Program-made: the position numbers and the translations under genes
Shown here: positions 1-61,091 of the stretch, in pieces
Layout: each line of letters begins with the position of its first letter
Numbering within the stretch: the stretch's first letter is position 1
The notes under the pieces: model-generated
Told to the model about the DNA's origin: nothing
What the model saw: the letters and a program-made list of their open reading frames with translations, nothing else
Database searches by the model: none
Source of the DNA: a virus
Reading direction: 5' to 3' (one strand)
Length of the DNA stretch: 61,091 nucleotides
Virus record (IMG/VR): IMGVR_UViG_3300015360_000046
Coordinates: 1 to 61,091 of that record

Positions 1-932
1 TCTTTGCTGCTATTATAGGACTTGGAACACAATCGCAAAGCCTAAATATGGGAAGTAATTTAATTAGCAATGTCACAGATCCAGTTAGTGCCCAAGATGC
101 TGCTACTAAATTCTATGTTGATACAACTTCAGTCGTTACTCCTGGTGGGGCAAATACAAACGTACAATTTAATAATAGTGGTTCGTTTGATGGAAATGCT
201 AATTTTGTGTGGGATGATATTAATCATGAGTTAATTGTAACACATCCTACAGATGGGGTAGGAATGCGGTTAAGTTCTCTTGCTAACACAGGAGAGTATC
301 TTTCTTTCGCAACTACTGATAACGCATCTGTTTGTTCTGTCGGGGTTGGAAATGCGTTTCCTGCACCAGATGGGCACAATGTTTTAGAATTGCGCGCGCC
401 AAATCAAATTCAATTATTTCCTGGTGCGTTTCTTTGGTCTTTCCCGAGTACTGGTGGATTGATTGGACCAAATAGTAGTATTACATATACGTTATCTTCA
501 AGTACTCTAACACTCGCTGCAAATTCCGCAGGTAATGAGGGTACGTTAAGTTTTAAGGGCGATGCAGCAAATGATAATGTTTCTCTTATAAGCTTTTTAG
601 ATTCTACTGGTGTAATTGAGTTTGCAGACATATATGCAGATAATCAAGCAGGTGTGCAATCACTTTCTATAACTGTTGATAGTGGAAATAACATTTGGCG
701 GTTTGATGAAACTGGATTGTTAACTACTCCTGGTTCTGTTGGAGTAAATGGATCAGCTGTAGCGTCAGCAGTGTTACAAGCAGATTCAACTACTAAGGGG
801 TTCTTACCTCCTAGAATGACAACCGTTCAGAGAGATGCTATTGGAGCACCTGCTACTGGTTTAATGGTCTATAATATCACAACGAATCAATGGGAAGGTT
901 GGAATGGTACTCTTTGGGCCATCCTCGGATAA
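1..932 (+). CDS. Tail fibre protein, C-terminal part (5' end outside window)
   Basis: The frame is open from the first bases, so the gene begins left of the window; the Met at 48 has no ribosome site and is internal. The visible part opens with the fibre motif LNMGSNLISNVTDPVSAQDA followed by ATKFYVD, a pattern repeated in many phage fibre shafts. It ends with SAVLQADSTTKGFLPPRM and a TGLMVYNITTNQWEGWNGT-type ending, which is typical of fibre C-termini before a receptor-binding or chaperone region. The protein is low in charge and rich in Gly, Ser, Thr and Asn, as expected for a beta-structured trimeric fibre. It should sit at the virion tail tip and contact the host surface. The next gene starts 12 bases downstream, so all three fibre/tail genes are probably co-transcribed late. 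Confidence 0.85.
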   Translation, partial: FAAIIGLGTQSQSLNMGSNLISNVTDPVSAQDAATKFYVDTTSVVTPGGANTNVQFNNSGSFDGNANFVWDDINHELIVTHPTDGVGMRLSSLANTGEYLSFATTDNASVCSVGVGNAFPAPDGHNVLELRAPNQIQLFPGAFLWSFPSTGGLIGPNSSITYTLSSSTLTLAANSAGNEGTLSFKGDAANDNVSLISFLDSTGVIEFADIYADNQAGVQSLSITVDSGNNIWRFDETGLLTTPGSVGVNGSAVASAVLQADSTTKGFLPPRMTTVQRDAIGAPATGLMVYNITTNQWEGWNGTLWAILG

Positions 933-944
933 CGGTAAATAATT

Positions 945-2411
945 ATGGTATTTTACGGGTCTGGAATATTTTATGGGAATGGTGCCAAGTACGCTGGAAC
1001 AGCGTCATCAGCTGCCCAAAGTATTCCAGTTGACTTACGTTTTTACAGAACAAATCAAGATGGGATTTATGTATTTTGGTGGGGATTTGATCCTGCATTT
1101 ATAACCCCAACGCTTGCATTTACTAATTTTGATCTTCAATTAGATACAGAGGTTACGTTTGCATCCCCAAATTTAGTTACATATACAACGGCCACAGCCA
1201 TTACATATCAGAATGGGAATGTTCGTAAAGGTTTTGCAGTTCCTGTAGCAGCTAGAATTGATAGTTTGCCACAAATTTGGTATGCACGCGTGCGTACTCA
1301 TACGATTTCGTTTACGTCTGCTTGGTCTCAGATATTACCATGGACCATTCCGCCTCGAGTTCAAACTGCATACGCTGTTTCATTAATGGAATCCTTACCA
1401 GATTATCATGTATATGGTAAAGGAGATCTTCTTTTACCTGTTAATCAACGCGACTCAAATCTATATGTAGTTGAAGACATGTATGGGTATGAACTTGATA
1501 TTGTGTATTATACTAATTTTCTTACTCAGACCAATAATTATATTGATTTAGCATTAGATGAAGTTTTGTACTCTATTTATGGTGTTCAGTTTAATTTTAT
1601 TAAGCCTGAAAATATGCAGTATGTAGATTACCGTTGGATTTTGATGAATTTATATTTAGCCTCGTTAGTAGGGAGTACAAATGAAGCTATTATATTAACG
1701 GTTCAAAGTTACACAGGGATACCCCCAACTCTATTAAATATCAGAGATTTAAATGATTTCTTTTTAAATACTGTATTAGATGCTCCAATTACACCTGGTT
1801 CTCCACAAAGTACGTTTAATACAGTTTACTCATATATTGAATCAACATTTCGATTACAAAATATTACAACGGGTTTATATGTTCCGCTAAGCGCGTATTC
1901 AGTGAATGGGGTTCTTGGAACATGGACAATGAATGTTCCAACAACAAATACCCTTCAAGCCATTTATAATACAGGTACTATTAATGATCCGTTCCCAATT
2001 GTATTTGATGCATTAGCTGGTTCAACGACTTTAGCCGGTACAGTTACTTTCACAAATAATAGCACAGCTATTGTCGGAGTTGGAACTTTATTTTCAACTC
2101 AGTTAGCGTTAGGGCAGCAAATTACTAATTCTGAGGGTATTTATTTAGGAACTGTTGGACAAATTGTAGATGATACAAACTTAGTATTAGTTAATGTTTG
2201 GGCGGGTGTTACACAAATAAGTGCAGTTCGCAGGTTACTGTATTCTGATCTTCAACTCCCGCCACCAGTTCTTTGGGATAGTTCTACGCTCAAAGCAGGA
2301 TTGCTTGTTATCATTTATAACCCGTTAAATATTAACATTGAGTGGTTAAAATTATTAGTGATGTTACTCTTACCAGCCGAAGTTAAGGTGTATTTCCGAG
2401 TAGTTCAATAA
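945..2411 (+). CDS. Structural tail-associated protein, 488 aa
   Basis: I do not recognise a named family. The protein is Thr/Asn/Tyr-rich with low charge. It has an N-terminal glycine-aromatic stretch (YGSGIFYGNG), a beta-rich first third that may be an immunoglobulin or fibronectin-like fold (residues about 25-140), and a Tyr-rich middle (about 150-280). A second beta-like segment at about 350-440 contains VTFTNNSTAIVGVGTLFSTQ. It lies between two fibre genes, so a baseplate or fibre-attachment role is likely by position only. The start at 945 lies 12 bases after the previous stop and has only a weak ribosome site (GGTAA). Confidence 0.6.
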   Translation: MVFYGSGIFYGNGAKYAGTASSAAQSIPVDLRFYRTNQDGIYVFWWGFDPAFITPTLAFTNFDLQLDTEVTFASPNLVTYTTATAITYQNGNVRKGFAVPVAARIDSLPQIWYARVRTHTISFTSAWSQILPWTIPPRVQTAYAVSLMESLPDYHVYGKGDLLLPVNQRDSNLYVVEDMYGYELDIVYYTNFLTQTNNYIDLALDEVLYSIYGVQFNFIKPENMQYVDYRWILMNLYLASLVGSTNEAIILTVQSYTGIPPTLLNIRDLNDFFLNTVLDAPITPGSPQSTFNTVYSYIESTFRLQNITTGLYVPLSAYSVNGVLGTWTMNVPTTNTLQAIYNTGTINDPFPIVFDALAGSTTLAGTVTFTNNSTAIVGVGTLFSTQLALGQQITNSEGIYLGTVGQIVDDTNLVLVNVWAGVTQISAVRRLLYSDLQLPPPVLWDSSTLKAGLLVIIYNPLNINIEWLKLLVMLLLPAEVKVYFRVVQ

Positions 2412-2436
2412 AAAGGTTCGATTAAAGGAGAAGTAT

Positions 2437-4344
2437 ATGGCATCAACAATTTTTGGAAACGGCGCACGCATAATTAAACAAGTTTTTGATTGGATGCAAT
2501 TTGGTGAAGTAATCCAAACACAGAACCTAATAGTTGATACTTTCTCCGCTGGTATTAATAATGCCACAATAGCAGGCGAAGGTTTCCTAATTATTCCTGG
2601 GAATAACAACACTGCGTTAACACCTTCTATTAATGTAACAACTGGTGGGATTGCATATGATCCTTCTAGCGCACGCATCTATATTACTTCTAGTGATATT
2701 GCACTATATAATGCTGGAAATATTAATACTACCACAAATGATGGATTAGGTAATTTCATATTGACTCCGCAGAGCACTGGTGTAGTTAACGTTCCGTTAA
2801 CGCAGCTTTCTCAAAATTATCTTTGGATCAATTACTTAGCTACTATCGACACCACTGCTTTTACATTAAATCAATTGACTAACGCAAAGATGTTCTATAA
2901 ACAAACAGATGGATACAATATTCAAGTTACTACCGTAAACGTTCCACCCAATGCAAATTCCATCTTCTTAGCTGTAATCAACTTAACAGGTGGTGGCGCA
3001 GTTGGTTTAGCTAATATCTCACAAGTCGGGCGTGTGTACTATCGTATCCTTCCTAAGGTTGTTCCTATTACAACCCCTTTAGCGAACCTATCTGATCGTA
3101 CTCTTTTTTATAATCCTGCTTCAACATATAACTTAGACGCCCATATTAAAGCAGTTGGTACAGGAACAGGTATTAGTCCAACAAATCCGCATAACACATC
3201 GTTGTCAGATTTGGGTGTATCTGTATTTGATACTGTTAATGCGCATAGACAATTAGAACACGGCAATGCAATTATAGCAGGAACAGTTGGTGATTCATAT
3301 CCCACAACCTCTGCGATGGCCACAAGTATTGCTATTGTGAATCCCGGGAGTGATTATATTATTGTTCGTCAGCTAACATCTGTTCAATATATAATTGTTA
3401 ATGGATCAGCATATAATGTAACTGCTGTGTTTGGTGTTATTCCTGTTGACGCAAATGTTACTTTTCCTGCATCTTCTGGGACGTATAATGTTTATTGGGA
3501 TTCTGTCACTAAGGCGTTTGCTGTAACTACTGCTAGTATCGCGACTGATGTTACTAAGTTTTGGCTATGCACGGTTACATATACTTTCGTAGGGCTGGGG
3601 CCAACTGATCATAATGCCTTGTCAAACTTGATTGAACGCCGTCGGATTGGTAGCACCGTTGAAAAATATCAACGTTGGGCTACAACAGCTCGTCCTCCAG
3701 TGCCATTACCAGGCGAGTACGGATTTAACATAGATATCAATGCTCCAGAGTGGTTTGACGGATCAGGCTGGCAATCTTTAACGGTTCCAACTGGCTGTAT
3801 GTTAGATTTTGGTGGATCTATTCCCCCAGTAGGATTTTTACAGTGTAACGGTACTGCTGTTAGTAGAACAACCTACTCAAATTTATTTGCAGTTGTTGGA
3901 ACTACATTTGGTGTTGGAGATGGGAGTACAACATTTAATATTCCTGATAAACGCCGCCGTGTAGCCGTTGGTTCAGGTGGAACAGGAACAGGTGTATTAG
4001 GAAATACTGTTGGCAACGTTGGTGGATCAGAAACAATTATCCTCACCACAGCGCAAATGCCTGCTCATAATCATCCTGCATCGTCGTCGTCATCTGTTTC
4101 TGATCCAACTCACAATCATAACAATTCAGGTACTGGTTCACCTGGTACTGTTGGTAGTGGCACTGCAACTATCGCAGGCGCATTCGGCGGAAACTTTCTT
4201 GCAGCTGGTCTCGCTGCTGTTATGAATCCTGCACTTACTGGTATATCCGTTTCAACTAGTACAACAACATCGAATACTGGCGGTGGTAGTGCACATGATA
4301 ATATCCAGCCTTCACTTGTTCTCACGTCAATTATTAAATACTAA
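2437..4344 (+). CDS. Tail fibre with phage tail-collar domain, 635 aa
   Basis: The C-terminal third is a clear Tail Collar domain. A stretch around residues 450-510 reads GCMLDFGGSIPPVGFLQCNG, then SRTTYSNLFAVVGTTFGVGDG and STTFNIPDKRRRVAVG. This is followed by an AHNHPASSS/THNHNNSG histidine-rich section, as in T4 short-fibre-like tips where His pairs bind metal along the needle. It ends HDNIQPSLVLTSIIKY, the usual close of this domain. The N-terminal 400 residues are fibre-like. An AAAGGAG site precedes the ATG. The product is probably a receptor-binding fibre or needle. Confidence 0.88.
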   Translation: MASTIFGNGARIIKQVFDWMQFGEVIQTQNLIVDTFSAGINNATIAGEGFLIIPGNNNTALTPSINVTTGGIAYDPSSARIYITSSDIALYNAGNINTTTNDGLGNFILTPQSTGVVNVPLTQLSQNYLWINYLATIDTTAFTLNQLTNAKMFYKQTDGYNIQVTTVNVPPNANSIFLAVINLTGGGAVGLANISQVGRVYYRILPKVVPITTPLANLSDRTLFYNPASTYNLDAHIKAVGTGTGISPTNPHNTSLSDLGVSVFDTVNAHRQLEHGNAIIAGTVGDSYPTTSAMATSIAIVNPGSDYIIVRQLTSVQYIIVNGSAYNVTAVFGVIPVDANVTFPASSGTYNVYWDSVTKAFAVTTASIATDVTKFWLCTVTYTFVGLGPTDHNALSNLIERRRIGSTVEKYQRWATTARPPVPLPGEYGFNIDINAPEWFDGSGWQSLTVPTGCMLDFGGSIPPVGFLQCNGTAVSRTTYSNLFAVVGTTFGVGDGSTTFNIPDKRRRVAVGSGGTGTGVLGNTVGNVGGSETIILTTAQMPAHNHPASSSSSVSDPTHNHNNSGTGSPGTVGSGTATIAGAFGGNFLAAGLAAVMNPALTGISVSTSTTTSNTGGGSAHDNIQPSLVLTSIIKY

Positions 4345-4355
4345 AGGAAAATATT

Positions 4356-4613
4356 ATGACTGATTCTATTACCAGTTGCATAGTTTATAAACGATCAAAC
4401 GATGAAATCCATCATTACGATATTACATTTGCATTTGAAATTCCAGACTCTGCAAGCCAATATTCCGTTATCGCAATAACAGATTCAGATCTTACAAATC
4501 CTACAGATCTTGATGAGGTTAAAACGCTTGCATGTAGTCGAGCAGCAGTTCTTAAAGCACTCTATGCTACCAGCACAGCAGTTCAAGAGCTAATTGGCCC
4601 TGTTGAATTATAA
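4356..4613 (+). CDS. Hypothetical protein, 85 aa, in the tail cluster
   Basis: No recognised family. It is a small acidic protein without membrane segment or cysteine cluster; the N-terminal half looks beta-stranded (YDITFAFEIP) and the C-terminal half helical (LDEVKTLACSRAAVLKALYA). It starts 11 bases after the collar fibre, with AAAGGAAAAT upstream. Position suggests a virion or fibre-assembly accessory, which is inference only. Confidence 0.7.
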   Translation: MTDSITSCIVYKRSNDEIHHYDITFAFEIPDSASQYSVIAITDSDLTNPTDLDEVKTLACSRAAVLKALYATSTAVQELIGPVEL

Positions 4614-4629
4614 TAGAGGAGGAATAATT

Positions 4630-5142
4630 ATGGATTGGTTATCGCTTATTAATAAGGTTCTTGAATTGTTCAAGACTAAAAAAGTAGAGTCAAAACTTCC
4701 TAATGTTCCTGTTGTTCTCTCGTATTATGGTACAACCCTTAAATTGGTTCGCAAAACTGATAATGAATGGTGCACACAGGGTGAGCTCACTATAAATGAT
4801 GTATTTATCTGTTTTACGATTGAGCTCCCAAAGATCAGTAATAATGGGGCTAAGGTTCGTGTAGCAGCTGGTACATATACTATGTCTATGTACCAAGGTT
4901 CAAAATGGCCTTATAAAGTACCTTTGTTAGATACAACTTCGATTGGACGAACATATATAGAGATTCATCCAAGCAACTTTGCTATCAGACCCTCTGACGG
5001 TAAAGTATTTTTGGAGGGTTGCATCGCTCCTGGCCTTACTCAAGGCGAGGATTACGTAAATAGTTCTAAGCTTGCTCTGGATCTAATTTTAACAAAGATT
5101 GATTGGACCAAGCCTGTTAGAATTATCATCTTCGACCTGTAA
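4630..5142 (+). CDS. DUF5675-like protein, 170 aa
   Basis: The start at 4630 is chosen because GAGGAGG lies 8 bases upstream; an earlier in-frame Met at 4594 overlaps the preceding gene and lacks a site. After a hydrophobic or amphipathic N-terminus (MDWLSLINKVLELF) come a strand with TQGELTINDVFICFTIE, a GTYTMSMYQGSKWPYKVPLL segment, and IEIHPSNF ... LEGCIAPG. Together these follow the DUF5675 plan (G-x-L ... C-T-I/L-E ... H-x-x-N ... G-C-I). These small proteins are common in phages and prophages near tail or lysis genes; their activity is not known to me. It ends the left gene group, just before a promoter. Confidence 0.65.
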   Translation: MDWLSLINKVLELFKTKKVESKLPNVPVVLSYYGTTLKLVRKTDNEWCTQGELTINDVFICFTIELPKISNNGAKVRVAAGTYTMSMYQGSKWPYKVPLLDTTSIGRTYIEIHPSNFAIRPSDGKVFLEGCIAPGLTQGEDYVNSSKLALDLILTKIDWTKPVRIIIFDL

Positions 5143-5165
5143 ACTTACCTACTTAAAAATAAAAG

Positions 5166-5194
5166 TTGACTTTCGTATAAACCCCATGTATAAT
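5166..5194 (+). promoter_or_regulatory. Sigma-70-type promoter, leaderless geometry
   Basis: TTGACT at 5166-5171, a 17-base spacer and a perfect TATAAT at 5189-5194. The ATG of the zinc-knuckle gene is at 5201, six bases after the -10 box, so the expected transcription start falls on or next to the start codon. There is no room for a ribosome site. Confidence 0.8.
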
Positions 5195-5200
5195 GATTAC

Positions 5201-5503
5201 ATGGACCGATGTTTTATTTGCATAAATAAGCCTAATCACAAATTCAACGAATGCAAGAGCGCTAGTTGTGAGTGTGCATGCGTTTACGAGATTTACGATC
5301 GACCACGGAATGAGTTGGTTGATGATGTGCTTGACGCAAATCCTAAATTTTTAAAGATTCCTAATGTTGAGATTAAGAAATTACCTGACTTGGCTAAGTT
5401 GATATCTCGATTCAATAAAATCAAGAAAAGCGAATGGGTGCCAAAGACCAAAGATAAGCGCTTTACTAGCAAGCGCAAAACATATGAGTATCATAACGCT
5501 TAA
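5201..5503 (+). CDS. Small CCHC zinc-knuckle protein, 100 aa
   Basis: The N-terminus has C-x2-C-x5-H-x4-C (CFICINKPNHKFNEC), close to a retroviral-type zinc knuckle, then a C-x-C-x-C triplet (CECAC). The rest is charged and helical, ending in a basic tail with SRFNKIKK. A paralogue lies at 12038-12310 with the same order of elements (CFQC..H..C, CMCAC, ISRFMKIRVK), so the pair arose by duplication or both come from a family widespread in this phage. A single-stranded nucleic acid-binding role is plausible but unproven. The start at 5201 is set by the promoter six bases upstream, and no Shine-Dalgarno is possible. The 3' end overlaps the next gene by 20 bases. Confidence 0.75.
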   Translation: MDRCFICINKPNHKFNECKSASCECACVYEIYDRPRNELVDDVLDANPKFLKIPNVEIKKLPDLAKLISRFNKIKKSEWVPKTKDKRFTSKRKTYEYHNA

Positions 5504-6254
5504 AACAAGCGAACAAATAGATCTTATTACTAAAGCTGCGACGATCACTTCTGATTGTCTCAGTTTTTTAAGTTTACAGGTGAAACCGGGTGCGACAAGC
5601 AAACAATTAGATATGCTTGCTAATGATTTTATTATGGCGCGTGGTGGAACAGCGGCTTGTAAAGGTTATCAAGATTTTCCAGCAGCAATATGTATTTCTG
5701 TAAATTCACAGGCTGTACATTGCATTCCAGATGATACTCCTTTTAAAGAAGGCGATGTAGTAAAATTAGATCTAGTTGTAGATTATAAGGGATGGAAAGC
5801 TGATTCAGCCTTAACTGTTCTAATTCCACCAGTGAAACCAGAGATACAGAAGCTTGTCCAGAACACATACCAAGCCATGATAAATGGTATTAGACAGTGT
5901 GTAGAAGGAAATACAGTGCAAGACATCAGCAAGGCAATTTATGCCACTAGAGGTGATTGTGGGGTGATTCGTGAATTCACTGGACACGGTATAGGTAAAG
6001 AGATTCATGAGGCTCCTCAAATTCGCAACTATGTTAATGATAATCAATCTACTCCTGTTTTAGTTGCGGGAATGGTACTTTGTATTGAACCTATTTTCTG
6101 TATTGGAGATCCTGCCATATACCATAAAAAGGGTGAATGGAACACCTGGATGTTTTCAGGAAATTCTGCTGCTCATTTTGAGCATAGTATCCTTATTAAT
6201 CCATTTCCCCAACACCCAACAATTTTAACTTTAAGAAAGAATGAAGTGATTTAA
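5484..6254 (+). CDS. map: Methionine aminopeptidase, type I
   Basis: Removes the initiator Met from nascent proteins using two metal ions. All metal and catalytic residues of the type I family are visible at nearly E. coli numbering: H79 (ISVNSQAVHCIP), D96 (KLDLVVD), D107 (WKADSALT), H168 (FTGHGIGKEIHEAP), H175, E202 (LCIEPIF) and E233 (HFEHSILI). Length (256 aa) is normal. A phage-borne copy is unusual. It may keep Met excision going after host shut-off, or suit the unusual N-termini made here from leaderless starts. The gene overlaps the zinc-knuckle gene by 20 bases, in the operon of the promoter at 5166. Confidence 0.93.
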   Translation: MSIITLKTSEQIDLITKAATITSDCLSFLSLQVKPGATSKQLDMLANDFIMARGGTAACKGYQDFPAAICISVNSQAVHCIPDDTPFKEGDVVKLDLVVDYKGWKADSALTVLIPPVKPEIQKLVQNTYQAMINGIRQCVEGNTVQDISKAIYATRGDCGVIREFTGHGIGKEIHEAPQIRNYVNDNQSTPVLVAGMVLCIEPIFCIGDPAIYHKKGEWNTWMFSGNSAAHFEHSILINPFPQHPTILTLRKNEVI

Positions 6255-6310
6255 TGGCTAATTATACAAACAGATTTGGAAACACGGCCATTGCACAGTT
6301 ACTTATATAA
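6254..6310 (+). CDS. Possible mini-ORF, 18 aa
   Basis: The ATG shares an A with the stop of the aminopeptidase gene (TAATG), the usual coupling pattern here, and the frame encodes MANYTNRFGNTAIAQLLI. No family can be assigned. It could be a genuine tiny protein, a remnant of a longer gene cut by the promoter cassette that follows, or chance. Confidence 0.3.
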   Translation: MANYTNRFGNTAIAQLLI

Positions 6311-6311
6311 T

Positions 6312-6356
6312 TAGGCCTAATGGCCTATGTACATTCTTACTTATTTACGTTATAAT
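6312..6356 (+). promoter_or_regulatory. Class A promoter cassette (dyad, -35, -10)
   Basis: A 6-bp inverted repeat TAGGCC-TAAT-GGCCTA (6312-6327) is followed by TGTACA (6328-6333), a 17-base spacer and TATAAT (6351-6356). The lipoprotein ATG lies at 6363. Related cassettes occur at 8244, 15069, 48096, 57469 and 60978. No T-run follows the dyad, so it looks like an operator or promoter element, not an intrinsic terminator. Confidence 0.8.
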
Positions 6357-6362
6357 AACTCT

Positions 6363-6515
6363 ATGCGACAATATGTATTTTCAATTACGCTTGTGTTATC
6401 TTTGTTGACAAGTGGATGTGCTTTGAGTACAGGTATTCGTTTTGGAGATGATGGTTCAGTGAGCAAACCACAAGTTCATGGATCAGTTAATGTATCAGGT
6501 ACGCATGGTTATTAG
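6363..6515 (+). CDS. Small lipoprotein, 50 aa
   Basis: A basic start, hydrophobic stretch and lipobox (LLTSGC, Cys at residue 19) predict lipidation and membrane anchoring after signal peptidase II cleavage. The mature part is about 32 residues (ALSTGIRFGDDGSVSKPQVH...), Gly/Ser-rich with no known domain. The ATG is six bases downstream of a TATAAT, so it should be read from a leaderless message. It precedes the exported collagen-like protein, so both may act in the cell envelope. Confidence 0.7.
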   Translation: MRQYVFSITLVLSLLTSGCALSTGIRFGDDGSVSKPQVHGSVNVSGTHGY

Positions 6516-6565
6516 CATAGAAACAAACCCTACGAGGCTTAACTTAAAAGCGAGGAAACACTAAA

Positions 6566-7825
6566 ATGAAAAAGCTAGTATTGACAGTCATCGCTCTAAT
6601 CCTTGGGTCTATTTCTCAGGTGCGAGCAAATAATGTTACAGATACACTCTCACCTGGACAGTCACCTGTTATTGGTTCAATTCTTTACTATAAAGCAGGT
6701 GGTGGGAATAGTAAGGGAACGTGGGCACTTCCTTCCTCAATTCCTGGCTTGACAGGAGCAACAGGAGCAACAGGAGCACAGGGACTTCAAGGAATTGCAG
6801 GTATAAATGGAACTAACGGTGTTGACGGCGTTAATGGAACTAACGGTGTTGACGGCGTTAATGGAACTAACGGTGTTGACGGCGTTAATGGAACTAACGG
6901 TGTTGACGGCGTTAATGGAACTAACGGAACTAACGGATTAACTGGTGTGCAGGGAATTCAAGGTGGCAAAGGTGATCAGGGCGTTGCAGGGGTAACAGGC
7001 GTGAATGGTGCTCAGGGTTCTAAAGGAGACAAAGGAGACAAAGGAGACAAAGGAGACAAAGGAGACACTGGCTTAGTTGGTGCAATTCACGCTAATGATG
7101 GAGTTAACGGAACAGCTTCAAACGTTGATACTCTAGATGTCAAAGGTGATGGAGTTGTTGTTTCTCAGGCTACTAACGTTGGATCGCTTGACTTGAGCAA
7201 TCTTAATACAAATCAGACCAAAGTAAACACAACAAACGTCACAAACTTGAATAATGATGTTACTAATATCAATGATAAGTCATTTAATACCACTAATAAC
7301 AGTAGTCTTCAGTCCCAGATCAATAACGTCAATCAAGGTGTTACGAATAATACGACTCAGATCAATAGCTTGAATCAGAGTGTGACTAACCTTAATAGCC
7401 AAGCTGCAGATGCAAACCATCGTATCTCTCGGTTGGAAGAAACAAAGTATCTTCTTGAACCTACAATTCGTATCTTTGATACGAAGCATTTTCAAGGTCA
7501 GATCTTTGATTCGTATGATGTTCGTCGAGGTCGAAACTTTGCCATCGGTGCTCGCATTATGTTGAAACTTGGTAAATCATACGAAGAAAAGCTGATCGCA
7601 AATGCAAATCGAGACACAGCGGCATTATTGGCTGCTAACGTTGGTGATACTATCGTGGAACGGAAGGCTATTCTAGCTCAGTTGAAGCTGGATAAGCAGT
7701 TGATTGCAGATCAAGTCGCCTTGCTGGAAATTGCTCGTAAGCAGTTGCTTGCGCAGGAAGCTCGGTTGACGACACTAGAGGCGTTCAACCACTCAGATGT
7801 TACTATTCAACTGGGAGGACGCTAA
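6566..7825 (+). CDS. Exported collagen-like repeat protein, 419 aa
   Basis: A typical signal peptide (MKKLVLTVIALILGSISQVRA) is followed by Gly-X-Y triplets from about residue 60 to 175: GATGATGAQGLQG, a four-fold GTNGVDGVN block, then repeated GDK. A region rich in Asn and Thr with heptad-like hydrophobics (about 210-285) suggests a trimeric coiled coil. A charged helical C-terminal domain contains FAIGARIMLKLGKSYEEKL. Collagen-like stretches are common in phage fibres, but a signal peptide implies export from the host cell, not virion assembly in the cytoplasm. It may modify the infected cell surface. GCGAGGAAA precedes the start. The repeats at DNA level make its length prone to change. 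Confidence 0.75.
   Translation: MKKLVLTVIALILGSISQVRANNVTDTLSPGQSPVIGSILYYKAGGGNSKGTWALPSSIPGLTGATGATGAQGLQGIAGINGTNGVDGVNGTNGVDGVNGTNGVDGVNGTNGVDGVNGTNGTNGLTGVQGIQGGKGDQGVAGVTGVNGAQGSKGDKGDKGDKGDKGDTGLVGAIHANDGVNGTASNVDTLDVKGDGVVVSQATNVGSLDLSNLNTNQTKVNTTNVTNLNNDVTNINDKSFNTTNNSSLQSQINNVNQGVTNNTTQINSLNQSVTNLNSQAADANHRISRLEETKYLLEPTIRIFDTKHFQGQIFDSYDVRRGRNFAIGARIMLKLGKSYEEKLIANANRDTAALLAANVGDTIVERKAILAQLKLDKQLIADQVALLEIARKQLLAQEARLTTLEAFNHSDVTIQLGGR
6806..6913 (+). repeat. Four identical 27-bp tandem units in the collagen-like gene
   Basis: Units of 27 bp (AATGGAACTAACGGTG followed by TTGACGGCGTT) are repeated four times without a mismatch, with a partial fifth copy after 6913. Each encodes nine residues, three collagen triplets. 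Perfect identity indicates recent expansion. Confidence 0.95.
7025..7066 (+). repeat. 9-bp tandem repeats GGAGACAAA in the collagen-like gene
   Basis: Four exact GGAGACAAA units and a fifth partial one encode (GDK)n collagen triplets. This is a slippage-prone tract in frame with the protein. Confidence 0.95.
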
Positions 7826-7826
7826 C

Positions 7827-8171
7827 ATGTCAAACGTGAATAAGTCAAAAACCACTGCCTTTGGCAGTGGTGTTGCCTTGGGGCTTCTGTTGGCTGGTGG
7901 AACGTTCCTTGGCTTTCAAGATAAGCTCACCCCGCTCCCTGTCGTTGAGACAGTGACGGTAGAGAGGGTTGTGGTTAAAGAAGTCCGTGTGGATAGGTCC
8001 GTTATTGAACCTAAGCTCTATCGTGCGTCTCAGCTTGACGCAGAGGGTAATGTTGTAGCGACATGGGAAGTGGTCAAGTGTGCATTTCGTGTCGTCGGTG
8101 CAACACTGACGGATAAGGCGGGAAACACCTTTGCTGTGGCTGGTAACATCCGCATTGAATCAATCAAGTAG
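7827..8171 (+). CDS. Small membrane-anchored protein, 114 aa
   Basis: The start at 7827 has GGGAGGACG upstream; an earlier Met at 7797 overlaps the collagen-like gene. There is one hydrophobic segment at about residues 12-31 (GSGVALGLLLAGGTFLGF), then a Val-rich stretch (VVETVTVERVVVKEVRVDRSV). The C-terminal beta-like domain (residues about 60-114) ends AVAGNIRIESIK. The product is likely an inner-membrane protein with its domain outside the cytoplasm. The base composition is more GC-rich than its neighbours. No family recognised. Confidence 0.7.
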   Translation: MSNVNKSKTTAFGSGVALGLLLAGGTFLGFQDKLTPLPVVETVTVERVVVKEVRVDRSVIEPKLYRASQLDAEGNVVATWEVVKCAFRVVGATLTDKAGNTFAVAGNIRIESIK

Positions 8172-8243
8172 CACAGGTGGGATGTTAGAAGGAGAGACTC
8201 ATTACGAAAACATCTACAGAAAGATTCTTTCTATAAAAAATAT

Positions 8244-8288
8244 TAGGCCCTTAGACCTATGTACATTCTTATCTACTCCTGGTATAAT
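8244..8288 (+). promoter_or_regulatory. Class A promoter cassette
   Basis: An imperfect dyad TAGGCCCTTAGACCTA (8244-8259), TGTACA (8260-8265), a 17-base spacer ending in TGG, and TATAAT (8283-8288). The ATG lies at 8294, five bases on. The rest of the 122-base gap (8172-8243) holds a weak AGAAAG-ATT-CTTTCT hairpin near 8218 without a T-run, and nothing else visible. Confidence 0.85.
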
Positions 8289-8293
8289 ATAGT

Positions 8294-8971
8294 ATGACCA
8301 AATCAAAGGAGACACCTAATATGAATCGACACTTTTTGAAGTGTACTTATTGTGAACGGCCAATGTCAGTGAATGTTAGTGACGCATCTGAACTTAAGAT
8401 CATCTTAGCTCAAGCATGTCCGTTGTGTGGTGAAAAAGCACTTAAGTATATGGGGCGTGTTCAACAGACTAACCTTGTTAGGACGGGCGTTAAAGCCGCG
8501 TGTGATCTTCGATGCACCAATGCAGTCGGTCCTAAATGTGATTGCATGTGTTCTCATCTCAATCATGGTACTCATCGTTTGGTTACGTTTGATAAGGTTG
8601 TCGGTCGGCTGGAAGTGGTTGAAAAAGATCTCCTTAATAATAACGAGAGTTATCTCGCTCGTATTAAGCGCATGGCTGACGCGAAAAATCGTATTAAGGT
8701 GAAAGTTATTACATTCTTGACATATAGATATCGTGCTGCGATTGATGCTAAAAACAATACAAATCATGGATATATAGCTGACAATACATTGTACTACGAA
8801 TACCATGATTATCGTAATTTCTTGCAGAAGATTGACAAGACTGAAGATCTTTTAAGCATTCAGCGCAAGGTTACACTGTTTGCCAAGATGATTCCTCAAC
8901 TTGGCTCAACACTTGATTATCTTGAAGCATTGAGTGCCGCAAAGGAAGCGAAAGAAGCGGTTGCTGCTTGA
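8294..8971 (+). CDS. Zinc-cluster protein of unknown function, 225 aa
   Basis: Two CxxC pairs (CTYC, CPLC) form a predicted zinc ribbon at about residues 17-45. A second Cys/His cluster, CDLRCTNAVGPKCDCMCSHLN then HGTHRLV, follows at about 68-97; I have seen this second pattern in uncharacterised phage proteins. The remainder is helical with an Ala/Glu-rich end. There are two in-frame starts. The ATG at 8294 lies five bases after the -10 box and would be leaderless, while Met10 at 8321 has a strong AAAGGAGA site inside the first codons. Either or both may be used. The stop overlaps the TTG start of the next gene. Confidence 0.7.
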   Translation: MTKSKETPNMNRHFLKCTYCERPMSVNVSDASELKIILAQACPLCGEKALKYMGRVQQTNLVRTGVKAACDLRCTNAVGPKCDCMCSHLNHGTHRLVTFDKVVGRLEVVEKDLLNNNESYLARIKRMADAKNRIKVKVITFLTYRYRAAIDAKNNTNHGYIADNTLYYEYHDYRNFLQKIDKTEDLLSIQRKVTLFAKMIPQLGSTLDYLEALSAAKEAKEAVAA

Positions 8972-9942
8972 ACAAAATTGTAGAAATTAAATTCGGTAGC
9001 TATTTATATGGGACAAACACCCCGAATAGCGATCTAGACTTTAAGGGTATCTACTTGCCTACAGCGCGAGAGATTTGCCTTGAAAAGGTCGCTAGGAATG
9101 TCAGCACGTCTCGTCCAAAACGCGAGTATGAGAAGAACACAAAGGATGATATAGATTCTGAGGTTTTTAGTCTCAAGGAGTATCTACGTCTTCTTTGTGA
9201 TGGTCAGACCGTCGCCTTAGATATGTTATTTTCACCAGATTCCTTTCAAATCTTTAAGGGTGACGAGTACCATTTGTTTCAAACGATCTATAAGAATAAG
9301 GATCGATTAATCTCTAAAGGTATCCTAAGCTTCATTGGGTATGCACGCAAGCAAGCCTCGAAGTACGGAATTAAAGGTTCGCGTGTTCGGGCTGTTAAAG
9401 AGATCATTGATTTCTTGACATTGCATGAGAGCACTGCGTTAATTAGCGAGTTAGATGATAAGATTGCTATTTCAGGACTCTTGTCAAATGAATTTATTAA
9501 GTACGTGGTTGACGTTGACAATAATGGCACAAATATTATCTACTTCGAAGTATGCGGCCGTAAATTTCAGCAGACAAATAATGTGGCGTATATACTTGGG
9601 GTTTTAACTAAGATTTATAACGGGTATGGACAACGAGCACGTCAGGCTGAAGAAAATGATGGTATTGATTGGAAGGCACTTTCTCATGCTGTTCGAGTTA
9701 ATTATGAAGGACAAGAATTACTACGAACAGGCTTTATTAAATTCCCGTGCACAAATAAACAATTGCTTTTAGACATAAAGAACGGTATAATTCCTTACAA
9801 GGAAGTTGAAACGGTTATTGAACAGGGGTTGATAGATTTAGAAGCGGCCCAAGCAAATTCAATACTTCGTGATGAACCTGATTTAAAGTGGCGAGATGAT
9901 TTTGTATACGATGTTTATTCAAGCATAGTTAAAGGAAAATAA
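8968..9942 (+). CDS. RlaP-type nucleotidyltransferase (DNA polymerase beta superfamily)
   Basis: The nucleotidyltransferase signature is at the N-terminus: FGSYLYGTNTPNSDLDFKGI, with G10-S11 and the D22-x-D24 metal pair, followed by IYLPTAREICL. This matches the family described as an RNA-repair-associated polymerase beta fold (RlaP, COG3541-like). The family is predicted to add nucleotides to RNA ends. Here the gene lies directly upstream of two tRNA genes, and the phage also carries an RNA ligase and an HD-kinase protein, so tRNA end repair is a sensible inference. Translation must start at TTG 8968, overlapping the previous stop (TTGA). The length of 324 aa is full. Confidence 0.8.
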   Translation: MNKIVEIKFGSYLYGTNTPNSDLDFKGIYLPTAREICLEKVARNVSTSRPKREYEKNTKDDIDSEVFSLKEYLRLLCDGQTVALDMLFSPDSFQIFKGDEYHLFQTIYKNKDRLISKGILSFIGYARKQASKYGIKGSRVRAVKEIIDFLTLHESTALISELDDKIAISGLLSNEFIKYVVDVDNNGTNIIYFEVCGRKFQQTNNVAYILGVLTKIYNGYGQRARQAEENDGIDWKALSHAVRVNYEGQELLRTGFIKFPCTNKQLLLDIKNGIIPYKEVETVIEQGLIDLEAAQANSILRDEPDLKWRDDFVYDVYSSIVKGK

Positions 9943-9944
9943 TA

Positions 9945-10017
9945 GCCACCCTAGCTCAATTGGCAGAGCAATCCCTTTGTAAGGGATAGGTTAAGAGTTC
10001 GACTCTCTTGGGTGGCT
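9945..10017 (+). tRNA. tRNA-Thr (anticodon TGT)
   Basis: A normal cloverleaf is readable. The acceptor stem is GCCACCC/GGGTGGC, the D-stem GCTC/GAGC with GG in the loop, and the anticodon stem ATCCC/GGGAT around TTTGTAA (anticodon TGT, codon ACA). The variable loop is AGGTT and the T-arm AAGAG-TTCGACT-CTCTT. The discriminator base is T, and CCA is not encoded. Confidence 0.95.
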
Positions 10018-10039
10018 GTGATTTTCTTGTAGACTCATT

Positions 10040-10128
10040 TGGCTCTTAGCACAATGGTAGTGCAGCAAGCTTATACCTTGCAAGTCCCAGATCGGGGCGA
10101 GATGTAGGTTCGATTCCTACAGAGCCAA
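10040..10128 (+). tRNA. Class II tRNA with apparent TAT anticodon (isotype uncertain)
   Basis: Acceptor TGGCTCT/AGAGCCA, D-stem GCAC/GTGC, anticodon stem GCAAG/CTTGC around loop CTTATAC (anticodon TAT, codon AUA, Ile). T-arm GTAGG-TTCGATT-CCTAC, discriminator A, no CCA. The variable region is 22 nt and can form a 5-bp stem, GUCCC/GGGGC, with an AGATC loop. Long variable arms belong to Leu, Ser and Tyr tRNAs, not Ile, so body and anticodon disagree. The flanks extend the acceptor pairing to 12 bp (TCATTTGGCTCT/AGAGCCAAATGA). Confidence 0.8.
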
Positions 10129-10136
10129 ATGAATTT

Positions 10137-10385
10137 ATGAATGAGTTTACTTTACAAAAGGTCAATCCTATTCATCCATGTATCTGTGGGCATTTAATTA
10201 ATGCTCATGGTGAGGAAGATTCTGGCTATAGACTACAGTGGAATGCTGATACTGAAACTGACACGGAGGTTCAACAACAACCTCGTCCGATTTGTTACTC
10301 ATGCGAATATGACTGTTGTTTTATAGAGATGAATAATTTAGAATACGTGGAATGGAAAAGTGATCTATCAAATAAATGTTCATAA
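10137..10385 (+). CDS. CxCxH...NLxYLE small zinc protein (family member 1), 82 aa
   Basis: It has the shared plan of the small-protein family in this window: CICGHLINAH near the N-terminus, a variable middle (residues about 27-52), then CYSCEYDCCFIEMNNLEYVE near the C-terminus. Six Cys and two His could bind one or two zinc ions. It follows the second tRNA by only eight bases, and its 3' end overlaps the GTG start of the helicase by 26 bases, so the two are translationally coupled. Function unknown. Confidence 0.75.
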   Translation: MNEFTLQKVNPIHPCICGHLINAHGEEDSGYRLQWNADTETDTEVQQQPRPICYSCEYDCCFIEMNNLEYVEWKSDLSNKCS

Positions 10386-11811
10386 TGTAAAGAGCCAGAT
10401 CGATCCTAAATTGCCAGAGCATGTGCTCTCGGCGATTCGATCTAAGCTATCAGCTGAAATGCCTGGAGCCTTCTTTGCTCGACAGTGCAACCCATACGCT
10501 GGTACAAAGTATTTCTTTACTCCGAAGACTCAGGTGTTTCCTACCGGAATGATTCATTATGTTCGAGACATCATGGACAAGTTTAATGTTGAATGGGAGA
10601 TCATAGATCATCGTCCTGAGGTTACATTAGGTACACCATTACCCCTCCATGGTATTACACTCCGTGATTATCAGAATGAAGCTGTAGATTTAGCCATTCA
10701 GAAACAACGCGGTATCCTGAGAGCTGGAACTGGCGCTGGAAAGTCCTCAATGCTTTCAGCTATCATTGCTCGAACTAACGTTAAGACATTAATCTTGATC
10801 CACAAGCAAGATATCTTTTATCAGCTAATCAATACATTCGAACGCATCCTTAAAATACCCATCGGTAGGCTTGGGGATGGAGAATGTCAATTTGAGCATG
10901 TGACAGTGGCCATGATTCAAACCGTAGCACATGTATTTGATCCTAAAGTAAAGGTATTAGCCAAGGAGAATAAGATCCTAGCCGAAAAGGCTGATGTTAT
11001 TAAACAATTCCTTAACAGAGTTCAGTGTGTGCTTATTGACGAGGCGCACCATATCGCAGCTGATACATTTTGGGCTGTTATGCAGAACATGCCTAACGCA
11101 ACCTATCGTATTGGTGTTACCGCCACAGCATTCCGTGAAGATGGCATGGATATTATGCTTGAGGGTGCATTGGCTCAGAAGTTTATTGATATCTCATCTT
11201 CAGATTTGATAGATCGAGGATATTTAGTTCCGCCTACAATTTATTTATATCCATTTCAACATCAGCGTCGCAAAAAGGATGACACATATGGCTTGGTCTA
11301 CAGTGAAGAGATCGTTGGACACCATGATAGGAACCATCTTATTTGTCAGCTTGCTATTAAAGCTAAAGCTGCAGGGAAAGCGGTTTTAATTGCAGTGACA
11401 CAGATTGAGCACGGGGAAATCCTCGAAACCATGCTTCAGGCTACTGATAAATCTGCTATCTTCGTAAATGGTCAATCCAAGTCAGAGGTACGAAAACAAA
11501 TTTTAGAAGACCTTGGGAAGGGCGTAATTAAGATCGTTGTGGCAACCAACATCTATTCTGAAGGTGTAGACATGCCAGCTTTGTCGGTTCTGATCAATGC
11601 AGCCGGTGCAGCTTCTGGAATACACTCTCTGCAGCTTCTAGGGCGCATTCTACGCACTTTTCCAGGTAAAACCAAGGCATGGGTCGTTGACCTGCAGGAT
11701 AATGGCAAATTCCTAAATAATCATTCTAGAGAACGGGTTAACATCTATCAAACTGAGCCTAAATATCAGCTTGTTCCAGTGGCCACCGTGAATGATGTTA
11801 AGTTTTGTTAA
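10360..11811 (+). CDS. UvsW-like superfamily 2 DNA/RNA helicase, 483 aa
   Basis: An N-terminal domain of about 95 residues precedes a Q-motif-like LRDYQNEAV. The helicase core then shows motif I RAGTGAGKSS (about 121-130), motif II DEAH (227-230), motif III GVTATAFR, motif V VATNIYSEGVDMPAL and motif VI QLLGRILRT. Order and length fit phage UvsW/T5-type helicases, which remodel recombination intermediates and R-loops and help the switch to recombination-driven replication. The start is GTG 10360 inside the previous gene. RecA, SbcCD-like proteins and the polymerase are encoded elsewhere in the window. Confidence 0.85.
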   Translation: MIYQINVHNVKSQIDPKLPEHVLSAIRSKLSAEMPGAFFARQCNPYAGTKYFFTPKTQVFPTGMIHYVRDIMDKFNVEWEIIDHRPEVTLGTPLPLHGITLRDYQNEAVDLAIQKQRGILRAGTGAGKSSMLSAIIARTNVKTLILIHKQDIFYQLINTFERILKIPIGRLGDGECQFEHVTVAMIQTVAHVFDPKVKVLAKENKILAEKADVIKQFLNRVQCVLIDEAHHIAADTFWAVMQNMPNATYRIGVTATAFREDGMDIMLEGALAQKFIDISSSDLIDRGYLVPPTIYLYPFQHQRRKKDDTYGLVYSEEIVGHHDRNHLICQLAIKAKAAGKAVLIAVTQIEHGEILETMLQATDKSAIFVNGQSKSEVRKQILEDLGKGVIKIVVATNIYSEGVDMPALSVLINAAGAASGIHSLQLLGRILRTFPGKTKAWVVDLQDNGKFLNNHSRERVNIYQTEPKYQLVPVATVNDVKFC

Positions 11812-11824
11812 TTAGCCCCGGGGG

Positions 11825-11853
11825 TTGACAAGAGCTCAAAAATCTGTTAGAAT
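11825..11853 (+). promoter_or_regulatory. Class B promoter (CCCCGGGGG-TTGACA)
   Basis: TTGACA at 11825-11830, a 17-base spacer and TAGAAT at 11848-11853, preceded directly by CCCCGGGGG (from 11816). A very similar arrangement lies before the MoxR gene (45453-45494). Confidence 0.8.
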
Positions 11854-11858
11854 ATAGT

Positions 11859-12038
11859 ACGAAATCATTTAAAGAGTTGGATATTTGGATTAAAGATAAT
11901 CCTCAGATAGATGCAGCTGGTCGTATTTATTTAATGAGTCGTTATGATGCACTAATAAGTACATTTGGACAAAAGAAAGCTGATTGGATTATGCGTAATT
12001 TAGAAGTGAAATCATGGACTTGTAAAGGAGCAGTTTAA
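11859..12038 (+). CDS. Small protein with apparent ACG start, 59 codons
   Basis: Five bases after the TAGAAT box, exactly where other leaderless genes have ATG, the sequence reads ACG and then a protein-like open frame (KSFKELDIWIKDNPQIDAAG...) to a TAA at 12036. That stop overlaps the next ATG (TAATG). The product would be helical, with WIMRNLEVKSWTCKGAV at the end. Internal alternatives are TTG 11877 or ATG 11934, neither with a clear ribosome site. It may be a true non-ATG start, a mutated start, or a sequence error in ATG. No family recognised. Confidence 0.5.
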   Translation, partial: TKSFKELDIWIKDNPQIDAAGRIYLMSRYDALISTFGQKKADWIMRNLEVKSWTCKGAV

Positions 12039-12310
12039 TGAGTAATAAATGTTTCCAATGTCTTCGTGATGGTCATACGTTTAAGAATTGCTCAGATTCT
12101 TCCTGTATGTGTGCATGTGTTCAGGAATTGCGATCATTTCCTAAGAATGAGCACCCAGATAAAGTATCGTTACATTTTCTCAATATTAAAAATGAAGAGG
12201 TTGCCGGTTTGCCTTATCCGTACAAGCAGATCAGTAGATTCATGAAGATTCGTGTAAAAGAGCAGATTATTGGACGTGTAGCCCGTCGGACGAAAGAAAT
12301 CATCGCGTAA
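12038..12310 (+). CDS. Small CCHC zinc-knuckle protein, 90 aa
   Basis: C-x2-C-x4-H-x4-C (CFQCLRDGHTFKNC) is the exact spacing of a retroviral-type zinc knuckle, followed by CMCAC. The rest parallels the 5201-5503 protein (ISRFMKIRVKE at the end). TAAAGGAG lies eight bases before the ATG at 12038, inside the preceding ORF. It is probably a nucleic acid-binding protein by motif, with function unknown. Confidence 0.78.
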   Translation: MSNKCFQCLRDGHTFKNCSDSSCMCACVQELRSFPKNEHPDKVSLHFLNIKNEEVAGLPYPYKQISRFMKIRVKEQIIGRVARRTKEIIA

Positions 12311-12322
12311 TTCGGAGGCTTA

Positions 12323-13234
12323 ATGTTTATAATTGTTGACGGGGCTGATAAGACGGGGAAATCGACGTTATGTAGCGCTATTGTTGAAGAGTTTGGTTCT
12401 AAATATTTTCATTTTGGTAAACCTAAAAAGTATCCTGCAACAGAGTATGCAGAGTATGCTTTGTCAATGAATGAGAACATGGTGTTAGATAGATTCTATC
12501 TCGGCGAGCTTGTGTATGGCCCGTTGTTTCGTGGCAAGGCTGGACTTACACCTCTTGAGTTTGCTACCATTGAACGCATCTTGCGTCTGAAACAAGCCAT
12601 TTTTGTTCAAACAACAACCAATGCAACACTCGCCAACAAGCGCCTGTTGGCTAGCGTACAAGACGAGATGGTTAATAAAGAACAGAATGTTAAGGCTGTT
12701 CAAGCATTTAAGGGTTTGTTTGGAAAATCAAAAGTGTCCCATATCATTCAGTATGATGGCTCTACTCGTGAGAATCTTGCTGTGGTTTTAAGTCAGCTTG
12801 AATCTCTGCAAAACGGCGTTGAACGGAATCAAGCTGAGATTAAGAACGTGTGCACTGGGATCGGCACGCCCGTTGGCCAGAAGATCGTTTTCGTGGGCGA
12901 AGCTGTCAACCATAATGTTACATGGATGAATCTTCCGTTTGACAAGGGCTTTTCTTCTCAATTCTTGCTCGATTCCTTTCAAGCAGCACGAGTGCCTGAG
13001 GAACAGATCTATCTCTGTAATGCAGATAAAATTACTTCTAAAGAAGTTGAATTCTTATCACGTGAGAAAACGACATTCGTCTCACTTGGCAAGAAGGCAG
13101 ATGAAAAGCTTAACTTCTTAGATGTTCCACATTATGCTTTGGCTCATCCGCAATATGTTAAGCGGTTCTTGTGGAATAAAAAAGATGAATATGTTACTGA
13201 GTTGAAACTGATTGTTAAGGAGGCGTCAAAATGA
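12323..13234 (+). CDS. Thymidylate/nucleotide kinase-like protein fused to a UDG-like domain, 303 aa
   Basis: Residues 1-160 are a P-loop nucleotide kinase of the dTMP kinase type: GADKTGKS (7-14) and a LDRFYLGELVYGP segment resembling the DR(Y/F) substrate motif. From about residue 185 a second domain reads KIVFVGEAVN, then LYLCNAD-like and FVSLGKKADEKL and HPQYVKRFLW. This resembles a uracil-DNA glycosylase-fold domain without obvious catalytic residues. The kinase would supply dTDP or another dNDP. CGGAGG precedes the ATG. The stop overlaps the next start (ATGA), linking it to the thymidylate synthase-like gene. The DNA polymerase also carries a UDG-like domain. Confidence 0.75.
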   Translation: MFIIVDGADKTGKSTLCSAIVEEFGSKYFHFGKPKKYPATEYAEYALSMNENMVLDRFYLGELVYGPLFRGKAGLTPLEFATIERILRLKQAIFVQTTTNATLANKRLLASVQDEMVNKEQNVKAVQAFKGLFGKSKVSHIIQYDGSTRENLAVVLSQLESLQNGVERNQAEIKNVCTGIGTPVGQKIVFVGEAVNHNVTWMNLPFDKGFSSQFLLDSFQAARVPEEQIYLCNADKITSKEVEFLSREKTTFVSLGKKADEKLNFLDVPHYALAHPQYVKRFLWNKKDEYVTELKLIVKEASK

Positions 13235-13998
13235 ACCCTCTTTATTATACCTTAGACAGAACGTATAGCGATATATCTAGCGCTTACCTCGGAACGTTAG
13301 AGGATGTGTATCTGAATCCAGATTATCGAACAGCTCCACGTGGTTTGCCTATCCAGGAAAAGATCGATTATATGTTTCATATTACTAACCCAACTAGTGA
13401 TCCAATTGTTACAAAGGATCTTGAGCGCAATGTGATTATCGCTGATTATACAGCCAAAGAGGTTGCTCTATATGATTCAGGAACTAATCGAGTAGAAGAC
13501 TTTGAAAAGGCCAGCAAATTCTGGCGCCAGATCGCGAATGCAGATGGTACAATCAACTCAGCTTACGGATTCCTAATTTGGTGTAATAAATCCCTTGGAA
13601 ATGGAACGATGACACCTTGGGATTGGGCGAAGCAGTCTTTGATCTCGGATAAAGATACTCGTCAAGCAATTCTACGTTTTTCCCTGCCTGAGCATTCAGT
13701 ATTTGGTGTAAAGGATTTTCCGTGCACTCTGTTTGGAAATTTCCTTATTAGGGAAAACAAATTGCACCTCACGATTGTCATGCGCAGCAATGATCTTTGG
13801 TTAGGGTTAACATACGATTTACCATGGTTCGTTGGGTTAATTGATCAAATGGTTGACGAGCTTAAGGTAACGTATCCAGATCTTCAAAAAGGATCTTATA
13901 CACATGTAGCGCATTCTGCACATATTTATGATCGCGATGTGACAAAGATTGAGAAGGCGTTAGGTTATTTTGTACTGGGAGATTCACATGGACGATAG
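13231..13998 (+). CDS. Thymidylate synthase / pyrimidine hydroxymethylase-like enzyme, 255 aa
   Basis: The nucleophile loop DFPCT (C165), the phosphate-binding RSND (R185-D188) and the H231-x-Y233 pair of the thymidylate synthase fold are present. At the position that is Asn in dUMP-specific enzymes (GLPFN in E. coli) this protein has Asp (GLTYD, D196). In T4 dCMP hydroxymethylase, and in known Asn-to-Asp mutants, that Asp favours dCMP. The gene may therefore make a modified dCMP instead of dTMP. Neighbours are a nucleotide kinase and dUTPase, fitting a deoxynucleotide operon. GGAGG lies just before the ATG. It could equally be a short-form thymidylate synthase. Confidence 0.75.
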   Translation: MNPLYYTLDRTYSDISSAYLGTLEDVYLNPDYRTAPRGLPIQEKIDYMFHITNPTSDPIVTKDLERNVIIADYTAKEVALYDSGTNRVEDFEKASKFWRQIANADGTINSAYGFLIWCNKSLGNGTMTPWDWAKQSLISDKDTRQAILRFSLPEHSVFGVKDFPCTLFGNFLIRENKLHLTIVMRSNDLWLGLTYDLPWFVGLIDQMVDELKVTYPDLQKGSYTHVAHSAHIYDRDVTKIEKALGYFVLGDSHGR

Positions 13999-14377
13999 AC
14001 TTGCTGAGATCGTAGCAAAACAACGAGAAATTGTGGATAAATGGATGGATCTTAAGACGATGACAGTAGAACAGAAAGAAGCCAAATTAGCAGAGTTTAT
14101 GCTTGCCATAATTGCAGAAGTTGGCGAAGTACTGAATGGGGAGAAAGGTGGAGAGGATACAGACTCTAAAAGCAAAGGGATTGGAAGTATAAGATGGAAA
14201 AGTTGGAAAAAAACTCAAACTCCGCCCGATTTTGACTATGTATCAACTGAGCTTATTGACATTTTTCACTTTGTGCTAGAATGTCTTATTATTACAGGAA
14301 ATGATGCAGATACTATTTTTGCTCGATACATGGGAAAAAATAAAATCAACCAAGATAGATATAAATCTGGTTATTAA
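13988..14377 (+). CDS. dUTPase, dimeric all-alpha type, 130 aa
   Basis: The all-alpha NTP pyrophosphohydrolase pattern is clear: EVGEVLNG in helix 1, a KSWKK strip, ELIDIFHFVLE with the second acidic pair, and the ending YMGKNKINQDRYKSGY. This is the C-terminus seen in dimeric dUTPases of phages and Gram-positive bacteria. It hydrolyses dUTP to dUMP and PPi, limiting uracil in DNA. Start 13988 is preferred over 13970 because GGGAGA lies six bases upstream. It overlaps the thymidylate synthase-like gene by 11 bases. Confidence 0.88.
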   Translation: MDDRLAEIVAKQREIVDKWMDLKTMTVEQKEAKLAEFMLAIIAEVGEVLNGEKGGEDTDSKSKGIGSIRWKSWKKTQTPPDFDYVSTELIDIFHFVLECLIITGNDADTIFARYMGKNKINQDRYKSGY

Positions 14378-14389
14378 CAAGGCACTATA

Positions 14390-15067
14390 ATGACCCAAAA
14401 AATAAAAATTTGTGCAATTAGTGATACTCATAACCAACATTCTGGCGTGGAGATTCCAGAATGCGATATTTTGGTACACGCGGGTGATTTTTCCTACAGT
14501 GGGCATGCACTTGACATCGTAGCACTTGATAATTGGTTTGGAAAACTTAAGGCAAGTGGGACTGTTAAAAAGATCGTAGTTATAGCTGGAAATCATGATT
14601 GGCTTTGTGAGACTAACCCAAGCCTTGCAGCTTCCTTATTCAAGAACAGTATCTATTTAAACGAGCAACCAGCGAAGGTTATGGGGTTGAAGTTTTTCGG
14701 CTCGCCAATTCAGCCGGTGTTTTGTAATTGGGCATTCAATAGAAAACGCGGTGCTGAGATTGCTCGGCATTGGGCTAAGATTCCTGATGATACACAGGTT
14801 TTGATCACTCATGGTCCGCCGTTTGATATCCTTGATAAGGTTTGGAGCCAGCCATACAATTCTGTCACCGGACCTGATCCGTTGGGGTGCCATGATTTAC
14901 GCATGAGAATTGACCAATTAGAGCACTTAAAATTGCACATTTTTGGTCATATTCATGACTCAAATGGCATTTATATCGACCAGTCGACAGGAAAGAAGTT
15001 CGTAAATGCTGCCATTTGCAGCGAAGAATATAAGCCGATTCAGAAGGTGCATGTACTCGAAATTTAA
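14390..15067 (+). CDS. Calcineurin-like metallophosphoesterase, 225 aa
   Basis: All five metal-binding blocks are in order: ISDTHNQH, HAGDFSYSG, IAGNHDW, THGPP and FGHIHDSNG. The size fits single-domain phosphoesterases related to the MPPED/YfcE-like group. The substrate cannot be read from sequence; cyclic nucleotides, nucleic acid ends or nucleotides are possible. It closes the deoxynucleotide operon before a class A promoter. No signal peptide, so cytoplasmic. Confidence 0.85.
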   Translation: MTQKIKICAISDTHNQHSGVEIPECDILVHAGDFSYSGHALDIVALDNWFGKLKASGTVKKIVVIAGNHDWLCETNPSLAASLFKNSIYLNEQPAKVMGLKFFGSPIQPVFCNWAFNRKRGAEIARHWAKIPDDTQVLITHGPPFDILDKVWSQPYNSVTGPDPLGCHDLRMRIDQLEHLKLHIFGHIHDSNGIYIDQSTGKKFVNAAICSEEYKPIQKVHVLEI

Positions 15068-15068
15068 A

Positions 15069-15114
15069 TAGGGCCTTTCGACCTATATACATTCTTATCT
15101 ACTTCTGGTATAAT
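15069..15114 (+). promoter_or_regulatory. Class A promoter cassette
   Basis: A dyad-like TAGGGCCTTTCGACCTA (15069-15085), TATACA (15086-15091), a 17-base spacer ending TGG, and TATAAT (15109-15114). The ATG is at 15121, six bases on. Confidence 0.85.
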
Positions 15115-15120
15115 AAATAT

Positions 15121-15318
15121 ATGATCTACATAAACGATAATCGATGTGAATGCAGTCACAGGAAATCTGAGCATATTCTCATTAAAGGGGTTTCTGGTCC
15201 TTGTTCCTTAAATCAAAAAGCCTGCGATTGTTGGGCTTACAAATATCACTACCAATTGCACGATAATCAGATTGCTATTGAAATCGTACACAATAATAAT
15301 GGGGGCTACTTTATATGA
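15121..15318 (+). CDS. CxCxH small zinc protein (family member 2), 65 aa
   Basis: CECSHRKSEH at residues 9-18 and CDCWAY at about 38-43 give the paired CxC plan of the family, but the NLxYLE tail is replaced by HDNQIAIEIVHNN. It is the first gene after a class A promoter, with its ATG six bases from the -10 box and thus leaderless. Its stop overlaps the next ATG (ATGA). Function unknown. Confidence 0.72.
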   Translation: MIYINDNRCECSHRKSEHILIKGVSGPCSLNQKACDCWAYKYHYQLHDNQIAIEIVHNNNGGYFI

Positions 15319-15560
15319 ACAAATTTCTTCGCAATTTGAATGGCGTAAAAAACCCAGTTAGTGACACAATGCATACCGATATTATTGCTTGCGTTGAAAA
15401 ACGTTTAGGTTCGGTTCTTATTACTGAGAAAGTGCAACTGAGACAGAATCTATCTCATAATGGCATGGTTTTCCTTGATGACGTTACAGACCAAAATGTT
15501 TATGCTGCAGCATTTAAAGATGCTGTTACTATTCTTAAAATCAGCAAGCTAACAGCTTAA
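15315..15560 (+). CDS. Hypothetical protein, 81 aa
   Basis: No recognised family. A soluble small protein with mixed alpha/beta character; an internal segment reads HNGMVFLDDVTDQNVYAAAF. It overlaps the upstream zinc protein by four bases and sits three bases before the exported protein that follows. Confidence 0.65.
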   Translation: MNKFLRNLNGVKNPVSDTMHTDIIACVEKRLGSVLITEKVQLRQNLSHNGMVFLDDVTDQNVYAAAFKDAVTILKISKLTA

Positions 15561-15562
15561 TT

Positions 15563-15883
15563 ATGAAAAAATTAATGCTCCTATCAATGGTATTTGGATT
15601 GATCACACCATGTACGGCTGAATCGTATCAAGACTTGCTCAGTGAGATGAATAGAGATACAGCCACACATTTACGAGCAAAAATTCTTAAATTGCCCAAA
15701 AAGTCTACTGTTGAAGTTACATTAAAGAGCGGGAAGGTAATTCGTGGAACGCTTAAGAACTTTGTGAAATATGATGACGGATTTTGGATTATGCCATTGG
15801 ATAAGAGTGGTTGGTTTGCTGATGAAGCGTATGATCTTTACGAATTACTTGATGTTAGACTCATTGTTTTAAGGCCTGTGTGA
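15563..15883 (+). CDS. Exported small SH3/Sm-like protein, 106 aa
   Basis: A signal peptide (MKKLMLLSMVFGLITPCTA) predicts export. The mature part has a helix and then a beta-rich core, VEVTLKSGKVIRGTLKNF followed by YDDGFWIMPL and VRLIVLRPV, which resembles the Sm/SH3-like barrel pattern of G-x-(I/V)-x-G-x-(I/L). Sm folds usually bind RNA, but an exported form suggests another role in the periplasm. Start 15563 follows the previous stop by two bases. Confidence 0.65.
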   Translation: MKKLMLLSMVFGLITPCTAESYQDLLSEMNRDTATHLRAKILKLPKKSTVEVTLKSGKVIRGTLKNFVKYDDGFWIMPLDKSGWFADEAYDLYELLDVRLIVLRPV

Positions 15884-16023
15884 AAGATATACTCCTGACT
15901 CTCATAATTGGGATTAGTATAATAGTTGTAGCAGGTGGTTTGATGTATGTGGAAGTTGATAGAGTTATGACATTTGTAACTCATCTAAATTATATTTATA
16001 TGATAGACAGTTGGCTTCAATAA
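15880..16023 (+). CDS. Single-pass membrane mini-protein, 47 aa
   Basis: GTG 15880 overlaps the previous stop (GTGA), a common coupling here. The product MKDILLTLIIGISIIVVAGG has a clear transmembrane helix at about residues 4-23 and a short aromatic tail. It ends one base before the next ATG. Its size and topology resemble holin-like or host-membrane effectors, but nothing in the sequence proves a role. Confidence 0.55.
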   Translation: MKDILLTLIIGISIIVVAGGLMYVEVDRVMTFVTHLNYIYMIDSWLQ

Positions 16024-16024
16024 G

Positions 16025-16246
16025 ATGACGCAACAAGGTGCTCAGTTTCTGTTAAATAGTGTTATTGCTGGAATTAAGCCATTGCCTGTTAGATTTAGGT
16101 TTATTCAAAAAGGTGTTGAACACCTTCCTGATATTGCAATGTATGATCTTAAGGAAGCGGTTGGGAAATACCCGATCGACACTACATTGGGTGTACCACA
16201 TTTGGAAAATCTTGGATATGTGTTTCCTGAGGGTGCTCCAAAATAA
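16025..16246 (+). CDS. Hypothetical protein, 73 aa
   Basis: No recognised family. A small soluble protein with a possible helix (MYDLKEAVGKY) and a Pro/Gly-rich end (GYVFPEGAPK). It is packed one base after the membrane mini-protein, and likely real because of its tight placement. Confidence 0.6.
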   Translation: MTQQGAQFLLNSVIAGIKPLPVRFRFIQKGVEHLPDIAMYDLKEAVGKYPIDTTLGVPHLENLGYVFPEGAPK

Positions 16247-16266
16247 TATTGGTTTAACTGGAGAAA

Positions 16267-16668
16267 ATGATAATGGGCTGCGATATACATATGGCTATCG
16301 AAGTATTTGGAAATTTGGACCATATCAAGCAGTGGGAGGTATTTGCACTCGATATCCCCACTGCTCGTGACTATACTATGTTTGGAGCAATGGCAGGTGT
16401 TCGTGATCATACAGTGACTCCTGTTGTATCTCCACGTGGCATGCCTACTGATTCAGCGCGAGCCACTAAGTATTGGGTAGAACGTGGGGCAGGGCATACT
16501 CAATCATGGTTTTATCATGACGAATTTGCAGAAGCGATGCGACTAGTTAGAGAAGCAGATAACATAAGTGTGTGTAAGGTATTTTTAGCTGTTAATAGTA
16601 CATTGAAAGCACTTGCAAAAGTTTATGGGGAGACAAATGTCAGACTTGTTTTCTTTTTTGACAGTTAA
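16267..16668 (+). CDS. MGCDIH-type conserved phage protein, 133 aa
   Basis: The N-terminus MIMGCDIHMAIEVFG is the hallmark of a conserved phage protein group that opens with MGCDIH; the activity is unknown to me. Other visible elements are RDYTMFGAMAGVR, a Cys/His pair near the start that might bind metal, and SWFYHDEFAEAMR. The start at 16267 has CTGGAG five bases upstream; ATG 16273 is an alternative. Confidence 0.75.
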   Translation: MIMGCDIHMAIEVFGNLDHIKQWEVFALDIPTARDYTMFGAMAGVRDHTVTPVVSPRGMPTDSARATKYWVERGAGHTQSWFYHDEFAEAMRLVREADNISVCKVFLAVNSTLKALAKVYGETNVRLVFFFDS

Positions 16669-16676
16669 ACACGAAT

Positions 16677-16895
16677 ATGAATATGAATAAGCGTGCCTTT
16701 GAGCGTGGGACACTTTGTGAATGCACTCACAAACGTGTGCAGCATAGATTATTAAGTACTACTGTCGAGCAAGCTGACTGGGAAGCACTTGATGAGAATG
16801 TAGTTATTTGTGTTTGTGATTGTCAGCAATTTGGACTTATAACAAATTTAAAATACTTAGAGTTATTAGAAAAGGAAAAATCAGACTTACAATAA
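16677..16895 (+). CDS. CxCxH...NLxYLE small zinc protein (family member 3), 72 aa
   Basis: CECTHKRVQH at about residues 14-23 and CVCDCQQFGLITNLKYLEL near the end give the complete family pattern. The middle is acidic (VEQADWEALDENV). It precedes the BT1-type transporter by only eight bases. Function unknown. Confidence 0.75.
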   Translation: MNMNKRAFERGTLCECTHKRVQHRLLSTTVEQADWEALDENVVICVCDCQQFGLITNLKYLELLEKEKSDLQ

Positions 16896-16903
16896 ACCAA
16901 ATA

Positions 16904-18094
16904 ATGAGAATACTTTATATCTTGTTTGCATTAACATATTTCACACAGGGTGTTGGATCCCTTGCGTCCCAACCACTTTACTATTACTTGCGTGAAACAC
17001 TTGGTATTTCTGTTGCTACAATTATGTGGCTTGGGAGCATTACCAGTTTACCGTGGTTGATTAAGCCTTTATATGGATTCTTAAGTGACTCATTTACTTT
17101 ATTTGGATACAGGCGTAAGTCATATATTATCTTAAGCGCTATTTTAAGTAGTGCAGCAATGCTTGCTTTGGGCCTGTCACCATTTTGGTCAATTCCAGTG
17201 CTTGTAACTCTGTTGATCCTTGATTCAATGGGCGGAGCGATTAAGGACGTTGCTATTGACGGGGTGATGGTTGAGGAAGGCAAACGATTAGGTAATACAG
17301 GAACCTTTCAAAGTGTTCAATGGGGCGCGTTGTACGTTGCTCAAATTTTAACTGGTATTGGTGGCGGATATCTTGCAGAACATTATGATTACAAGATTAG
17401 CTATCTTATTATTGCAGCGTTTCCAATTCTGATCGGATATTTTGCATTAATATATACTGAACCAAAAGTTGAAAGCGTACGTCCAAAAATAGAGGTCAAG
17501 AAATGGCTTGCAGCGCTATCTCGAAAAGATTTTCTCCTATCAGGAGCTTTCTTATTTTTCTTATGGTTTAGTCCATCCTTTGGAACACCACTCATGGACA
17601 TTATGCGAACACAATTGCATATGAGCAAGATTTGGATTGGATGGCTTGGAACGATTGGAGCAGTTTGTAGTTTGCTTGGGTCTGTTGTTTATTTTCGATA
17701 CGCGAAAGAGCTTAATCTTAAAAAATGGCTTATTTGGAGCACTATAATAACTACGATAACTACTATAGCATATCTCTATGTAGATAAGAATGTCTTGTTA
17801 GTTTATACAATCATAGGTGGAATAAGTAGTGCCTTTATTCATCTATTGCTGCTTGATTTCATGGCTAGGACATGTCCTGAAGGCACAGAGGCGACCACCT
17901 TTGCACTTCTTTGTAGTTTGGTGAACTTTGCTACCTTTTGCAGCAATGGGTCTGGGGCTTTCCTGTTTGACAAAATTGGATATCATGGGCTAGTTATTGT
18001 CTCAAGTGTTACTACATTGCTCTGTTTAGGTTTCATCCCTTGGCTTAAATTGACACCTGAAAAGGGTTTACAAACAGTTAAAAACCTGGTATAA
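16904..18094 (+). CDS. BT1/MFS-type membrane transporter, about 397 aa
   Basis: The protein is strongly hydrophobic with about twelve membrane segments. Near the N-terminus it carries the folate-biopterin transporter signature: QPLYYYLRETLGIS, SLPWLIKPLYGFLSD and LFGYRRKSY, then KDVAIDGVMVEEGKR and GTFQSVQW. These blocks match the BT1 branch of the major facilitator superfamily, which includes cyanobacterial folate carriers. A phage-encoded carrier of this type is very unusual. The cargo cannot be read; folates, pteridines or a nicotinamide-related compound are options given the NAD genes next door. ATG 16904 is the best start but has no strong ribosome site. The stop codon lies within the -10 box of the next promoter. 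Confidence 0.8.
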   Translation: MRILYILFALTYFTQGVGSLASQPLYYYLRETLGISVATIMWLGSITSLPWLIKPLYGFLSDSFTLFGYRRKSYIILSAILSSAAMLALGLSPFWSIPVLVTLLILDSMGGAIKDVAIDGVMVEEGKRLGNTGTFQSVQWGALYVAQILTGIGGGYLAEHYDYKISYLIIAAFPILIGYFALIYTEPKVESVRPKIEVKKWLAALSRKDFLLSGAFLFFLWFSPSFGTPLMDIMRTQLHMSKIWIGWLGTIGAVCSLLGSVVYFRYAKELNLKKWLIWSTIITTITTIAYLYVDKNVLLVYTIIGGISSAFIHLLLLDFMARTCPEGTEATTFALLCSLVNFATFCSNGSGAFLFDKIGYHGLVIVSSVTTLLCLGFIPWLKLTPEKGLQTVKNLV

Positions 18095-18095
18095 T
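18067..18095 (+). promoter_or_regulatory. Sigma-70-type promoter, leaderless geometry
   Basis: TTTACA (18067-18072), a 17-base spacer ending TGG, and TATAAT (18090-18095). The box contains the TAA stop of the transporter gene, and the prs-like ATG is at 18102, six bases on. Confidence 0.8.
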
Positions 18096-18101
18096 ATAGA
18101 T

Positions 18102-18839
18102 ATGATTAAACTCAATGGACGTATAGTTACACCCACTATTTTTCCTGATAAAACTTCCCAAATTTGGAAGTTACAAGATGAATTGTTTATTGGTGGACCG
18201 CAACGTATTACATGGGAGTTTGAGAATGAGGCAGAATTGCTTCACGTTGCGCAGTTGAAAGACTTAATTGACGCAACTTGGGAGTTCCCAATTACTATTT
18301 TAGACATGCCGTATCTACCATATGCTCGCCAAGATAAAGAAATTTCAAATACAACCGCATTTGCGTTGTATTCTTTTGCTAAGTTGCTTAATGCTTTAGA
18401 GTTCGATATTGTGGAAGTGTACGATCCACATAATTTGCGTATTTCAACTGAGTTAATTAATAATCTAAAAGCTATTGCCCCAGATCCTGATAGCTTGGCC
18501 AAACTATTAGCTTCTGAGATAATTTACCCAGATTTCGGCGCAGCAGTTCGTTATAAAACATCCTTTAACAGCATTATTTGTAATAAGAATCGTGATCCTT
18601 TAACTGGTGAAATTGCCAGGCTAAATATTACCGGACAGATTGAATCTAAATCGTATCTTATTGTAGATGATTTATGTGATGGAGGACGAACGTTCATCGA
18701 GGTAGCGAAGAAGCTTTATGAAGCAGGAGCTACAGAAGTCCATTTGTATGTGTCTCATGGAATTTTCTCAAAAGGGTTGCAAGTCTTGCGCGATGTTGGG
18801 ATAAAGAGGATATTTACTTATAAAGGCGAAGTGCTATGA
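18102..18839 (+). CDS. Ribose-phosphate pyrophosphokinase-like protein, 245 aa
   Basis: The PRPP signature VDDLCDGGRT (188-197) and the ATP-site PYLPYARQDK (70-79, PYFGYARQDR in Prs) identify the Prs family. At 245 aa it is shorter than host Prs (about 310 aa). Prs makes PRPP from ribose-5-phosphate and ATP. In the phage NARP1 pathway a Prs-like enzyme (Adps) instead pyrophosphorylates ADP-ribose, and its partner is NAMPT-like. That the next gene is NAMPT-like makes both readings possible. The ATG is leaderless by geometry; the stop overlaps the next ATG (ATGA). Confidence 0.85.
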   Translation: MIKLNGRIVTPTIFPDKTSQIWKLQDELFIGGPQRITWEFENEAELLHVAQLKDLIDATWEFPITILDMPYLPYARQDKEISNTTAFALYSFAKLLNALEFDIVEVYDPHNLRISTELINNLKAIAPDPDSLAKLLASEIIYPDFGAAVRYKTSFNSIICNKNRDPLTGEIARLNITGQIESKSYLIVDDLCDGGRTFIEVAKKLYEAGATEVHLYVSHGIFSKGLQVLRDVGIKRIFTYKGEVL

Positions 18840-20302
18840 TTCTACCGATGTTGTATAGTGATTTTTATAAAGTTGACCACAGACGCCAGTATCCGGATGG
18901 TACTGAATTTGTTTATTCTAATTTGACCGCTCGTGGTAGTCGTATTCCTGGGATTGCTGCCACAGTCGTATTTGGTCTTCAGGCATTCTGTATGGATTAC
19001 TTAATTCGACGTTTCAATGATGGTTTTTTTAAACGTCCTAAAGCTGAAGTGCTAAAACAGTATCAACGCCGCATGGATACTTCCTTAGGGGCTGGGGTTA
19101 TCACGACTGAGCATATTGCTGCACTTCATGATCTTGGCTATCTCCCGATTCGTATAAAAGCATTGCCTGAAGGAACTGTTGTTCCTCTTCGTGTGCCTAT
19201 GCTTACGATTGTGAACACATTGCCTCAATTCTATTGGATCACAAACTTCCTTGAAACAATCCTAAGCAATGCAGTTTGGCACCCAATGACTTCTGCTACT
19301 ATTGCCCATCAATATCGTATTATGTTAGATAAGTATGCTACTGAAACGTCTGATATCCCAGAATTCGTCCAATGGCAAGGTCATGACTTTTCGATGCGTG
19401 GGCAATCAAGCTTTGAGGCGTCGCTTGCTTCTGGTGCCGCTCATCTGTTAAGTTTCACAGGGACAGATACAATCCCAGCTATTGATTGGCTTGAACATTT
19501 TTACTTTGCTGATGCTGAGAAAGAGTTGATTGGCGGGTCGGTCCCAGCCACTGAACATTCTGTCATGTGCTTGGGAGGTAAAGATACAGAAGCTGAGACA
19601 TATCGTCGTCTAATCACAGAGGTTTATCCTGCTGGCATTGTTTCTATCGTGTCTGATACCTGGGATTACTTTGAGGTTCTTAATACCACGATCCGTGGAT
19701 TGAAAGATGTTATTATGGCCCGAGAAGGGAAGGTTGTGATTCGCCCTGATTCTGGCAATCCGACGAAGATCATTTGTGGTGATCTTAACGCTCCGGAAGG
19801 TTCTTTGGAACGTATGGGCACTATTGAAATCTTATGGGATATCTTTGGTGGGACAGTTAACTCCAAAGGATTTAAGCAGCTCGACTCGCACATTGGTGCG
19901 ATCTACGGAGATAGCATTACTCTTGATCGTTGCCAGGCCATTTGTAATGGCTTAGCTGCTAAAGGCTTTGCATCGACCAACATGGTTTATGGGATAGGAT
20001 CCTATACATATCAATACACAACTCGTGATACATTTGGGTTCGCAATCAAAGCAACATATGGTATAATCAATGGGAAATCAGTCGAATTATTTAAACAACC
20101 TAAAACCGACAATGGAGTTAAAAATAGCGCAAAAGGTCTTCTCCGGGTAAACGCGGACTTGACACTTTCTGAGTCTGTTACTGCTGTTGAAGAGCGCGAA
20201 GGATTGCTTGAGACTGTGTTTTTGGATGGCAAGATGATTAAAACATACACATTACAGGAAATTCGTGATCGTTTGTCTAGGACACCACTATTTATAAAAT
20301 AG
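18836..20302 (+). CDS. nadV: Nicotinamide phosphoribosyltransferase-like enzyme, 488 aa
   Basis: Full length compared with human NAMPT (491 aa). Active-site blocks are recognisable: HDFSMRGQ (R188), SFTGTDT (D211), SVPATEHS (H241, the phosphorylated His) and IRPDSGNP (R303, D305). It joins nicotinamide to PRPP to give NMN, or in the NARP1 variant (Namat) to ADP-ribose pyrophosphate to give NAD+ directly. No NMN adenylyltransferase is visible in this window, which leans slightly towards the NARP1-type reading. The gene is co-transcribed with the Prs-like gene. The expected role is restoring NAD+ depleted by host defences such as Thoeris or other NADases. Confidence 0.9.
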   Translation: MILPMLYSDFYKVDHRRQYPDGTEFVYSNLTARGSRIPGIAATVVFGLQAFCMDYLIRRFNDGFFKRPKAEVLKQYQRRMDTSLGAGVITTEHIAALHDLGYLPIRIKALPEGTVVPLRVPMLTIVNTLPQFYWITNFLETILSNAVWHPMTSATIAHQYRIMLDKYATETSDIPEFVQWQGHDFSMRGQSSFEASLASGAAHLLSFTGTDTIPAIDWLEHFYFADAEKELIGGSVPATEHSVMCLGGKDTEAETYRRLITEVYPAGIVSIVSDTWDYFEVLNTTIRGLKDVIMAREGKVVIRPDSGNPTKIICGDLNAPEGSLERMGTIEILWDIFGGTVNSKGFKQLDSHIGAIYGDSITLDRCQAICNGLAAKGFASTNMVYGIGSYTYQYTTRDTFGFAIKATYGIINGKSVELFKQPKTDNGVKNSAKGLLRVNADLTLSESVTAVEEREGLLETVFLDGKMIKTYTLQEIRDRLSRTPLFIK

Positions 20303-20305
20303 ATA

Positions 20306-20476
20306 ATGAAACCAAATTCTATAGTTAATCATTCTCTTAAGAAGTCGTATCAGAGTAAAGAAGCAGCTGAAAAAATGGTTGCTTACTTATCTACGATTAA
20401 ATCAGTGTATCTTAAAGTATATAAGTGTTATTGTAATCTATGGCACTTAAGCAGCAAGGGGAAAACAAATGATTGA
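20306..20476 (+). CDS. Small WHLS-type phage protein, 56 aa
   Basis: The frame fills the gap between nadV and the helicase and overlaps the latter by eight bases. The ending YKCYCNLWHLSSK resembles the C-terminal pattern YxCxxCxxWHLT of small conserved phage proteins of about 60 aa, preceded by a helix (KEAAEKMVAYLST). Two Cys and one His could bind zinc. No clear ribosome site, so it is probably coupled to nadV translation. Confidence 0.6.
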   Translation: MKPNSIVNHSLKKSYQSKEAAEKMVAYLSTIKSVYLKVYKCYCNLWHLSSKGKTND

Positions 20477-21860
20477 CCAAGCTTTAGAGAAGAAGTTTCT
20501 AGCTCGTATTGTAAGAGATGCTGATGCAGCATTGATAGCTAGTCAACGGAAGATAACTGAAGAAGTGTTTCAGTGGGCAACCTCTGCGAAACTTTACAGC
20601 ATTGCTGTGTGGTATTCTCAGAACTATGGAACATGCTTATCTACTAATGAGCTTGACAGTCTACTTAAAACATCTAGTAAGCTTTCACCTGAGAGTCAAC
20701 AATCAATTTTCGTCTTATTTAATGAGCTTCAATCTGATCCACTAGATACTGATATCAACTTTTTATACGATGAGATGCTTCGATATCATAAGCAGAATTT
20801 GCTTGAGAAGGCATTGCGGCGTTCTGGAGAGCAATTCTCAGAAAAGAAAATTGATGAATCAATTGCTGATCTTAAGAAAGCTTTAAGTAAGATCGATTCT
20901 AAGTTCCGTACTGAGGTTATTCGAAGTGGGCAGTTGGATGAGTTTGCAGCTGAGATTGAGTGGGAATACGAGGATCGGAAACTTAACCCGTTAAAGTATG
21001 AAGGTCTTAAGATGGGATTCGCTGTAATGGATGAGGTTACTGGTGGATTAGTATCGTCAAGTGTTTCTCTTATTATGGCACCGCCTAAGGGCTTTAAATC
21101 AGCTTTGGCGATGACAATTTGTTACAATGCTGCGAAACGTGGTATCTATTCATATTATCATGCAAATGAAGGTACGTACAAACTATTTTATGGTAGGTTC
21201 GCTGCCATGGAACTTTCTATTCCGTATAAGCATATTAAAGATAACAAGATGACAGCTATGGAAGAATCTCGGTGGAAACAATGGATTCAGAGTGTGAAGG
21301 ATGGTAAGCATCAGATTTTGAAGTACATATACTTTGATGAAGTTCCTCCCGCAGTGAGTACTCCGGAAATTGTTAACGAACGATTGAAGAAGCTTAAAGA
21401 AGAGGGGAAAGAAGTCAAATTAGTTATCATAGATCACTTTGGTAGAATGACAACAAGTACTAAAGAAGCACTCCAAGATTGGCAAATGAAGGGTGTCATT
21501 GCTCAAGCGATTTGTAGCTTAGCTCTCGAGCATCGTGTTCCATTTATCTTACTTACCCATGTTAAGGCTAGTTCGGCTAAAGAGGGACTTGATAAAGAGA
21601 ATAAGGATTTTGATGCATATGATATTGAACGTTCTGGTCAACCATTGAAGGACGTAGATTATGTATTCTCATGGAAGATTGAGAATCAAGAGGAGTTTGA
21701 ACGGAATAGTCATAAAGGGTTTGCACGGTTGGCGTTAGTCTTATCGAGACATTCGGAGACGGGCGTGGCAACATTACAGATCAACGGACCATTTATGCAA
21801 ATTCAGGAGCTCCAATTAGGAGGTACGCAAGTCCAGACTCCTGTAACAACAATTATATGA
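20469..21860 (+). CDS. DnaB-like replicative DNA helicase, 463 aa
   Basis: An N-terminal helical domain (about 1-150) precedes a RecA-fold ATPase. LKMGFAVMDEVTGGL is the usual entry; the Walker A-like loop reads APPKGFKSAL (204-213), the Walker B LVIIDHFGRM, and a sensor-like PFILLTHVKASS follows. The Walker A departs from GxxxxGK(S/T), having A-P-P-K-G-F-K-S, but keeps the GxKS core. It should unwind DNA at the phage fork with the split primase (22326 and 40440) and polymerase. CAAGGGGAAAAC supplies a weak ribosome site; the stop overlaps the next ATG. Confidence 0.85.
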   Translation: MIDQALEKKFLARIVRDADAALIASQRKITEEVFQWATSAKLYSIAVWYSQNYGTCLSTNELDSLLKTSSKLSPESQQSIFVLFNELQSDPLDTDINFLYDEMLRYHKQNLLEKALRRSGEQFSEKKIDESIADLKKALSKIDSKFRTEVIRSGQLDEFAAEIEWEYEDRKLNPLKYEGLKMGFAVMDEVTGGLVSSSVSLIMAPPKGFKSALAMTICYNAAKRGIYSYYHANEGTYKLFYGRFAAMELSIPYKHIKDNKMTAMEESRWKQWIQSVKDGKHQILKYIYFDEVPPAVSTPEIVNERLKKLKEEGKEVKLVIIDHFGRMTTSTKEALQDWQMKGVIAQAICSLALEHRVPFILLTHVKASSAKEGLDKENKDFDAYDIERSGQPLKDVDYVFSWKIENQEEFERNSHKGFARLALVLSRHSETGVATLQINGPFMQIQELQLGGTQVQTPVTTII

Positions 21861-22342
21861 AAAATATTGATGCAATAATAGAGATTAGTGCTGGAACTAG
21901 GAATAAGTATGAATGGGATTCTAAAGAAGGGCGATTTCGGTTTAATCGTACACTTTCAACTTCTGTAAAATATCCAGTAAACTATGGATTTTTTGATAAT
22001 ACGTTAGCTGCCGATGGAGATCCAGCAGATTGTATTATTCCTTCTGTTGAACCTATTGAACAAGGGTGTATTGTGTTGGTAAGACCTATTGGAGTTTTAA
22101 AAATGATTGATGGCGGTGTTGAAGATTTTAAAATCTTATGCGTTCCTACTACTGATTTTCATTGGAATCATGTTTTAAAAATATCTCAAATGCCACCGCA
22201 TTTATTAAAAGAAATTGAACATTTCTTTCAGATTTACAAAGATTTAGAAAAGAAGAAGGTTGTAATAAAAGGTTGGGAAGGACGTAAAAAAGCTTTAGCC
22301 TATTTAAAGAAAGCTCTTAAGAATTATGAAAAAATCAATTAG
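21857..22342 (+). CDS. ppa: Inorganic pyrophosphatase, family I, 161 aa
   Basis: IEISAGTRNKYEWD at the N-terminus, YPVNYGFFDNTLAADGDPAD with D53, D55 and D58 of the D-x-D-P-x-D signature, and a CVPTTDFHW block match soluble family I enzymes. It hydrolyses PPi to phosphate. Phage copies are rare. PPi is made by the polymerase, by PRPP-dependent NMN synthesis and by dUTPase, so the enzyme would pull all three forward. The start overlaps the helicase stop by four bases and the stop overlaps the primase domain gene by 17. Confidence 0.92.
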   Translation: MKNIDAIIEISAGTRNKYEWDSKEGRFRFNRTLSTSVKYPVNYGFFDNTLAADGDPADCIIPSVEPIEQGCIVLVRPIGVLKMIDGGVEDFKILCVPTTDFHWNHVLKISQMPPHLLKEIEHFFQIYKDLEKKKVVIKGWEGRKKALAYLKKALKNYEKIN

Positions 22343-22820
22343 AGAGGTAGTTGAATCATATGGTGTGAAGCTTTGGACTATCAGTGACGGTATTCTTCGC
22401 GGTGCTTGTCCAATGCACACAAATGTCAATACCCCATCATTCACGATCTATGAAAAGACTGATTCTTACTTCTGTTTCGGGGAAAGCATCGGTGGAGATG
22501 CAGCAAACTTCCTTGCTAAGATGGAAAATATCTCATATGCGGAAGCTAAGCTTCGGGTGGATGGGGAAGTAAGCCTGGTCGAAGATTTAAATGCGATGCT
22601 TGACTCAGCTAGTGTTATTGACGACGTTGATTATAGGGATCAGCTCAATTTTGCTGTAAGTAAGTATTGCAGAGATTTGATGTATGCTGGTGAATCCGTA
22701 GATAAGATTCTTACTTTTTTGCAAAAAGTTGATAAAAATGTGTTGTCAAAAATTGTAACACACGATATAATAAAAGAGGTACTTGAGAAATCGAGACTAT
22801 TAAGAGGTGATCTGAAATGA
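22326..22820 (+). CDS. Primase zinc-binding (CHC2-like) domain protein, 164 aa
   Basis: The N-terminus follows the DnaG zinc ribbon: GACPMH (C28, H31), then NTPSFTIYEKTDSYFCFGES (C50) and GGDAANFL. The fourth ligand, normally the second Cys of CFGC, is Glu53. After about residue 75 it is helical with no polymerase domain. The catalytic TOPRIM half is encoded 17.6 kb away at 40440-41096, so the primase is split. The zinc half would recognise priming sites on the template. It starts inside the pyrophosphatase gene with AAGAATT upstream. Confidence 0.8.
   Translation: MKKSIREVVESYGVKLWTISDGILRGACPMHTNVNTPSFTIYEKTDSYFCFGESIGGDAANFLAKMENISYAEAKLRVDGEVSLVEDLNAMLDSASVIDDVDYRDQLNFAVSKYCRDLMYAGESVDKILTFLQKVDKNVLSKIVTHDIIKEVLEKSRLLRGDLK
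22743..22771 (+). promoter_or_regulatory. Possible internal promoter
   Basis: TTGTCA (22743-22748), a 17-base spacer and a perfect TATAAT (22766-22771) inside the primase-domain gene. It would drive the recombination genes from 22817 on, including the SSB-like and recA genes. Being intragenic, it may be coincidental. Confidence 0.4.
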
Positions 22821-23017
22821 AATATAAAATCTCCAAAAGCTATACCACAAGTGTAAAGCTTGATAACGGAAGTTTCTATAGTTTTACAACTAAATTAGAG
22901 ACTGAAGTGGAAATTAACGCAGCGGATCAGCTCATCGCTGAAGCTGATAAACTCTTTGCTCAGGCTAAATGGTTAACAGAACGCGATAAAGAGAGTACAT
23001 TTGGTACAGGAGCATAA
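22817..23017 (+). CDS. Hypothetical protein, 66 aa
   Basis: No named family. A short beta-like N-terminus (KYKISKSYTTSVKLDNGSFY) is followed by an amphipathic helix (AADQLIAEADKLFAQAKWL). Similar small proteins often sit before SSB or recombination genes in phages. GAGGTGATCTG lies upstream and the start overlaps the previous stop (ATGA). Confidence 0.65.
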   Translation: MKYKISKSYTTSVKLDNGSFYSFTTKLETEVEINAADQLIAEADKLFAQAKWLTERDKESTFGTGA

Positions 23018-23018
23018 C

Positions 23019-23534
23019 ATGGCCTTAACAGAAGAACAAATGGGTGCACAGCTTGACGTTGTTAAAAAGATTCAAGTATTTCTTGATCCAGATCCTGTTG
23101 TTAAAGGCTTGTCTTCATTAAATGATAAGTTGGCTGAGTTGCAACGCGCCAAAGATCAAGTATCCGGACTACTTATGGAAGCCATGAAAAACATGGCAGA
23201 GAATGAAATCCTTAAGGATGTAGTTCAAAACGAACATGATAGGTCCCAGGATCTTCTAATTGCGACTGATGTTACAATTCAAGCACAAAAATCTGCAGAG
23301 CAACGGAGTATACACGCACGCATGAAGATGCCGGAGTTAGTTATGAAACTTCATCATGCCGACATTGCATTACTCAAGGCTAGTTGGTATATGAAGTGTT
23401 TGCAGCTTGTCGCAAGTAACCTTGAAAGCGCAAATTCAAATCTGTCACGTCAAATAACTGTAATTCAAATGGAACAAAACTTACAGAGCAGCGGTGGTCC
23501 AAGTCGTAGCGCAACAAAGACATTAAACTTCTAA
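23019..23534 (+). CDS. Helical coiled-coil protein, 171 aa
   Basis: The start at 23019 has ACAGGAGCAT upstream. The sequence is almost wholly helical with heptad-like stretches (LSSLNDKLAELQRAKDQVSG; LLMEAMKNMAENEI) and a disordered Ser/Gly tail. No catalytic motif. Its place between primase and SSB-like genes suggests a replication or recombination accessory. Confidence 0.65.
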   Translation: MALTEEQMGAQLDVVKKIQVFLDPDPVVKGLSSLNDKLAELQRAKDQVSGLLMEAMKNMAENEILKDVVQNEHDRSQDLLIATDVTIQAQKSAEQRSIHARMKMPELVMKLHHADIALLKASWYMKCLQLVASNLESANSNLSRQITVIQMEQNLQSSGGPSRSATKTLNF

Positions 23535-23549
23535 AGGAGATACAACACA

Positions 23550-24149
23550 ATGGGATTATTTAACAAGCCGCAGAAGCAGGACTATCCAGAACTTCCAGAT
23601 AATCTGTACGTTGCAAAGGTAGCACGCATTTCTAATAAGATTGGCAAAACATCAGGTAAACCTTATATCTCGTGGGGATTTGAGATTGCTCAACCTCCGC
23701 ACATTAAACGATGGGTGTGGGGAAATACACAACCTACAGTGAGCGAAAAGAGTCAAACTGGTAAATTCCTCACAGTGTTGGGTATTGATATTGAGACAGT
23801 TGACATGAGTACATTTGACGAACAAACCTTAGTAGGTAAGTATGTTAAGGTTTTGGTTGAAACCAAAGAGGAAGATGACGGTTCAAAATTCCAAAACGTT
23901 ACAAAACTTATGGCTCTCACAGAGGCTGATGTTCAATTGCTTCAGATTTGGTTAACTCAAGTCCAGACAAGTGGCCCGGTTAAAGTTGCAACACAAGCGA
24001 ATCCGACAGCTGCACCAGTTCAACAGCCTGTTTTGGCCGCTGCTCCTGTTTCATTTCCTGCTCAACCAGTGTTGCCACCTACTCCTCAAGTTGTTCAGGC
24101 AGTTGTACAACCTGCGACTCCCGCTAAAAAGAGTGCATTTCCGTTCTAA
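23550..24149 (+). CDS. Single-stranded DNA-binding-like protein, 199 aa
   Basis: A possible OB-fold domain spans about residues 15-130 (LYVAKVARISNKIG, YISWGFEIAQPP, VLVETKEEDDGSKFQNVTKL). A long Ala/Pro/Val/Gln linker and a short terminal FPF (KKSAFPF) follow. A disordered linker with an aromatic-Pro tip is the layout of bacterial SSBs, whose last residues (DDIPF) recruit partners; here the tip is basic, not acidic. The gene is adjacent to recA. AAAGGAG precedes the start. The call rests on architecture and context, not a signature motif. Confidence 0.6.
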   Translation: MGLFNKPQKQDYPELPDNLYVAKVARISNKIGKTSGKPYISWGFEIAQPPHIKRWVWGNTQPTVSEKSQTGKFLTVLGIDIETVDMSTFDEQTLVGKYVKVLVETKEEDDGSKFQNVTKLMALTEADVQLLQIWLTQVQTSGPVKVATQANPTAAPVQQPVLAAAPVSFPAQPVLPPTPQVVQAVVQPATPAKKSAFPF

Positions 24150-24188
24150 TGGTAATATATCCAACACATCGAGTTGAGGAGAAATAAA

Positions 24189-25196
24189 ATGACAGATGTT
24201 AAAGAGTTGAAATCATTTCTAGATAAACTAAGCAAGACGCATGAGACTACAATTGCTCGAATTAAGGATATGGATGATCGTCCTACTATTGAGGTTATTC
24301 CATCTGGGAGTTACTCAATCGATGACGCCCTAGGAGCTGGCGGATTCCCTAGAAGTCGTGTCATTGAAATCTACGGCCCTGAATCGGGTGGTAAAACCAC
24401 GCTTACGCTACTAGCGGCTGCATCATGTCAAAAGACTGGGGGAACTGTGGCTTTCATTGACGTTGAAAACTCCTTGTCGTTAGATTGGGCTGCGCGTCTT
24501 GGGGTAGATGTAGATAGTCTCATATTCACTCAACCAGATGGCGGGGAACAGGCCCTTCGTATAGTCAGAGATATGGTCGAATCTAATTTATTTGACATGA
24601 TTATTGTAGACTCTGTAGCTGCTCTAGTCCCTCAACAAGAAATTGACGGAGAAATTGGAGACCAAACGATGGCGTTACAGGCGCGCATGCTTGGACCAGC
24701 AATTCGTTTACTTGTCAAATCAGCCGCGAAGACAAAAACTGTGTTGATTTTCATCAACCAACTGCGTGAAACCATGGCAATGTATGGGCCAAAAGAAGTT
24801 ACTCCAGGTGGTAAAGCCTTGAAATTCTATTCAAGTGTGCGTTTGGCTGTAAGCAAGGTCAGTGGTTCAGAGATTAAAGCTAAGAAGGGCGATGGTGAAG
24901 ACGCAGCATCTGGGGAAATTCTTGGACATACTGTTAAGGTTAAAGTAGTTAAGAATAAGATTGGACGTCCTATGTGTGAAGCAACATTTGAATTGCGCTT
25001 CCTTAGCGGAATTGACAGATTTAAGGAATTGGTTGATATCGGATTAGCGCGTGAAGTTATTAGTCAAGCTGGAGCAACATTTAGCTTTGGGGCGCTTAAA
25101 GCTGTAGGTCGTGATAAGTTTGAAACAGAACTTCGACCAAATGAAGTCCTTCAGAAAGAAATTTGGACTGCAGTATTGGCTCTGAAAAAGATCTAA
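24189..25196 (+). CDS. recA: RecA/UvsX-type recombinase, 335 aa
   Basis: Walker A GPESGGKT (63-70), FIDVENSLS, the Walker B strand MIIVDSVAAL, the L2-adjacent INQLRE...PGGKALKFYSS and the GEILGHTVKVKVVKNK block are those of bacterial RecA, and the length is near 350 aa. It forms filaments on ssDNA for strand exchange and recombination-dependent replication. Start 24189 follows GAGGAGA by seven bases. The stop TAA shares its last A with the macro-domain ATG. Confidence 0.95.
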   Translation: MTDVKELKSFLDKLSKTHETTIARIKDMDDRPTIEVIPSGSYSIDDALGAGGFPRSRVIEIYGPESGGKTTLTLLAAASCQKTGGTVAFIDVENSLSLDWAARLGVDVDSLIFTQPDGGEQALRIVRDMVESNLFDMIIVDSVAALVPQQEIDGEIGDQTMALQARMLGPAIRLLVKSAAKTKTVLIFINQLRETMAMYGPKEVTPGGKALKFYSSVRLAVSKVSGSEIKAKKGDGEDAASGEILGHTVKVKVVKNKIGRPMCEATFELRFLSGIDRFKELVDIGLAREVISQAGATFSFGALKAVGRDKFETELRPNEVLQKEIWTAVLALKKI

Positions 25197-25675
25197 TGCC
25201 ACTCCTGTATAAGACTGGTTCACTTTTCGACGCACCTAAGGATTCGGTCTTGGTGCATGCATGTAATGCGCAAGGAGTCTGGGGTTCTGGAATTGCAAAG
25301 GAATTCAAACTACGTTTCCCTAATTCTTATGAACTTTATCATCATGTATGTCTTGATGGGGATGCAGCAGGTGCTGGTATTATTTTACCAAAAGAGAGTG
25401 AATACATGGTTGGCTGTTTACTGACATCACGCAATTATGCTTTGAAACGAGATTCAGTTGAAGAGATTTTAAAGAACACTCGTTCAGCCCTGACACATAT
25501 GCTTGAAATGGCCACTGACGTAAGAGAGATCCATAGCTGTAAGTTTAACGCCGGATTGTTTGCTGTACCTTGGGAAGAAACTGAAAAAGTTTTACTCGAT
25601 GTGGTAAATAAAACAGGGTATAATAAAGACTGGACAATTTGGACTTTACCTGATATAAAGACTAAGGAGATTTAA
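25196..25675 (+). CDS. Macro-domain protein (ADP-ribose-1''-phosphate phosphatase-like), 159 aa
   Basis: The strand-loop VLVHACNAQGVWGSGIA (19-34) with FPNSYELYHH, and GCLLTSRNY later, match the Poa1p-like macro-domain group. The group binds ADP-ribose and removes the phosphate of ADP-ribose-1''-phosphate, a by-product of tRNA 2'-phosphate removal. In this genome it could serve either the RNA-repair set or NAD/ADP-ribose recycling beside the Prs- and NAMPT-like enzymes. The start is TAATG-coupled to recA. Confidence 0.85.
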   Translation: MPLLYKTGSLFDAPKDSVLVHACNAQGVWGSGIAKEFKLRFPNSYELYHHVCLDGDAAGAGIILPKESEYMVGCLLTSRNYALKRDSVEEILKNTRSALTHMLEMATDVREIHSCKFNAGLFAVPWEETEKVLLDVVNKTGYNKDWTIWTLPDIKTKEI

Positions 25676-25676
25676 A

Positions 25677-26987
25677 ATGGCGGATTCAAAATTGTTAAAA
25701 CATGCGATATCTGAGATTGCTCGTATTGCAAGTAAAATAGGCATTGATGCTTGTCAGCTTAATAAGGCTCAGTTTAAAGAATTTTCTAAGATTTCAGAAT
25801 GGGATCTTAGTAAAATTGGTGGATTTCGAACTGTCCAAACCACCTACTTTCCACTGACTGAAAAGAATCTTAAAGATATTGCACTTAACAATCAACGTAA
25901 GTCATATGTTGAAAAACTTGAAAAACAATATGGAACATGGGATGCATTTGCTGAACAACTTACAAATTCTCTGGTAAAGCAACTTGAATCAATGCGTGTT
26001 GAACCTAATATTCTTAATGAAAAAGTAACTAAAGAATATATTAAATCTATTGCTAAGCAAAATCTTCATGATCAATCTCCTAGATCAGTTGTTGTAGCTC
26101 TTACAGATCTTCATTTTGGTACAAATGTTGATGCAGCCGAGTTAGGTGGTAAAAATGAATTTAATTGGAATGTTGGAGCACGTCGCTTTGGATTTATTAT
26201 GGAACAACTTAGTACATATAAGATGGAACTGCGTGAACTGCACTCTGAAGTAGTACTCCTTTTAGGTGGTGATTTGATTGGTGGGATTATTCATAATCAG
26301 GAAGGTAATGACTATGATTACATTACATACCAAGTGAATGGTGCACTTAGTTATTTCGTCCAAGCATTTGAGTATCTTAAAGCTTTCTATCCTAAAGTTC
26401 GTGTCATATGCCAACCTGGCAATCATGGTCGTATGATGCACAAAATGTCCAAGGATCGAGCTTTGTCACAAAAGTATGATAGCTTTGAGAACATTATTTT
26501 TTATTCTCTTGCTACGTATTTTCGAAAAGATCCAAAGGTCGAGATTATTGTTCCTAAAACACCATACGCAGAAGTATCTGTTCAGGGGCATCGTTTATTT
26601 ATGACACATGGTGATGGTGTGTTCGTTACTGGTAATCCAGGCAAAAGTATCAATACAGATAACATCGATAAACAAATTCAACGAGTAAACGCTGAAGAAC
26701 GTAATAAAGACCGTAAGCCTTTCAAGGTGTTCGTCTTTGGGCACGTCCATCAACCAGCTCACTTCTTGGTTTCTAGCGGAGCTCATGTTATAATTAATGG
26801 CAGTATGATTGGTACAGACTCATTTGCACAAGGAGTAGGTGTCATGAGTAATAATCCTGTTCAAGTAGTCTGGGAAATGAATTCTAAATTCCCGGTGGGA
26901 GATTCTCGATGGTTATTTGTTGCCTCTGCTGATAACGACGTTAGGTTAGAACAGATTATTAAGCCATATAATTATGAGCTGCAGTAA
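25677..26987 (+). CDS. Large calcineurin-like phosphoesterase, 436 aa
   Basis: An N-terminal helical extension of about 135 residues precedes a complete metallophosphoesterase core: ALTDLHFGTN, LLGGDLIGG, CQPGNHGRM, FMTHGDG and VFGHVHQP. The core carries insertions, and the N-terminus contains a possible DNA-binding helical bundle. Similar long phosphoesterases sit among replication genes in several phages, where nuclease activity is suspected. It lies between macro domain and AAA+ ATPase with AAGGAG before the start. Confidence 0.8.
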   Translation: MADSKLLKHAISEIARIASKIGIDACQLNKAQFKEFSKISEWDLSKIGGFRTVQTTYFPLTEKNLKDIALNNQRKSYVEKLEKQYGTWDAFAEQLTNSLVKQLESMRVEPNILNEKVTKEYIKSIAKQNLHDQSPRSVVVALTDLHFGTNVDAAELGGKNEFNWNVGARRFGFIMEQLSTYKMELRELHSEVVLLLGGDLIGGIIHNQEGNDYDYITYQVNGALSYFVQAFEYLKAFYPKVRVICQPGNHGRMMHKMSKDRALSQKYDSFENIIFYSLATYFRKDPKVEIIVPKTPYAEVSVQGHRLFMTHGDGVFVTGNPGKSINTDNIDKQIQRVNAEERNKDRKPFKVFVFGHVHQPAHFLVSSGAHVIINGSMIGTDSFAQGVGVMSNNPVQVVWEMNSKFPVGDSRWLFVASADNDVRLEQIIKPYNYELQ

Positions 26988-26996
26988 AGGAGATTT

Positions 26997-28388
26997 ATGA
27001 GCCGATCACGAGATCCCCACCCCAAAGATATGTACGGACAATCGAAGTTTGATGTTATACCGCCACAGCTGCTGAATAGTTTAACAGCCTTAGATTACAT
27101 TGATGTATTAAAAGAGGCCCGCTGGAATAATGACTATAGAAATATGGTTATGATAAAGTATTTGTGTGTCAAATCAATTGATGACATCGTTCATGCAACT
27201 CATAAATGCTCTGTGGCTGCGTCACTTGTTATTCGTACTATTCTACCTAAATTCTTTGAACTTAAGGGTTTTACAATTGATAAGATTGCAGCGGTTGAGA
27301 GCGATGGAGATTACGCTGCAACCTTTAGTTCAATTGAAGTAGCTCCTGGAAAGAATGAAAATAGTCTTAATTATGGAGATTACTTTATTTCAAGTCCTGA
27401 TACACAAATGATGATTCACTTAGAAGATGCATATCCTGATTCTTTTGTTGTGCGTATAAGTGGTTCTAAAACTGCCAACACAAATAAATTCTGCGAAGAT
27501 ATGATTACATACGCTGAAGCTCATAACTTCCTTAAGGGACAAAAAATTGATCCGAATTGTAACTTTATTAAATTAACGCGTAAGTATACATGGGATGATT
27601 TGATCATGTCAGATAAGCTTAAAGAAGAGATTAAGCACAACCTTAAGAATCTCATAGAATACCGTGAGATCTATAAAACAAATGGCCTTCAAGTTAAACG
27701 TGGTCTAATCCTTGCTGGGGAACCAGGAACAGGGAAAACCATGCTTGCCAAGATTCTTTGTAATCAAACAGATTGGACATTCGTATGGGTTACGTCTAAG
27801 AACCTTGAGAATGCCAAACGGGTGGCTCAAATTGTTGAGCTCGCGCGTGATCTTTCTCCATCTATCCTTTTTCTTGAAGATATTGATCTTTTTGGCGGCT
27901 CTCGAGAATCCAATAACAATCCCATGCTACTAGGGGAATTGATGAATCAATTAGATGGGGTTGAAGAGAATACAGATATTATTGTAATTGGGAGTACCAA
28001 TAACAAGGATGTATTGGAAAAAGCTCTAGTTTCCCGGCCAGGTCGATTTGATAAGGTTATTGACTTCCCACTACCTGCGAAGGCTGAACGGCTTACGATG
28101 CTTAAAGCATTCGGAAATGGTCTCTTAGACGAAGTTGAGTTCTTAGATGATATTGCTAAGAATTATACAAAGAAAACTGGGGCGCAGATTCGCGAATTAG
28201 TTAATATGGCGGTGATTTTTGCAATTGACGAAAAATCCTATTCAACTGACAAAAAACTTGTTATAAAAGAAGAGCACTTTAAAAAGGCAATGACGGCAGT
28301 AGCAAATAAAGACTTCAAAGCAGTATCAGGATTCTCAACAGGAGCTTCTAGTTTGCTTGGAAGCAGATTTGCAGACATAGACGATTAA
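26997..28388 (+). CDS. AAA+ ATPase, FtsH/CDC48-type module, 463 aa
   Basis: A helical N-terminal region of about 195 residues with no protease or membrane segment precedes one AAA+ module: Walker A GEPGTGKT (241-248), Walker B ILFLEDID (290-297), sensor GSTNNKD and second-region-of-homology SRPGRFDKV. It resembles BCS1/FtsH-like unfoldases. It probably remodels a protein or nucleoprotein complex; the substrate is unknown. AAAGGAGA lies before the ATG, in tandem with the phosphoesterase and the small protein 28399. Confidence 0.88.
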   Translation: MSRSRDPHPKDMYGQSKFDVIPPQLLNSLTALDYIDVLKEARWNNDYRNMVMIKYLCVKSIDDIVHATHKCSVAASLVIRTILPKFFELKGFTIDKIAAVESDGDYAATFSSIEVAPGKNENSLNYGDYFISSPDTQMMIHLEDAYPDSFVVRISGSKTANTNKFCEDMITYAEAHNFLKGQKIDPNCNFIKLTRKYTWDDLIMSDKLKEEIKHNLKNLIEYREIYKTNGLQVKRGLILAGEPGTGKTMLAKILCNQTDWTFVWVTSKNLENAKRVAQIVELARDLSPSILFLEDIDLFGGSRESNNNPMLLGELMNQLDGVEENTDIIVIGSTNNKDVLEKALVSRPGRFDKVIDFPLPAKAERLTMLKAFGNGLLDEVEFLDDIAKNYTKKTGAQIRELVNMAVIFAIDEKSYSTDKKLVIKEEHFKKAMTAVANKDFKAVSGFSTGASSLLGSRFADIDD

Positions 28389-28398
28389 GGAGACTAAA

Positions 28399-28809
28399 AT
28401 GGCAAAAACAAAGTACCTCGAAGCACCTAATTCAGCAGAAGAGTTGGTGTCTAAAATCATGCAGGTATTCCCTGATAGATTTGCACACATTCAGCGAGCT
28501 GACATTCTATTAGTAGCTAAGGATAGTCCAAAGAGTTCATATAAAGCGCGCACGCGCTTACTTAATGGATTCTATAGGATGCTCACTAAAAAGAAGATCA
28601 TAATTGAGCTTCATAAACAGGCGTGGGAACTAGATAAACCTGTTGATCGTGCCTTGACTGTATATCGTGAGTTGTACAGTCTTGATCTTCGTGAATCTAA
28701 TGGTGAATACAAAATTAATAAACCAGACTTAAATGATTTTACAAAAATCTTAGATAAAACAGGACTTCACGGCGAGACCGCAGAGCAATTCCTTAGTAAA
28801 GCATTGTAA
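28399..28809 (+). CDS. Phage metallopeptidase-like protein lacking HExxH, 136 aa
   Basis: The overall pattern resembles the putative phage metallopeptidase family: an N-terminal helix, ADILLVAKDS, IIIELHKQAWEL, then a helix that in the family carries HELxH, and a final DFTKILDKTG. Here the helix reads RALTVYRELYSL, so the zinc-binding HExxH has become R-E-L-Y-S. If the homology is right, this is a non-catalytic form, perhaps a DNA-binding or adaptor protein. AAGGAGA precedes the ATG. Confidence 0.55.
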   Translation: MAKTKYLEAPNSAEELVSKIMQVFPDRFAHIQRADILLVAKDSPKSSYKARTRLLNGFYRMLTKKKIIIELHKQAWELDKPVDRALTVYRELYSLDLRESNGEYKINKPDLNDFTKILDKTGLHGETAEQFLSKAL

Positions 28810-28810
28810 C

Positions 28811-29158
28811 ATGATTAAGCAGGTCTTAATTATTCGAAAAGACTTGCACATGAGACAAGGAAAAGCTATAGTGCAAGGTGCCCATGCTGCACTTGGTGCA
28901 GCATGGGAAATAGCTGATAATACAAATTGGCATACTGAATGGGTAAACACAGGTACTACTAAAATCTGTGTTTACGTAGAAAGTTTAGTAGCACTTCAAA
29001 CTCTATATGATGCCGCGATAAAAAATGCGCTTCCGTGTTATTTAGTTACAGACGCTGGTAGAACAGAATTTAAAGAACCTACAATAACTTGTCTTGCTAT
29101 TGGACCAGCTCCCGCAGACCAGATTGATATTTTAACTAAGGCTTTACCTCTATTGTGA
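28811..29158 (+). CDS. Peptidyl-tRNA hydrolase, PTH2 type, 115 aa
   Basis: KQVLIIRKDLHMRQGKAIVQ then GAHAALGA, a central TKICVYVES strand, VTDAGRTEF and CLAIGPAPADQIDILT reproduce the Pth2 family over its entire length. Pth2, typical of archaea and eukaryotes and different from the usual bacterial Pth, frees tRNA from stalled peptidyl-tRNA. In a phage with leaderless mini-ORFs, recycling of short peptidyl-tRNAs may matter. It starts one base after the previous stop. Confidence 0.88.
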   Translation: MIKQVLIIRKDLHMRQGKAIVQGAHAALGAAWEIADNTNWHTEWVNTGTTKICVYVESLVALQTLYDAAIKNALPCYLVTDAGRTEFKEPTITCLAIGPAPADQIDILTKALPLL

Positions 29159-29194
29159 ATTTAAATCGCGGATTGTTAGGGGATATAAACAGTT

Positions 29195-30313
29195 ATGTTT
29201 ATTGAACAATTAATACTAGAGAATTTTCAATCTCATGAACATTCAATATTTAAATTTGATAAAAATTTAAATATTATTGTTGGAGTTAGTAATGCCGGAA
29301 AATCTTCAGTATCTAGGGCCTTAGCGGCTGTTCTTTTTTGCCAGTTTGACAAAAGTTGGGTTCGACATGGAGCAAAATACTGTCGTGTTACAATTACTAC
29401 TAATACAGGTATAGAAGTTGTTAGGGAAAAAGGGGATACGATCAATAGGTACAGTCTAAAAATTCAAGGGGGGCCAGATCAGCCCTTCGAGTCAGTTGGA
29501 ACGACAGTTCCTGAGCCCATTCAGCAGGCTTTAAAAATTCATACAGTTCAGGTTGATACTAAAGTTACGTTGAACCTAAATTTAGCCGGTCAGATGGATT
29601 CACTATTCCTGTTAACAGAAACTGGAAGCTATCGAGCTAACGTCCTAGGAAAACTCTCTGGGGCCACGCATTTAGATCATGCAATCAGAGAATTGAATAA
29701 GGAAAAACGAGAGATCACTAGAGATAAGAACACTCAGGATACTCAGATAGTTGAACTTCAGGGCCAAGTAGATAAGCTTGTTAAAATTAACGCTTATTCT
29801 TTACAAATAAGTGCTCTTGAGGATGCGTTAAGTTCTTTAGCATGCTCCCAAGAGCGTGTAGAACGCATCCGGAACCTTCTAGAACGCGTAAAAGCATCAA
29901 AAGATACATGGACACGGGAAAACAAAAAATTGGAGCTTCTAGGCCCAATTGTCGCAGATCTTACTATTTCTTTACATGTCAAAGTAGATAAGATTAAGAC
30001 TATTAGTTTACTTTGGAGTAAGATAGTAAACTTTAAGCGTACATATGAGCAGCAAAATAAGCTGAATGATTTATTGACTCCTGTTGATTTATCTGCTATA
30101 CTTCTGTTAGCCAACAAAGTGGCTAATTTAAAAGGTAGCAACGATTTGTCAATCAAGGTGGCTAAGAATACCAAAGAACTTTTGACCAAGATTGATGAGG
30201 TGCGTCAAGTTGAACAACGTTACAAAGAAGCTGTACAACAATATGGTGATATGCTCAAGGCCGCTGGAGTGTGTCCAATGTGCAATAGATCCACAGTCGA
30301 ATGTATACAATAA
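29195..30313 (+). CDS. SbcC/Rad50-like ATPase, N-terminal half with zinc hook, 372 aa
   Basis: LILENFQSHEHSIFKF is the usual N-terminus of SMC/Rad50 proteins, with Walker A GVSNAGKS (30-37) and a Q-loop region (NLAGQMDSLF). A coiled coil follows from about residue 165 to 355, ending in a CPMC hook (360-363). The protein stops just after the hook. The signature motif and Walker B are in a separate gene at 32116-32760. Together with SbcD (30651) the pieces would form an Mre11-Rad50-like nuclease assembled from two ATPase polypeptides. Confidence 0.85.
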   Translation: MFIEQLILENFQSHEHSIFKFDKNLNIIVGVSNAGKSSVSRALAAVLFCQFDKSWVRHGAKYCRVTITTNTGIEVVREKGDTINRYSLKIQGGPDQPFESVGTTVPEPIQQALKIHTVQVDTKVTLNLNLAGQMDSLFLLTETGSYRANVLGKLSGATHLDHAIRELNKEKREITRDKNTQDTQIVELQGQVDKLVKINAYSLQISALEDALSSLACSQERVERIRNLLERVKASKDTWTRENKKLELLGPIVADLTISLHVKVDKIKTISLLWSKIVNFKRTYEQQNKLNDLLTPVDLSAILLLANKVANLKGSNDLSIKVAKNTKELLTKIDEVRQVEQRYKEAVQQYGDMLKAAGVCPMCNRSTVECIQ

Positions 30314-30654
30314 TTGCTGGGAGCCGAACGATTACTAACATGGTTGAATTAGAAACTGCTGTAAAAGCGTCTGGGTTTACTATTACTAAGGTTGCTTGTG
30401 GTGGAGCGTCAGGTGTTGATTCACTTGGCGCTTCATATGCGATGTCAAACAACATTCCCATTGTTCTTTTTAAACCAGATTGGGATACTTATGGTAAAGC
30501 CGCTGGTCCCATACGTAATCAGTTAATGGCCGAGAGTGCAGAGGCGTTAATATTAATTTATGATGGAAAATCTCGTGGTAGTGCAGACATGTTAATTAAG
30601 GCTACGGCCAAAGGTTTAAAGATTCATACTCATATAGTTAAGGCTAAAGAATGA
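30301..30654 (+). CDS. SLOG/YspA-like nucleotide-binding protein, 117 aa
   Basis: TIIAGSRTI at the N-terminus, a VACGGASGVDSLGA loop, an FKPDWDTYGKAAGPIRN section and LILIYDGKSRGSADML define the SLOG (DUF2493/YspA) fold. This fold is related to DprA and the LOG phosphoribohydrolases and is often proposed to bind nucleotides or ADP-ribose derivatives. It is inserted between the two halves of the SbcC-like ATPase, overlapping the first by 13 bases and SbcD by four. Its role may be nucleotide sensing or scavenging. Confidence 0.8.
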   Translation: MYTIIAGSRTITNMVELETAVKASGFTITKVACGGASGVDSLGASYAMSNNIPIVLFKPDWDTYGKAAGPIRNQLMAESAEALILIYDGKSRGSADMLIKATAKGLKIHTHIVKAKE

Positions 30655-31571
30655 AATTTCTGTTCTTTGGGGATCAACATCTTCGCTCATACTCTGATCG
30701 GCCTAAGTGGCGGATCGATGATCATTATCAGGCCCAATTTGCTGAGTTGAATGATATTAAGGAATTAGCTGTTGCACACAAGGTCGATTTAATTATAAGC
30801 CTCGGTGATTTTTTTGATCATACACGTGTTTCACATCAGCTTGTGACAGATACTCTACGATGGGTTAAGACATTACAGTGTCCAATTTATTCGATTGTTG
30901 GAAATCATGACGTTAATGCTTATGTAACCTCCGATCGTAATAATGGTCTTGGTGTACTATTTGAATCAGAAGCTATTGGTCGTTTGGATGAATTAGTATT
31001 TGACGCACAGAAGGTTGTCATTCGTGGTGTGCATGTTTATCTGGACCCAACCCAAGGGGATTATTTGTTTGACACAAAGTATGACGGGTGGACTAAGATT
31101 GTTGCTAGTCACAATTTTATCATCCCGCATGTTGTGCCATTTCCAGCTGTCCTTCCATTACAGGTTAAGACTAATGCTACAGCCATATTATTAGGGCATT
31201 ACCATAAAGCTTTTACACACACGGAAGGAACCACAGTATTCATGAATCCTGGTAGTATTTCTAGGTGGTCCATTAACGAACAACATCAACCTCAAGTAGC
31301 AATTTTTGATACACAAACAGGGTTGATTACTCCTATTCCTTTAAAAAGTTCGCTTCCGGCCTGTGACATTTTTGATATAGCGGCTGCTGCAGAGATTAAG
31401 TCAACTGAGATGAACTTGCAAAGTTTTGTTAATAGTCTTGAATCAACTAGTTTTGAAAATGCAGATATTGAAAATATTATTTTGATAGAAGGCGCAAAAC
31501 ATGGTATAAGTAAAGGTGTGGTTGATTTGGCACTCGCTCGTGTACAACAAGCAAAGGCGGATATAAAATGA
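30651..31571 (+). CDS. SbcD/Mre11-like nuclease, 306 aa
   Basis: Phosphoesterase blocks in Mre11 order: FFGDQHLR, ISLGDFFDH, IVGNHDVN, IVASHNF, LLGHYHKAF. They are followed by NPGSISRW, a helper strand typical of SbcD, and a C-terminal region likely to bind the Rad50 coiled coil. It acts on DNA ends or hairpins in recombination-dependent replication together with the split SbcC. Coupled by four-base overlaps on both sides. Confidence 0.88.
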   Translation: MKFLFFGDQHLRSYSDRPKWRIDDHYQAQFAELNDIKELAVAHKVDLIISLGDFFDHTRVSHQLVTDTLRWVKTLQCPIYSIVGNHDVNAYVTSDRNNGLGVLFESEAIGRLDELVFDAQKVVIRGVHVYLDPTQGDYLFDTKYDGWTKIVASHNFIIPHVVPFPAVLPLQVKTNATAILLGHYHKAFTHTEGTTVFMNPGSISRWSINEQHQPQVAIFDTQTGLITPIPLKSSLPACDIFDIAAAAEIKSTEMNLQSFVNSLESTSFENADIENIILIEGAKHGISKGVVDLALARVQQAKADIK

Positions 31572-31822
31572 GCTTAGAGAATGATTTGTTAGCGTTAAAA
31601 TCAAAAGGTGAGCGTCTTAATACGCTTCGTATTGAAAATGCGACCAAACTTCAGGGTTTAGAGGCTGAAAAAGAGAAGCTTCTAGTTGAAGCACAAGCCC
31701 TTGGGATTGCCCCAGATAAAATTGAAGAGACATTACGAATTGAGGAAGCCGCAATTCAAGCTGAAACAACTGAACTTGATTTGCAACTCACCAGGATTTT
31801 GGATGAAGTTGCAAGAGTTTAA
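31568..31822 (+). CDS. Short coiled-coil protein in the SbcCD cluster, 84 aa
   Basis: Heptad-rich helices (ENDLLALKSKGERLNTLR; QGLEAEKEKLLVEAQ) are separated by an LGIAPDKIEE turn. The antiparallel pattern and location between SbcD and the C-terminal SbcC half suggest it could supply part of the Rad50 coiled coil or bridge the halves. No catalytic motif. Confidence 0.65.
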   Translation: MSLENDLLALKSKGERLNTLRIENATKLQGLEAEKEKLLVEAQALGIAPDKIEETLRIEEAAIQAETTELDLQLTRILDEVARV

Positions 31823-32123
31823 AAGTTCTTGTCGTGCCTGTGCGCATAAACACCAATTTCAAGTTTGTAATTGGCCAATTAATAAAACAGGTCGACTAAA
31901 ATTAAAATTAGTACATGGTGAAAGCAAACTTTGGGGTATTAGTCAAGCTTTACATCAACATTTGGATATGGATGGGGAAGAAGACGTTGTAGTTAAACAA
32001 CGTTTAAATATTTATGAGAACGAAGTGTTTGAGTATGAACAAGAAGTTGATTGTGGATGTAGATTGTATATACCAAGTGATAACTTAGAATTTGTAGAAT
32101 GGAAGTATTCTCAAAGTGAATAA
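31803..32123 (+). CDS. CxCxH...NLxYLE small zinc protein (family member 4), 106 aa
   Basis: CRACAHKHQF near the N-terminus and CGCRLYIPSDNLEFVEWKY at the C-terminus follow the family plan, with a longer charged middle of about 60 residues. It overlaps the previous gene by 20 bases and the SbcC C-terminal half by eight. Function unknown. Confidence 0.75.
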   Translation: MKLQEFKSSCRACAHKHQFQVCNWPINKTGRLKLKLVHGESKLWGISQALHQHLDMDGEEDVVVKQRLNIYENEVFEYEQEVDCGCRLYIPSDNLEFVEWKYSQSE

Positions 32124-32760
32124 ACAACTCTCTAATAAATTTGAGCAATTGAAGACTAATTACAACCAAAAGGTTGGTCAGCTTCAGGCTATTCAGGATC
32201 ATCTGGCATCAAGTAAAACACAGCTTATTGCACTCACGGATAAAGAGGATTTAACCTTAAAGACAAGTTTATTCCTTCAATCTCTTTCTGATCATACTCG
32301 CTTGCAAGTGCTAGATAAAATTGCTGGTATTGTAACTGATGCATTGCAGACTATAAAAGATACCAATTTAACGTTTACGATGCGCCTAGTCATTAAGGCA
32401 AATCAACCTACCCTGGAAATGGGTATCATTGATAAGCTATCTGGTCAGACGTATGATGTGCTTACTTCCTTCGGGGGAGGTATTTGCGACATAGTGTCAT
32501 TGGCACTTCGTGTTGCATTACTAGTCAAATGGCAGCCGACGTTGTCTCGTGTGCTTATCTTGGATGAAGCCTGCAAACATGTCGCTCAGAAAGATCAAGA
32601 GTTACTTGCAATATTCGTTCGTAAGCTTTCAGAGGCTTTAAATGTTCAGTTTATTTGGATTTCACATAGCGAGATATTAGAGCAAGCTGGACATAAAATT
32701 TTCGAGGTAATTAAAAAAAATGGAATCTCAAAAACCGAAGAAAAAACGCCCCACATTTAA
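32116..32760 (+). CDS. SbcC/Rad50-like ATPase, C-terminal half, 214 aa
   Basis: A short coiled coil (about 1-60) leads into the lobe II of an SMC-type ATPase: signature SFGGGICDIVSLALRVAL (118-135), Walker B VLILDEACKHVA (146-157) and the H-loop WISHSEIL. There is no Walker A and no zinc hook, both of which are in the 29195 protein. The two should dimerise head-to-tail to make a complete ATP site. Start is GTG 32116, overlapping the preceding stop. Confidence 0.85.
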   Translation: MNKQLSNKFEQLKTNYNQKVGQLQAIQDHLASSKTQLIALTDKEDLTLKTSLFLQSLSDHTRLQVLDKIAGIVTDALQTIKDTNLTFTMRLVIKANQPTLEMGIIDKLSGQTYDVLTSFGGGICDIVSLALRVALLVKWQPTLSRVLILDEACKHVAQKDQELLAIFVRKLSEALNVQFIWISHSEILEQAGHKIFEVIKKNGISKTEEKTPHI

Positions 32761-33292
32761 TCAGAACGCAGCAATTAGAGGAGCAATACGACGGATTTTT
32801 AGTAGATCTCCTGCTAAGATTGAAGCGCAAATGAAGGTTCGTCGCGAAGTTCCAAAATTTAATAAAGATGGTTCTAGATCTAAAGTAGATGCAGTTCAAT
32901 ATCAATGCAACATATGTAAAAATTGGGTTGGATCCACTCATGTGGAGGTTGATCATACTGTGCCAGTGATTGAAGTTAATGAACAGGGATTTGTTGATTG
33001 GAATACTTTTGTAAACAGATTATTTTGCCAAGTGCAAGATTTACAAGTTTTGTGTGATCCATGCCACGATCAAAAGACACGAGATGAGCGTAAATCTCGC
33101 CAAGCATTTAAAGATAAGATTTTACTTGACAAATTAGAAGAACGTAGCAAATATGCTGGATCGATTCATGAAGAGAAGGCCTTAAAGAAAGAAATATCTA
33201 AGTTTTTGAAGCTTACTAAGGCGGCGGACACAATTTCCCGCGCCAAGAAACTTAAAGATTTTCTGATAACTAGAATCACAAAGGAAGACTAG
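32720..33292 (+). CDS. HNH endonuclease-type protein, 190 aa
   Basis: A treble-clef HNH domain is visible: YQCNICKNWV with the first CxxC, VEVDHTVPV with the catalytic D-H, and LQVLCDPCHDQKT with the second CxxC and final His (about residues 55-120). Basic N-terminal and helical C-terminal regions flank it. It overlaps the SbcC half by 41 bases and occupies a stable slot within the cluster, so it may be a phage nuclease for DNA processing and not a free-standing homing enzyme, though that cannot be excluded. Confidence 0.85.
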   Translation: MESQKPKKKRPTFNQNAAIRGAIRRIFSRSPAKIEAQMKVRREVPKFNKDGSRSKVDAVQYQCNICKNWVGSTHVEVDHTVPVIEVNEQGFVDWNTFVNRLFCQVQDLQVLCDPCHDQKTRDERKSRQAFKDKILLDKLEERSKYAGSIHEEKALKKEISKFLKLTKAADTISRAKKLKDFLITRITKED

Positions 33293-33576
33293 TGCAAATT
33301 ATTGCGTGGATTGTTACGATCTTATTTGGCGTTACATATTGGCCTCAACTTTGGCATAGCTATAGGACTAAAAGTGTTGGCGATATTAGCCCATATGCAT
33401 GGTTTATTCAATCTCTTGCATATGCGTTAGCTATTAGCTACGGTGTATCACTTATGCAATGGCCTATGATCATCGGGTATGTTCATGGGTTGCTATGTAG
33501 TGTGGTATTCCTACTCATGTATTGGAAATACACTAAGACGCGTAAGAAACGAGGCAAACGAGGCAAACATGTATAG
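33292..33576 (+). CDS. PQ-loop/SemiSWEET-like membrane protein, 94 aa
   Basis: Three hydrophobic segments are visible at about residues 3-18, 35-52 and 58-80. The PQ-loop motif YWPQLWHSYRTKSVGDIS is at about 17-34. The single triple-helix bundle of about 90 residues is the SemiSWEET size; these dimerise to carry sugars or other small solutes in bacteria. A phage copy is unexpected. A basic tail (KTRKKRGKRGKHV) follows. GTG 33292 overlaps the preceding TAG. Confidence 0.8.
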   Translation: MQIIAWIVTILFGVTYWPQLWHSYRTKSVGDISPYAWFIQSLAYALAISYGVSLMQWPMIIGYVHGLLCSVVFLLMYWKYTKTRKKRGKRGKHV

Positions 33577-34021
33577 ATTATCAGATGAGTTAGCTAAACT
33601 GCTACTATCAAAGATGCGTAAACCGGATATCGAGACATCAGGTAACGCAGCCTTTTTACCTAAAAATAAAAATAGTTTAGGCCTGATTGATCCAATCTGT
33701 TGTTATGGAACGTCATTTACATATATTCTTGAGAGTCCCAAACCCCTCATTAATCCTGAATTACCATTTATTCCTGCCGGAGTTGAAGGATACTTTTTAT
33801 ATCGGAAGGAAGAGCTTCAACCTGTTAATGAACCTTGGGAAATTAGTCGTGTGTTTATAGATCCCAACTATGAAGATCCGGAAGAAAAGATCGATGTGTC
33901 CGATGTGTCAGTTATTATAGCCAGTGATATTGTCAAATTAACGGCTCCAACGCTTAAGACATTTGAACAACTTGTAGCAAAAGAACCATTAATTGTTGAT
34001 TGTTTGAAATTGGAGAAATAA
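33569..34021 (+). CDS. Hypothetical protein, 150 aa
   Basis: No recognised family. Start 33569 overlaps the membrane protein gene by eight bases. The sequence is mixed alpha/beta, acidic in its second half (NYEDPEEKIDVSDV), with no Cys cluster or signal peptide. Confidence 0.62.
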   Translation: MYRLSDELAKLLLSKMRKPDIETSGNAAFLPKNKNSLGLIDPICCYGTSFTYILESPKPLINPELPFIPAGVEGYFLYRKEELQPVNEPWEISRVFIDPNYEDPEEKIDVSDVSVIIASDIVKLTAPTLKTFEQLVAKEPLIVDCLKLEK

Positions 34022-34022
34022 T

Positions 34023-34424
34023 ATGGAAGAGAATAAACCGACTAATTTTAAAGAAGCAGCCTTATCACATATTCCAGCCAGTGTTGTTGAATCTATGAGA
34101 CGTCAATCAGCTGTAAGTACAGAAGGCATGTCGATTTTGGAAGCCCTTACGAAGAACGGTGGACCAAAAATGATTCCTGAACAGCATGCAGTTGCATCTC
34201 AACCAGTTCAAAAATCCAGCATGTCATTAGCTGTCGATGGGCGTGTTATTAGGATTTCATTAGATCCAACTGAAGGCGCAGTTACAATGCTGCTTTATCT
34301 GTTGGCAACTGTTTGGAGTAAGGATAAGAAGATCGCAAAGGTGTTAAAGCAATTCAATTTTCATTTTTTTGACGAAAACAAGAATCAATTATATCCACTT
34401 GTAAAAACACGTGATAAAATCTAG
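34023..34424 (+). CDS. Hypothetical protein, 133 aa
   Basis: No recognised family. The N-terminal 60 residues look disordered and Ala/Ser/Gln-rich; the C-terminal half has a hydrophobic helix (GAVTMLLYLLATVW) and a FHFFDENKNQLYPL strand. It follows the previous gene by one base and overlaps the next zinc protein by 14. Confidence 0.62.
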   Translation: MEENKPTNFKEAALSHIPASVVESMRRQSAVSTEGMSILEALTKNGGPKMIPEQHAVASQPVQKSSMSLAVDGRVIRISLDPTEGAVTMLLYLLATVWSKDKKIAKVLKQFNFHFFDENKNQLYPLVKTRDKI

Positions 34425-34599
34425 CGCTCCGTGTGCATGCGGGCACTCATATAGTAACCACCTGAGTCAGACTTTTCAGCTAGATGATAGTGGACTTGAT
34501 GTTATCAACGGATGTAGTGTTAAATATTGTGACTGTAACATTTTTGACTTTGATAACCTAAGATTTTTGGAGAAGGAATATGAGTCAAAAAACCACTAA
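34411..34599 (+). CDS. CxCxH...NLxYLE small zinc protein (family member 5), 62 aa
   Basis: CACGHSYSNH at about residues 8-17 and CDCNIFDFDNLRFLEKEYE at the end are a complete family pattern. GTG 34411 is the start, in the end of the preceding gene. It precedes the polymerase mini-ORF. Function unknown. Confidence 0.75.
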   Translation: MIKSSAPCACGHSYSNHLSQTFQLDDSGLDVINGCSVKYCDCNIFDFDNLRFLEKEYESKNH

Positions 34600-34645
34600 A
34601 CAATTACATTATCAACAGCATAAAACTAGGTTAATATGGATTTAA
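34580..34645 (+). CDS. Possible 21-aa mini-ORF coupled to the polymerase
   Basis: ATG 34580 has GAAGGA four bases upstream and the frame (MSQKTTKQLHYQQHKTRLIWI) ends ten bases inside the polymerase gene, whose own start lacks a good ribosome site. The mini-ORF may exist to deliver ribosomes to the polymerase start. No protein family. Confidence 0.45.
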   Translation: MSQKTTKQLHYQQHKTRLIWI

Positions 34646-37600
34646 ATAATAATTCATGCGTAAAATGTCCTTTAAGTGAACTTCGAACCTGTGTCTTGAA
34701 CGGGACGGGAGATAAACAATCAAAGATTGTCTTTATTATGGATTCGCCATCCAGAGAAGATGATATGCATAAACTTGCCTTTTCTGGCCTCTCTGCACGC
34801 AAATTAGAGAGCGTTCTAGCTCGCCTAGGTCTTCATAGTAGTCAGGTTTACATGACGTATGCAACACGTTGTCGTGCTAACCTAAGAACCATCGAAGGAG
34901 TGCGACCAGCTAACTTTGACGAGATTCAAGCATGTTCGCAATATCTCTATGATGAGTTAACAGAAATTAAGCCACATGTCCTTGTACCTATGGGTACAGA
35001 AGCAATGATGGCTGTGTTTAATATCAAGAAACCAAAGGTTGGTGAACTTAGGGGTATTGAAGCTTGGTCGGAACGATTTAATTGCAAGATTATTCCGACG
35101 TATGGTACAGGAGCGATTTTACGCAACCCAAACCTTGAAGAAGTGATGTTGCAAGATATTCGCAGAGCAGTTGAATCTTCTAAATATCCTGAAATGTCTG
35201 ATATTAAGAAAGGTAATTATTTGGTTATTAATAGTATGCAAACATTTGATGCTTTTTGCGATCGAATTGTTGAGCAGGAAGAGGTTTCAATCGATTTAGA
35301 AACAACAGGCTTTGATTGGCAATCAGATAAGATAATTTGTTGTTCATTCTCCTGGGCTGCAAATACTGGGGTGCTTCTCCCGATTACAAAATGGATCGGT
35401 GTCGAACACGAGAAGATTGTTGTTAAGCAGAAGAAAACTACTAAGAAGGGTGTTACTACTTATAAGCCTGTTGAGGAGATAGAGAAATGGATCGAGGATA
35501 CATATCATCCATGGTGGGCTGACAAACAAGAGTATGTAATGACACGATTCCGTAAAATCATGGAAAGTAATATTAAATTTGTCGCTCAGAATGGTAAGTT
35601 TGATTGGAAATTCTTATTACAAATGGGTTGGGATGTTAAACCGCTAGCATATGATACACTTCTAATGCACTATCTTCTGCGTGAAACCTCTAAAGGGGAA
35701 CATAACCTAGAAGATATGGCGCTCCAGTATCTGGGCAAAGGGCAACATAAGAAAGAGCTTGATGACTGGTTTAAGGCCAATAAGATGGGTGATGATGATA
35801 ATAAGAAGAATTATGCTCGGGTGCCTACGGACCTTCTCTTTTCCTACGGTGCAGCTGATGCTGATGTAACTCTCCAATTAAAGAATATTTTCATGCCTCG
35901 GCTTGAAGCAGAAGGTATGGCTGATCTATTTAAGCATCTTATCATGCCTCTAAACTTTACACTTACACAGATGGAATTTGAGGGATTTTTAATTGATAAA
36001 ACTGCGCTCCATTATGCTAAGAGTGTTTTAACACAGCAAATGATCGATACACAAACACATATCGGCAAGTTATTAATTGACGAAGGCGTTTTTAAACCTG
36101 TTGATTTTACTAATCAGGCAGAAGTTGACGTATTGATTGCTAACACACTTGAGATTCTAGATTCACCAAAGCAACTTTCTAAGTTATTGTTTGAAACACT
36201 CAAGCTTACTCCGATTAAACAAACAAAAACAGGATACTCTACAGATGAGGAGGTATTAAACATCTTGGGGAAGAAGTATCAGATTAAAGATCCTGTAACT
36301 GGCGAGTGGATCAATGACCCTAAAAGTGTTCCATCATCTATTGTGCAATTTCGTGGACAAGCGAAGCTGCTTCGAACTTATGTAGTAGGCATTGAGACAC
36401 GTTTAGATAAATATGGTCGGTTGCACACCAAGTTTTTACAGGAAGGTACAGAATCAGGACGTCTCTCTAGTCGTGATCCTAACTTTCAAAACTTTCCTCG
36501 TGATTCTAAATTGATTAAGAATATGTTCATTCCATCCCCTGGAAATGTCATTATTGAAGCTGATGAAGGACAGAATGAGTTCAGATGGTGGGGCATTTAT
36601 TCTAATGATCCACAGCTTGTTACAGATTTGAATGATGGGTTAGACATCCATAAACTTGTTGCTGCTTTGGCTGGCAAGGTCGATTATAAGAATGTAACAC
36701 CCAAGCAGCGTCAGGTTGCTAAATCAATCGTGTTCGGGCTCATGTTTAATATGGGTACAGAGAAGCTGTCTAAAGATCATGGTGTTACTGTTCAATATGC
36801 TGAAGAAATTAAGAACATCTTCTTTAGTCGGTATCCTGTTGCGAAGCAATGGAAGTATGACATCGTTAAGTTCGCTAAGAAAAATCTCTATGTTCAGAAC
36901 CGCTTCGGTCGTGTTCGCCACCTTCTAGCTATTAACCATCCAGACAATAAGATCGCGTACCAAGATGAACAGGGGGCGGTAAATTGTGTTGATGATCAAA
37001 CACAAATTTTAACAAAAGATGGATGGAAATCACACACAGAGGTTAACTCTGGAACCATTGTCGCAACTAAAAATCCAAATACTGGTGAATTGGAATGGCA
37101 ACCAATTCTTACTGTGAACAGATCAAATTATAATGGATTAATGTATGAATTTAATACCGCCAGCATATCTGCGGTAACAACTCCAAATCACAGGTGGTTA
37201 ATTGATAGAATATATAGCACAGGACGTAAACAAAAAAAAATAAAATTAAATATATTTAGAGAATCTCAAATAGTTTCGCCATCAGGGGCTGACAGAATTC
37301 ACTTAACAGTGGATTCATATAATGGAAATAATACTAGTTCATTTACTAATGATGAGATTGAATTGATTGGATGGTTAATTACAGAGGGGTCTTATTCTAA
37401 CTCATATGTTGATAAAAAATCTAAGCTTCTTAAAACACCAACAAGCTTAACAATTTGCAAATCATTGCGAGGAAATCCAGACAAATGTGCTCAAATTGAC
37501 AATTTATTTGCACGATTAAATTGTGGCACAGGTATTTATGCTGCACCACGAACACAAGAAAAATATTGGTCTACAAAAAATAAACCTCTAATATTAAAGA

Positions 37601-38331
37601 TCCGCAAATGGTTACCAACACGCTGTCTAACCCCTCAATTTTTATTACATTTATCAATAGAACAGTTGCATATTTTATATGAAACAATGTTATTAGGAGA
37701 TGGCTGCTGGGATAATGTTGCAAAATGTAGACGACAATTTGCTGTTAAAAATCAAACAGCCACAGATATGTTTTCGATGTTGTGTGTACTGATTGGGCAA
37801 AGCCACCACGTTTTTAAGAGAGATTTATCAATGTATCATCCTAGTTCTCCAAAATTACAAAATGTTCCTAAAATGTCATCTATTAATATCGGTGAGTTAA
37901 AAAAACGTACCAGAACACAATGTCTTTCTGAACGAACAATCCATAAGAATTGGCAAGGTATTGTTTGGTGTCCGACTGTTGAAAATCAAACGTGGATCGC
38001 CAGACGAAATGGAACAGTATATGTAACTGGTAACTCACCAATTCAAGGTGCTGCGTCAGACTATGTATCTAATGCAGCCAATCGAATTAGAGCTAAATTA
38101 TTAGAGAAAGGTTTGAAGGGTAAATTGCGTAACCTAATTCATGATGCTATTTACGTAGAGACTCCGCAATCCGAAATTAAAGAGACTTTAGAAATTATGG
38201 AAGAGGCAATGACGCGCAGGATATTAGGGATTCAAATTCCGTTAATTGCTGATTTTAAAATTGGTAAGCGTTGGGGTCGTATGCACAACATCAAGGTAGC
38301 TAACATTATTAAAAAACAGGTTACTTTATAG
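34636..38331 (+). CDS. Family A DNA polymerase with UDG-like N-domain and intein, 1231 aa precursor
   Basis: Residues 1-175 resemble family 4 uracil-DNA glycosylases, with C8, C11, C79 and C100 in iron-sulphur positions. The catalytic GEAPG and HP motifs are altered (MDSPSRED, TYGTGAILRNP), so it is probably inactive, as in SPO1-type polymerases. A 3'-5' exonuclease follows (DLETTG about 220, QNGKFDWKF, AADADVT). Polymerase motifs are ADEGQNEFRWW (A), RQVAKSIVFGLMFNMG (B, with Phe for the usual Tyr) and LIHDAIYVE (C). A 350-residue intein sits between N783 and S1134, just before SPIQGAASD. The spliced enzyme would be 881 aa. Confidence 0.95.
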   Translation: MDLNNNSCVKCPLSELRTCVLNGTGDKQSKIVFIMDSPSREDDMHKLAFSGLSARKLESVLARLGLHSSQVYMTYATRCRANLRTIEGVRPANFDEIQACSQYLYDELTEIKPHVLVPMGTEAMMAVFNIKKPKVGELRGIEAWSERFNCKIIPTYGTGAILRNPNLEEVMLQDIRRAVESSKYPEMSDIKKGNYLVINSMQTFDAFCDRIVEQEEVSIDLETTGFDWQSDKIICCSFSWAANTGVLLPITKWIGVEHEKIVVKQKKTTKKGVTTYKPVEEIEKWIEDTYHPWWADKQEYVMTRFRKIMESNIKFVAQNGKFDWKFLLQMGWDVKPLAYDTLLMHYLLRETSKGEHNLEDMALQYLGKGQHKKELDDWFKANKMGDDDNKKNYARVPTDLLFSYGAADADVTLQLKNIFMPRLEAEGMADLFKHLIMPLNFTLTQMEFEGFLIDKTALHYAKSVLTQQMIDTQTHIGKLLIDEGVFKPVDFTNQAEVDVLIANTLEILDSPKQLSKLLFETLKLTPIKQTKTGYSTDEEVLNILGKKYQIKDPVTGEWINDPKSVPSSIVQFRGQAKLLRTYVVGIETRLDKYGRLHTKFLQEGTESGRLSSRDPNFQNFPRDSKLIKNMFIPSPGNVIIEADEGQNEFRWWGIYSNDPQLVTDLNDGLDIHKLVAALAGKVDYKNVTPKQRQVAKSIVFGLMFNMGTEKLSKDHGVTVQYAEEIKNIFFSRYPVAKQWKYDIVKFAKKNLYVQNRFGRVRHLLAINHPDNKIAYQDEQGAVNCVDDQTQILTKDGWKSHTEVNSGTIVATKNPNTGELEWQPILTVNRSNYNGLMYEFNTASISAVTTPNHRWLIDRIYSTGRKQKKIKLNIFRESQIVSPSGADRIHLTVDSYNGNNTSSFTNDEIELIGWLITEGSYSNSYVDKKSKLLKTPTSLTICKSLRGNPDKCAQIDNLFARLNCGTGIYAAPRTQEKYWSTKNKPLILKIRKWLPTRCLTPQFLLHLSIEQLHILYETMLLGDGCWDNVAKCRRQFAVKNQTATDMFSMLCVLIGQSHHVFKRDLSMYHPSSPKLQNVPKMSSINIGELKKRTRTQCLSERTIHKNWQGIVWCPTVENQTWIARRNGTVYVTGNSPIQGAASDYVSNAANRIRAKLLEKGLKGKLRNLIHDAIYVETPQSEIKETLEIMEEAMTRRILGIQIPLIADFKIGKRWGRMHNIKVANIIKKQVTL
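36985..38034 (+). mobile_element. Intein with LAGLIDADG-type homing endonuclease in the polymerase
   Basis: The element runs from C784 (CVDDQTQILTKDGW, block A) to N1133 (VYVTGN). Block B is AVTTPNHRWL, block F VWCPTVENQTWIARRNG and block G GTVYVTGN, with Ser as the +1 residue. The penultimate residue is Gly in place of the usual His. Two dodecapeptide-like motifs, ELIGWLITEG (about 906-916) and YETMLLGDGCW (about 1014-1026), indicate a LAGLIDADG homing enzyme. The DNA is more A-rich than the flanking polymerase sequence, which suggests separate origin. Confidence 0.93.
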
Positions 38332-38349
38332 ATACAATCATGTTATACT
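38321..38349 (+). promoter_or_regulatory. Probable promoter after the polymerase gene
   Basis: TTACTT (38321-38326), a 17-base spacer and TATACT (38344-38349). The next ATG is at 38366 with TAGGTTAAA upstream, so this one would have a short leader. Confidence 0.5.
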
Positions 38350-38365
38350 TATTCTATAGGTTAAA

Positions 38366-38905
38366 ATGAACGAAATTAAAACAAATGTGATTGTTTATTT
38401 AGCATGCCGAATGACTGGACGCTCTAAAGCTGTCATGGTTAAAGAGGCTTATAATGCAGTCGCAATCCTCTCTAAACATGGAATCACATGTATTTCTCCT
38501 GTCCTTAAAGAAAATATTGTTTCTGAGCATAAGATTCTTACAGCCGAGTCTGAGCAGGCTTTAGCTCAAGAGTGGAAAAAAGACAAGGATTATATTAAAC
38601 AAGCGCATGTTGTGCTTGACTTATCAGCTGCATCTCGAATACGTAGTGAAGGGGCAACTCACGAATACATGTTTGCACGTTATGCTTTGTTCAAACCTGT
38701 TGTACGATTGTTCCCTAAGGGTTTAGGTCACTCCGTGGCTCGCATTGAAAATGCATTTATCGCTCGGACATTAGAAGAAGCAGCTATTGCCATCATAGGA
38801 AAATGGGGCACTAGATCACGTCGGATCCTTTGGCGTCTTGAAGAACGAATTTTTTGGAAATGGATGAAATTGTTGCGCTTGCAGTTCTTTGGTCTATTTA
38901 GATAA
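38366..38905 (+). CDS. Nucleoside 2-deoxyribosyltransferase-like (DUF4406-type) protein, 179 aa
   Basis: VIVYLACRMTGR at the N-terminus, a CISPVLKENIV segment, WKKDKDYIKQAHVVLDLSA and SEGATHEYMFARY follow the Rossmann-like deoxyribosyltransferase/DUF4406 pattern, with the Glu of SEGATHE at the usual catalytic region. Such proteins cut or exchange bases on nucleosides or nucleotides. A hydrophobic/aromatic tail (WKWMKLLRLQFFGLF) is unusual and may contact membrane. Possible links are base scavenging or removal of defence-related nucleotides. Confidence 0.7.
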   Translation: MNEIKTNVIVYLACRMTGRSKAVMVKEAYNAVAILSKHGITCISPVLKENIVSEHKILTAESEQALAQEWKKDKDYIKQAHVVLDLSAASRIRSEGATHEYMFARYALFKPVVRLFPKGLGHSVARIENAFIARTLEEAAIAIIGKWGTRSRRILWRLEERIFWKWMKLLRLQFFGLFR

Positions 38906-38921
38906 GATAGCGGGAGGAAGT

Positions 38922-39140
38922 ATGACAAAGCAAGTGTGGACATTGTATGACGTTTGTATATGTAATCATGAATATATGCAACATCACATCCAATGCTCAG
39001 CAAATATCCCAATTGGGCAAAAGTTCTTTCGCGGGATCCTTCCAAACGATGTCAAGATTCAAATGTGTGGATGTAAGACGTTTAGATTTAGTAAAGTGAA
39101 TACCACCAATCCTAAACCTACATTACAGGGAGACGACTAA
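38922..39140 (+). CDS. CxCxH small zinc protein (family member 6), 72 aa
   Basis: CICNHEYMQHH and CGCKTFRFS follow the paired CxC plan, but the NLxYLE tail is replaced by KVNTTNPKP. GGGAGGAAG precedes ATG 38922. The stop shares an A with the next ATG (TAATG). Function unknown. Confidence 0.72.
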   Translation: MTKQVWTLYDVCICNHEYMQHHIQCSANIPIGQKFFRGILPNDVKIQMCGCKTFRFSKVNTTNPKPTLQGDD

Positions 39141-39433
39141 TGTCTGATTTACAATCCTTTGAAGATGAAGCACATAAACTAGTTGCTGAAGCAATAACCC
39201 TTTTAGTTAATAAACGTCGAGATTATGGCGATAATTCTTTGAAAGGTGGGCCTCATGGTATTGTGATCCGCATGACTGATAAAATGGGACGCTTGGAGAA
39301 TCTTATGGGAATATCCGATGGCTCATTTAAACCACGATCAGCCATTATAGGGGATGAACAGATTGACGATACTGTGAAAGATCTTCTGAATTATGCAATT
39401 TTATTCATGATGGAAGCACGGAAATCTAAATGA
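39140..39433 (+). CDS. DUF1599-like (nucleotide modification associated) protein, 97 aa
   Basis: KRRDYGDNSLKGGPHGIVIR, DKMGRLENLM and DDTVKDLLNYAILFMME match the DUF1599 family, a MazG-like all-alpha fold found beside genes for modified DNA bases. It would hydrolyse or bind a nucleotide. Together with the Asp-type thymidylate synthase-like enzyme at 13231 it raises the possibility of a modified base. TAATG-coupled to the upstream gene. Confidence 0.8.
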   Translation: MSDLQSFEDEAHKLVAEAITLLVNKRRDYGDNSLKGGPHGIVIRMTDKMGRLENLMGISDGSFKPRSAIIGDEQIDDTVKDLLNYAILFMMEARKSK

Positions 39434-40443
39434 TACAACATTGGACATTCGATGATGTATTGTTAGAACCAGTTTTCTCGATGATTAGGAGTCGCCAAGA
39501 TGTAGATTCATCTAGTGAATTTCTTGGTCTTAAACTGTCTCTCCCGGTTACCAATTCTAATATGGACACAATCGCCAGTCCAGCGCTAAGTAAGGTATTA
39601 GCTGAGTATGGAACCGTGGGCTCAATTCATAGATTTTCTCCCATTGAAGATAACGTCAAGCTGTATAGAGCTTCCGTTCATAATGGAATTAAACCTATTG
39701 TGGCAATTGGGGTAGGTGAACTAGAAATGCAACGAGCACGCGCCTTACATGCTGAGAGAGCTGATATCTTCCTTCTGGATGTAGCGCATGCCGCTAATAT
39801 TTTGGTTGTTGAGATGTACAATAATGTGATTAAGACATTCCCGAATATTAAAATTATAGTAGGTAATTTTGGTACCGGGGCCGAGGTAGAAGCATTCTTA
39901 AAGTTGTGCGATCGCAAGCCCGAAGCCATTTGTGTAGGTATTGGTGGTGGTAGTATGTGCCTAACACGCGTTGTAACAGGTGTAGGATTGCCTACGTTAG
40001 CATCAATCATAGATTGTGCGCCAGTGTGTGAAGAGAATGAGATTAAGATGATGGTTAACGGTGGGTTGCGAAATAGCGGGGATATTGTTAAAGCACTTGC
40101 AGCTGGTGCTGATCTTGTGATGCTTGGATCGATGTTTGCTGGTACAGATGAAGCATCGGGTGCCCTAAATGAATCTGGCACTAAAAAAGAATATAGAGGT
40201 TCTGCATCGTTACAATCTTATGAGATTCAGGGCAAGATTGCAAGTTGGCGAGCAGTAGAAGGGGATTCAACATGGGTACCTTTGAAAGGTCCTGCAATTA
40301 AGGTTTTGGAAAATATAAACGGCGGGCTAAGAAGTGCTTGTAGTTATCTAGACTCTTCTGATATAAATACTCTAAGGGTTAACGCTCGATTTAATTTTGT
40401 AACGTCTAATACAGTCATTGAAAATAAGGCACACGGCAAATGA
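39430..40443 (+). CDS. IMP dehydrogenase/GMP reductase family enzyme, 337 aa
   Basis: The barrel start FDDVLLEP, VTNSNMDTIASP, and the catalytic loop GIGGGSMCLTRVVTGVG (C177) with NGGLRNSGDIVKALAAGADLVMLGSMFAG are diagnostic. There are no CBS domains, and the length matches GMP reductase (about 345 aa) more than IMPDH (about 490 aa), so direction of reaction is open. Either would shift purine pools for phage DNA. The enzyme uses NAD(P), linking it to the NAD salvage genes. ATGA overlap with the DUF1599 gene and with the primase half. Confidence 0.85.
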   Translation: MIQHWTFDDVLLEPVFSMIRSRQDVDSSSEFLGLKLSLPVTNSNMDTIASPALSKVLAEYGTVGSIHRFSPIEDNVKLYRASVHNGIKPIVAIGVGELEMQRARALHAERADIFLLDVAHAANILVVEMYNNVIKTFPNIKIIVGNFGTGAEVEAFLKLCDRKPEAICVGIGGGSMCLTRVVTGVGLPTLASIIDCAPVCEENEIKMMVNGGLRNSGDIVKALAAGADLVMLGSMFAGTDEASGALNESGTKKEYRGSASLQSYEIQGKIASWRAVEGDSTWVPLKGPAIKVLENINGGLRSACSYLDSSDINTLRVNARFNFVTSNTVIENKAHGK

Positions 40444-41096
40444 TTTCAAATTTAATTCCGGCGTACAAATATTTAACCGAACAGCGGAAACTATCTGAGC
40501 ATACAATTCGGACGTTTAATCTCGGGTATGTAAATCCAGAGGGTATCGTGTATGTTGGAGCAGAGTTTAATGATATAATTCCAACAATGGACAAACGATT
40601 CTTTAATTCGACTATGTTTCCCATCTTTGATTTGTATGGATCGTGCATTGGTGTATCTGTTCGACCATTGACGCAAAGTCAAACTAAATATATTAATACT
40701 GTGTATGAAAAATCAGAGCATCTCTACGGTTTGTCTGTAACTAAAGCTGCTTGTCTTCAAGAACAAAAAGTATACGTGGTAGAGGGAAATGTTAGCATGC
40801 TTCAAATGTATCAGGCTGGAATTGAGAATTGTGTTGCAATGCTTGGCTCGAAGCTTTCCGTACGTCAGGTTTGCCTGCTAAGTAGGTTTGTAAAGAAGAT
40901 TATCCTGGTGCCAGATTCAGATAAAGCAGGTATTAAATTTGTGACCAAGATGAAAGAAAATATTCCAATTAAGCTATATGATGCAGATGTACAATTTACA
41001 TATGTTCAGCTCCCAGTCGGCCAAGATCCTGATGATTATATGAGAAACAATACGAAAGAACAGTTTTTAGCATTGCCTGAATTAGATTTGCGATAA
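40440..41096 (+). CDS. Primase catalytic (TOPRIM) half, 218 aa
   Basis: The N-terminal part matches the RNA polymerase subdomain of DnaG (LSEHTIRTFNLGYV, FPIFDLYGSCIGVSVRPLT, KYINTVYEKSEHLYGL). It is followed by the TOPRIM core VYVVEGNVSML (E115) and VPDSDKAG (D159, D161). The position after VEG usually holds Asp in DnaG (VEGYFD); here it is Asn-Val-Ser. It lacks a zinc domain, which is the 22326 gene. The two proteins probably act together at the fork. Confidence 0.85.
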   Translation: MISNLIPAYKYLTEQRKLSEHTIRTFNLGYVNPEGIVYVGAEFNDIIPTMDKRFFNSTMFPIFDLYGSCIGVSVRPLTQSQTKYINTVYEKSEHLYGLSVTKAACLQEQKVYVVEGNVSMLQMYQAGIENCVAMLGSKLSVRQVCLLSRFVKKIILVPDSDKAGIKFVTKMKENIPIKLYDADVQFTYVQLPVGQDPDDYMRNNTKEQFLALPELDLR

Positions 41097-41120
41097 TGAA
41101 ACAGAGAGAGGTAATTGAAA

Positions 41121-41681
41121 ATGCCTGATAAAGTTTGGTATGTTATTAGTACTCAAGGAATTGGATCAAGAGGAGTGGTAAAGATCCAAGCTATTCTTGA
41201 TACACTGAATTATGAGGGAATGCTTTGGACCCCAATTATTAAGGTTCACGCGTCTACAACCACTAAAAAGATTACAAATAAGGATACTATACTGTTCCCG
41301 AATTATGTTTTTATTCATGCTGCTATTGATGATAGCAAACTTGAACAAGCGTTAGTGGAAGGTAAGGTTGGGAAATTTTTAAAGCTACCCGGAGATACAT
41401 TGCCGACTGCTATTTCAGAGGCTGATATTGAGCATATTCGAACACTTGAAGAATCAAATGCTCAACCAACTCCTACGGATCTTATAGCTATAGAGCTTGG
41501 TAACTTAGTAGAAATCTGTGTTGGGCCGTTGATCGGATTTAAAGGGATAGTCAGCAAGATTTCTGGCCATAGTGCTTCTATAGACACCCTCATATTTGGT
41601 AGATCAACTCCTGTTAGTGTTAATATCGCGCATTTAACCAAATTAACGGAGAATAATTCAAATGAAGAAAACACGAACTAA
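41121..41681 (+). CDS. NusG-like transcription factor, 187 aa
   Basis: WYVISTQGIGSRGVVKIQAI opens the NGN domain, LFPNYVFIHAAID is its conserved strand, and a C-terminal KOW-type segment reads GNLVEICVGPLIGFKGIVSKI (128-148). Order and size match NusG/RfaH. It should bind host RNA polymerase clamp and prevent pausing or terminate host transcription selectively. ATG 41121 is preferred, with GAGAGG upstream. Its 3' end overlaps a sigma-like gene by 20 bases. Confidence 0.85.
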   Translation: MPDKVWYVISTQGIGSRGVVKIQAILDTLNYEGMLWTPIIKVHASTTTKKITNKDTILFPNYVFIHAAIDDSKLEQALVEGKVGKFLKLPGDTLPTAISEADIEHIRTLEESNAQPTPTDLIAIELGNLVEICVGPLIGFKGIVSKISGHSASIDTLIFGRSTPVSVNIAHLTKLTENNSNEENTN

Positions 41682-42102
41682 ATCTAAAATTAAATTAATA
41701 GAAAAGATACATGACGAAGCTGGTCTACCACTAAATGTAGATTTCGTTGAGATAAGCATGACGAATGAGGGGTTAGAACTCCTAGCGCAAAAAAATTCTA
41801 CACTTTTAGATCAACGTAATGAGCCAGTTCTTCGAAAGCATACAATTCGGAAACAAGAGAAGCTTCTTCGGAAGGTATTTAAAGCTGCGTCCCAAGTACT
41901 AACAGATGCTCAATTTCAAATATTTACTATGCGGTATGTGTATCAGCTCCCAGAGAATGAAATCGCTCAACAAGTTGGGTGTGTACAGAATTATATTTCG
42001 AGAGCTCTTAAGGCGTCAATAAAAAAAGTACAAAAAAGATTACGTGTTCCTATAACTTTAAAAGGATTTGCTAAAGATCCTAAGAGCGCGGATGATAAGT
42101 AA
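41662..42102 (+). CDS. Sigma-70 region 4-like DNA-binding protein, 146 aa
   Basis: The C-terminal half has a sigma-4/LuxR-like helix-turn-helix: LTDAQFQIFTMRYVYQLPEN then EIAQQVGCVQNYISRALKAS (about 78-120). The N-terminal half is helical and charged, with no clear region 2. It may be a phage anti-sigma, transcription activator or a compact sigma factor. The gene overlaps NusG-like upstream and a small zinc protein downstream. Confidence 0.75.
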   Translation: MKKTRTKSKIKLIEKIHDEAGLPLNVDFVEISMTNEGLELLAQKNSTLLDQRNEPVLRKHTIRKQEKLLRKVFKAASQVLTDAQFQIFTMRYVYQLPENEIAQQVGCVQNYISRALKASIKKVQKRLRVPITLKGFAKDPKSADDK

Positions 42103-42262
42103 TGAGCAGTGGCTGTGTTCATGCATGCATTCTAAATGGCAACACTTTAATGATTTTCACGGCTCACAATGTAAATTCAATGATTTAGAAGGGTGTGGTT
42201 GCTTTTGGTATGATCCAATAACTAATTTAGAGTATTTAGAGGCTGAAAATGAAGCGAAGTAG
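42092..42262 (+). CDS. CxCxH...NLxYLE small zinc protein (family member 7), 56 aa
   Basis: CSCMHSKWQH, CGCFWYDPITNLEYLEAENE: a compact and complete family pattern. It overlaps the sigma-4-like gene by 11 bases and the second sigma-like gene by 14. One of the shortest members, so close to the minimal unit. Function unknown. Confidence 0.75.
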   Translation: MISNEQWLCSCMHSKWQHFNDFHGSQCKFNDLEGCGCFWYDPITNLEYLEAENEAK

Positions 42263-42821
42263 TATCTATATACGCAATCAATTATCAGAACGTGAATTAG
42301 AGCTCCTTAAAAAAGATCTCATTGATCATTGTGTTGAAGTAGCAAGCAAAATTAAGCATCTTGGCTTAGCAACGACCCAAATTACTATCATCGCGTTAAA
42401 TGCAGTAGAACGTGTCTTGTTTACATATAAATTTGGGAAGGGTGGAAGCTTAGGTGAAATTGCTAAGATGCAGGTCATGCATGACCTGCGGTTAGAGCAT
42501 ACAAAGGCATTTCCAGCATTGGCTACTAAAATAGTTTGGCCAGACCTTGTTGAGAAGAAACCGTTTGATCGACTAGTATCAATGCTTGAAAGTATTAAGA
42601 CATTAAAAAAGAGTGTGATCACTGAGATTCTTGACATAACCAATGAGGTCCTAAATGGACGTCAGCAGAAGTTATTAAAGTCTGTTTACTTGAATCCTGC
42701 TGTAACTTATGGTGAGATATGTAAACAATTTGGAACACGTGGTGTGATGACGTATCGTGAGATTAAAATCATTCACAGCCACCTGCTTAAAACAATACAG
42801 TATTTAGAGATAAATCTCTAA
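42249..42821 (+). CDS. Sigma factor-like protein, 190 aa
   Basis: A first helical region (LNAVERVLFTYKFGKGGSLG, EIAKMQVMHDLRLEHTKAF) is reminiscent of sigma region 2. The C-terminus (RQQKLLKSVYL, TYGEICKQFGTRGVMTYREIKI) is region 4-like with a helix-turn-helix. The size fits a small group 4-type sigma factor. With the NusG-like and sigma-4-like genes it forms a transcription-control block that may recognise phage promoters. Similarity is by pattern, so confidence is moderate. Confidence 0.65.
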   Translation: MKRSSIYIRNQLSERELELLKKDLIDHCVEVASKIKHLGLATTQITIIALNAVERVLFTYKFGKGGSLGEIAKMQVMHDLRLEHTKAFPALATKIVWPDLVEKKPFDRLVSMLESIKTLKKSVITEILDITNEVLNGRQQKLLKSVYLNPAVTYGEICKQFGTRGVMTYREIKIIHSHLLKTIQYLEINL

Positions 42822-42830
42822 GGAGATTTT

Positions 42831-43574
42831 ATGAATGATCAAGACGAGCAACAGCCTATCCCTGAACAACCAATAGAACAACCTACTCGAGAACTTACTA
42901 CAAATGAAAAGAAGAAACAAAACCGGGGGATTTTAGAAAAGCTGCCACTTGAAGTCAGACAAGAATTAGATGAGTACATTCGAGCTAAGAATCCCTCTGC
43001 AGCAAAAAAGTATATAGTTGGTAGACATGGCACGAATTATCCAATGCTTGCAAGTGTGAGTATTGTGACCTTTTATAAATACGCTGAGAAACATAATATT
43101 AAGGGTATAGACAATGTATTGCAGGCTCAAATTACTAAAACATCACCAGAATTGCTTAATGCAATTAATAAGTTGTCTGATGTAAATGCGCCAATTGGGG
43201 ATAAACGAGCAGCCTTAACAGCTTTGTACAATGATTGCGCGGCAACGAGTCGGAAGTTAGAAGCAACACAGATCAATTTTATGGATTCTCAAATTCAAAT
43301 GGTTATTCTTCAGAACCGGAAGCAGATGGTTACTATTATTGAGAAACTATCAGTATTAAATGACCAATTGTCAAAAGACTCAGATAAGAATTGGTTAGAA
43401 GAGGCGGAATTTATAGTCCAGGTTTGTACTTCGGCTGCTGTAAACTCATACAAAATTACACACGCTATAGATGAATCTAATTTTTCGAAGTTTATGAACG
43501 ATTATCGCACCAGGTTGATTGATTTGATGAGGGCATATAGATTAACTAAAGAAACACTTAAAAAGCCCATATAA
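42831..43574 (+). CDS. Helical protein with putative DNA-binding N-domain, 247 aa
   Basis: A Gln/Pro-rich disordered N-terminus (residues 1-25) is followed by LPLEVRQELDEYIRAKNPSA and TNYPMLASVSIVTFYKYAEK, which resembles the helix-turn-helix part of Mu gp27-like (DUF3486) small terminase-type proteins. The rest is long helices with coiled-coil character. It could be a small terminase, but no large terminase is nearby. AAGGAG precedes the ATG. Confidence 0.55.
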   Translation: MNDQDEQQPIPEQPIEQPTRELTTNEKKKQNRGILEKLPLEVRQELDEYIRAKNPSAAKKYIVGRHGTNYPMLASVSIVTFYKYAEKHNIKGIDNVLQAQITKTSPELLNAINKLSDVNAPIGDKRAALTALYNDCAATSRKLEATQINFMDSQIQMVILQNRKQMVTIIEKLSVLNDQLSKDSDKNWLEEAEFIVQVCTSAAVNSYKITHAIDESNFSKFMNDYRTRLIDLMRAYRLTKETLKKPI

Positions 43575-43625
43575 AGATAAGCTGATTTGCATCCTTCATT
43601 TCATTCTATTTTTGTGGGGTGGGGG

Positions 43626-43654
43626 TGTTAATTCTTATCTACTCCTGATATAAT
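43626..43654 (+). promoter_or_regulatory. Class A-like promoter without dyad
   Basis: TGTTAA (43626-43631), a 17-base spacer identical in core to class A (TTCTTATCTACTCCTG), and TATAAT (43649-43654). The ATG is at 43660, five bases on. Instead of the dyad a G-rich stretch (GTGGGGTGGGGG, 43614-43625) lies upstream. Confidence 0.85.
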
Positions 43655-43659
43655 ATACT

Positions 43660-43971
43660 ATGACCAAATTAACTGATGGCGGCCGTATAGCAAACGGCTA
43701 CATGGATGAACGTCGAGATTGCATAGTACGAGCTTTAGCGAATGTGGCTGATATTCCTTATTATCAGGCGCATGATTTATTTAAATGGGGCGGACGTCGG
43801 AAGCGTTGTGCATCCGACATATTGGAAACGTTACACGAAGTTAATGTAGTTGGTACTAGTTGTAGAATGCGATTAAGTCAATTTTTAGCAGAGAACAAGA
43901 CAGGTTCATTTATTGTACTTAAACGTGGTCATGCCTTTGTTGTTAAAAATGGTATTATCTGCCTATTTTGA
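43660..43971 (+). CDS. Papain-like fold phage protein, possibly frame-shifted at the C-terminus, 103 aa
   Basis: DCIVRALANVADIPYYQAHD with a Cys nucleophile candidate, a GRR turn, and RGHAFVVKNG with a His match the small papain-like/transglutaminase-fold proteins widespread in phages; homologues usually continue past that His strand. Here the frame stops at CLF, yet the +1 frame carries on with a plausible ending (43949-44032). The ATG is leaderless by geometry. Confidence 0.7.
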   Translation: MTKLTDGGRIANGYMDERRDCIVRALANVADIPYYQAHDLFKWGGRRKRCASDILETLHEVNVVGTSCRMRLSQFLAENKTGSFIVLKRGHAFVVKNGIICLF

Positions 43972-44032
43972 TGATAAAGATGTAAATCGAAATGTTATTG
44001 TCAAATGGTTTGCGAAAGTAAATAGAGCTTGA
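43949..44032 (+). pseudogene. Out-of-frame continuation of the papain-like gene
   Basis: The +1 frame reads MVLSAYFDDKDVNRNVIVKW then FAKVNRA before TGA. A segment such as this (acidic turn, then R-x-V-x-x-(V/W)) is what is expected after the His strand in this fold. A one-base indel near 43950-43960, true or sequencing, would split the gene. Confidence 0.4.
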
Positions 44033-44057
44033 CAAGATAAGAATCTCATGATAGAAT
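44029..44057 (+). promoter_or_regulatory. Sigma-70-type promoter, leaderless geometry
   Basis: TTGACA (44029-44034), a 17-base spacer and TAGAAT (44052-44057). The mini-ORF ATG is at 44063, five bases on. The -35 box overlaps the end of the preceding open frame. Confidence 0.8.
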
Positions 44058-44062
44058 CAAAT

Positions 44063-44164
44063 ATGACACCAAGTGATACAATGTTGTGTAGTTACTATTT
44101 AATCACGTTTGAACCTCATGAATATGTGCAAGATGAAGTGATTGAAATTGAAGAAGAGGGGTAA
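44063..44164 (+). CDS. Leaderless 33-aa ORF upstream of the VWA gene
   Basis: MTPSDTMLCSYYLITFEPHE then an acidic end (IEIEEEG). The last codons contain GAAGAGGGG, which serves as ribosome site for the next ATG at 44168. The ORF thus looks like a coupling peptide: a ribosome that starts leaderless arrives at the stop next to the main start. No family. Confidence 0.55.
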   Translation: MTPSDTMLCSYYLITFEPHEYVQDEVIEIEEEG

Positions 44165-44167
44165 CTC

Positions 44168-45445
44168 ATGGCTAGCGAAATGATGACAATCATGGAAAAG
44201 GTAAGCATGCGCCTGATCCAAAACAGCCCATTTTATGCAAACTTATTATCTCAGATGCGCAAGATTGAGTGTACAGGTGAACTTGCTAAACAAATTCCTA
44301 CAGAAGCAGTCGCCATTGAGAATGGCCGTATTAATTTTTATTTTAATCCTAAATTCCTTGAAACTTTGACGGTGGATGAAGCAGTTGCGGTTTTGACTCA
44401 CGAATGTAATCACGTTGTTAAAGGCCACTTAATTCGCATGCGGGATGAATATAAGGAAAATGCTCAACTTGCAAATATTGCTCAGGATATGAATGCCAAC
44501 CGTGACATTCCAAAACTTCCTAAAGAGGCGTGCACAGTTCAGACTATTACAGACCAGTTTGCTAAGCAAGGCATTAAGCTTAAACTGAAAGATGATGATA
44601 CGTCAGAAAATTATTATAAAGAACTGAATAAGCATTCTGCCAAAATAGAGATGCAACAAGGTGCAGATGGAAATCTTGATATGGTGTTAAAAGATTCGAA
44701 AGGGAAAGAGATTGGTCGCGTCTCGGTTAAATCAATCTGCAACAATAAAGATAAACAGTCCGATGCCAATGGTAAGGGTGATGTTCCAGAATTGGCTAAG
44801 GAAGTCATTCGACAAGCTGTGAAGGACGCTGTTGAGGCGACGCAAAAAGCCCGTGGAACAATTCCGTATGGCTTAGAAGAGGCTGTTGGTGATTGGTTGA
44901 AACCTCCAGTTATCTCATGGCGTACGCTTCTTAAGAAGTTCTTGGCTGCGTCTATTAAGTCGGGTTCCAAACGTAGTTGGAAGCGTCCTAATCGTCGCTT
45001 TGGCGAAGCACAGAAAGGTAAACTAAGTAATCGCTCGGTTTCGGTGACAATTGCGATTGATACAAGTGGTTCAGTTGGACCTGATGAGCTTAAGTCATTT
45101 GTTGCTGAGATGAAGGCCATTAAAGCATGTTATAAAGGCACAATGACTGTGATCGAGTGTGATGCAGAAATTCACAAGACATATAAATTGGATAAGTACA
45201 AACGTGTGCAAACAAACTTTAAGGGTCGTGGTGGTACAAGTTTTATTCCAGTGTTTAAATATATTAAAGACAAGAAGCTTAAAACTGATCTTTTGATCTT
45301 CTTTACAGATCTTGCTGGTGATCAAGAACAGTGTAAAAAACCACCATTTCCTGTATTATGGGTTGCAACTGTTTCAGCTCAGAAGATGCCATTTGGACAT
45401 GTTATATCATTAGTCGACAGCCCTGATAAACGAGACAAAAAATAA
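44168..45445 (+). CDS. VWA-like protein with metallopeptidase domain, 425 aa
   Basis: An N-terminal zinc peptidase-like domain has HECNH (78-82) in LTHECNHVVKGH, then DMNANRDIPKL. A charged middle (about 150-270) follows, and the C-terminus is a von Willebrand A domain with MIDAS DTSGS (298-302) and a FFTDLAGD strand. This is the DUF2201-like arrangement found next to MoxR ATPases. The pair probably acts as a metal-dependent chaperone or maturation system, here for virion or replication complexes. The next operon starts with MoxR. Confidence 0.88.
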   Translation: MASEMMTIMEKVSMRLIQNSPFYANLLSQMRKIECTGELAKQIPTEAVAIENGRINFYFNPKFLETLTVDEAVAVLTHECNHVVKGHLIRMRDEYKENAQLANIAQDMNANRDIPKLPKEACTVQTITDQFAKQGIKLKLKDDDTSENYYKELNKHSAKIEMQQGADGNLDMVLKDSKGKEIGRVSVKSICNNKDKQSDANGKGDVPELAKEVIRQAVKDAVEATQKARGTIPYGLEEAVGDWLKPPVISWRTLLKKFLAASIKSGSKRSWKRPNRRFGEAQKGKLSNRSVSVTIAIDTSGSVGPDELKSFVAEMKAIKACYKGTMTVIECDAEIHKTYKLDKYKRVQTNFKGRGGTSFIPVFKYIKDKKLKTDLLIFFTDLAGDQEQCKKPPFPVLWVATVSAQKMPFGHVISLVDSPDKRDKK

Positions 45446-45465
45446 ATACAAGGCCCCGGGAGGGG

Positions 45466-45494
45466 TTGACAAGATGATAAGTATCTGTTATAAT
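45466..45494 (+). promoter_or_regulatory. Class B promoter (CCCCGGGAGGGG-TTGACA)
   Basis: TTGACA (45466-45471), a 17-base spacer and TATAAT (45489-45494), preceded by GGCCCCGGGAGGGG (45452-45465). The MoxR ATG at 45526 has AAGGGAG, giving a normal leader of about 25 bases. Confidence 0.85.
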
Positions 45495-45525
45495 AAAGTG
45501 TGGCAAAATACCAAGGGAGAACAAA

Positions 45526-46584
45526 ATGCACATTAATGACGCTAAACGATATATCAAACGTATCATTGAGAAACAAGTGCCTGTCACGATTGCTATGGTT
45601 GGCGCCTCTGGTATTGGTAAGTCTGCAATTGAAAAGCAACTAGCAAAAGAGCTTGGGATTCAATTCATTGACTTGCGTTTAGCAACACAAGAACCGTCTG
45701 ACTTGATTGGTATTCCCTATCGTGAAGGTAATCGCACTCATTGGGCTGAACCAGCTTGGTTCCCTAAAACCGGCACACGTGGAGTCATTTGTTTGGAAGA
45801 GTTAAACCGAGCTCCAAACGATGTGCGCCAGTGTATTTTCCAATTTATTTGGGATCGTGTTCTTAATACACATGTGTTGCCTGAAGGTTGGACAATTGTT
45901 TTAGCTATGAATCCTGAAACTGATGATGGTTCATATCAGGTTGAGACATTAGATAAAGCTTTAATTCGCCGATGCTCAGTCATTGTAGTTGAACCTAACG
46001 TTAACTCTTGGATGACTTGGGCCACTGATCCAACGCAAGGAAATGTTCCAGCTGAAATCACTGGGTTCATTGGTACACACAAAGACATGCTCTTCGTACC
46101 AGAAAATTTTGATTTCCCTGTTACTCGTACACCAGCTAGTTGGGGGGATACTTTATCACTCTTGCGTAAAGCAGAAGCTATTCCACAAGATCTTGAATTT
46201 GAAATCATCTCTGGGATCGTTGGCAAAGAAGCGGCAGCAGCTTTTGTTAAGTATATGGACAAACAATATGAACGGCCTGTTAATGGCGAAGAAGCATTAA
46301 AAGACTTCGCGGCTGTTAAAGATAAGATCCTTAAACAAGCCAAGAAAGCGGATGAGATGTACGTTACTATTAAGCAGATCATTGGTATCGCCGAAGCAGC
46401 TAATAATAAATTGCCTAAGAAGCAGATGGAAAATCTGATTGAATTCATTGACGTCTTGAATGCAGATACAGCAGCAATGCTCGTTCGTGAGCTTCCTTCT
46501 GAAATTGTCTCAGCCTTGGTTGAGATGGATGAGCGTATCCTTAAAGTTGGTAAGGCTTCGCGCTCGGCTCGTGAGGAAAAATAG
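45526..46584 (+). CDS. MoxR-type AAA+ ATPase, 352 aa
   Basis: Walker A GASGIGKS (26-33), RLATQEPSDLIGIPYR, Walker B GVICLEELNRAP, and the sensor LAMNPETDDGSYQVETLDKA then LIRRCSV (arginine finger region) define MoxR/RavA-like ATPases. It is likely to work with the adjacent VWA-metallopeptidase protein as a chaperone pair. The stop TAG overlaps the next GTG. Confidence 0.9.
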   Translation: MHINDAKRYIKRIIEKQVPVTIAMVGASGIGKSAIEKQLAKELGIQFIDLRLATQEPSDLIGIPYREGNRTHWAEPAWFPKTGTRGVICLEELNRAPNDVRQCIFQFIWDRVLNTHVLPEGWTIVLAMNPETDDGSYQVETLDKALIRRCSVIVVEPNVNSWMTWATDPTQGNVPAEITGFIGTHKDMLFVPENFDFPVTRTPASWGDTLSLLRKAEAIPQDLEFEIISGIVGKEAAAAFVKYMDKQYERPVNGEEALKDFAAVKDKILKQAKKADEMYVTIKQIIGIAEAANNKLPKKQMENLIEFIDVLNADTAAMLVRELPSEIVSALVEMDERILKVGKASRSAREEK

Positions 46585-46775
46585 TGGACAAGAGTGAGCT
46601 TAACGAATTAACCCATCAAGTTAAGATGCTAGAAGCATCTAATGTAGTCTTACACGTTAAAGCCATTCTGCTTGACTTGGAGATCGCTCAAGTTAAGACA
46701 TTTCCTAGTCCAGTTGACGTGGAACCATATGCACAGAAGATTGTTGCTTTTTTGCGTGAGCACCTGGTGCACTGA
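46584..46775 (+). CDS. Hypothetical helical protein, 63 aa
   Basis: GTG 46584 overlaps the MoxR stop. Two helices are predicted (LNELTHQVKMLEASNVVLHV; VEPYAQKIVAFLREHL). No recognised family. It may be a MoxR accessory by position. Confidence 0.6.
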   Translation: MDKSELNELTHQVKMLEASNVVLHVKAILLDLEIAQVKTFPSPVDVEPYAQKIVAFLREHLVH

Positions 46776-46776
46776 G

Positions 46777-46950
46777 ATGCCTTGGGTATTTCACGACAGT
46801 TATAAAACTCAGGTACAAGCTGCAAAGTCAGGTAAAGATATTATAAATTTAGGATTGGCTCGAGGAGTAAAGATTTCACCGTTAGGGAAAAAAGGTAAAA
46901 AATTCATGTTGTATATTCTACCTTTAACAAAAGATCGTAAGGAGAAATAA
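46777..46950 (+). CDS. Hypothetical basic protein, 57 aa
   Basis: Start 46777 follows the previous stop directly (TGAGATG). A basic protein (GKKGKKFMLYILPLTKDRKEK) without recognised family; possibly nucleic-acid or polymerase binding. Confidence 0.6.
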   Translation: MPWVFHDSYKTQVQAAKSGKDIINLGLARGVKISPLGKKGKKFMLYILPLTKDRKEK

Positions 46951-46951
46951 C

Positions 46952-47134
46952 ATGCCAACCTATAAGCCATATGAAACTGATGCATCAGGATCAAACCGCA
47001 AATTGCGCAAAGGGTCTCGTCGTACAATCTTCGTTGCCAATAAGGTTGCCGGTCGTTTAGCTCGTAAAGCCTGTAAGGATGCACGCGATGAACGAGCTGC
47101 TGCAGCTGCTGAAAAAGCTGGCACGATCGAATAA
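46952..47134 (+). CDS. Small basic protein, 60 aa
   Basis: AAGGAGAAATAAC precedes ATG. Arg/Lys-rich (SNRKLRKGSRRTIFVANKVA) followed by an Ala-rich helix. No recognised family; the charge suggests nucleic-acid binding. Confidence 0.65.
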   Translation: MPTYKPYETDASGSNRKLRKGSRRTIFVANKVAGRLARKACKDARDERAAAAAEKAGTIE

Positions 47135-47135
47135 T

Positions 47136-47444
47136 ATGGATCAATGGGCGAATCTTAATGACTTTTCTGCATGGGATGGGAATTTGCTTTGTCCTATATG
47201 TAAGGCAGATTCATCTAAAACCCTTGTAGGCAATCATTGGAAGTGTTCAGGATGTGCTCATTTGTTTAATCAAGATAAATCTAAACTGGATGTTGATTGC
47301 ATTTGCGACAAATGCCAAGTAAAGGCGAATGAGCAAGCAATCAAGATTACTAAGAAACAGGATAAGACTGTAAAAGTTCTTAAACAATTAAAAAAATCTT
47401 TAAAAAAGAATGAAAAAAAGCCTCAAAAGAAGATCAAAAAGTAA
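47136..47444 (+). CDS. Double zinc-ribbon protein with Lys-rich tail, 102 aa
   Basis: CPIC-x17-CSGC (19-43) forms a typical zinc ribbon, and CICDKC (about 55-60) a second Cys group. The C-terminal third is a Lys-rich tail (LKKSLKKNEKKPQKKIKK). It resembles a small transcription or nucleic-acid-binding factor. Start 47136 lies one base after the previous stop. Confidence 0.7.
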   Translation: MDQWANLNDFSAWDGNLLCPICKADSSKTLVGNHWKCSGCAHLFNQDKSKLDVDCICDKCQVKANEQAIKITKKQDKTVKVLKQLKKSLKKNEKKPQKKIKK

Positions 47445-47517
47445 ATTTAGACAAATAGTACAACCTCCCTGTGCTATCTGTCACTCTTATAAAAGAAGAA
47501 GAAGAAGATTCTTATGA
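47410..47517 (+). CDS. Possible 35-aa basic CxxCH mini-protein
   Basis: A frame inside the end of the zinc-ribbon gene encodes MKKSLKRRSKSKFRQIVQPP, then CAICHSYKRRRRRFL. Its stop overlaps the next ATG by four bases (ATGA), the coupling seen between real genes here. No strong ribosome site, so its reality is uncertain. Confidence 0.4.
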   Translation: MKKSLKRRSKSKFRQIVQPPCAICHSYKRRRRRFL

Positions 47518-47768
47518 ATAGTTGTTCAAAAAGATATAAGTTTAAATTAGGGTTTATTAGAATTAAAGATAAGCATTTATTTCTTATCTCAAATGCTTTC
47601 TATACCTTAGAAGCTAAGAATGTTATAGAGTTGATTAGAACATGTCAAGATTGTCAATTTAAAGAAGTCTTAACTCTAGATCAAGAAACAGTAATTGAAT
47701 GCGTTAAACAGTATCCTAGCGCGTTTAAACCACTACTGCGAGCGTTTATAGAATCATGGATGAGCTGA
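47514..47768 (+). CDS. Hypothetical protein, 84 aa
   Basis: No recognised family. Begins with a basic segment, then FKLGFIRIKDKHLFLISNAF and a helical C-terminus with a CxxC (CQDC). An AGAAGAAGAAGAAG purine tract lies upstream as ribosome site. It overlaps the next zinc protein by 13 bases. Confidence 0.6.
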   Translation: MNSCSKRYKFKLGFIRIKDKHLFLISNAFYTLEAKNVIELIRTCQDCQFKEVLTLDQETVIECVKQYPSAFKPLLRAFIESWMS

Positions 47769-47956
47769 ATCAGTTATGTAAAACCTGTAAACATCAGTTT
47801 AAACTGCATCAAATGGCAACTTTTGGAGTTTGGTATTGTGACTTTAACGATGAATGCCTATGCAACAATTTTGAGCAGCAAACTCCCCCTGAATCAGGCG
47901 AGTATGCCTTAGAATTTCAATACGATGAGAATGACACGACATATCGATTAAATTAA
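47756..47956 (+). CDS. CxCxH-type small zinc protein (family member 8), 66 aa
   Basis: CKTCKHQFKLH and CLCNNFEQQ keep the family's paired Cys plan; the tail diverges (YALEFQYDENDTTYRLN). Function unknown. Confidence 0.7.
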   Translation: MDELNQLCKTCKHQFKLHQMATFGVWYCDFNDECLCNNFEQQTPPESGEYALEFQYDENDTTYRLN

Positions 47957-47966
47957 GGAGCTTAAA

Positions 47967-48098
47967 ATGGCGCTAAAGAAAAAAGGTACACCCGAGAAGC
48001 TTAAAATAGTTAAAGAATCTGACTTGCAAAGATTTATTAAAATCATCAAAGATGCTATTACACCATTGCACCTCACTAAGAAAAAAGAAACAAAATAG
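47967..48098 (+). CDS. Small basic protein, 43 aa
   Basis: AAGGAGCTTAAA before the ATG at 47967 supports translation. MALKKKGTPEKLKIVKESDL then an amphipathic helix (QRFIKIIKDAITPL) and a Lys tail. No recognised family. The stop lies in the dyad of the next promoter cassette. Confidence 0.55.
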   Translation: MALKKKGTPEKLKIVKESDLQRFIKIIKDAITPLHLTKKKETK

Positions 48099-48140
48099 GT
48101 CTTTAGACCTAGATACATTCTTATCTATTCATGGTATAAT
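48096..48140 (+). promoter_or_regulatory. Class A promoter cassette with perfect 7-bp dyad
   Basis: TAGGTCT-TT-AGACCTA (48096-48111) is a perfect 7-bp inverted repeat. It is followed by GATACA (48112-48117), a 17-base spacer ending TGG, and TATAAT (48135-48140); the ATG is at 48147. The dyad bases differ from other copies but pair, so symmetry itself is conserved. Confidence 0.85.
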
Positions 48141-48146
48141 TATAGT

Positions 48147-48260
48147 ATGAATACTTTGGAAATTGAAGACCTTGAAGAAATTACTGTAGGTTGTCAATGT
48201 GATGAATGTCAATTTGCGTTTATTAGTTATAAGTCGTGGCAATACTCTAAGGAGAACTAA
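48147..48260 (+). CDS. Leaderless 37-aa Cys protein
   Basis: MNTLEIEDLEEITVGCQCDE then CQFAFISYKSWQYSKEN; the C-x-C-x2-C resembles one half of the small zinc family. Its end contains AAGGAG, the ribosome site of the following gene at 48263, so it also acts as a coupling ORF. The ATG lies six bases after the -10 box. Confidence 0.6.
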   Translation: MNTLEIEDLEEITVGCQCDECQFAFISYKSWQYSKEN

Positions 48261-48262
48261 AA

Positions 48263-48517
48263 ATGGATAGTCCTGTTCTAATTTCGTGCGCGGAATGCAG
48301 TAATTTTAACACTGAATCTTTACCGGCAATGGTCCAACATATTTTGACTGCTCACCCAGAAAGTTACAATAATGAGCAAGCGTTGCATTATGCACAACTT
48401 TGGCAAGAAGAGGCGATTGAGCAGCAAGAAGTAGAAGATCTAGAACGCGCGAATTATTTTCGTCGGCATGGTGTTGATCCACAGGGAGATTGGGATGACG
48501 AACGTCCGGGTAAATAA
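48263..48517 (+). CDS. Small C2H2-like zinc finger protein, 84 aa
   Basis: CAECSNFNTESLPAMVQHILTAH has C-x2-C-x13-H-x5-H spacing, close to a C2H2 finger (about residues 9-32). The rest is acidic and helical. AAGGAGAAC precedes the ATG. Probably nucleic-acid or protein binding; function unknown. Confidence 0.7.
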   Translation: MDSPVLISCAECSNFNTESLPAMVQHILTAHPESYNNEQALHYAQLWQEEAIEQQEVEDLERANYFRRHGVDPQGDWDDERPGK

Positions 48518-48883
48518 ATGAACGTTAAATTCTTTGATCTTGCACGTAAAGTGTCTAAACTTTCAGATCATAAACGATTTGGGCTTGGTGCTGTTATTGT
48601 TAGTGGATCAAAAATCATTAGTGTAGGAGCAAACAAACTTAAGACGCATCCAAAAAGTACTCATCCATATCAAAGTTTGCATGCAGAGATGGCAGCTATA
48701 ATCTCTGCTCATCAAGATCTTTCTAAATGTGACATTTACGTGTATAGAGAAACGAAGCAGGGAGTTCAAGCAATGGCTAAACCATGTATTTATTGTCAAA
48801 CAATGATTAAAGAAGCAGGAATACGGACCGTTTATTATAGCAATGCTGGGATTTATCAGCAGCTTAACATGTGGGAAAACTAA
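48518..48883 (+). CDS. Zinc-dependent cytidine/deoxycytidylate deaminase-like protein, 121 aa
   Basis: HAEMAAI and KPCIYCQTMIKEAG are the H-A-E and P-C-x2-C zinc motifs of the deaminase fold, on a short single-domain protein. The substrate may be dCMP, cytidine or a nucleobase; the absence of a dCMP-specific insert leaves this open. It starts directly after the zinc-finger gene and its stop is TAATG-coupled to the lipoprotein gene. Confidence 0.85.
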   Translation: MNVKFFDLARKVSKLSDHKRFGLGAVIVSGSKIISVGANKLKTHPKSTHPYQSLHAEMAAIISAHQDLSKCDIYVYRETKQGVQAMAKPCIYCQTMIKEAGIRTVYYSNAGIYQQLNMWEN

Positions 48884-49179
48884 TGTTCCTACTAACTAAT
48901 ACACGATACCTTTTAATTGTGTTGTCACTGCTCCTTTCGAGTTGTACAAGTATTCGCTATATTACACCTATAAATGGTCAATTAGTTACTGACAAACATC
49001 AACCGGTTACGGTTGTTGGAAGTCCCCATGTACGATGTAGTTCTAATAATTCAAATAAAGTATACACCGGATTTTTTATGTATTACGATGATGACGGTGC
49101 GGTTGTATTAAATGATTATGGACGTGGAAAGATTCGATTGTATACCAATCCTATCTGTATATTGAGTAGAGATGATTAA
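48883..49179 (+). CDS. Lipoprotein, 98 aa
   Basis: The N-terminus MFLLTNTRYLLIVLSLLLSS ends in a lipobox (LLSSC). The mature domain is beta-rich (TPINGQLVTDKHQPVTVVG; GFFMYYDDDGAVVLNDYGRG) with SH3-like character. It is probably an envelope-anchored protein, perhaps for superinfection exclusion, which is inference. Start at 48883 is coupled to the deaminase stop. Confidence 0.7.
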   Translation: MFLLTNTRYLLIVLSLLLSSCTSIRYITPINGQLVTDKHQPVTVVGSPHVRCSSNNSNKVYTGFFMYYDDDGAVVLNDYGRGKIRLYTNPICILSRDD

Positions 49180-49190
49180 AGGAGATTACA

Positions 49191-49406
49191 ATGCGTAAGG
49201 GTCAATCACATTCGCCAGAAACAAAGGCTAAGATTGCTGCTGCTACAGCTGGCAAGGTCTTTACTCCTGAACATTCTAAAGCCATTAGTGATGCATTAAA
49301 GGGACAAAAGAAGACTATAGCGCATAAAGCGGCTATAAGTGTCGGGATTAGAGCGTCAAAAGTTGCAAAAGTGGTTGAATCACCAGTTTTGCCGGATCAA
49401 GCATAA
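49191..49406 (+). CDS. Stand-alone NUMOD3-like DNA-binding protein, 71 aa
   Basis: Three short repeats, GQSHSPETKAKIAAATAGK, TPEHSKAISDALKGQ and IAHKAAISVGIR, follow the NUMOD3 pattern (G-x-x-(H/F)-x-(P/E)-(E/H)-x3-(K/I)) that normally sits in homing endonucleases as a minor-groove binding module. No nuclease domain is attached, so it is either a remnant or a co-opted DNA-binding protein. AAAGGAG precedes the ATG. Confidence 0.75.
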   Translation: MRKGQSHSPETKAKIAAATAGKVFTPEHSKAISDALKGQKKTIAHKAAISVGIRASKVAKVVESPVLPDQA

Positions 49407-49408
49407 CT

Positions 49409-49615
49409 ATGGATTTTGATTGTTGCATGTACATTGAGGTAATAAGACAAGATCCATTTAAAATAATTTCGGATCTTACACCTCGTAAAATTTTATTGAT
49501 GCAAGCGCATGTTAAAACTTGTAACAAATGTAACACAGCACTGGATGGTATAGAAGAGCAGGGAAAAACCAGTCCTCCAAAGCCGTTTGGTTTGGATAAT
49601 AGGAGTGTTAATTAG
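49409..49615 (+). CDS. Small Cys-containing protein, 68 aa
   Basis: Contains CC near the N-terminus and CNKCNTALDG in the centre; the HVKTCNKC segment resembles anti-sigma/zinc-finger type H-x3-C-x2-C motifs (seen in ZAS-like zinc domains). Function unknown. It follows the NUMOD3-like gene by two bases. Confidence 0.6.
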   Translation: MDFDCCMYIEVIRQDPFKIISDLTPRKILLMQAHVKTCNKCNTALDGIEEQGKTSPPKPFGLDNRSVN

Positions 49616-49622
49616 AGAATAT

Positions 49623-49829
49623 ATGAAAAGCGTATTACTGATAATCTTTGGCGTATTTTTAGGATGGCTCACTGTGCCAACTCTTGCTGCTGGTGATGCG
49701 GAGAGCAACACGTATAAAGGCTTACTTAAGAGAGTGATTGAAATTACTACACAAGTTCAGATTAGCTCAGCTCAAACGGCTGAGAATACACGTATTCTAA
49801 AAGAACATTTTGTAGGAGTTAAAAAGTGA
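49623..49829 (+). CDS. Small exported or membrane protein, 68 aa
   Basis: MKSVLLIIFGVFLGWLTVPT then LAAGDAES looks like a signal peptide or N-terminal anchor, followed by a helix (LLKRVIEITTQVQISSAQTA). No family recognised. Start 49623 chosen as first Met before the hydrophobic core. Confidence 0.6.
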   Translation: MKSVLLIIFGVFLGWLTVPTLAAGDAESNTYKGLLKRVIEITTQVQISSAQTAENTRILKEHFVGVKK

Positions 49830-50080
49830 GTATGCATAGTCGGGAAACATATATAAGTATGTTAGATCAACTACTTTCTGAAGAGCTGATGTTTTCCTCG
49901 TCTTGTGCAACAGAGAAAAATATTAAAAACGCTATGATTCGTGTGCTAGGATTACTTATTAAAAAAGGTCTTCTTAAACGATACTCAAGTCTTGTGCTTG
50001 CTGAAAATTTAAATGTCCATGTTATGATCCTTGACGCAGATAACACTGAGTTTAATATTGTGCTAGTCTATGGAGAATGA
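49826..50080 (+). CDS. Hypothetical protein, 84 aa
   Basis: GTG 49826 overlaps the previous stop (GTGA); ATG 49832 is an alternative. A helical first half (MLDQLLSEELMF; IKNAMIRVLGLLIKKGLL) and a beta-like end. No recognised family. Confidence 0.6.
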   Translation: MSMHSRETYISMLDQLLSEELMFSSSCATEKNIKNAMIRVLGLLIKKGLLKRYSSLVLAENLNVHVMILDADNTEFNIVLVYGE

Positions 50081-50294
50081 CGTCTTTCTTAAGGCATTAG
50101 GGCCCTGTCGTACATGTGGTCATCACAAAATCGCTCATACATTAAAATACAAGAACAGGAAAACAGAATTGTGTTTGGACGCGCGATTAGATAGTAAAGC
50201 AGTGTATCGTAGATGTCCCTGTAAACAATTTGTACCTAAAGATAACCTGGAGTTTTTAGAGTGGGCAGCTCAAAATAAAGAGGAATTTAAGTGA
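50070..50294 (+). CDS. CxCxH...NLxYLE small zinc protein (family member 9), 74 aa
   Basis: CRTCGHHKIAH and CPCKQFVPKDNLEFLEWAAQ give a complete pattern; the middle is basic. It overlaps the previous gene by 11 bases and the following family member by four, making a tandem pair. Function unknown. Confidence 0.77.
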   Translation: MENDVFLKALGPCRTCGHHKIAHTLKYKNRKTELCLDARLDSKAVYRRCPCKQFVPKDNLEFLEWAAQNKEEFK

Positions 50295-50530
50295 GTTTAA
50301 CTAAAAAAGTTACATGCGAATGTAAACATGATTTTATTAATCACGGTCCTGACTGCGCAAGGTGTTTGTGCAATACTTATGATCCTGCCGGTCACAATCC
50401 AGAATTAGAGAATGTTCTTTGCCCACGCTGCAGATTGGCTCGCTTAGAAAAATTTGAAGATCGCACCTATATTTGTGTTGCATGCCGTTATGTGATGCTC
50501 GAGTCACAAGTATTAGAGATGGTTGGATGA
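50291..50530 (+). CDS. CxCxH small zinc protein with extra ribbon (family member 10), 79 aa
   Basis: CECKHDFINHG and CARCLCNTYDPAGHNPELEN give the family core. A classic zinc ribbon, CPRCRLARLEKFEDRTYICV then AC, is appended, so this member has two domains. GTG start, coupled to the previous stop; its stop is coupled to the DUF6166-like gene. Confidence 0.72.
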   Translation: MSLTKKVTCECKHDFINHGPDCARCLCNTYDPAGHNPELENVLCPRCRLARLEKFEDRTYICVACRYVMLESQVLEMVG

Positions 50531-50862
50531 AGATTTATAAGGGCGTTCGAATTATGCCTGGTTATATACCTGTAATATATGTTGATGATAAAGTGTTAGA
50601 TATTGGGCCTTCAAAATTGCTTAGGGATTATGGGGCAGATTGTCCAGAATGGGGTTATTTAGGCTCAGGACCATCCCAAACAGCTTTAGCTATCCTATAT
50701 GATGCAATCGGGAGTAGTGAAGTTGCCATTAAGTATCATCAAGAGTTTAAAAGGCACTTTATCGCAAATTATGATCAAAACAATTTTTTACTGTTAGAGC
50801 TTCAGATTAAGAATTGGCTTGAGGCATATATTCGAAATGAAGGGAGCAATGACTATGAGTGA
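50527..50862 (+). CDS. DUF6166-like protein, 111 aa
   Basis: The family core EWGYLGSGPSQTALAILYDA (about 43-62) and GPSKLLRDY before it are plain, followed by A-x3-Y-x2-F-K-R-H-F. Proteins of this type are common in phages and plasmids; function not known to me. ATG 50527 is coupled to the zinc protein stop (ATGA-like). Confidence 0.78.
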   Translation: MKIYKGVRIMPGYIPVIYVDDKVLDIGPSKLLRDYGADCPEWGYLGSGPSQTALAILYDAIGSSEVAIKYHQEFKRHFIANYDQNNFLLLELQIKNWLEAYIRNEGSNDYE

Positions 50863-50995
50863 TACAGCCACTGCGAAATATGAAACAAAAGAGGAACGCT
50901 TAAAACATGAGCTGCAACAGGAATTGAAAGAATTGAAAGAATTGAAAGAATTGAAAGAATTATTAGCTGATAAAGAAGACTATTGCTTTGGGTAA
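50855..50995 (+). CDS. Short coiled-coil protein with nonamer repeats, 46 aa
   Basis: AGGGAGCAATGACT precedes ATG 50855. The product has four Leu-Lys-Glu repeats encoded by the 9-bp unit GAATTGAAA (about 50929-50964), forming a charged helix (ELKELKELKELKELL). Probably a real but slippage-prone gene; it overlaps its neighbours by eight bases on each side. Confidence 0.6.
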   Translation: MSDTATAKYETKEERLKHELQQELKELKELKELKELLADKEDYCFG

Positions 50996-51563
50996 ATATA
51001 TTGCATTCGATGTAGAAGCAGGGGGTGTAGATGTTGAACATTCGCTACTATCCGCCTATTTTGTTGTTATAGATGATGATCTTAAGACAGTTTACGGGGA
51101 GTTGGATCTATTAGTAAAACCAGATAATGGCAACTATGTTGCAACTGCTCAGGCTCTTGAAGTAAATAAGATTGATTTAATAGCGCATGATAAAATTGCT
51201 ATTACAGAAAGTAAGGCTGGACAATTATTGTTTAATTTCTTAAAAGAACATGCTCAGAATGGAACAACCAAGCTTATTCCCCTTGGACATAACATCTCGT
51301 TTGATGTAGAATTTATTAAAAAGCATCTCCTTAAGAAAGCGTTTAATCAGTTTGTATCATATAGAATGTTAGATACGGCCAGTGTCGTTCAATTCTTTAA
51401 ATTGGCTGGTCTTGTTTCAAGAGATTTGGCTGGATCATTATCTGAAATCGCGATTCATTTTGGTATATCTACTATAATGAATGTACCACATACAGCTAAA
51501 GGTGACACCTGGATGGCTATAGAGATTCTGCGTAAACTTAAGGCGCAAGCAACAGGTCTTTAA
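50988..51563 (+). CDS. DEDDh 3'-5' exonuclease, 191 aa
   Basis: FDVEAGG (Exo I), GHNISFDVEFI (Exo II) and HTAKGDTWMAI (Exo III with His) form a DnaQ/RNase T-like exonuclease. It is separate from the polymerase's own exonuclease. The substrate could be DNA, RNA ends or nanoRNA. Start is TTG 50988, overlapping the previous ORF. It ends an operon; a promoter follows. Confidence 0.82.
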   Translation: MGKYIAFDVEAGGVDVEHSLLSAYFVVIDDDLKTVYGELDLLVKPDNGNYVATAQALEVNKIDLIAHDKIAITESKAGQLLFNFLKEHAQNGTTKLIPLGHNISFDVEFIKKHLLKKAFNQFVSYRMLDTASVVQFFKLAGLVSRDLAGSLSEIAIHFGISTIMNVPHTAKGDTWMAIEILRKLKAQATGL

Positions 51564-51590
51564 ATACTCTAAAAAATAGGGAGTGGGGGG

Positions 51591-51619
51591 CTTACAAGTC
51601 AGATTTTTCATGATATAAT
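51591..51619 (+). promoter_or_regulatory. Class B-like promoter
   Basis: CTTACA (51591-51596), a 17-base spacer and TATAAT (51614-51619), preceded by the G-rich GGGAGTGGGGGG. The next ATG (51638) has AAGGAAG, so the message has a short normal leader. Confidence 0.75.
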
Positions 51620-51637
51620 TATAAGGAAGATTACTCA

Positions 51638-51823
51638 ATGGTTGAACATAATTTTAACGAGTATCAGTCAAAACCAGGCCTAACGTCAGATGGTAAGAAG
51701 TGGTGGCAAAATTGTTACATTTGCGATAAGCAGATTAATTTTTTAAAAGCACATAGCGAGAGTTGGAGACAGATTGGACAGTATGTAAGACATATGAAAT
51801 GTTCCCCAACACCATTGAAGTAA
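51638..51823 (+). CDS. Small CxxC/H zinc protein, 61 aa
   Basis: NCYICDKQINFLKAHSESWR and RHMKC give C-x2-C ... H ... H-x2-C, a possible single zinc finger. A small soluble protein upstream of the transglycosylase. Function unknown. Confidence 0.6.
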   Translation: MVEHNFNEYQSKPGLTSDGKKWWQNCYICDKQINFLKAHSESWRQIGQYVRHMKCSPTPLK

Positions 51824-51835
51824 ACGGAGGAAACT

Positions 51836-52435
51836 ATGGAGTTTTACCGTAAAATTGCTATCATTGGATTAAGTATATTTGGATTTTGTCTGCCACTTAG
51901 TTGTGGGATGTTTTTTAATCGTGTTGGAGTTGATGGTCTCACAGAAGAGCAAGTTAGGTCTGAATTGATATATTATAAAGAAGCAACTGAACTTAATGAT
52001 CTTCTGTTTAATGCTGGAACACTAGTTCATATGAGTGTAATTGTTACAATGTTAAAAGAAATAGATAAGAATATTACTCTTTTTTATCCCACTGGGCCAT
52101 TTACTAGAACTGATTTTATTACATTAGGGTGGCTTGAATCATCCTATAAACAGTATGAACGCGGTGCACATGGAGAGCGTGGCATCTTTCAGATCATGCC
52201 AAACCATTTTAACGATTACGGCATTACTAAGAATTACTTTGATGTTGCTATAAATACTAAGATGGCATTTCGCGTGTTAAATTGGAAATACAGAAAGCAT
52301 CAGGATTATCAATTAGCAATTATGGCGTATAACGGATTGGTTAAAAGTAAGAGTGGAAACTGGTCTACAAAGTATTGGACAGCATTTGAAAAACGTCGTA
52401 TTGTGATTGATTTAGCGCTTAATAAGCCTAAATAG
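51836..52435 (+). CDS. Lytic transglycosylase (SLT-type) with N-terminal anchor, 199 aa
   Basis: A hydrophobic N-terminus (IAIIGLSIFGFCLPLSCGMF) can serve as signal or anchor. The catalytic region has LGWLESSYKQYE with E101, then GERGIFQIMP (113-122) and YQLAIMAYNG, the three SLT blocks. It cuts peptidoglycan glycan strands and may be an endolysin or spanin-associated lysis enzyme. CGGAGG precedes the ATG. Confidence 0.87.
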   Translation: MEFYRKIAIIGLSIFGFCLPLSCGMFFNRVGVDGLTEEQVRSELIYYKEATELNDLLFNAGTLVHMSVIVTMLKEIDKNITLFYPTGPFTRTDFITLGWLESSYKQYERGAHGERGIFQIMPNHFNDYGITKNYFDVAINTKMAFRVLNWKYRKHQDYQLAIMAYNGLVKSKSGNWSTKYWTAFEKRRIVIDLALNKPK

Positions 52436-52444
52436 AGGTAATAA

Positions 52445-52589
52445 ATGTTCACCTTTTGGCTTTCAATCATATTCTTTTTTGATTGAGCTTACAGAGATAT
52501 ATCTTGAGACATACGAACGCTTGGTTTCATCTCGTCTTAAGCTTTGGGCGACAATTTTTTATGGAGCATTGAATCAGGAGAAGAATTAA
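52445..52589 (+). pseudogene. Frame-shifted small membrane gene
   Basis: GAGG precedes ATG 52445, which begins MFTFWLSIIFFF and stops at once after a six-T run (52475-52480). Reading past one extra T gives a continuous second part (LIELTEIYLETYERLVSSRL then KLWATIFYGALNQEKN) to TAA 52587, coupled to the next ATG. With five T the whole would be a 48-aa membrane protein, so a homopolymer indel, real or sequencing, is likely. Confidence 0.5.
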
Positions 52590-53074
52590 TGAGATTGACT
52601 ATAATTCCGAAAATATTCGTCGGATTTGCTGCTGTTAGTCGGTCTGGTCCCTTTGGACCCTTTAGAAACTATAGACGACGCAAAAATAAGAAATTCGCTA
52701 TCTCTAATATTCGCGTAGAGATAATTGACGCAGTTACTGGTCAAAAGACTAGCGGGAAAGCTTTTGAAGAGTCTGCTGCTAAATTTAAGAAATGGTTAAA
52801 GCTACGTAATGTTCGTGCTGAATTTACAGATGTACGTTTGAACAAGACCTCGGCATGGTTCAAGTTAAATGATGCAGAGTTTATCGATTATCCTATCATT
52901 GTAAAGATGGGTGGGTATAAAGCACCATATCTTATTAAACGCGTGCAAGATCGGAAGACTTTTAAAGGTAAAACTACATTTAGTATTCAATTAGAAACAA
53001 CTGAGAACATTGATTACTTAGCTATATTAAGTCAGAAGAAAGAACTGCTGTTAAATAAAAAAGGAAGAAAGTAA
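52589..53074 (+). CDS. Hypothetical protein, 161 aa
   Basis: Start 52589 is TAATG-coupled to the preceding frame. Basic N-terminal region (FRNYRRRKNKKFAISNIRVE) and a mixed beta-rich body; IVKMGGYKAPYLIKRVQDRK near the C-terminus. No family recognised. It is coupled to the RNA ligase, so it may be part of the RNA-repair group. Confidence 0.62.
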   Translation: MRLTIIPKIFVGFAAVSRSGPFGPFRNYRRRKNKKFAISNIRVEIIDAVTGQKTSGKAFEESAAKFKKWLKLRNVRAEFTDVRLNKTSAWFKLNDAEFIDYPIIVKMGGYKAPYLIKRVQDRKTFKGKTTFSIQLETTENIDYLAILSQKKELLLNKKGRK

Positions 53075-54204
53075 TGCACCCAGAACAATTTATCAATCAT
53101 CATAATCTTTGGGACCTAGAGAAACTGAAGCAAGTTGCTCAACATAACTCTGTTTATGTTATTCAATCTCCTAAATTTCCTGACGTCGTAATGCTCCATT
53201 ATATGGATGCTGTTCAGTATGATAACTTGTGGACAGTGTTTAACCGAATGTGTCGTGGATTGATTCTAGACCTTAAGAATCGATGTGTCTTGGCCCATCC
53301 ATTCGATAAATTTTTCAACCTTGGTCAAATGCCTGAGACTAATTATGATACCTTAGTTGCACTTGGCGAATTTTCCACTAGTGAGAAGCTAGATGGTTCA
53401 CTTGTGATTGCTTTTACAGATCCGAATACAAACAAGATCACTTTCACTACAAAAGGCTCCTTGGATTCACCACATGGACAATACGTAAATCAATTGGTGC
53501 TTTCAAAACAGTTCTATATAAACGCTGAGCGATACATGGCAACTGGAACACTGGTATTTGAATTGGTAGCGAACCGTTTTCAAATCGTAGTAGATTATTC
53601 GAAAAAGGGATACAAAGAAGGATTGTATTTGATCGGATATCGTGATCATCTCTCTAATAAGCTTGTATCGTTTGACGAAGTAGATAAGATTGCTGGGATG
53701 TTAGGGGTTTCTACATTTAAACAATACAGTTTTAATTCCTTAAACGCGCTAATAGATACCGCGAAAGATCTCCCAGTGTTTGAAGAAGGCTTTGTACTCC
53801 GTTTTAAAGATGATCTTATGGTGAAGGTCAAAGGAAGTGCATACCTTGTAGCTCATCGCTTTATAAGCCATCTCAGTGATAGGAATATTTTAGCAGCAGT
53901 TGCTGATGGTACAGCTAATGAATTGAGTGCTTTAGCACCTGACGAGTATAAACAGGATGTAATAGATAAGATTAATTATTTTAATAAACATGTGGTTGAA
54001 TTAGAAGTAACATGTTATAATCTATTTAGTAGCGCGCCAAAGGACGGATTACGGAAAGACTTTGCAGCATGGGTATTCGCAAATGTTCCAACTCACTTTA
54101 AAGGGTGTATGTTTCAGCTTTATGAACAAAAACCTTTAAATCGTAAAGCAATGTTTAAGATATTAGAACAAGTAGATAAGATTGGCGGGAGAACACGAAT
54201 CTAA
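53074..54204 (+). CDS. T4 Rnl1-like RNA ligase, 376 aa
   Basis: The adenylation motif EKLDGS carries Lys105. Motif IV is EEGFVLRF, motif V MVKVKGSAYL, and the upstream CRGLILDLK and FFNLGQ blocks (with FDKFFN) resemble RnlA. It joins RNA 3'-OH and 5'-phosphate ends, typically repairing tRNA cut by host anticodon nucleases. The HD-kinase protein at 56078 could prepare the ends. TAATG-coupled on both sides. Confidence 0.9.
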   Translation: MHPEQFINHHNLWDLEKLKQVAQHNSVYVIQSPKFPDVVMLHYMDAVQYDNLWTVFNRMCRGLILDLKNRCVLAHPFDKFFNLGQMPETNYDTLVALGEFSTSEKLDGSLVIAFTDPNTNKITFTTKGSLDSPHGQYVNQLVLSKQFYINAERYMATGTLVFELVANRFQIVVDYSKKGYKEGLYLIGYRDHLSNKLVSFDEVDKIAGMLGVSTFKQYSFNSLNALIDTAKDLPVFEEGFVLRFKDDLMVKVKGSAYLVAHRFISHLSDRNILAAVADGTANELSALAPDEYKQDVIDKINYFNKHVVELEVTCYNLFSSAPKDGLRKDFAAWVFANVPTHFKGCMFQLYEQKPLNRKAMFKILEQVDKIGGRTRI

Positions 54205-54575
54205 TGACAACACGTAAAGCTTTATTGCTTGGTATATTGTTTGGTCAAATTCTAATGCTTCCATATATCTATTACTTATATACTACTCCACGCATTGAAG
54301 CTTTAGTTATTCCTGCTGAGGAATTTGATCGCACAGAAATTCGTCATTTACAGATCCAACATCTTCCTAATACATATGGGGTTGGTGGATCTACTCTCAA
54401 TATATATCTAGCATCGGAACGTGAAGTTAATCGACAGTATAATGCTCAGTTTGATGATGAGACACAGGTTGAAGGATTTTATAACATTAAAACACACACA
54501 ATTTGGTGTGTCTACGATCCACTAGTGTTGCATCATGAAATACGCCACGTTACTGAGGGCAGCTATCATCGGTAA
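54204..54575 (+). CDS. Membrane-anchored HExxH metalloprotease-like protein, 123 aa
   Basis: An N-terminal membrane anchor (residues about 5-27) is followed by a short beta/alpha domain ending in LHHEIRHVTEGSYHR, with H111-E112-x-x-H115 and E118 as a possible third ligand. At 123 aa it is tiny for a zinc peptidase; comparable mini-proteases appear in phages. The active site would lie outside the cytoplasm. The function may be cleavage of an envelope protein. Confidence 0.65.
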   Translation: MTTRKALLLGILFGQILMLPYIYYLYTTPRIEALVIPAEEFDRTEIRHLQIQHLPNTYGVGGSTLNIYLASEREVNRQYNAQFDDETQVEGFYNIKTHTIWCVYDPLVLHHEIRHVTEGSYHR

Positions 54576-54591
54576 ATGAAAAGGAAACCAA

Positions 54592-54801
54592 ATGATTAAC
54601 ATACCTGCTAAGTGGAACTACATAGGATGTTTTGTATCAATCGGTGCGGCAGTTATTTGCGCGTTTGCACACGATCTAACATTTTTAATAATCAATTTCA
54701 TTTTTGCTGTATGGAATTGGTATATTGCTGAATGGAAACGAGGAATAGAAAATGAGCAACCAAAAGACAGAGACGGAGATAAAACAAAAGACGAAGACTA
54801 G
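54592..54801 (+). CDS. Two-TM membrane protein, 69 aa
   Basis: Two hydrophobic segments (about 8-26 and 29-46) with an aromatic turn and a charged C-terminal tail (NEQPKDRDGDKTKDED). Compatible with a small holin-like protein near the lytic transglycosylase, but no signature proves it. AAAGGAAACC precedes the ATG. Confidence 0.6.
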   Translation: MINIPAKWNYIGCFVSIGAAVICAFAHDLTFLIINFIFAVWNWYIAEWKRGIENEQPKDRDGDKTKDED

Positions 54802-54985
54802 ACTTCTAGTTCTTTGTTTGCAAGCTGAAGATGGAACAATAGAACGAATCCTAACTGGTGCAGATTATGATCAGTTATGGTTGCAGGGCAGCACTGAGAG
54901 TAAAGCCATTGGGGGCTATTGGAGTACATACGATAACCATGGTCGCTTTATTGACGGGAATTTTAAAAGTAAAGCCTCTAAATAA
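54752..54985 (+). CDS. Hypothetical protein, 77 aa
   Basis: Start has AACGAGGAATAG upstream and overlaps the membrane protein by 50 bases in another frame. Contains RLLVLCLQAEDGTIERIL and GYWSTYDNHGRFIDGNF. No recognised family. Confidence 0.55.
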   Translation: MSNQKTETEIKQKTKTRLLVLCLQAEDGTIERILTGADYDQLWLQGSTESKAIGGYWSTYDNHGRFIDGNFKSKASK

Positions 54986-55180
54986 TGAACGGAGATAACA
55001 TGTATCAATTAGAACAATATAAAGAGAAGATCGTGCGCTTTATGTCGTGCTAATAACTTAGAGGCATTGCATCGTGTTGCTGTCATTGGAATAAGTAACA
55101 TTGTTATCAGCGAGTTTATGTTTGATATAGATGAGAAGTTTGTTGAAAACGTTCTGACTCACATATATGTAGCTAACTAA
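54985..55180 (+). pseudogene. Frame-shifted small ORF
   Basis: The TAATG-coupled start gives MNGDNMYQLEQYKEKIVRFM then SC-stop at 55051. The +1 frame continues with RANNLEALHRVAVIGISNIV and ends HIYVAN at 55180. The two parts read like one small alpha/beta protein broken by a one-base change near 55045. Confidence 0.45.
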
Positions 55181-55192
55181 AGGAGAATCACA

Positions 55193-55480
55193 ATGCCATT
55201 CGAGAACAAACCGTTTGAACAAGTAAAACCATGGGTAAAAGATCTCATTACAGATAAACAGAAAGCTGCACCTACAGATGCACTTGTGCCACAAGTAGAT
55301 GTTCCAGTAGTTCCACCTACGTTAGATGCTGTTTTACCTTCAGTTGTTGACGCAGCTCAACCTGTTGCCATATCGGTTGATCAAACTCCAGTAGCTACAG
55401 CTGTTCCGGCTGCTTCTGGAACGCAATCACCAACTTCTGTCTCATCTGCTACAGCAACTCCTCCCACAGTTATTAAGTAA
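55193..55480 (+). CDS. Pro/Val/Ala-rich low-complexity protein, 95 aa
   Basis: After a short charged start (MPFENKPFEQVKPWVKDLIT) it is disordered (PVVPPTLDAVLPSVVDAAQP). AAAGGAG precedes the ATG. No domain; possibly a linker or scaffold-like protein. Confidence 0.6.
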   Translation: MPFENKPFEQVKPWVKDLITDKQKAAPTDALVPQVDVPVVPPTLDAVLPSVVDAAQPVAISVDQTPVATAVPAASGTQSPTSVSSATATPPTVIK

Positions 55481-55507
55481 TTAGAGGGAGTAGTTAAGGA
55501 GTAATAT

Positions 55508-55636
55508 ATGTCGTGTCGAGTGTACATCTCTGGGAAGATGTCGAACCACTATGTTGAAGATGTAAAGTCAGAACGTAAGCGTGCAACACAAGAGCTCGCT
55601 AAATACATGGTGCGACTATATGTCATTAGATCCTGA
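55508..55636 (+). pseudogene. Truncated DUF4406-like N-terminus, 42 aa
   Basis: TTAAGGAG precedes ATG 55508. MSCRVYISGKMSNHYVEDVK then SERKRATQEL resembles the first strand and helix of DUF4406/deoxyribosyltransferase-like proteins (YISGKM...ER...L), but the frame ends before the rest of the fold. It is probably a remnant; a fuller relative is at 38366. Confidence 0.5.
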
Positions 55637-56081
55637 TTATGTTCGTGTTGACCTATTAAAGGTTAAGCGTAAATTATTTATTAGCTATCCTGAGGGTTCG
55701 AAAGAACGTCAGGTGTTTATCACTGCAGCTAAGGTATCAGAATTAGCATACCTTCAACAATTACTACCATTAGAAACTACTGAGTTTATATTTGAAGAGT
55801 ATGCAACCCATAAACATAATCAGCTGAAGGGTATTGTGATATGTTTAGGGATTGGTACGTTTTTATCTGGGACATTGTTTGCCTTGCATCACATGTATCC
55901 AACTAGCCTCTGGTTTAATACATTCTATGTTCCATTGATATTTGGATTAATCTTATCTGTAGTACATGCCTATTATTTAGTAGAAGCATATCGGCGTTTT
56001 GTCCCATTTAAAAAAGAATACGATCTTATTCAAGAAAAAAGGAAGAAAATAGTTGATGAATTAAAAGGATTATATCCATGA
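55620..56081 (+). CDS. Two-TM membrane protein, 153 aa
   Basis: Start 55620 is the likely Met, overlapping the preceding ORF; no ribosome site is evident. A soluble N-terminal half is followed by two hydrophobic helices (IVICLGIGTFLSGTLFAL; FYVPLIFGLILSVVHAYYLV) and a charged tail. No recognised family. Coupled to the HD-kinase gene by a four-base overlap. Confidence 0.6.
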   Translation: MSLDPDYVRVDLLKVKRKLFISYPEGSKERQVFITAAKVSELAYLQQLLPLETTEFIFEEYATHKHNQLKGIVICLGIGTFLSGTLFALHHMYPTSLWFNTFYVPLIFGLILSVVHAYYLVEAYRRFVPFKKEYDLIQEKRKKIVDELKGLYP

Positions 56082-57277
56082 GTATTAAAGATTTTCATGA
56101 CAACGTAATTAATCTTCAATCTGTAGATCTTACGGAATACATTGATGAGATTCCAGAATTTAAGACAATGAATGAGTGCAAACAATCCGCCCCTCATCAT
56201 GAAGAAGGCTCAGTGTTAGTACATGTAAACATGGCTGCGGCAGTTGTGCTTCAGCTATTAAATGCGGAAAAGATAGCTCCCGCTGATCAGGTTCTCATTT
56301 ATATTGCTACAATCTTGCATGATATTGGTAAACCTTGTACCTCACGTATTTCAGCCAAACACGGGCGAATCACAGCCTACGGACATGATGAAGCTGGTAT
56401 TAAACTATCAAGTGAGTTCTTACGCAAGTATTTCCCAGAGTTTAATTATGTTCAACGCGAGAAGGTTGGGCGCTTAATTGAATATCATATGCAGCCACGA
56501 TGGATGAAAGATAAAACGGCATCAGTGGCAAAGTTAAAGATGCTATCGCTCGCTGTAAATAGTCGCCACCTCTATCTACTATCACAGGCTGATACTCTTG
56601 GCCGGATTGCCAAGGATTTTATGGGTGGGATGTTTGCGCTTGAGCTTTTTAAACAGAATTGTGAGGATATTGGAATATGGGATAGACCTTACAGAGTGCC
56701 GTTAGCTACTGATCTAAGTGATGCAGCTTATTCTCTTGCGCGCTGGAATATCTTAATCAATGGAGAGCAAGAAAATTACGACACCTATATAAAAGCCCAA
56801 CACGTTATTGTTAATCCGATGAAACCTAATTTTCAATTGATGCTTTTAATTGGAGCCCCTGCATCCGGGAAATCTACAGTTTGCGAAAAGCTGGTCTCTC
56901 AATATCCTGGTTTAACAGTTATTAGTATGGATGCACGACGCAAAGAATTAACTGGGGACTATAATGATCAAAGTAAGAACACGGAGGTATTTGGGTGGCA
57001 AACCAAAGAACTTCGCAAAGCCATGCAAGCACGAAAGAATGTTATAGTAGATGCAACCAATACAAGTAGAAAGCTTCGGAAGATGCTATGGAGCATAGCG
57101 AGAGAACACGGAGCACTGTGTTCTGCTATCTATTTTGATATTCCTCTTGCTACGTTGCATGAACGGAATGCGTTAAGGGCGAAGCGGGTGCCAGATAGCG
57201 TTGTAGAGCAGTTCTATAAGACAATGCAGACAGTAGCACCTTGGGAAGCGGATTTACTCACTATTATCGATAAATAA
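56078..57277 (+). CDS. HD domain-polynucleotide kinase fusion, 399 aa
   Basis: Residues about 35-200 are an HD phosphohydrolase (VHVNMAA with H49, ILHDIGKP with H81-D82, GHDEAG and ADTLGRIAKD). Residues about 250-399 are a P-loop kinase with GAPASGKST (259-267), VISMDARRKEL and VIVDATNTSRKLR, as in T4 Pnkp-like kinases. Such fusions heal RNA ends: the HD part removes 2',3'-cyclic or 3' phosphate, the kinase phosphorylates the 5'-OH. With the RNA ligase at 53074 it completes a tRNA repair pair. Confidence 0.88.
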   Translation: MSIKDFHDNVINLQSVDLTEYIDEIPEFKTMNECKQSAPHHEEGSVLVHVNMAAAVVLQLLNAEKIAPADQVLIYIATILHDIGKPCTSRISAKHGRITAYGHDEAGIKLSSEFLRKYFPEFNYVQREKVGRLIEYHMQPRWMKDKTASVAKLKMLSLAVNSRHLYLLSQADTLGRIAKDFMGGMFALELFKQNCEDIGIWDRPYRVPLATDLSDAAYSLARWNILINGEQENYDTYIKAQHVIVNPMKPNFQLMLLIGAPASGKSTVCEKLVSQYPGLTVISMDARRKELTGDYNDQSKNTEVFGWQTKELRKAMQARKNVIVDATNTSRKLRKMLWSIAREHGALCSAIYFDIPLATLHERNALRAKRVPDSVVEQFYKTMQTVAPWEADLLTIIDK

Positions 57278-57278
57278 C

Positions 57279-57458
57279 ATGCGATTTATGTTGATTTTAG
57301 TAGTACTTTTTATAAGTATCTTAACAGGTTGTGCCTCATTCAGTATTGAACCAGATGATGGTCGTAATCTAACTCCCCCGACGTTTCGTTTTAAACCTTA
57401 CATTCCAATCCCATTAAATCCTGTTGAAAAATCGAGCAGTTCTTACATGTTTAAGTAG
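57279..57458 (+). CDS. Pro-rich small lipoprotein, 59 aa
   Basis: MRFMLILVVLFISILTGCAS has a lipobox (LTGC). The mature part is short and Pro-rich (PPTFRFKPYIPIPLNPVE), reminiscent of Rz1-type outer-membrane spanins, but no partner Rz gene overlaps it, so that is only a possibility. It starts one base after the HD-kinase gene; its last codons form part of a 20-base stretch repeated before the 60978 cassette. Confidence 0.6.
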   Translation: MRFMLILVVLFISILTGCASFSIEPDDGRNLTPPTFRFKPYIPIPLNPVEKSSSSYMFK

Positions 57459-57468
57459 TCTAAAAAAA

Positions 57469-57512
57469 GGGCCCTTAGACCTATGTACATTCTTATCTAC
57501 TCCTGGTATAAT
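57469..57512 (+). promoter_or_regulatory. Class A promoter cassette
   Basis: AGGGCCCTTAGACCTA (57468-57483), TGTACA (57484-57489), a 17-base spacer ending TGG, and TATAAT (57507-57512). The ATG is at 57518. The sequence ACATGTTTAAGTAGTCTAAA before it is shared with the cassette at 60978, so the repeated unit is longer than the promoter itself. Confidence 0.87.
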
Positions 57513-57517
57513 ATAGT

Positions 57518-57556
57518 ATGACCAAAGTGCCACAAGCAAAGGGATTCGACCTTTAG
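57518..57556 (+). CDS. Leaderless 12-codon mini-ORF
   Basis: MTKVPQAKGFDL begins five bases after the -10 box. Its first codons (ATGACCAAA) match the leaderless starts at 8294 and 43660. The main gene starts 69 bases after its stop with GAGGAGG. It may be a leader peptide or a vestige of a former gene. Confidence 0.45.
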   Translation: MTKVPQAKGFDL

Positions 57557-57625
57557 TGGTATAGTCCTAGTTGTCTCTGTGCACTGATTTGGTAATGGCG
57601 CTTTAAGATATAGAGGAGGGCTAAC

Positions 57626-57832
57626 ATGAATAAGCCGCACAAGTTTATCGGATTAGAAGATGAGATTATGCTACGTCGTGCTATACGAGCTGTCTATGAA
57701 AACGAGGGAATGATTGGGATCTATCAATGTATGGGTGAACTTGCAAAATCTTTAGAAATTGTAGGGCAAATGGTGCAAGAGATTCTCGACGACCAAGTTA
57801 AAAAGAAACAAGGGCCCATGGATCACTCATGA
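57626..57832 (+). CDS. Hypothetical helical protein, 68 aa
   Basis: GAGGAGGGCTAAC precedes the ATG. All-helical (LEDEIMLRRAIRAVYENEGM; LEIVGQMVQEILDDQV). No recognised family. Stop overlaps the next ATG by four bases. Confidence 0.65.
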   Translation: MNKPHKFIGLEDEIMLRRAIRAVYENEGMIGIYQCMGELAKSLEIVGQMVQEILDDQVKKKQGPMDHS

Positions 57833-58068
57833 ATGGGCATTGCGTCTGTGGTTTAGCACAAGAGGATCATCTTGTTAAGCTTTCAGCTTGGATGCATGAA
57901 AATCGTTCACATATTGCAACAAAAGATATTAACTCTTATGTATCCACGGTAATGCATGCCAGAGCAGATAAGATCTACAAACAGATAGCAAAATATGGTC
58001 GTATATGTATGGATTATAAACGCGACAATCTAAGATATGTAGAGGATAAATCGCTTGGATTGCAATAG
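57829..58068 (+). CDS. CxCxH...NLxYLE small zinc protein (family member 11), 79 aa
   Basis: CVCGLAQEDH at residues 5-14 and CMDYKRDNLRYVEDK at the end keep the plan, but the second CxC is reduced to one Cys (ICMDY). The middle is a helical His-containing insert. Function unknown. Confidence 0.72.
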   Translation: MNGHCVCGLAQEDHLVKLSAWMHENRSHIATKDINSYVSTVMHARADKIYKQIAKYGRICMDYKRDNLRYVEDKSLGLQ

Positions 58069-58190
58069 GCATGTACCACAGCAACACGGGTTTGAACTTA
58101 TACATTTCTATTTAATTGTAACCAGATGCTACCATTGTAGGATTGAGCTGCAGATTCAGGTGCAGATTAAGCCAATTAAGGATGAAGTAC

Positions 58191-58451
58191 ATGATCAAAA
58201 AAAAGTGTAAGTCTAACATCACTAAACCAACTAAATTTACATGCATATGTGGGCATCGAGATGAGCTTCATTCATATTGGGATAATTATAAGGTTTGGAC
58301 TACACCTACAGGTCATTGTGAGGTATGGATTCACATTGATGAAGAGCTTTTGGGAATAAGATGTAAATGTCAACATTATAAGCAGGATAATTTAAAATAT
58401 ATAGAGGATTGCTGCGTAAATAACGATAAAACGATTCGAAAGACTCTGTAA
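58191..58451 (+). CDS. CxCxH...NLxYLE small zinc protein (family member 12), 86 aa
   Basis: CICGHRDELH and CKCQHYKQDNLKYIEDCC form a complete pattern. ATG 58191 has AAGGATG upstream; ATG 58182 is possible. The 122-base gap before it has no clear gene; two near-repeats of TGCAGATT lie at about 58150-58170. Confidence 0.75.
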   Translation: MIKKKCKSNITKPTKFTCICGHRDELHSYWDNYKVWTTPTGHCEVWIHIDEELLGIRCKCQHYKQDNLKYIEDCCVNNDKTIRKTL

Positions 58452-58517
58452 GGTTTGCTCACATCCCAAGCGTGTGTAGGAATGCGATAGTGTTACAGAA
58501 TTCCCCCTCATCCAGCT

Positions 58518-58565
<48 letters not shown>

Positions 58566-58608
58566 CTAATAGCTACGGGCACGAAAATGATTAGAGAGGG
58601 AGTATAAC

Positions 58609-59112
58609 ATGATTATCAATCGGAAATGGATGGAACGTCATGATGCGTGCAATAACGGCAAAGAATGGTTTCTCGCTCAGAGAATTACAGAGCCAGTCGC
58701 TGGAATTATAAACCTGATTCAACACGACAAAATAGAGTGGGCAAATTGGCTCATCTTGCGTGTGATGACCAAACACCAGTGCTTGGCCTATAAGATATTT
58801 TCAGCTGAGCAAGTGCTACCTATTTATGAGGCAAAATATCCAAAAGATCTACTGTCGCGCAAGGCTCTTGATGCTGCAAAGGCTGTATTGGTGAATGATA
58901 CGGAGAAGACAAGAAGGGCAGCCGCCGCCTACATTGCCTACGCCAACTACGCATCATCCACTTACGCCGCCGACCCCGTAGCCGACTACGCATGGCACGC
59001 CGCCTACGATTACGTCTACGCCCACACCGCAGCCGCCGCCATCAACGCCAAAAAACAGATGCACCTTAAAATCCTGAACTATGGGGTGAGTTTATTGGAG
59101 GCTAAATCGTGA
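58609..59112 (+). CDS. Imm5-like (putative immunity protein family) protein, 167 aa
   Basis: The pattern AC-x-x-G-x-x-x-F, WANWLILRVM, a YEAKYPKDLLSRKALDAAKA helix and long Ala-rich helices resemble the Imm5 family, originally named from toxin-immunity loci and also found in phages. Codons from about 58915 to 59050 are GC-rich (GCC, TAC, CGC runs), unlike the AT-rich neighbours, which suggests recent transfer or repeat-driven growth. It may protect the host cell against a toxin or act as a repeat scaffold. GAGAGGGAG precedes the ATG. Confidence 0.7.
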   Translation: MIINRKWMERHDACNNGKEWFLAQRITEPVAGIINLIQHDKIEWANWLILRVMTKHQCLAYKIFSAEQVLPIYEAKYPKDLLSRKALDAAKAVLVNDTEKTRRAAAAYIAYANYASSTYAADPVADYAWHAAYDYVYAHTAAAAINAKKQMHLKILNYGVSLLEAKS

Positions 59113-59135
59113 AGTAGCTAGACAATCTTATCTAC

Positions 59136-59219
59136 TTAGAACAATTGTCTACTAAGAACAATCACACGTCTAATTATAATTGTTTTGGTGAACATCCAAA
59201 GCATATATGTTAGAACAAT
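59136..59219 (+). repeat. Iterated decamers T(T/A)AGAACAAT in an intergenic region
   Basis: Copies at 59136-59145, 59153-59162 and 59210-59219 in the 130-base gap between genes. The first overlaps a degenerate piece of the class A promoter spacer (CTTATCTACT at 59127-59136) lacking a -10 box. They could be binding sites; nothing else is visible in the gap. Confidence 0.6.
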
Positions 59220-59242
59220 TACATAAACAAAGGAAGAATCAA

Positions 59243-59371
59243 ATGGAAACTAAAGAATGCTCACACCCGCAAGGGAAGTTCATTAGATGCAAAGATGGAG
59301 CTTCATTCTATGTGTGCGTAGATTGTACAGAGGAGTACCTAGAATATGAAGATACTGGTTGTGGTGGCTGA
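59243..59371 (+). CDS. Tiny zinc protein, 42 aa
   Basis: AAAGGAAG precedes ATG 59243. METKECSHPQGKFIRCKDGA, then SFYVCVDCTEEYLEYED and CGG, with C-x-H/C and C-x2-C pairs, like a compact zinc ribbon and distantly like the CxC family (EYLEYED resembles the NLxYLE tail). Function unknown. The 97 bases from 59372 to the next promoter hold nothing recognisable. Confidence 0.6.
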   Translation: METKECSHPQGKFIRCKDGASFYVCVDCTEEYLEYEDTGCGG

Positions 59372-59478
59372 TAGTGTATAAACCTAATCATAACACTTAG
59401 GATATGAAGATCGATAGAATGAAATGAAATAATTCATGTAAGAAGATAAGTATGTTATGTAGATAACAATGATTTCTA

Positions 59479-59507
59479 TTGATTCTGATCACTTATTCTG
59501 GTATAAG
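59479..59507 (+). promoter_or_regulatory. Probable extended -10 promoter
   Basis: TTGATT (59479-59484), a 17-base spacer ending TGG, and TATAAG (59502-59507). The next start is 59553 with AAGGAGG, so this message has a leader of about 40 bases. Confidence 0.6.
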
Positions 59508-59552
59508 ACACTGGATAGATCGCGCACATGCGACGGTAAGGAGGCGTTCATT

Positions 59553-59750
59553 ATGATTGATCAATGCTTTTTTTGTAAGGCGAAACATACAAAATTTCAT
59601 TCAGTGGGTGAATGGATATGTAATATTGATATTTGTTTAGTGTGTTGGAATAGTCTCACTGCCGATAAAACATTTGATGCTGAATTAAAATTACAAGAAC
59701 AATTATATTTAACAATTATTGAGGAGAGAAACGATAATGAAACGAAATGA
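59553..59750 (+). CDS. Small CxxC-pair zinc protein, 65 aa
   Basis: Start 59553 is chosen for AAGGAGG nine bases upstream. CFFCKAKHTKFHSVGEWICN and CLVCWNSL give two CxxC-type pairs with internal His, a likely zinc ribbon; an acidic helical tail follows. Its end overlaps the next zinc gene by 14 bases. Confidence 0.65.
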   Translation: MIDQCFFCKAKHTKFHSVGEWICNIDICLVCWNSLTADKTFDAELKLQEQLYLTIIEERNDNETK

Positions 59751-59871
59751 ATTCGGGGTGATTGTATGCGCTTGTGGAGATGAATTAGGGGATCATGAGT
59801 TTGGCCGCGACTATTGTGTCCTGTGTGATTGTAAGCAATATAGACCAAAAGTGGGAAGGCGATATGTTTAA
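59737..59871 (+). CDS. CxCxH small zinc protein (family member 13), 44 aa
   Basis: CACGDELGDH and CVLCDCKQYRPKVG form the shortest copy of the paired CxC plan, lacking the NLxYLE tail. GAGGAGA precedes ATG 59737. It overlaps the membrane mini-protein by eight bases. Function unknown. Confidence 0.7.
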   Translation: MKRNEFGVIVCACGDELGDHEFGRDYCVLCDCKQYRPKVGRRYV

Positions 59872-59965
59872 GGTATTTGAAGTCCTTTTTGCTATAATTC
59901 TATTCAGTATCTTTCTATTTGTTGAAATTGCACACGCTGCGTTTGAAAGTTTTTTTAAGGAGTAA
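59864..59965 (+). CDS. Single-TM mini-protein, 33 aa
   Basis: MFKVFEVLFAIILFSIFLFV is a membrane helix, followed by EIAHAAFESFFKE. Coupled by overlap to the zinc protein. Its TAA is followed by another short frame (GTG 59969, 19 codons) of doubtful reality. Confidence 0.5.
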   Translation: MFKVFEVLFAIILFSIFLFVEIAHAAFESFFKE

Positions 59966-60009
59966 TGCGTGAAAGCCGTTAATCTTAAAATTGCCTGTGG
60001 AGAATTATT

Positions 60010-60936
60010 ATGGAAATTAAGAACTTAAAGATCGGTTTAATATTGATTGGTGGTTCATTGAAGGGCGTATACGGTCATACGGGAATTGTGGCTGCAATTA
60101 GGGATATGGGGATAGAGCCTAAAGTTATCTTAGGTGCTTCAGCAGGCAGTATCATCGGAAGTTTTATGGCAGTTGGATTAGATAATAAGACGATGCTACA
60201 TAAGATGCTTACCCTCACCGCAGATGAATTCCTCGATAAGGTATCTCGTTGGGGTATCTTTAAAGAATTTGTCTTCAATAGGGCTCGTAACTTTAGGGGC
60301 TTTATCACCGGTGATAAGTTAGAAGAGTATGTTCGCATTGGATTGGGTGACAAGGATGACTTTAGCAAAACTGTAATCCCATTCTATGTCGCGGCAACGA
60401 ACCTCAAAACTTATAAAGTTTCCCTATTTAATACTGGAACAATCTCAGATAAGTGTCGTGCAAGCACCGCGATCCCTATGATGTTTTGTCCGAAGAAGAT
60501 TGATGACAACTATTATATTGATGGAGCGTTAGCGAAGGATAAGTTGCCGAAGGCTTTGCTTGCTGTGTTTCCCGATCTAGACTATATTATTGTATCTAAC
60601 TTCAGTCACGAGCAAACCACGGAGGATAACTCCTATTTAGAGAATGACGTGTTCCCTATGGTAGAAATCGTACGTCGCACTATGAGCATTCATGAAAAGT
60701 ATACCTGGCCGAAGAAGATTGGGAAAACAAAAATGATCTATCTTGCCCCTGGCCTTACACAACCAGTAGACATATTTAAGCCGAGTAAAGAGCTGGCACG
60801 TTCAGTGTTTCAAGATTCATACACATACGCTCAATATTATATTGGCCGTTTTTTTAAACACAGTAAACCTAGAAAGAAGAGTGAGGAAAAAAAGATTGAG
60901 CTTCCTCCTATACCACTAAGTGAACCAACCGCTTAA
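60010..60936 (+). CDS. Patatin-like phospholipase, 308 aa
   Basis: Oxyanion loop GGSLKGVYGH (14-23), nucleophile elbow GASAGS (Ser44) and the catalytic DGA (D171-G172-A173) in YYIDGALAKD are all present, in the usual order and spacing for bacterial patatins. It should hydrolyse phospholipid or other acyl esters. No signal peptide is evident, so it may act on the inner membrane from the cytoplasm. Phage patatins are uncommon; lipases of this fold also appear as effectors in CBASS-type defence. GGAG lies before the ATG; a Lys-rich tail follows the domain. Confidence 0.9.
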   Translation: MEIKNLKIGLILIGGSLKGVYGHTGIVAAIRDMGIEPKVILGASAGSIIGSFMAVGLDNKTMLHKMLTLTADEFLDKVSRWGIFKEFVFNRARNFRGFITGDKLEEYVRIGLGDKDDFSKTVIPFYVAATNLKTYKVSLFNTGTISDKCRASTAIPMMFCPKKIDDNYYIDGALAKDKLPKALLAVFPDLDYIIVSNFSHEQTTEDNSYLENDVFPMVEIVRRTMSIHEKYTWPKKIGKTKMIYLAPGLTQPVDIFKPSKELARSVFQDSYTYAQYYIGRFFKHSKPRKKSEEKKIELPPIPLSEPTA

Positions 60937-60977
60937 TATTTAGACCTGTGTTGTACATGTTTAAGTAGTCTAAAATA

Positions 60978-61021
60978 GGGCCTAATGGCCCATGTACATT
61001 CTTATCTACTCCTGGTATAAT
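60978..61021 (+). promoter_or_regulatory. Class A promoter cassette
   Basis: GGGCC-TAAT-GGCCC (60978-60991), TGTACA (60993-60998), a 17-base spacer ending TGG, and TATAAT (61016-61021). The ATG is at 61027. ACATGTTTAAGTAGTCTAAA precedes it, as at 57469. Confidence 0.88.
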
Positions 61022-61026
61022 ATAGT

Positions 61027-61091
61027 ATGCAAACAGACACACTAACAGGGGGACACACAATGACTACCTACACTCAGAAAGATATTTTGAA
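61027..61091 (+). CDS. Gene start cut by the window end
   Basis: Leaderless ATG 61027 lies five bases after the -10 box and reads MQTDTLTGGHTMTTYTQKDI to the window edge. A second in-frame ATG at 61060 follows AGGGGG, so there are two possible starts, as at 8294/8321. The product cannot be identified from 21 codons. Confidence 0.55.
   Translation, partial: MQTDTLTGGHTMTTYTQKDIL

What the first reader, a model, noticed from the sequence alone, without database searches (positions are those of the whole stretch)
16904..20302. BT1-type transporter directly before a Prs/NAMPT NAD-restoring pair
Phages rebuild NAD+ by NARP1 (Adps plus Namat) or NARP2 (Nampt plus an adenylyltransferase). Here a Prs-like and a NAMPT-like gene form one operon, and no adenylyltransferase is visible in the window. 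The 12-TM BT1-type carrier ends within the -10 box of that operon's promoter. Phage-encoded carriers of this family are very unusual. It could import a precursor (nicotinamide, folate or other) that supports the salvage route.
Basis: partly seen in the sequence, partly recalled or inferred. Interest (0 to 1): 0.82.

Follow-up and report, generated by a model that had tools for sequence, protein, structure and literature searches.

The report
Phage NAD-repair pair beside conserved carrier
A bacterial virus carries a known two-gene kit that rebuilds NAD+ after the host destroys it, next to an intact nutrient-type membrane carrier that its relatives keep even without the kit, so the two are neighbours rather than a proven team.

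Summary
The three genes are real and intact. Genes 2 and 3 are a NARP1 pair (Adps + Namat). The NAMPT-like protein scores 612 bits against the solved SPbetaL1 Namat and about 235 against human NAMPT. It keeps 18 of 20 NAD+-contact residues identically, plus the ADPR-PP "selectivity clamp" (GSYTYQYTTRD and Arg36). Namat makes NAD+ directly, so the missing adenylyltransferase is expected (a PF01467 search of the record found none).

Gene 1 is a 12-helix MFS carrier above the Pfam BT1 cut-off. It is a conserved gene of this phage group: I found it in 15 other viral records, with dN/dS about 0.05 in close pairs. Only 4 of the 16 carry Namat. In at least three relatives the carrier sits at the same locus without NARP1, and none of 40 other Namat-bearing viral records has the carrier. 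NARP1 also has its own promoter, at the carrier's stop codon. The link "carrier feeds NAD salvage" is therefore not supported. The pair looks like an exchangeable counter-defence cassette beside a phage-lineage carrier of unknown cargo. What is new is a phage subfamily of BT1-type carriers, with a coordinated Asp/Asp to Asn/Asn change in TM4 in one clade.

The parts
16904..18094 (+). BT1-type MFS carrier, 396 aa, 12 predicted membrane helices
   Evidence: PF03092 1.6e-47; TIGR00788 133 bits, below its 216.4 cut-off; AF2 pLDDT 84.6; conserved in 15 other viral records
17246..17260 (+). TM4 motif D115-V-A-I-D119 of the carrier (DVAIDG), aligned with AmpG DIVFDA; Asn/Asn in six relatives
18067..18095 (+). 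Sigma-70-type promoter TTTACA-N17-(TG)-TATAAT, overlapping the carrier stop codon; leaderless start of Adps predicted
   Evidence: the same arrangement in L084, L108 and L107
18102..18839 (+). Adps (ADP-ribose pyrophosphate synthetase, Prs homologue), 245 aa
   Evidence: PHROG 619 1.4e-57; NCBIfam ribP_PPkin 1.2e-20, below its cut-off; clade with Adps of L084, L088, L096
18836..20302 (+). Namat (nicotinamide ADP-ribose transferase, NAMPT homologue), 488 aa
   Evidence: 9W5X/9W5W 612 bits versus human NAMPT about 235; clamp motif GSYTYQYTTRD, Arg36 = Arg40, 18 of 20 NAD+-contact residues identical
20469..21860 (+). DnaB-like helicase: right-hand boundary of the variable interval that holds NARP1 or other genes in relatives
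   Evidence: PF03796 1.2e-19; synteny
21857..22342 (+). Inorganic pyrophosphatase; possible pull on the PPi-releasing Namat step; found in 3 of 4 NARP1-bearing relatives' loci and in none of the NARP1-less loci
   Evidence: PF00719 1.2e-52

Best explanation
Two independent modules lie side by side. (1) Adps-Namat is a NARP1 counter-defence cassette with its own promoter and probably a leaderless transcript. When a host NADase splits NAD+ into ADP-ribose and nicotinamide, Adps (ATP + ADPR -> ADPR-PP) and Namat (ADPR-PP + nicotinamide -> NAD+ + PPi) rebuild NAD+ from both fragments, so no adenylyltransferase is needed. (2) The upstream gene is a phage-lineage inner-membrane MFS carrier of the BT1 family, kept by purifying selection whether or not NARP1 is present. 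It most likely moves a small organic nutrient (folate/pterin, or peptide/muropeptide, the known cargoes of its nearest families) for the infected cell's metabolism. Shown here: gene identities, the Namat signature, intact ORFs, the promoter match, conservation, and lack of consistent co-occurrence. Inferred: enzyme activity in this phage, direction of transport, cargo.
For: NARP1. Carrier family. Lineage-wide carrier independent of NARP1. Purifying selection (L087/L088 dN 0.075, dS 1.65; L089/L084 dN 0.19; dS saturated or nearly so). NARP1 patchy on the carrier tree (at least 3 changes forced, no clustering against shuffles). Separate promoter. Namat swapped while Adps stayed (Adps one clade; Namat in two supported clades).
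Against: In all four records that have NARP1 it lies within about 4 kb of the carrier, although three of the genomes exceed 100 kb, so a weak functional tie is not excluded; shared ancestry of the locus explains it equally. The promoter is only a consensus match (14 found against 15 expected in the region, although this is the best one), so read-through from the carrier is possible. All records are linear contigs of unknown completeness. The cargo is unknown and no enzyme was assayed.
Confidence: 0.72

Rival explanations
1. One reading: the carrier imports nicotinamide or another NAD precursor that feeds Namat, so the three genes form one NAD-rebuilding system.
For: Adjacent and co-directional in the window, L084 and L096; about 2.2 kb away in L088. 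General knowledge: T4-like phages such as KVP40 carry pnuC with NAD-salvage genes, so a transporter plus NAD pair has precedent.
Against: Carrier kept without any Namat in 12 of 16 records, including three with the whole carrier-to-DnaB interval in view; absent from 40 other Namat-bearing viral records; separate promoter. NADases release nicotinamide and ADPR inside the cell in equal amounts, so import is not required.
Confidence: 0.1
2. Folate or pterin import: the carrier supplies one-carbon cofactors for the phage's thymidylate-synthase / deoxypyrimidine-hydroxymethylase-like enzyme (13231-13998) and for nucleotide synthesis.
For: Best curated families are folate/biopterin: PF03092 1.6e-47, TIGR00788 1.2e-38 in all 9 members scanned. 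The window has a ThyA-like gene.
Against: ThyA-like gene in only 1 of 9 carrier-bearing records searched. TIGR00788 score is below its cut-off (133 against 216). Most BT1 relatives have no tested cargo.
Confidence: 0.25
3. Peptide or muropeptide carrier (AmpG-like), working with the phage peptidases that surround it in relatives.
For: AmpG among the top PDB fold matches; AmpG profile down to 1.8e-17 in 7 of 9 members; hhalign 93.6% with E. coli AmpG including the DxxxD motif. Peptide deformylase lies near the carrier in six distant members; M50, M17, M16, M42, ClpP or papain-like peptidases near several.
Against: PDB fold matches are generic MFS (NorA, MdfA, VMAT). AmpG score is far below its cut-off (62 against 350). 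Peptidases are not a constant partner in the window's own group.
Confidence: 0.2
4. The pair is an ordinary PRPP-NMN salvage route (true Prs + Nampt, with the host adenylyltransferase finishing NAD+).
For: SPbetaL1 Namat still makes NMN from PRPP in vitro (PMC12774641). Adps is only about 33% identical to SPbetaL1 Adps.
Against: All clamp residues that set ADPR-PP preference are present; the Prs-like protein is short (245 aa), below the ribose-phosphate diphosphokinase cut-offs, and paired with Namat across most of the phage set.
Confidence: 0.07

Closest known systems
NARP1 (Adps + Namat) of Bacillus phage SPbetaL1; PDB 9W5X/9W5W; PMC12774641
   Same: Two-gene order Adps-Namat; Namat 57% identical with every clamp and catalytic contact residue identical or a conservative change (F392 to Tyr, A362 to Ser)
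   Different: Adps only 33% identical; 4-nt gene overlap; predicted leaderless promoter at the stop codon of a carrier gene; pyrophosphatase gene after DnaB
NARP1 of phage DyoEdafos, with an inserted RyR-domain glycosidase (PMC13232231)
   Same: NARP1 operon that acts as a cassette with extra genes inserted (an HNH-type gene between Adps and Namat in L096)
   Different: No RyDEP gene identified here; the neighbour is a carrier
BT1 / folate-biopterin transporter family (PF03092, TIGR00788)
   Same: Above the Pfam gathering score; MFS motif A region G-F-L-S-D-S...R-R-K
   Different: Below the TIGR00788 cut-off; encoded by tailed phages; TM4 Asp pair replaced by Asn pair in one clade
AmpG muropeptide:H+ symporter
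   Same: MFS fold, TM4 DxxxD motif, profile match to E. coli AmpG
   Different: About 22% identity over 315 columns, shorter (396 against 491 aa), far below the family cut-off
Phage pnuC with NAD-salvage genes (e.g. KVP40; from general knowledge)
   Same: A phage carrying a transporter together with NAD genes
   Different: PnuC is a different transporter fold with known NR cargo; here the carrier does not consistently co-occur with the NAD genes

Membership tests
NARP1 (Adps + Namat) | Namat closer to Namat than to Nampt | tested here: met
   612 bits to 9W5X against about 235 to human NAMPT
NARP1 (Adps + Namat) | SCH signature GSX(T/S)X(Q/N)X.TRD with aromatics at positions 3 and 7 | tested here: met
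   GSYTYQYTTRD
NARP1 (Adps + Namat) | SCL stacking Arg/Lys/Tyr and catalytic contacts (D13, Y15, F189, D215, R306, D308) | tested here: met
   R36, D9, Y11, F185, D211, R303, D305
NARP1 (Adps + Namat) | Prs-like Adps gene next to Namat | tested here: met
   18102-18839, overlapping Namat by 4 nt
NARP1 (Adps + Namat) | Adps uses ADP-ribose; the pair makes NAD+ in vitro and in NADase hosts | not testable with these tools
   needs an enzyme assay
NARP2 (Nampt + adenylyltransferase) | NMNAT/NadM-type adenylyltransferase gene | tested here: not met
   no PF01467 in the record; the control rang in 14 of 14 genomes; the record is a 61-kb fragment
BT1 family (PF03092) | Score above the Pfam gathering threshold | tested here: met
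   162.7 bits against 22; all 9 records tested over the cut-off
Folate/biopterin MFS transporter (TIGR00788) | Score above the curated subfamily cut-off | tested here: not met
   133.3 against 216.4
AmpG muropeptide transporter (TIGR00901) | Score above the curated subfamily cut-off | tested here: not met
   62.3 against 350
BT1 / AmpG-type carriers | 12-TM MFS fold | tested here: met
   AF2 pLDDT 84.6; MFS matches at TM 0.7-0.8
BT1 / AmpG-type carriers | Transport of folate, pterin or muropeptide | not testable with these tools
   needs a transport assay

The most novel reading that the evidence does not exclude
The carriers form a phage-specific transporter subfamily that is an important nutrient or metabolite gate for a group of large phages. 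In one clade (Asn/Asn in TM4) the carrier has lost proton coupling and works as a facilitator, possibly moving nucleotide-like metabolites in or out of the cell during host defence. NARP1 would then be one of several counter-defence cassettes that benefit from it.
Probability: 0.1. Interest if true: 0.8.

Novelty: new variant of a known kind. Interest (0 to 1): 0.45.

Why it matters
The NAD pair is one more case of a widespread counter-defence and adds little by itself. It does show in-place replacement of Namat while its partner enzyme stays. A vitamin/muropeptide-type MFS carrier kept under strong purifying selection by at least two groups of uncultured tailed phages is unusual: phages rarely carry 12-TM secondary carriers, and this one does not track any single metabolic gene. 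Finding its cargo would show which external nutrient limits these infections. It also warns against reading phage gene adjacency as pathway membership.

Tried and rejected
Single-sequence scans for the carrier in viral contigs, genome contigs and phage records found nothing, and a three-member profile in genome contigs also found nothing. These are mostly peptide-pattern scans, so a distant bacterial source is not excluded. Plasmids gave only about 21-24% Cupriavidus MFS matches. PDB sequence search with the carrier profile gave nothing. Folate link through ThyA rejected as general. ZIP zinc-transporter link rejected as general (one record only). Adps in the NARP1-less relatives: none found. 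L112 and L118 (24% identity) were set aside as probable unrelated MFS. PHROG 2034 was not used as evidence because it matches any MFS (rings in 14 of 14 control genomes).

Full report
**Observation.** The window is a 61,091-base virus record. At 16904-18094 lies a 396-aa ORF with Pfam BT1 at 1.6e-47, followed by a 245-aa Prs-like ORF (18102-18839) and a 488-aa NAMPT-like ORF (18836-20302), all on the + strand. The last two overlap by ATGA. A strong sigma-70-type promoter, TTTACA-N17-TATAAT with TG upstream of the -10, ends at 18095, and the carrier's stop codon (18092-18094) lies inside the -10 box.

**The NAD pair is NARP1.** By sequence, the NAMPT-like protein's best solved relatives are 9W5X and 9W5W, SPbetaL1 Namat, at 612 bits; human NAMPT scores about 235. 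The structural paper (PMC12774641) defines a selectivity clamp for ADP-ribose pyrophosphate: motif GSX-phi-X-phi-X-phi-TRD, with aromatics at positions 3 and 7, plus a stacking Arg/Lys/Tyr in an N-terminal loop. The window protein has GSYTYQYTTRD and Arg36 at the Arg40 position. Of 20 NAD+-contacting residues, 18 are identical; A362 is Ser and F392 is Tyr. The Namat homologues collected from viral contigs all carry a G-S-...-T-R-D motif of this type. Namat joins nicotinamide to ADPR-PP to give NAD+ directly, so the absent adenylyltransferase is expected; a PF01467 search of the record was empty while all 14 controls rang. The Prs-like protein is the Adps: short, below the Prs cut-offs, PHROG 619. 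That it takes ADPR rather than ribose-5-phosphate is inferred, not tested.

**The carrier.** It belongs to BT1 in Pfam but falls below the curated cut-offs of the folate/biopterin (TIGR00788) and AmpG (TIGR00901) subfamilies. A nine-sequence AF2 model has pLDDT 84.6 and an MFS bundle. PDB fold matches are generic MFS, with AmpG at ranks 4 and 5. In BFVD the confident named matches are giant viruses and other eukaryotic viruses, none of them tailed phages, and tblastn over 50,697 phage records found none.

**The carrier is a phage-lineage gene.** Profile scans of IMG/VR and record searches gave fifteen further viral records. Seven are close relatives with the same neighbourhood (L084, L088, L096/L111, L087, L100/L110, L089, L090). 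Eight are more distant (L091, L113-L117, L093, L094). The copies read in full are intact, except that L084 is cut by the contig end. Close pairs show dN/dS about 0.04-0.05, with dS near or beyond saturation.

**It does not track NARP1.** Namat occurs in four of the sixteen records: the window, L084, L088 and L096. In L087, L089 and L090 the carrier-to-DnaB interval is in view and holds other genes. Adps is absent from the NARP1-less records searched (that search had no internal positive). Among 40 further Namat-bearing viral records the carrier was found in none. On the carrier tree NARP1 presence needs at least three changes and is not clustered. L088 has the order Adps-Namat-...-carrier-DnaB. 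Each module is therefore found without the other.

**Cassette behaviour.** The four Adps proteins form one supported group (97/84). Their Namats fall in two separate supported groups: window + L096 (99/98), and L084 + L088 (100/100, next to SPbetaL1). So Namat was replaced at the locus while Adps stayed. In L096 an HNH-type gene sits between them. Promoter-like sites at the carrier's 3' end recur in L084, L096 and L100, in L100 in front of an unrelated gene. In the window, five sites combine an extended -10 with an ATG 5-6 nt downstream, which suggests leaderless transcripts. All this fits accessory genes with their own promoters placed between the carrier and DnaB.

**Cargo.** Neighbours differ between groups. 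In the window's group they are NARP1, a metallophosphoesterase whose gene overlaps the carrier start in L090, or a ZIP zinc transporter (L090 only). In the distant group they are peptide deformylase, ClpP-like, M50, M17, M16 and M42 peptidases and a LOG-type enzyme. A ThyA-like gene is in the window only, among nine records searched. No partner is constant, so the cargo cannot be read from context. Family membership favours folate/pterin or muropeptide/peptide; nicotinamide is not favoured. One structural lead is the TM4 pair D115/D119, aligned with AmpG's DIVFDA: it is Asp/Asp in the window, L090, L091, L093 and L094 but Asn/Asn in six relatives that form one clade. This suggests a coordinated change in coupling or substrate.

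**A possible better partner of NARP1.** The inorganic pyrophosphatase at 21857-22342 occurs in the loci of three of the four NARP1-bearing records (window, L084, L096) and in none of the NARP1-less ones. It could pull the PPi-releasing Namat step, but numbers are small and DNA synthesis is an equal explanation. A macrodomain gene (25163-25675) is also present in these three and in L089.

**Limits.** Records are linear contigs of unknown completeness. The scans use peptide patterns and can miss distant copies. The host is unknown. No biochemistry was done.

**Verdict.** The pair is a NARP1 counter-defence module, a new member of a known kind. The carrier is a phage-borne subfamily of BT1-type MFS carriers, notable in itself, whose tie to NAD is adjacency only.

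Noticed in passing
8283, 15109, 18090, 57507, 61016 (+): Repeated extended -10 promoters (e.g. TGTACA-N17-TATAATATAGTATG) with an ATG 5-6 nt after the -10, suggesting a family of leaderless phage transcripts; 13 such promoter-like sites on the + strand, 0 on the -, 5.3 expected.
   Followed up: partly
carrier residues 115 and 119 (window 17246-17260) and homologues: Asp/Asp to Asn/Asn coordinated replacement in TM4 in one clade of the phage carriers.
   Followed up: partly
L090 11565-12302: Phage-encoded ZIP zinc transporter (PF02535, 2.5e-44) two genes after the BT1-type carrier; a second secondary carrier in one phage.
   Followed up: partly
L091 and L113-L117, within a few kb of the carrier: Unusual density of peptidases and protein-processing genes (PDF, M50, M16, M17, M42, ClpP-like) plus LicD, IspD-like and glycosyltransferase genes.
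   Followed up: partly
window 21857-22342: Inorganic pyrophosphatase that co-occurs with NARP1 in 3 of 4 loci and in none of the NARP1-less loci.
   Followed up: partly
window 25163-25675: Macrodomain protein (PF01661; DarG-like by NCBIfam, far below cut-off), possibly an ADP-ribose-handling enzyme.
   Followed up: no
window 13231-13998: ThyA-like protein with TYDLPW where thymidylate synthase has an Asn (N177, recalled), suggesting a dCMP-directed hydroxymethylase or methylase; only member of the group with it.
   Followed up: partly
window 34636-38331: Family A DNA polymerase with an N-terminal uracil-DNA-glycosylase-like domain (PF03167) and an apparent intein-like insertion before the last polymerase block (intein by eye).
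   Followed up: no
window 44168-46584: DUF2201 VWA-like metallopeptidase followed by an AAA ORF resembling MoxR (the latter by eye), a MoxR-VWA type pair.
   Followed up: no
window 8968-9942, 53074-54204, 56078-57277: RNA-repair set: RlaP-like nucleotidyltransferase, T4 Rnl1-type RNA ligase, HD + polynucleotide kinase fusion.
   Followed up: no
window 60010-60936: Patatin-like phospholipase (PF01734, 6.8e-23) in the phage.
   Followed up: no
L088 8222-9145: Mom-type DNA-modification protein (PF25680, 2.2e-40) between Namat and the carrier.
   Followed up: no
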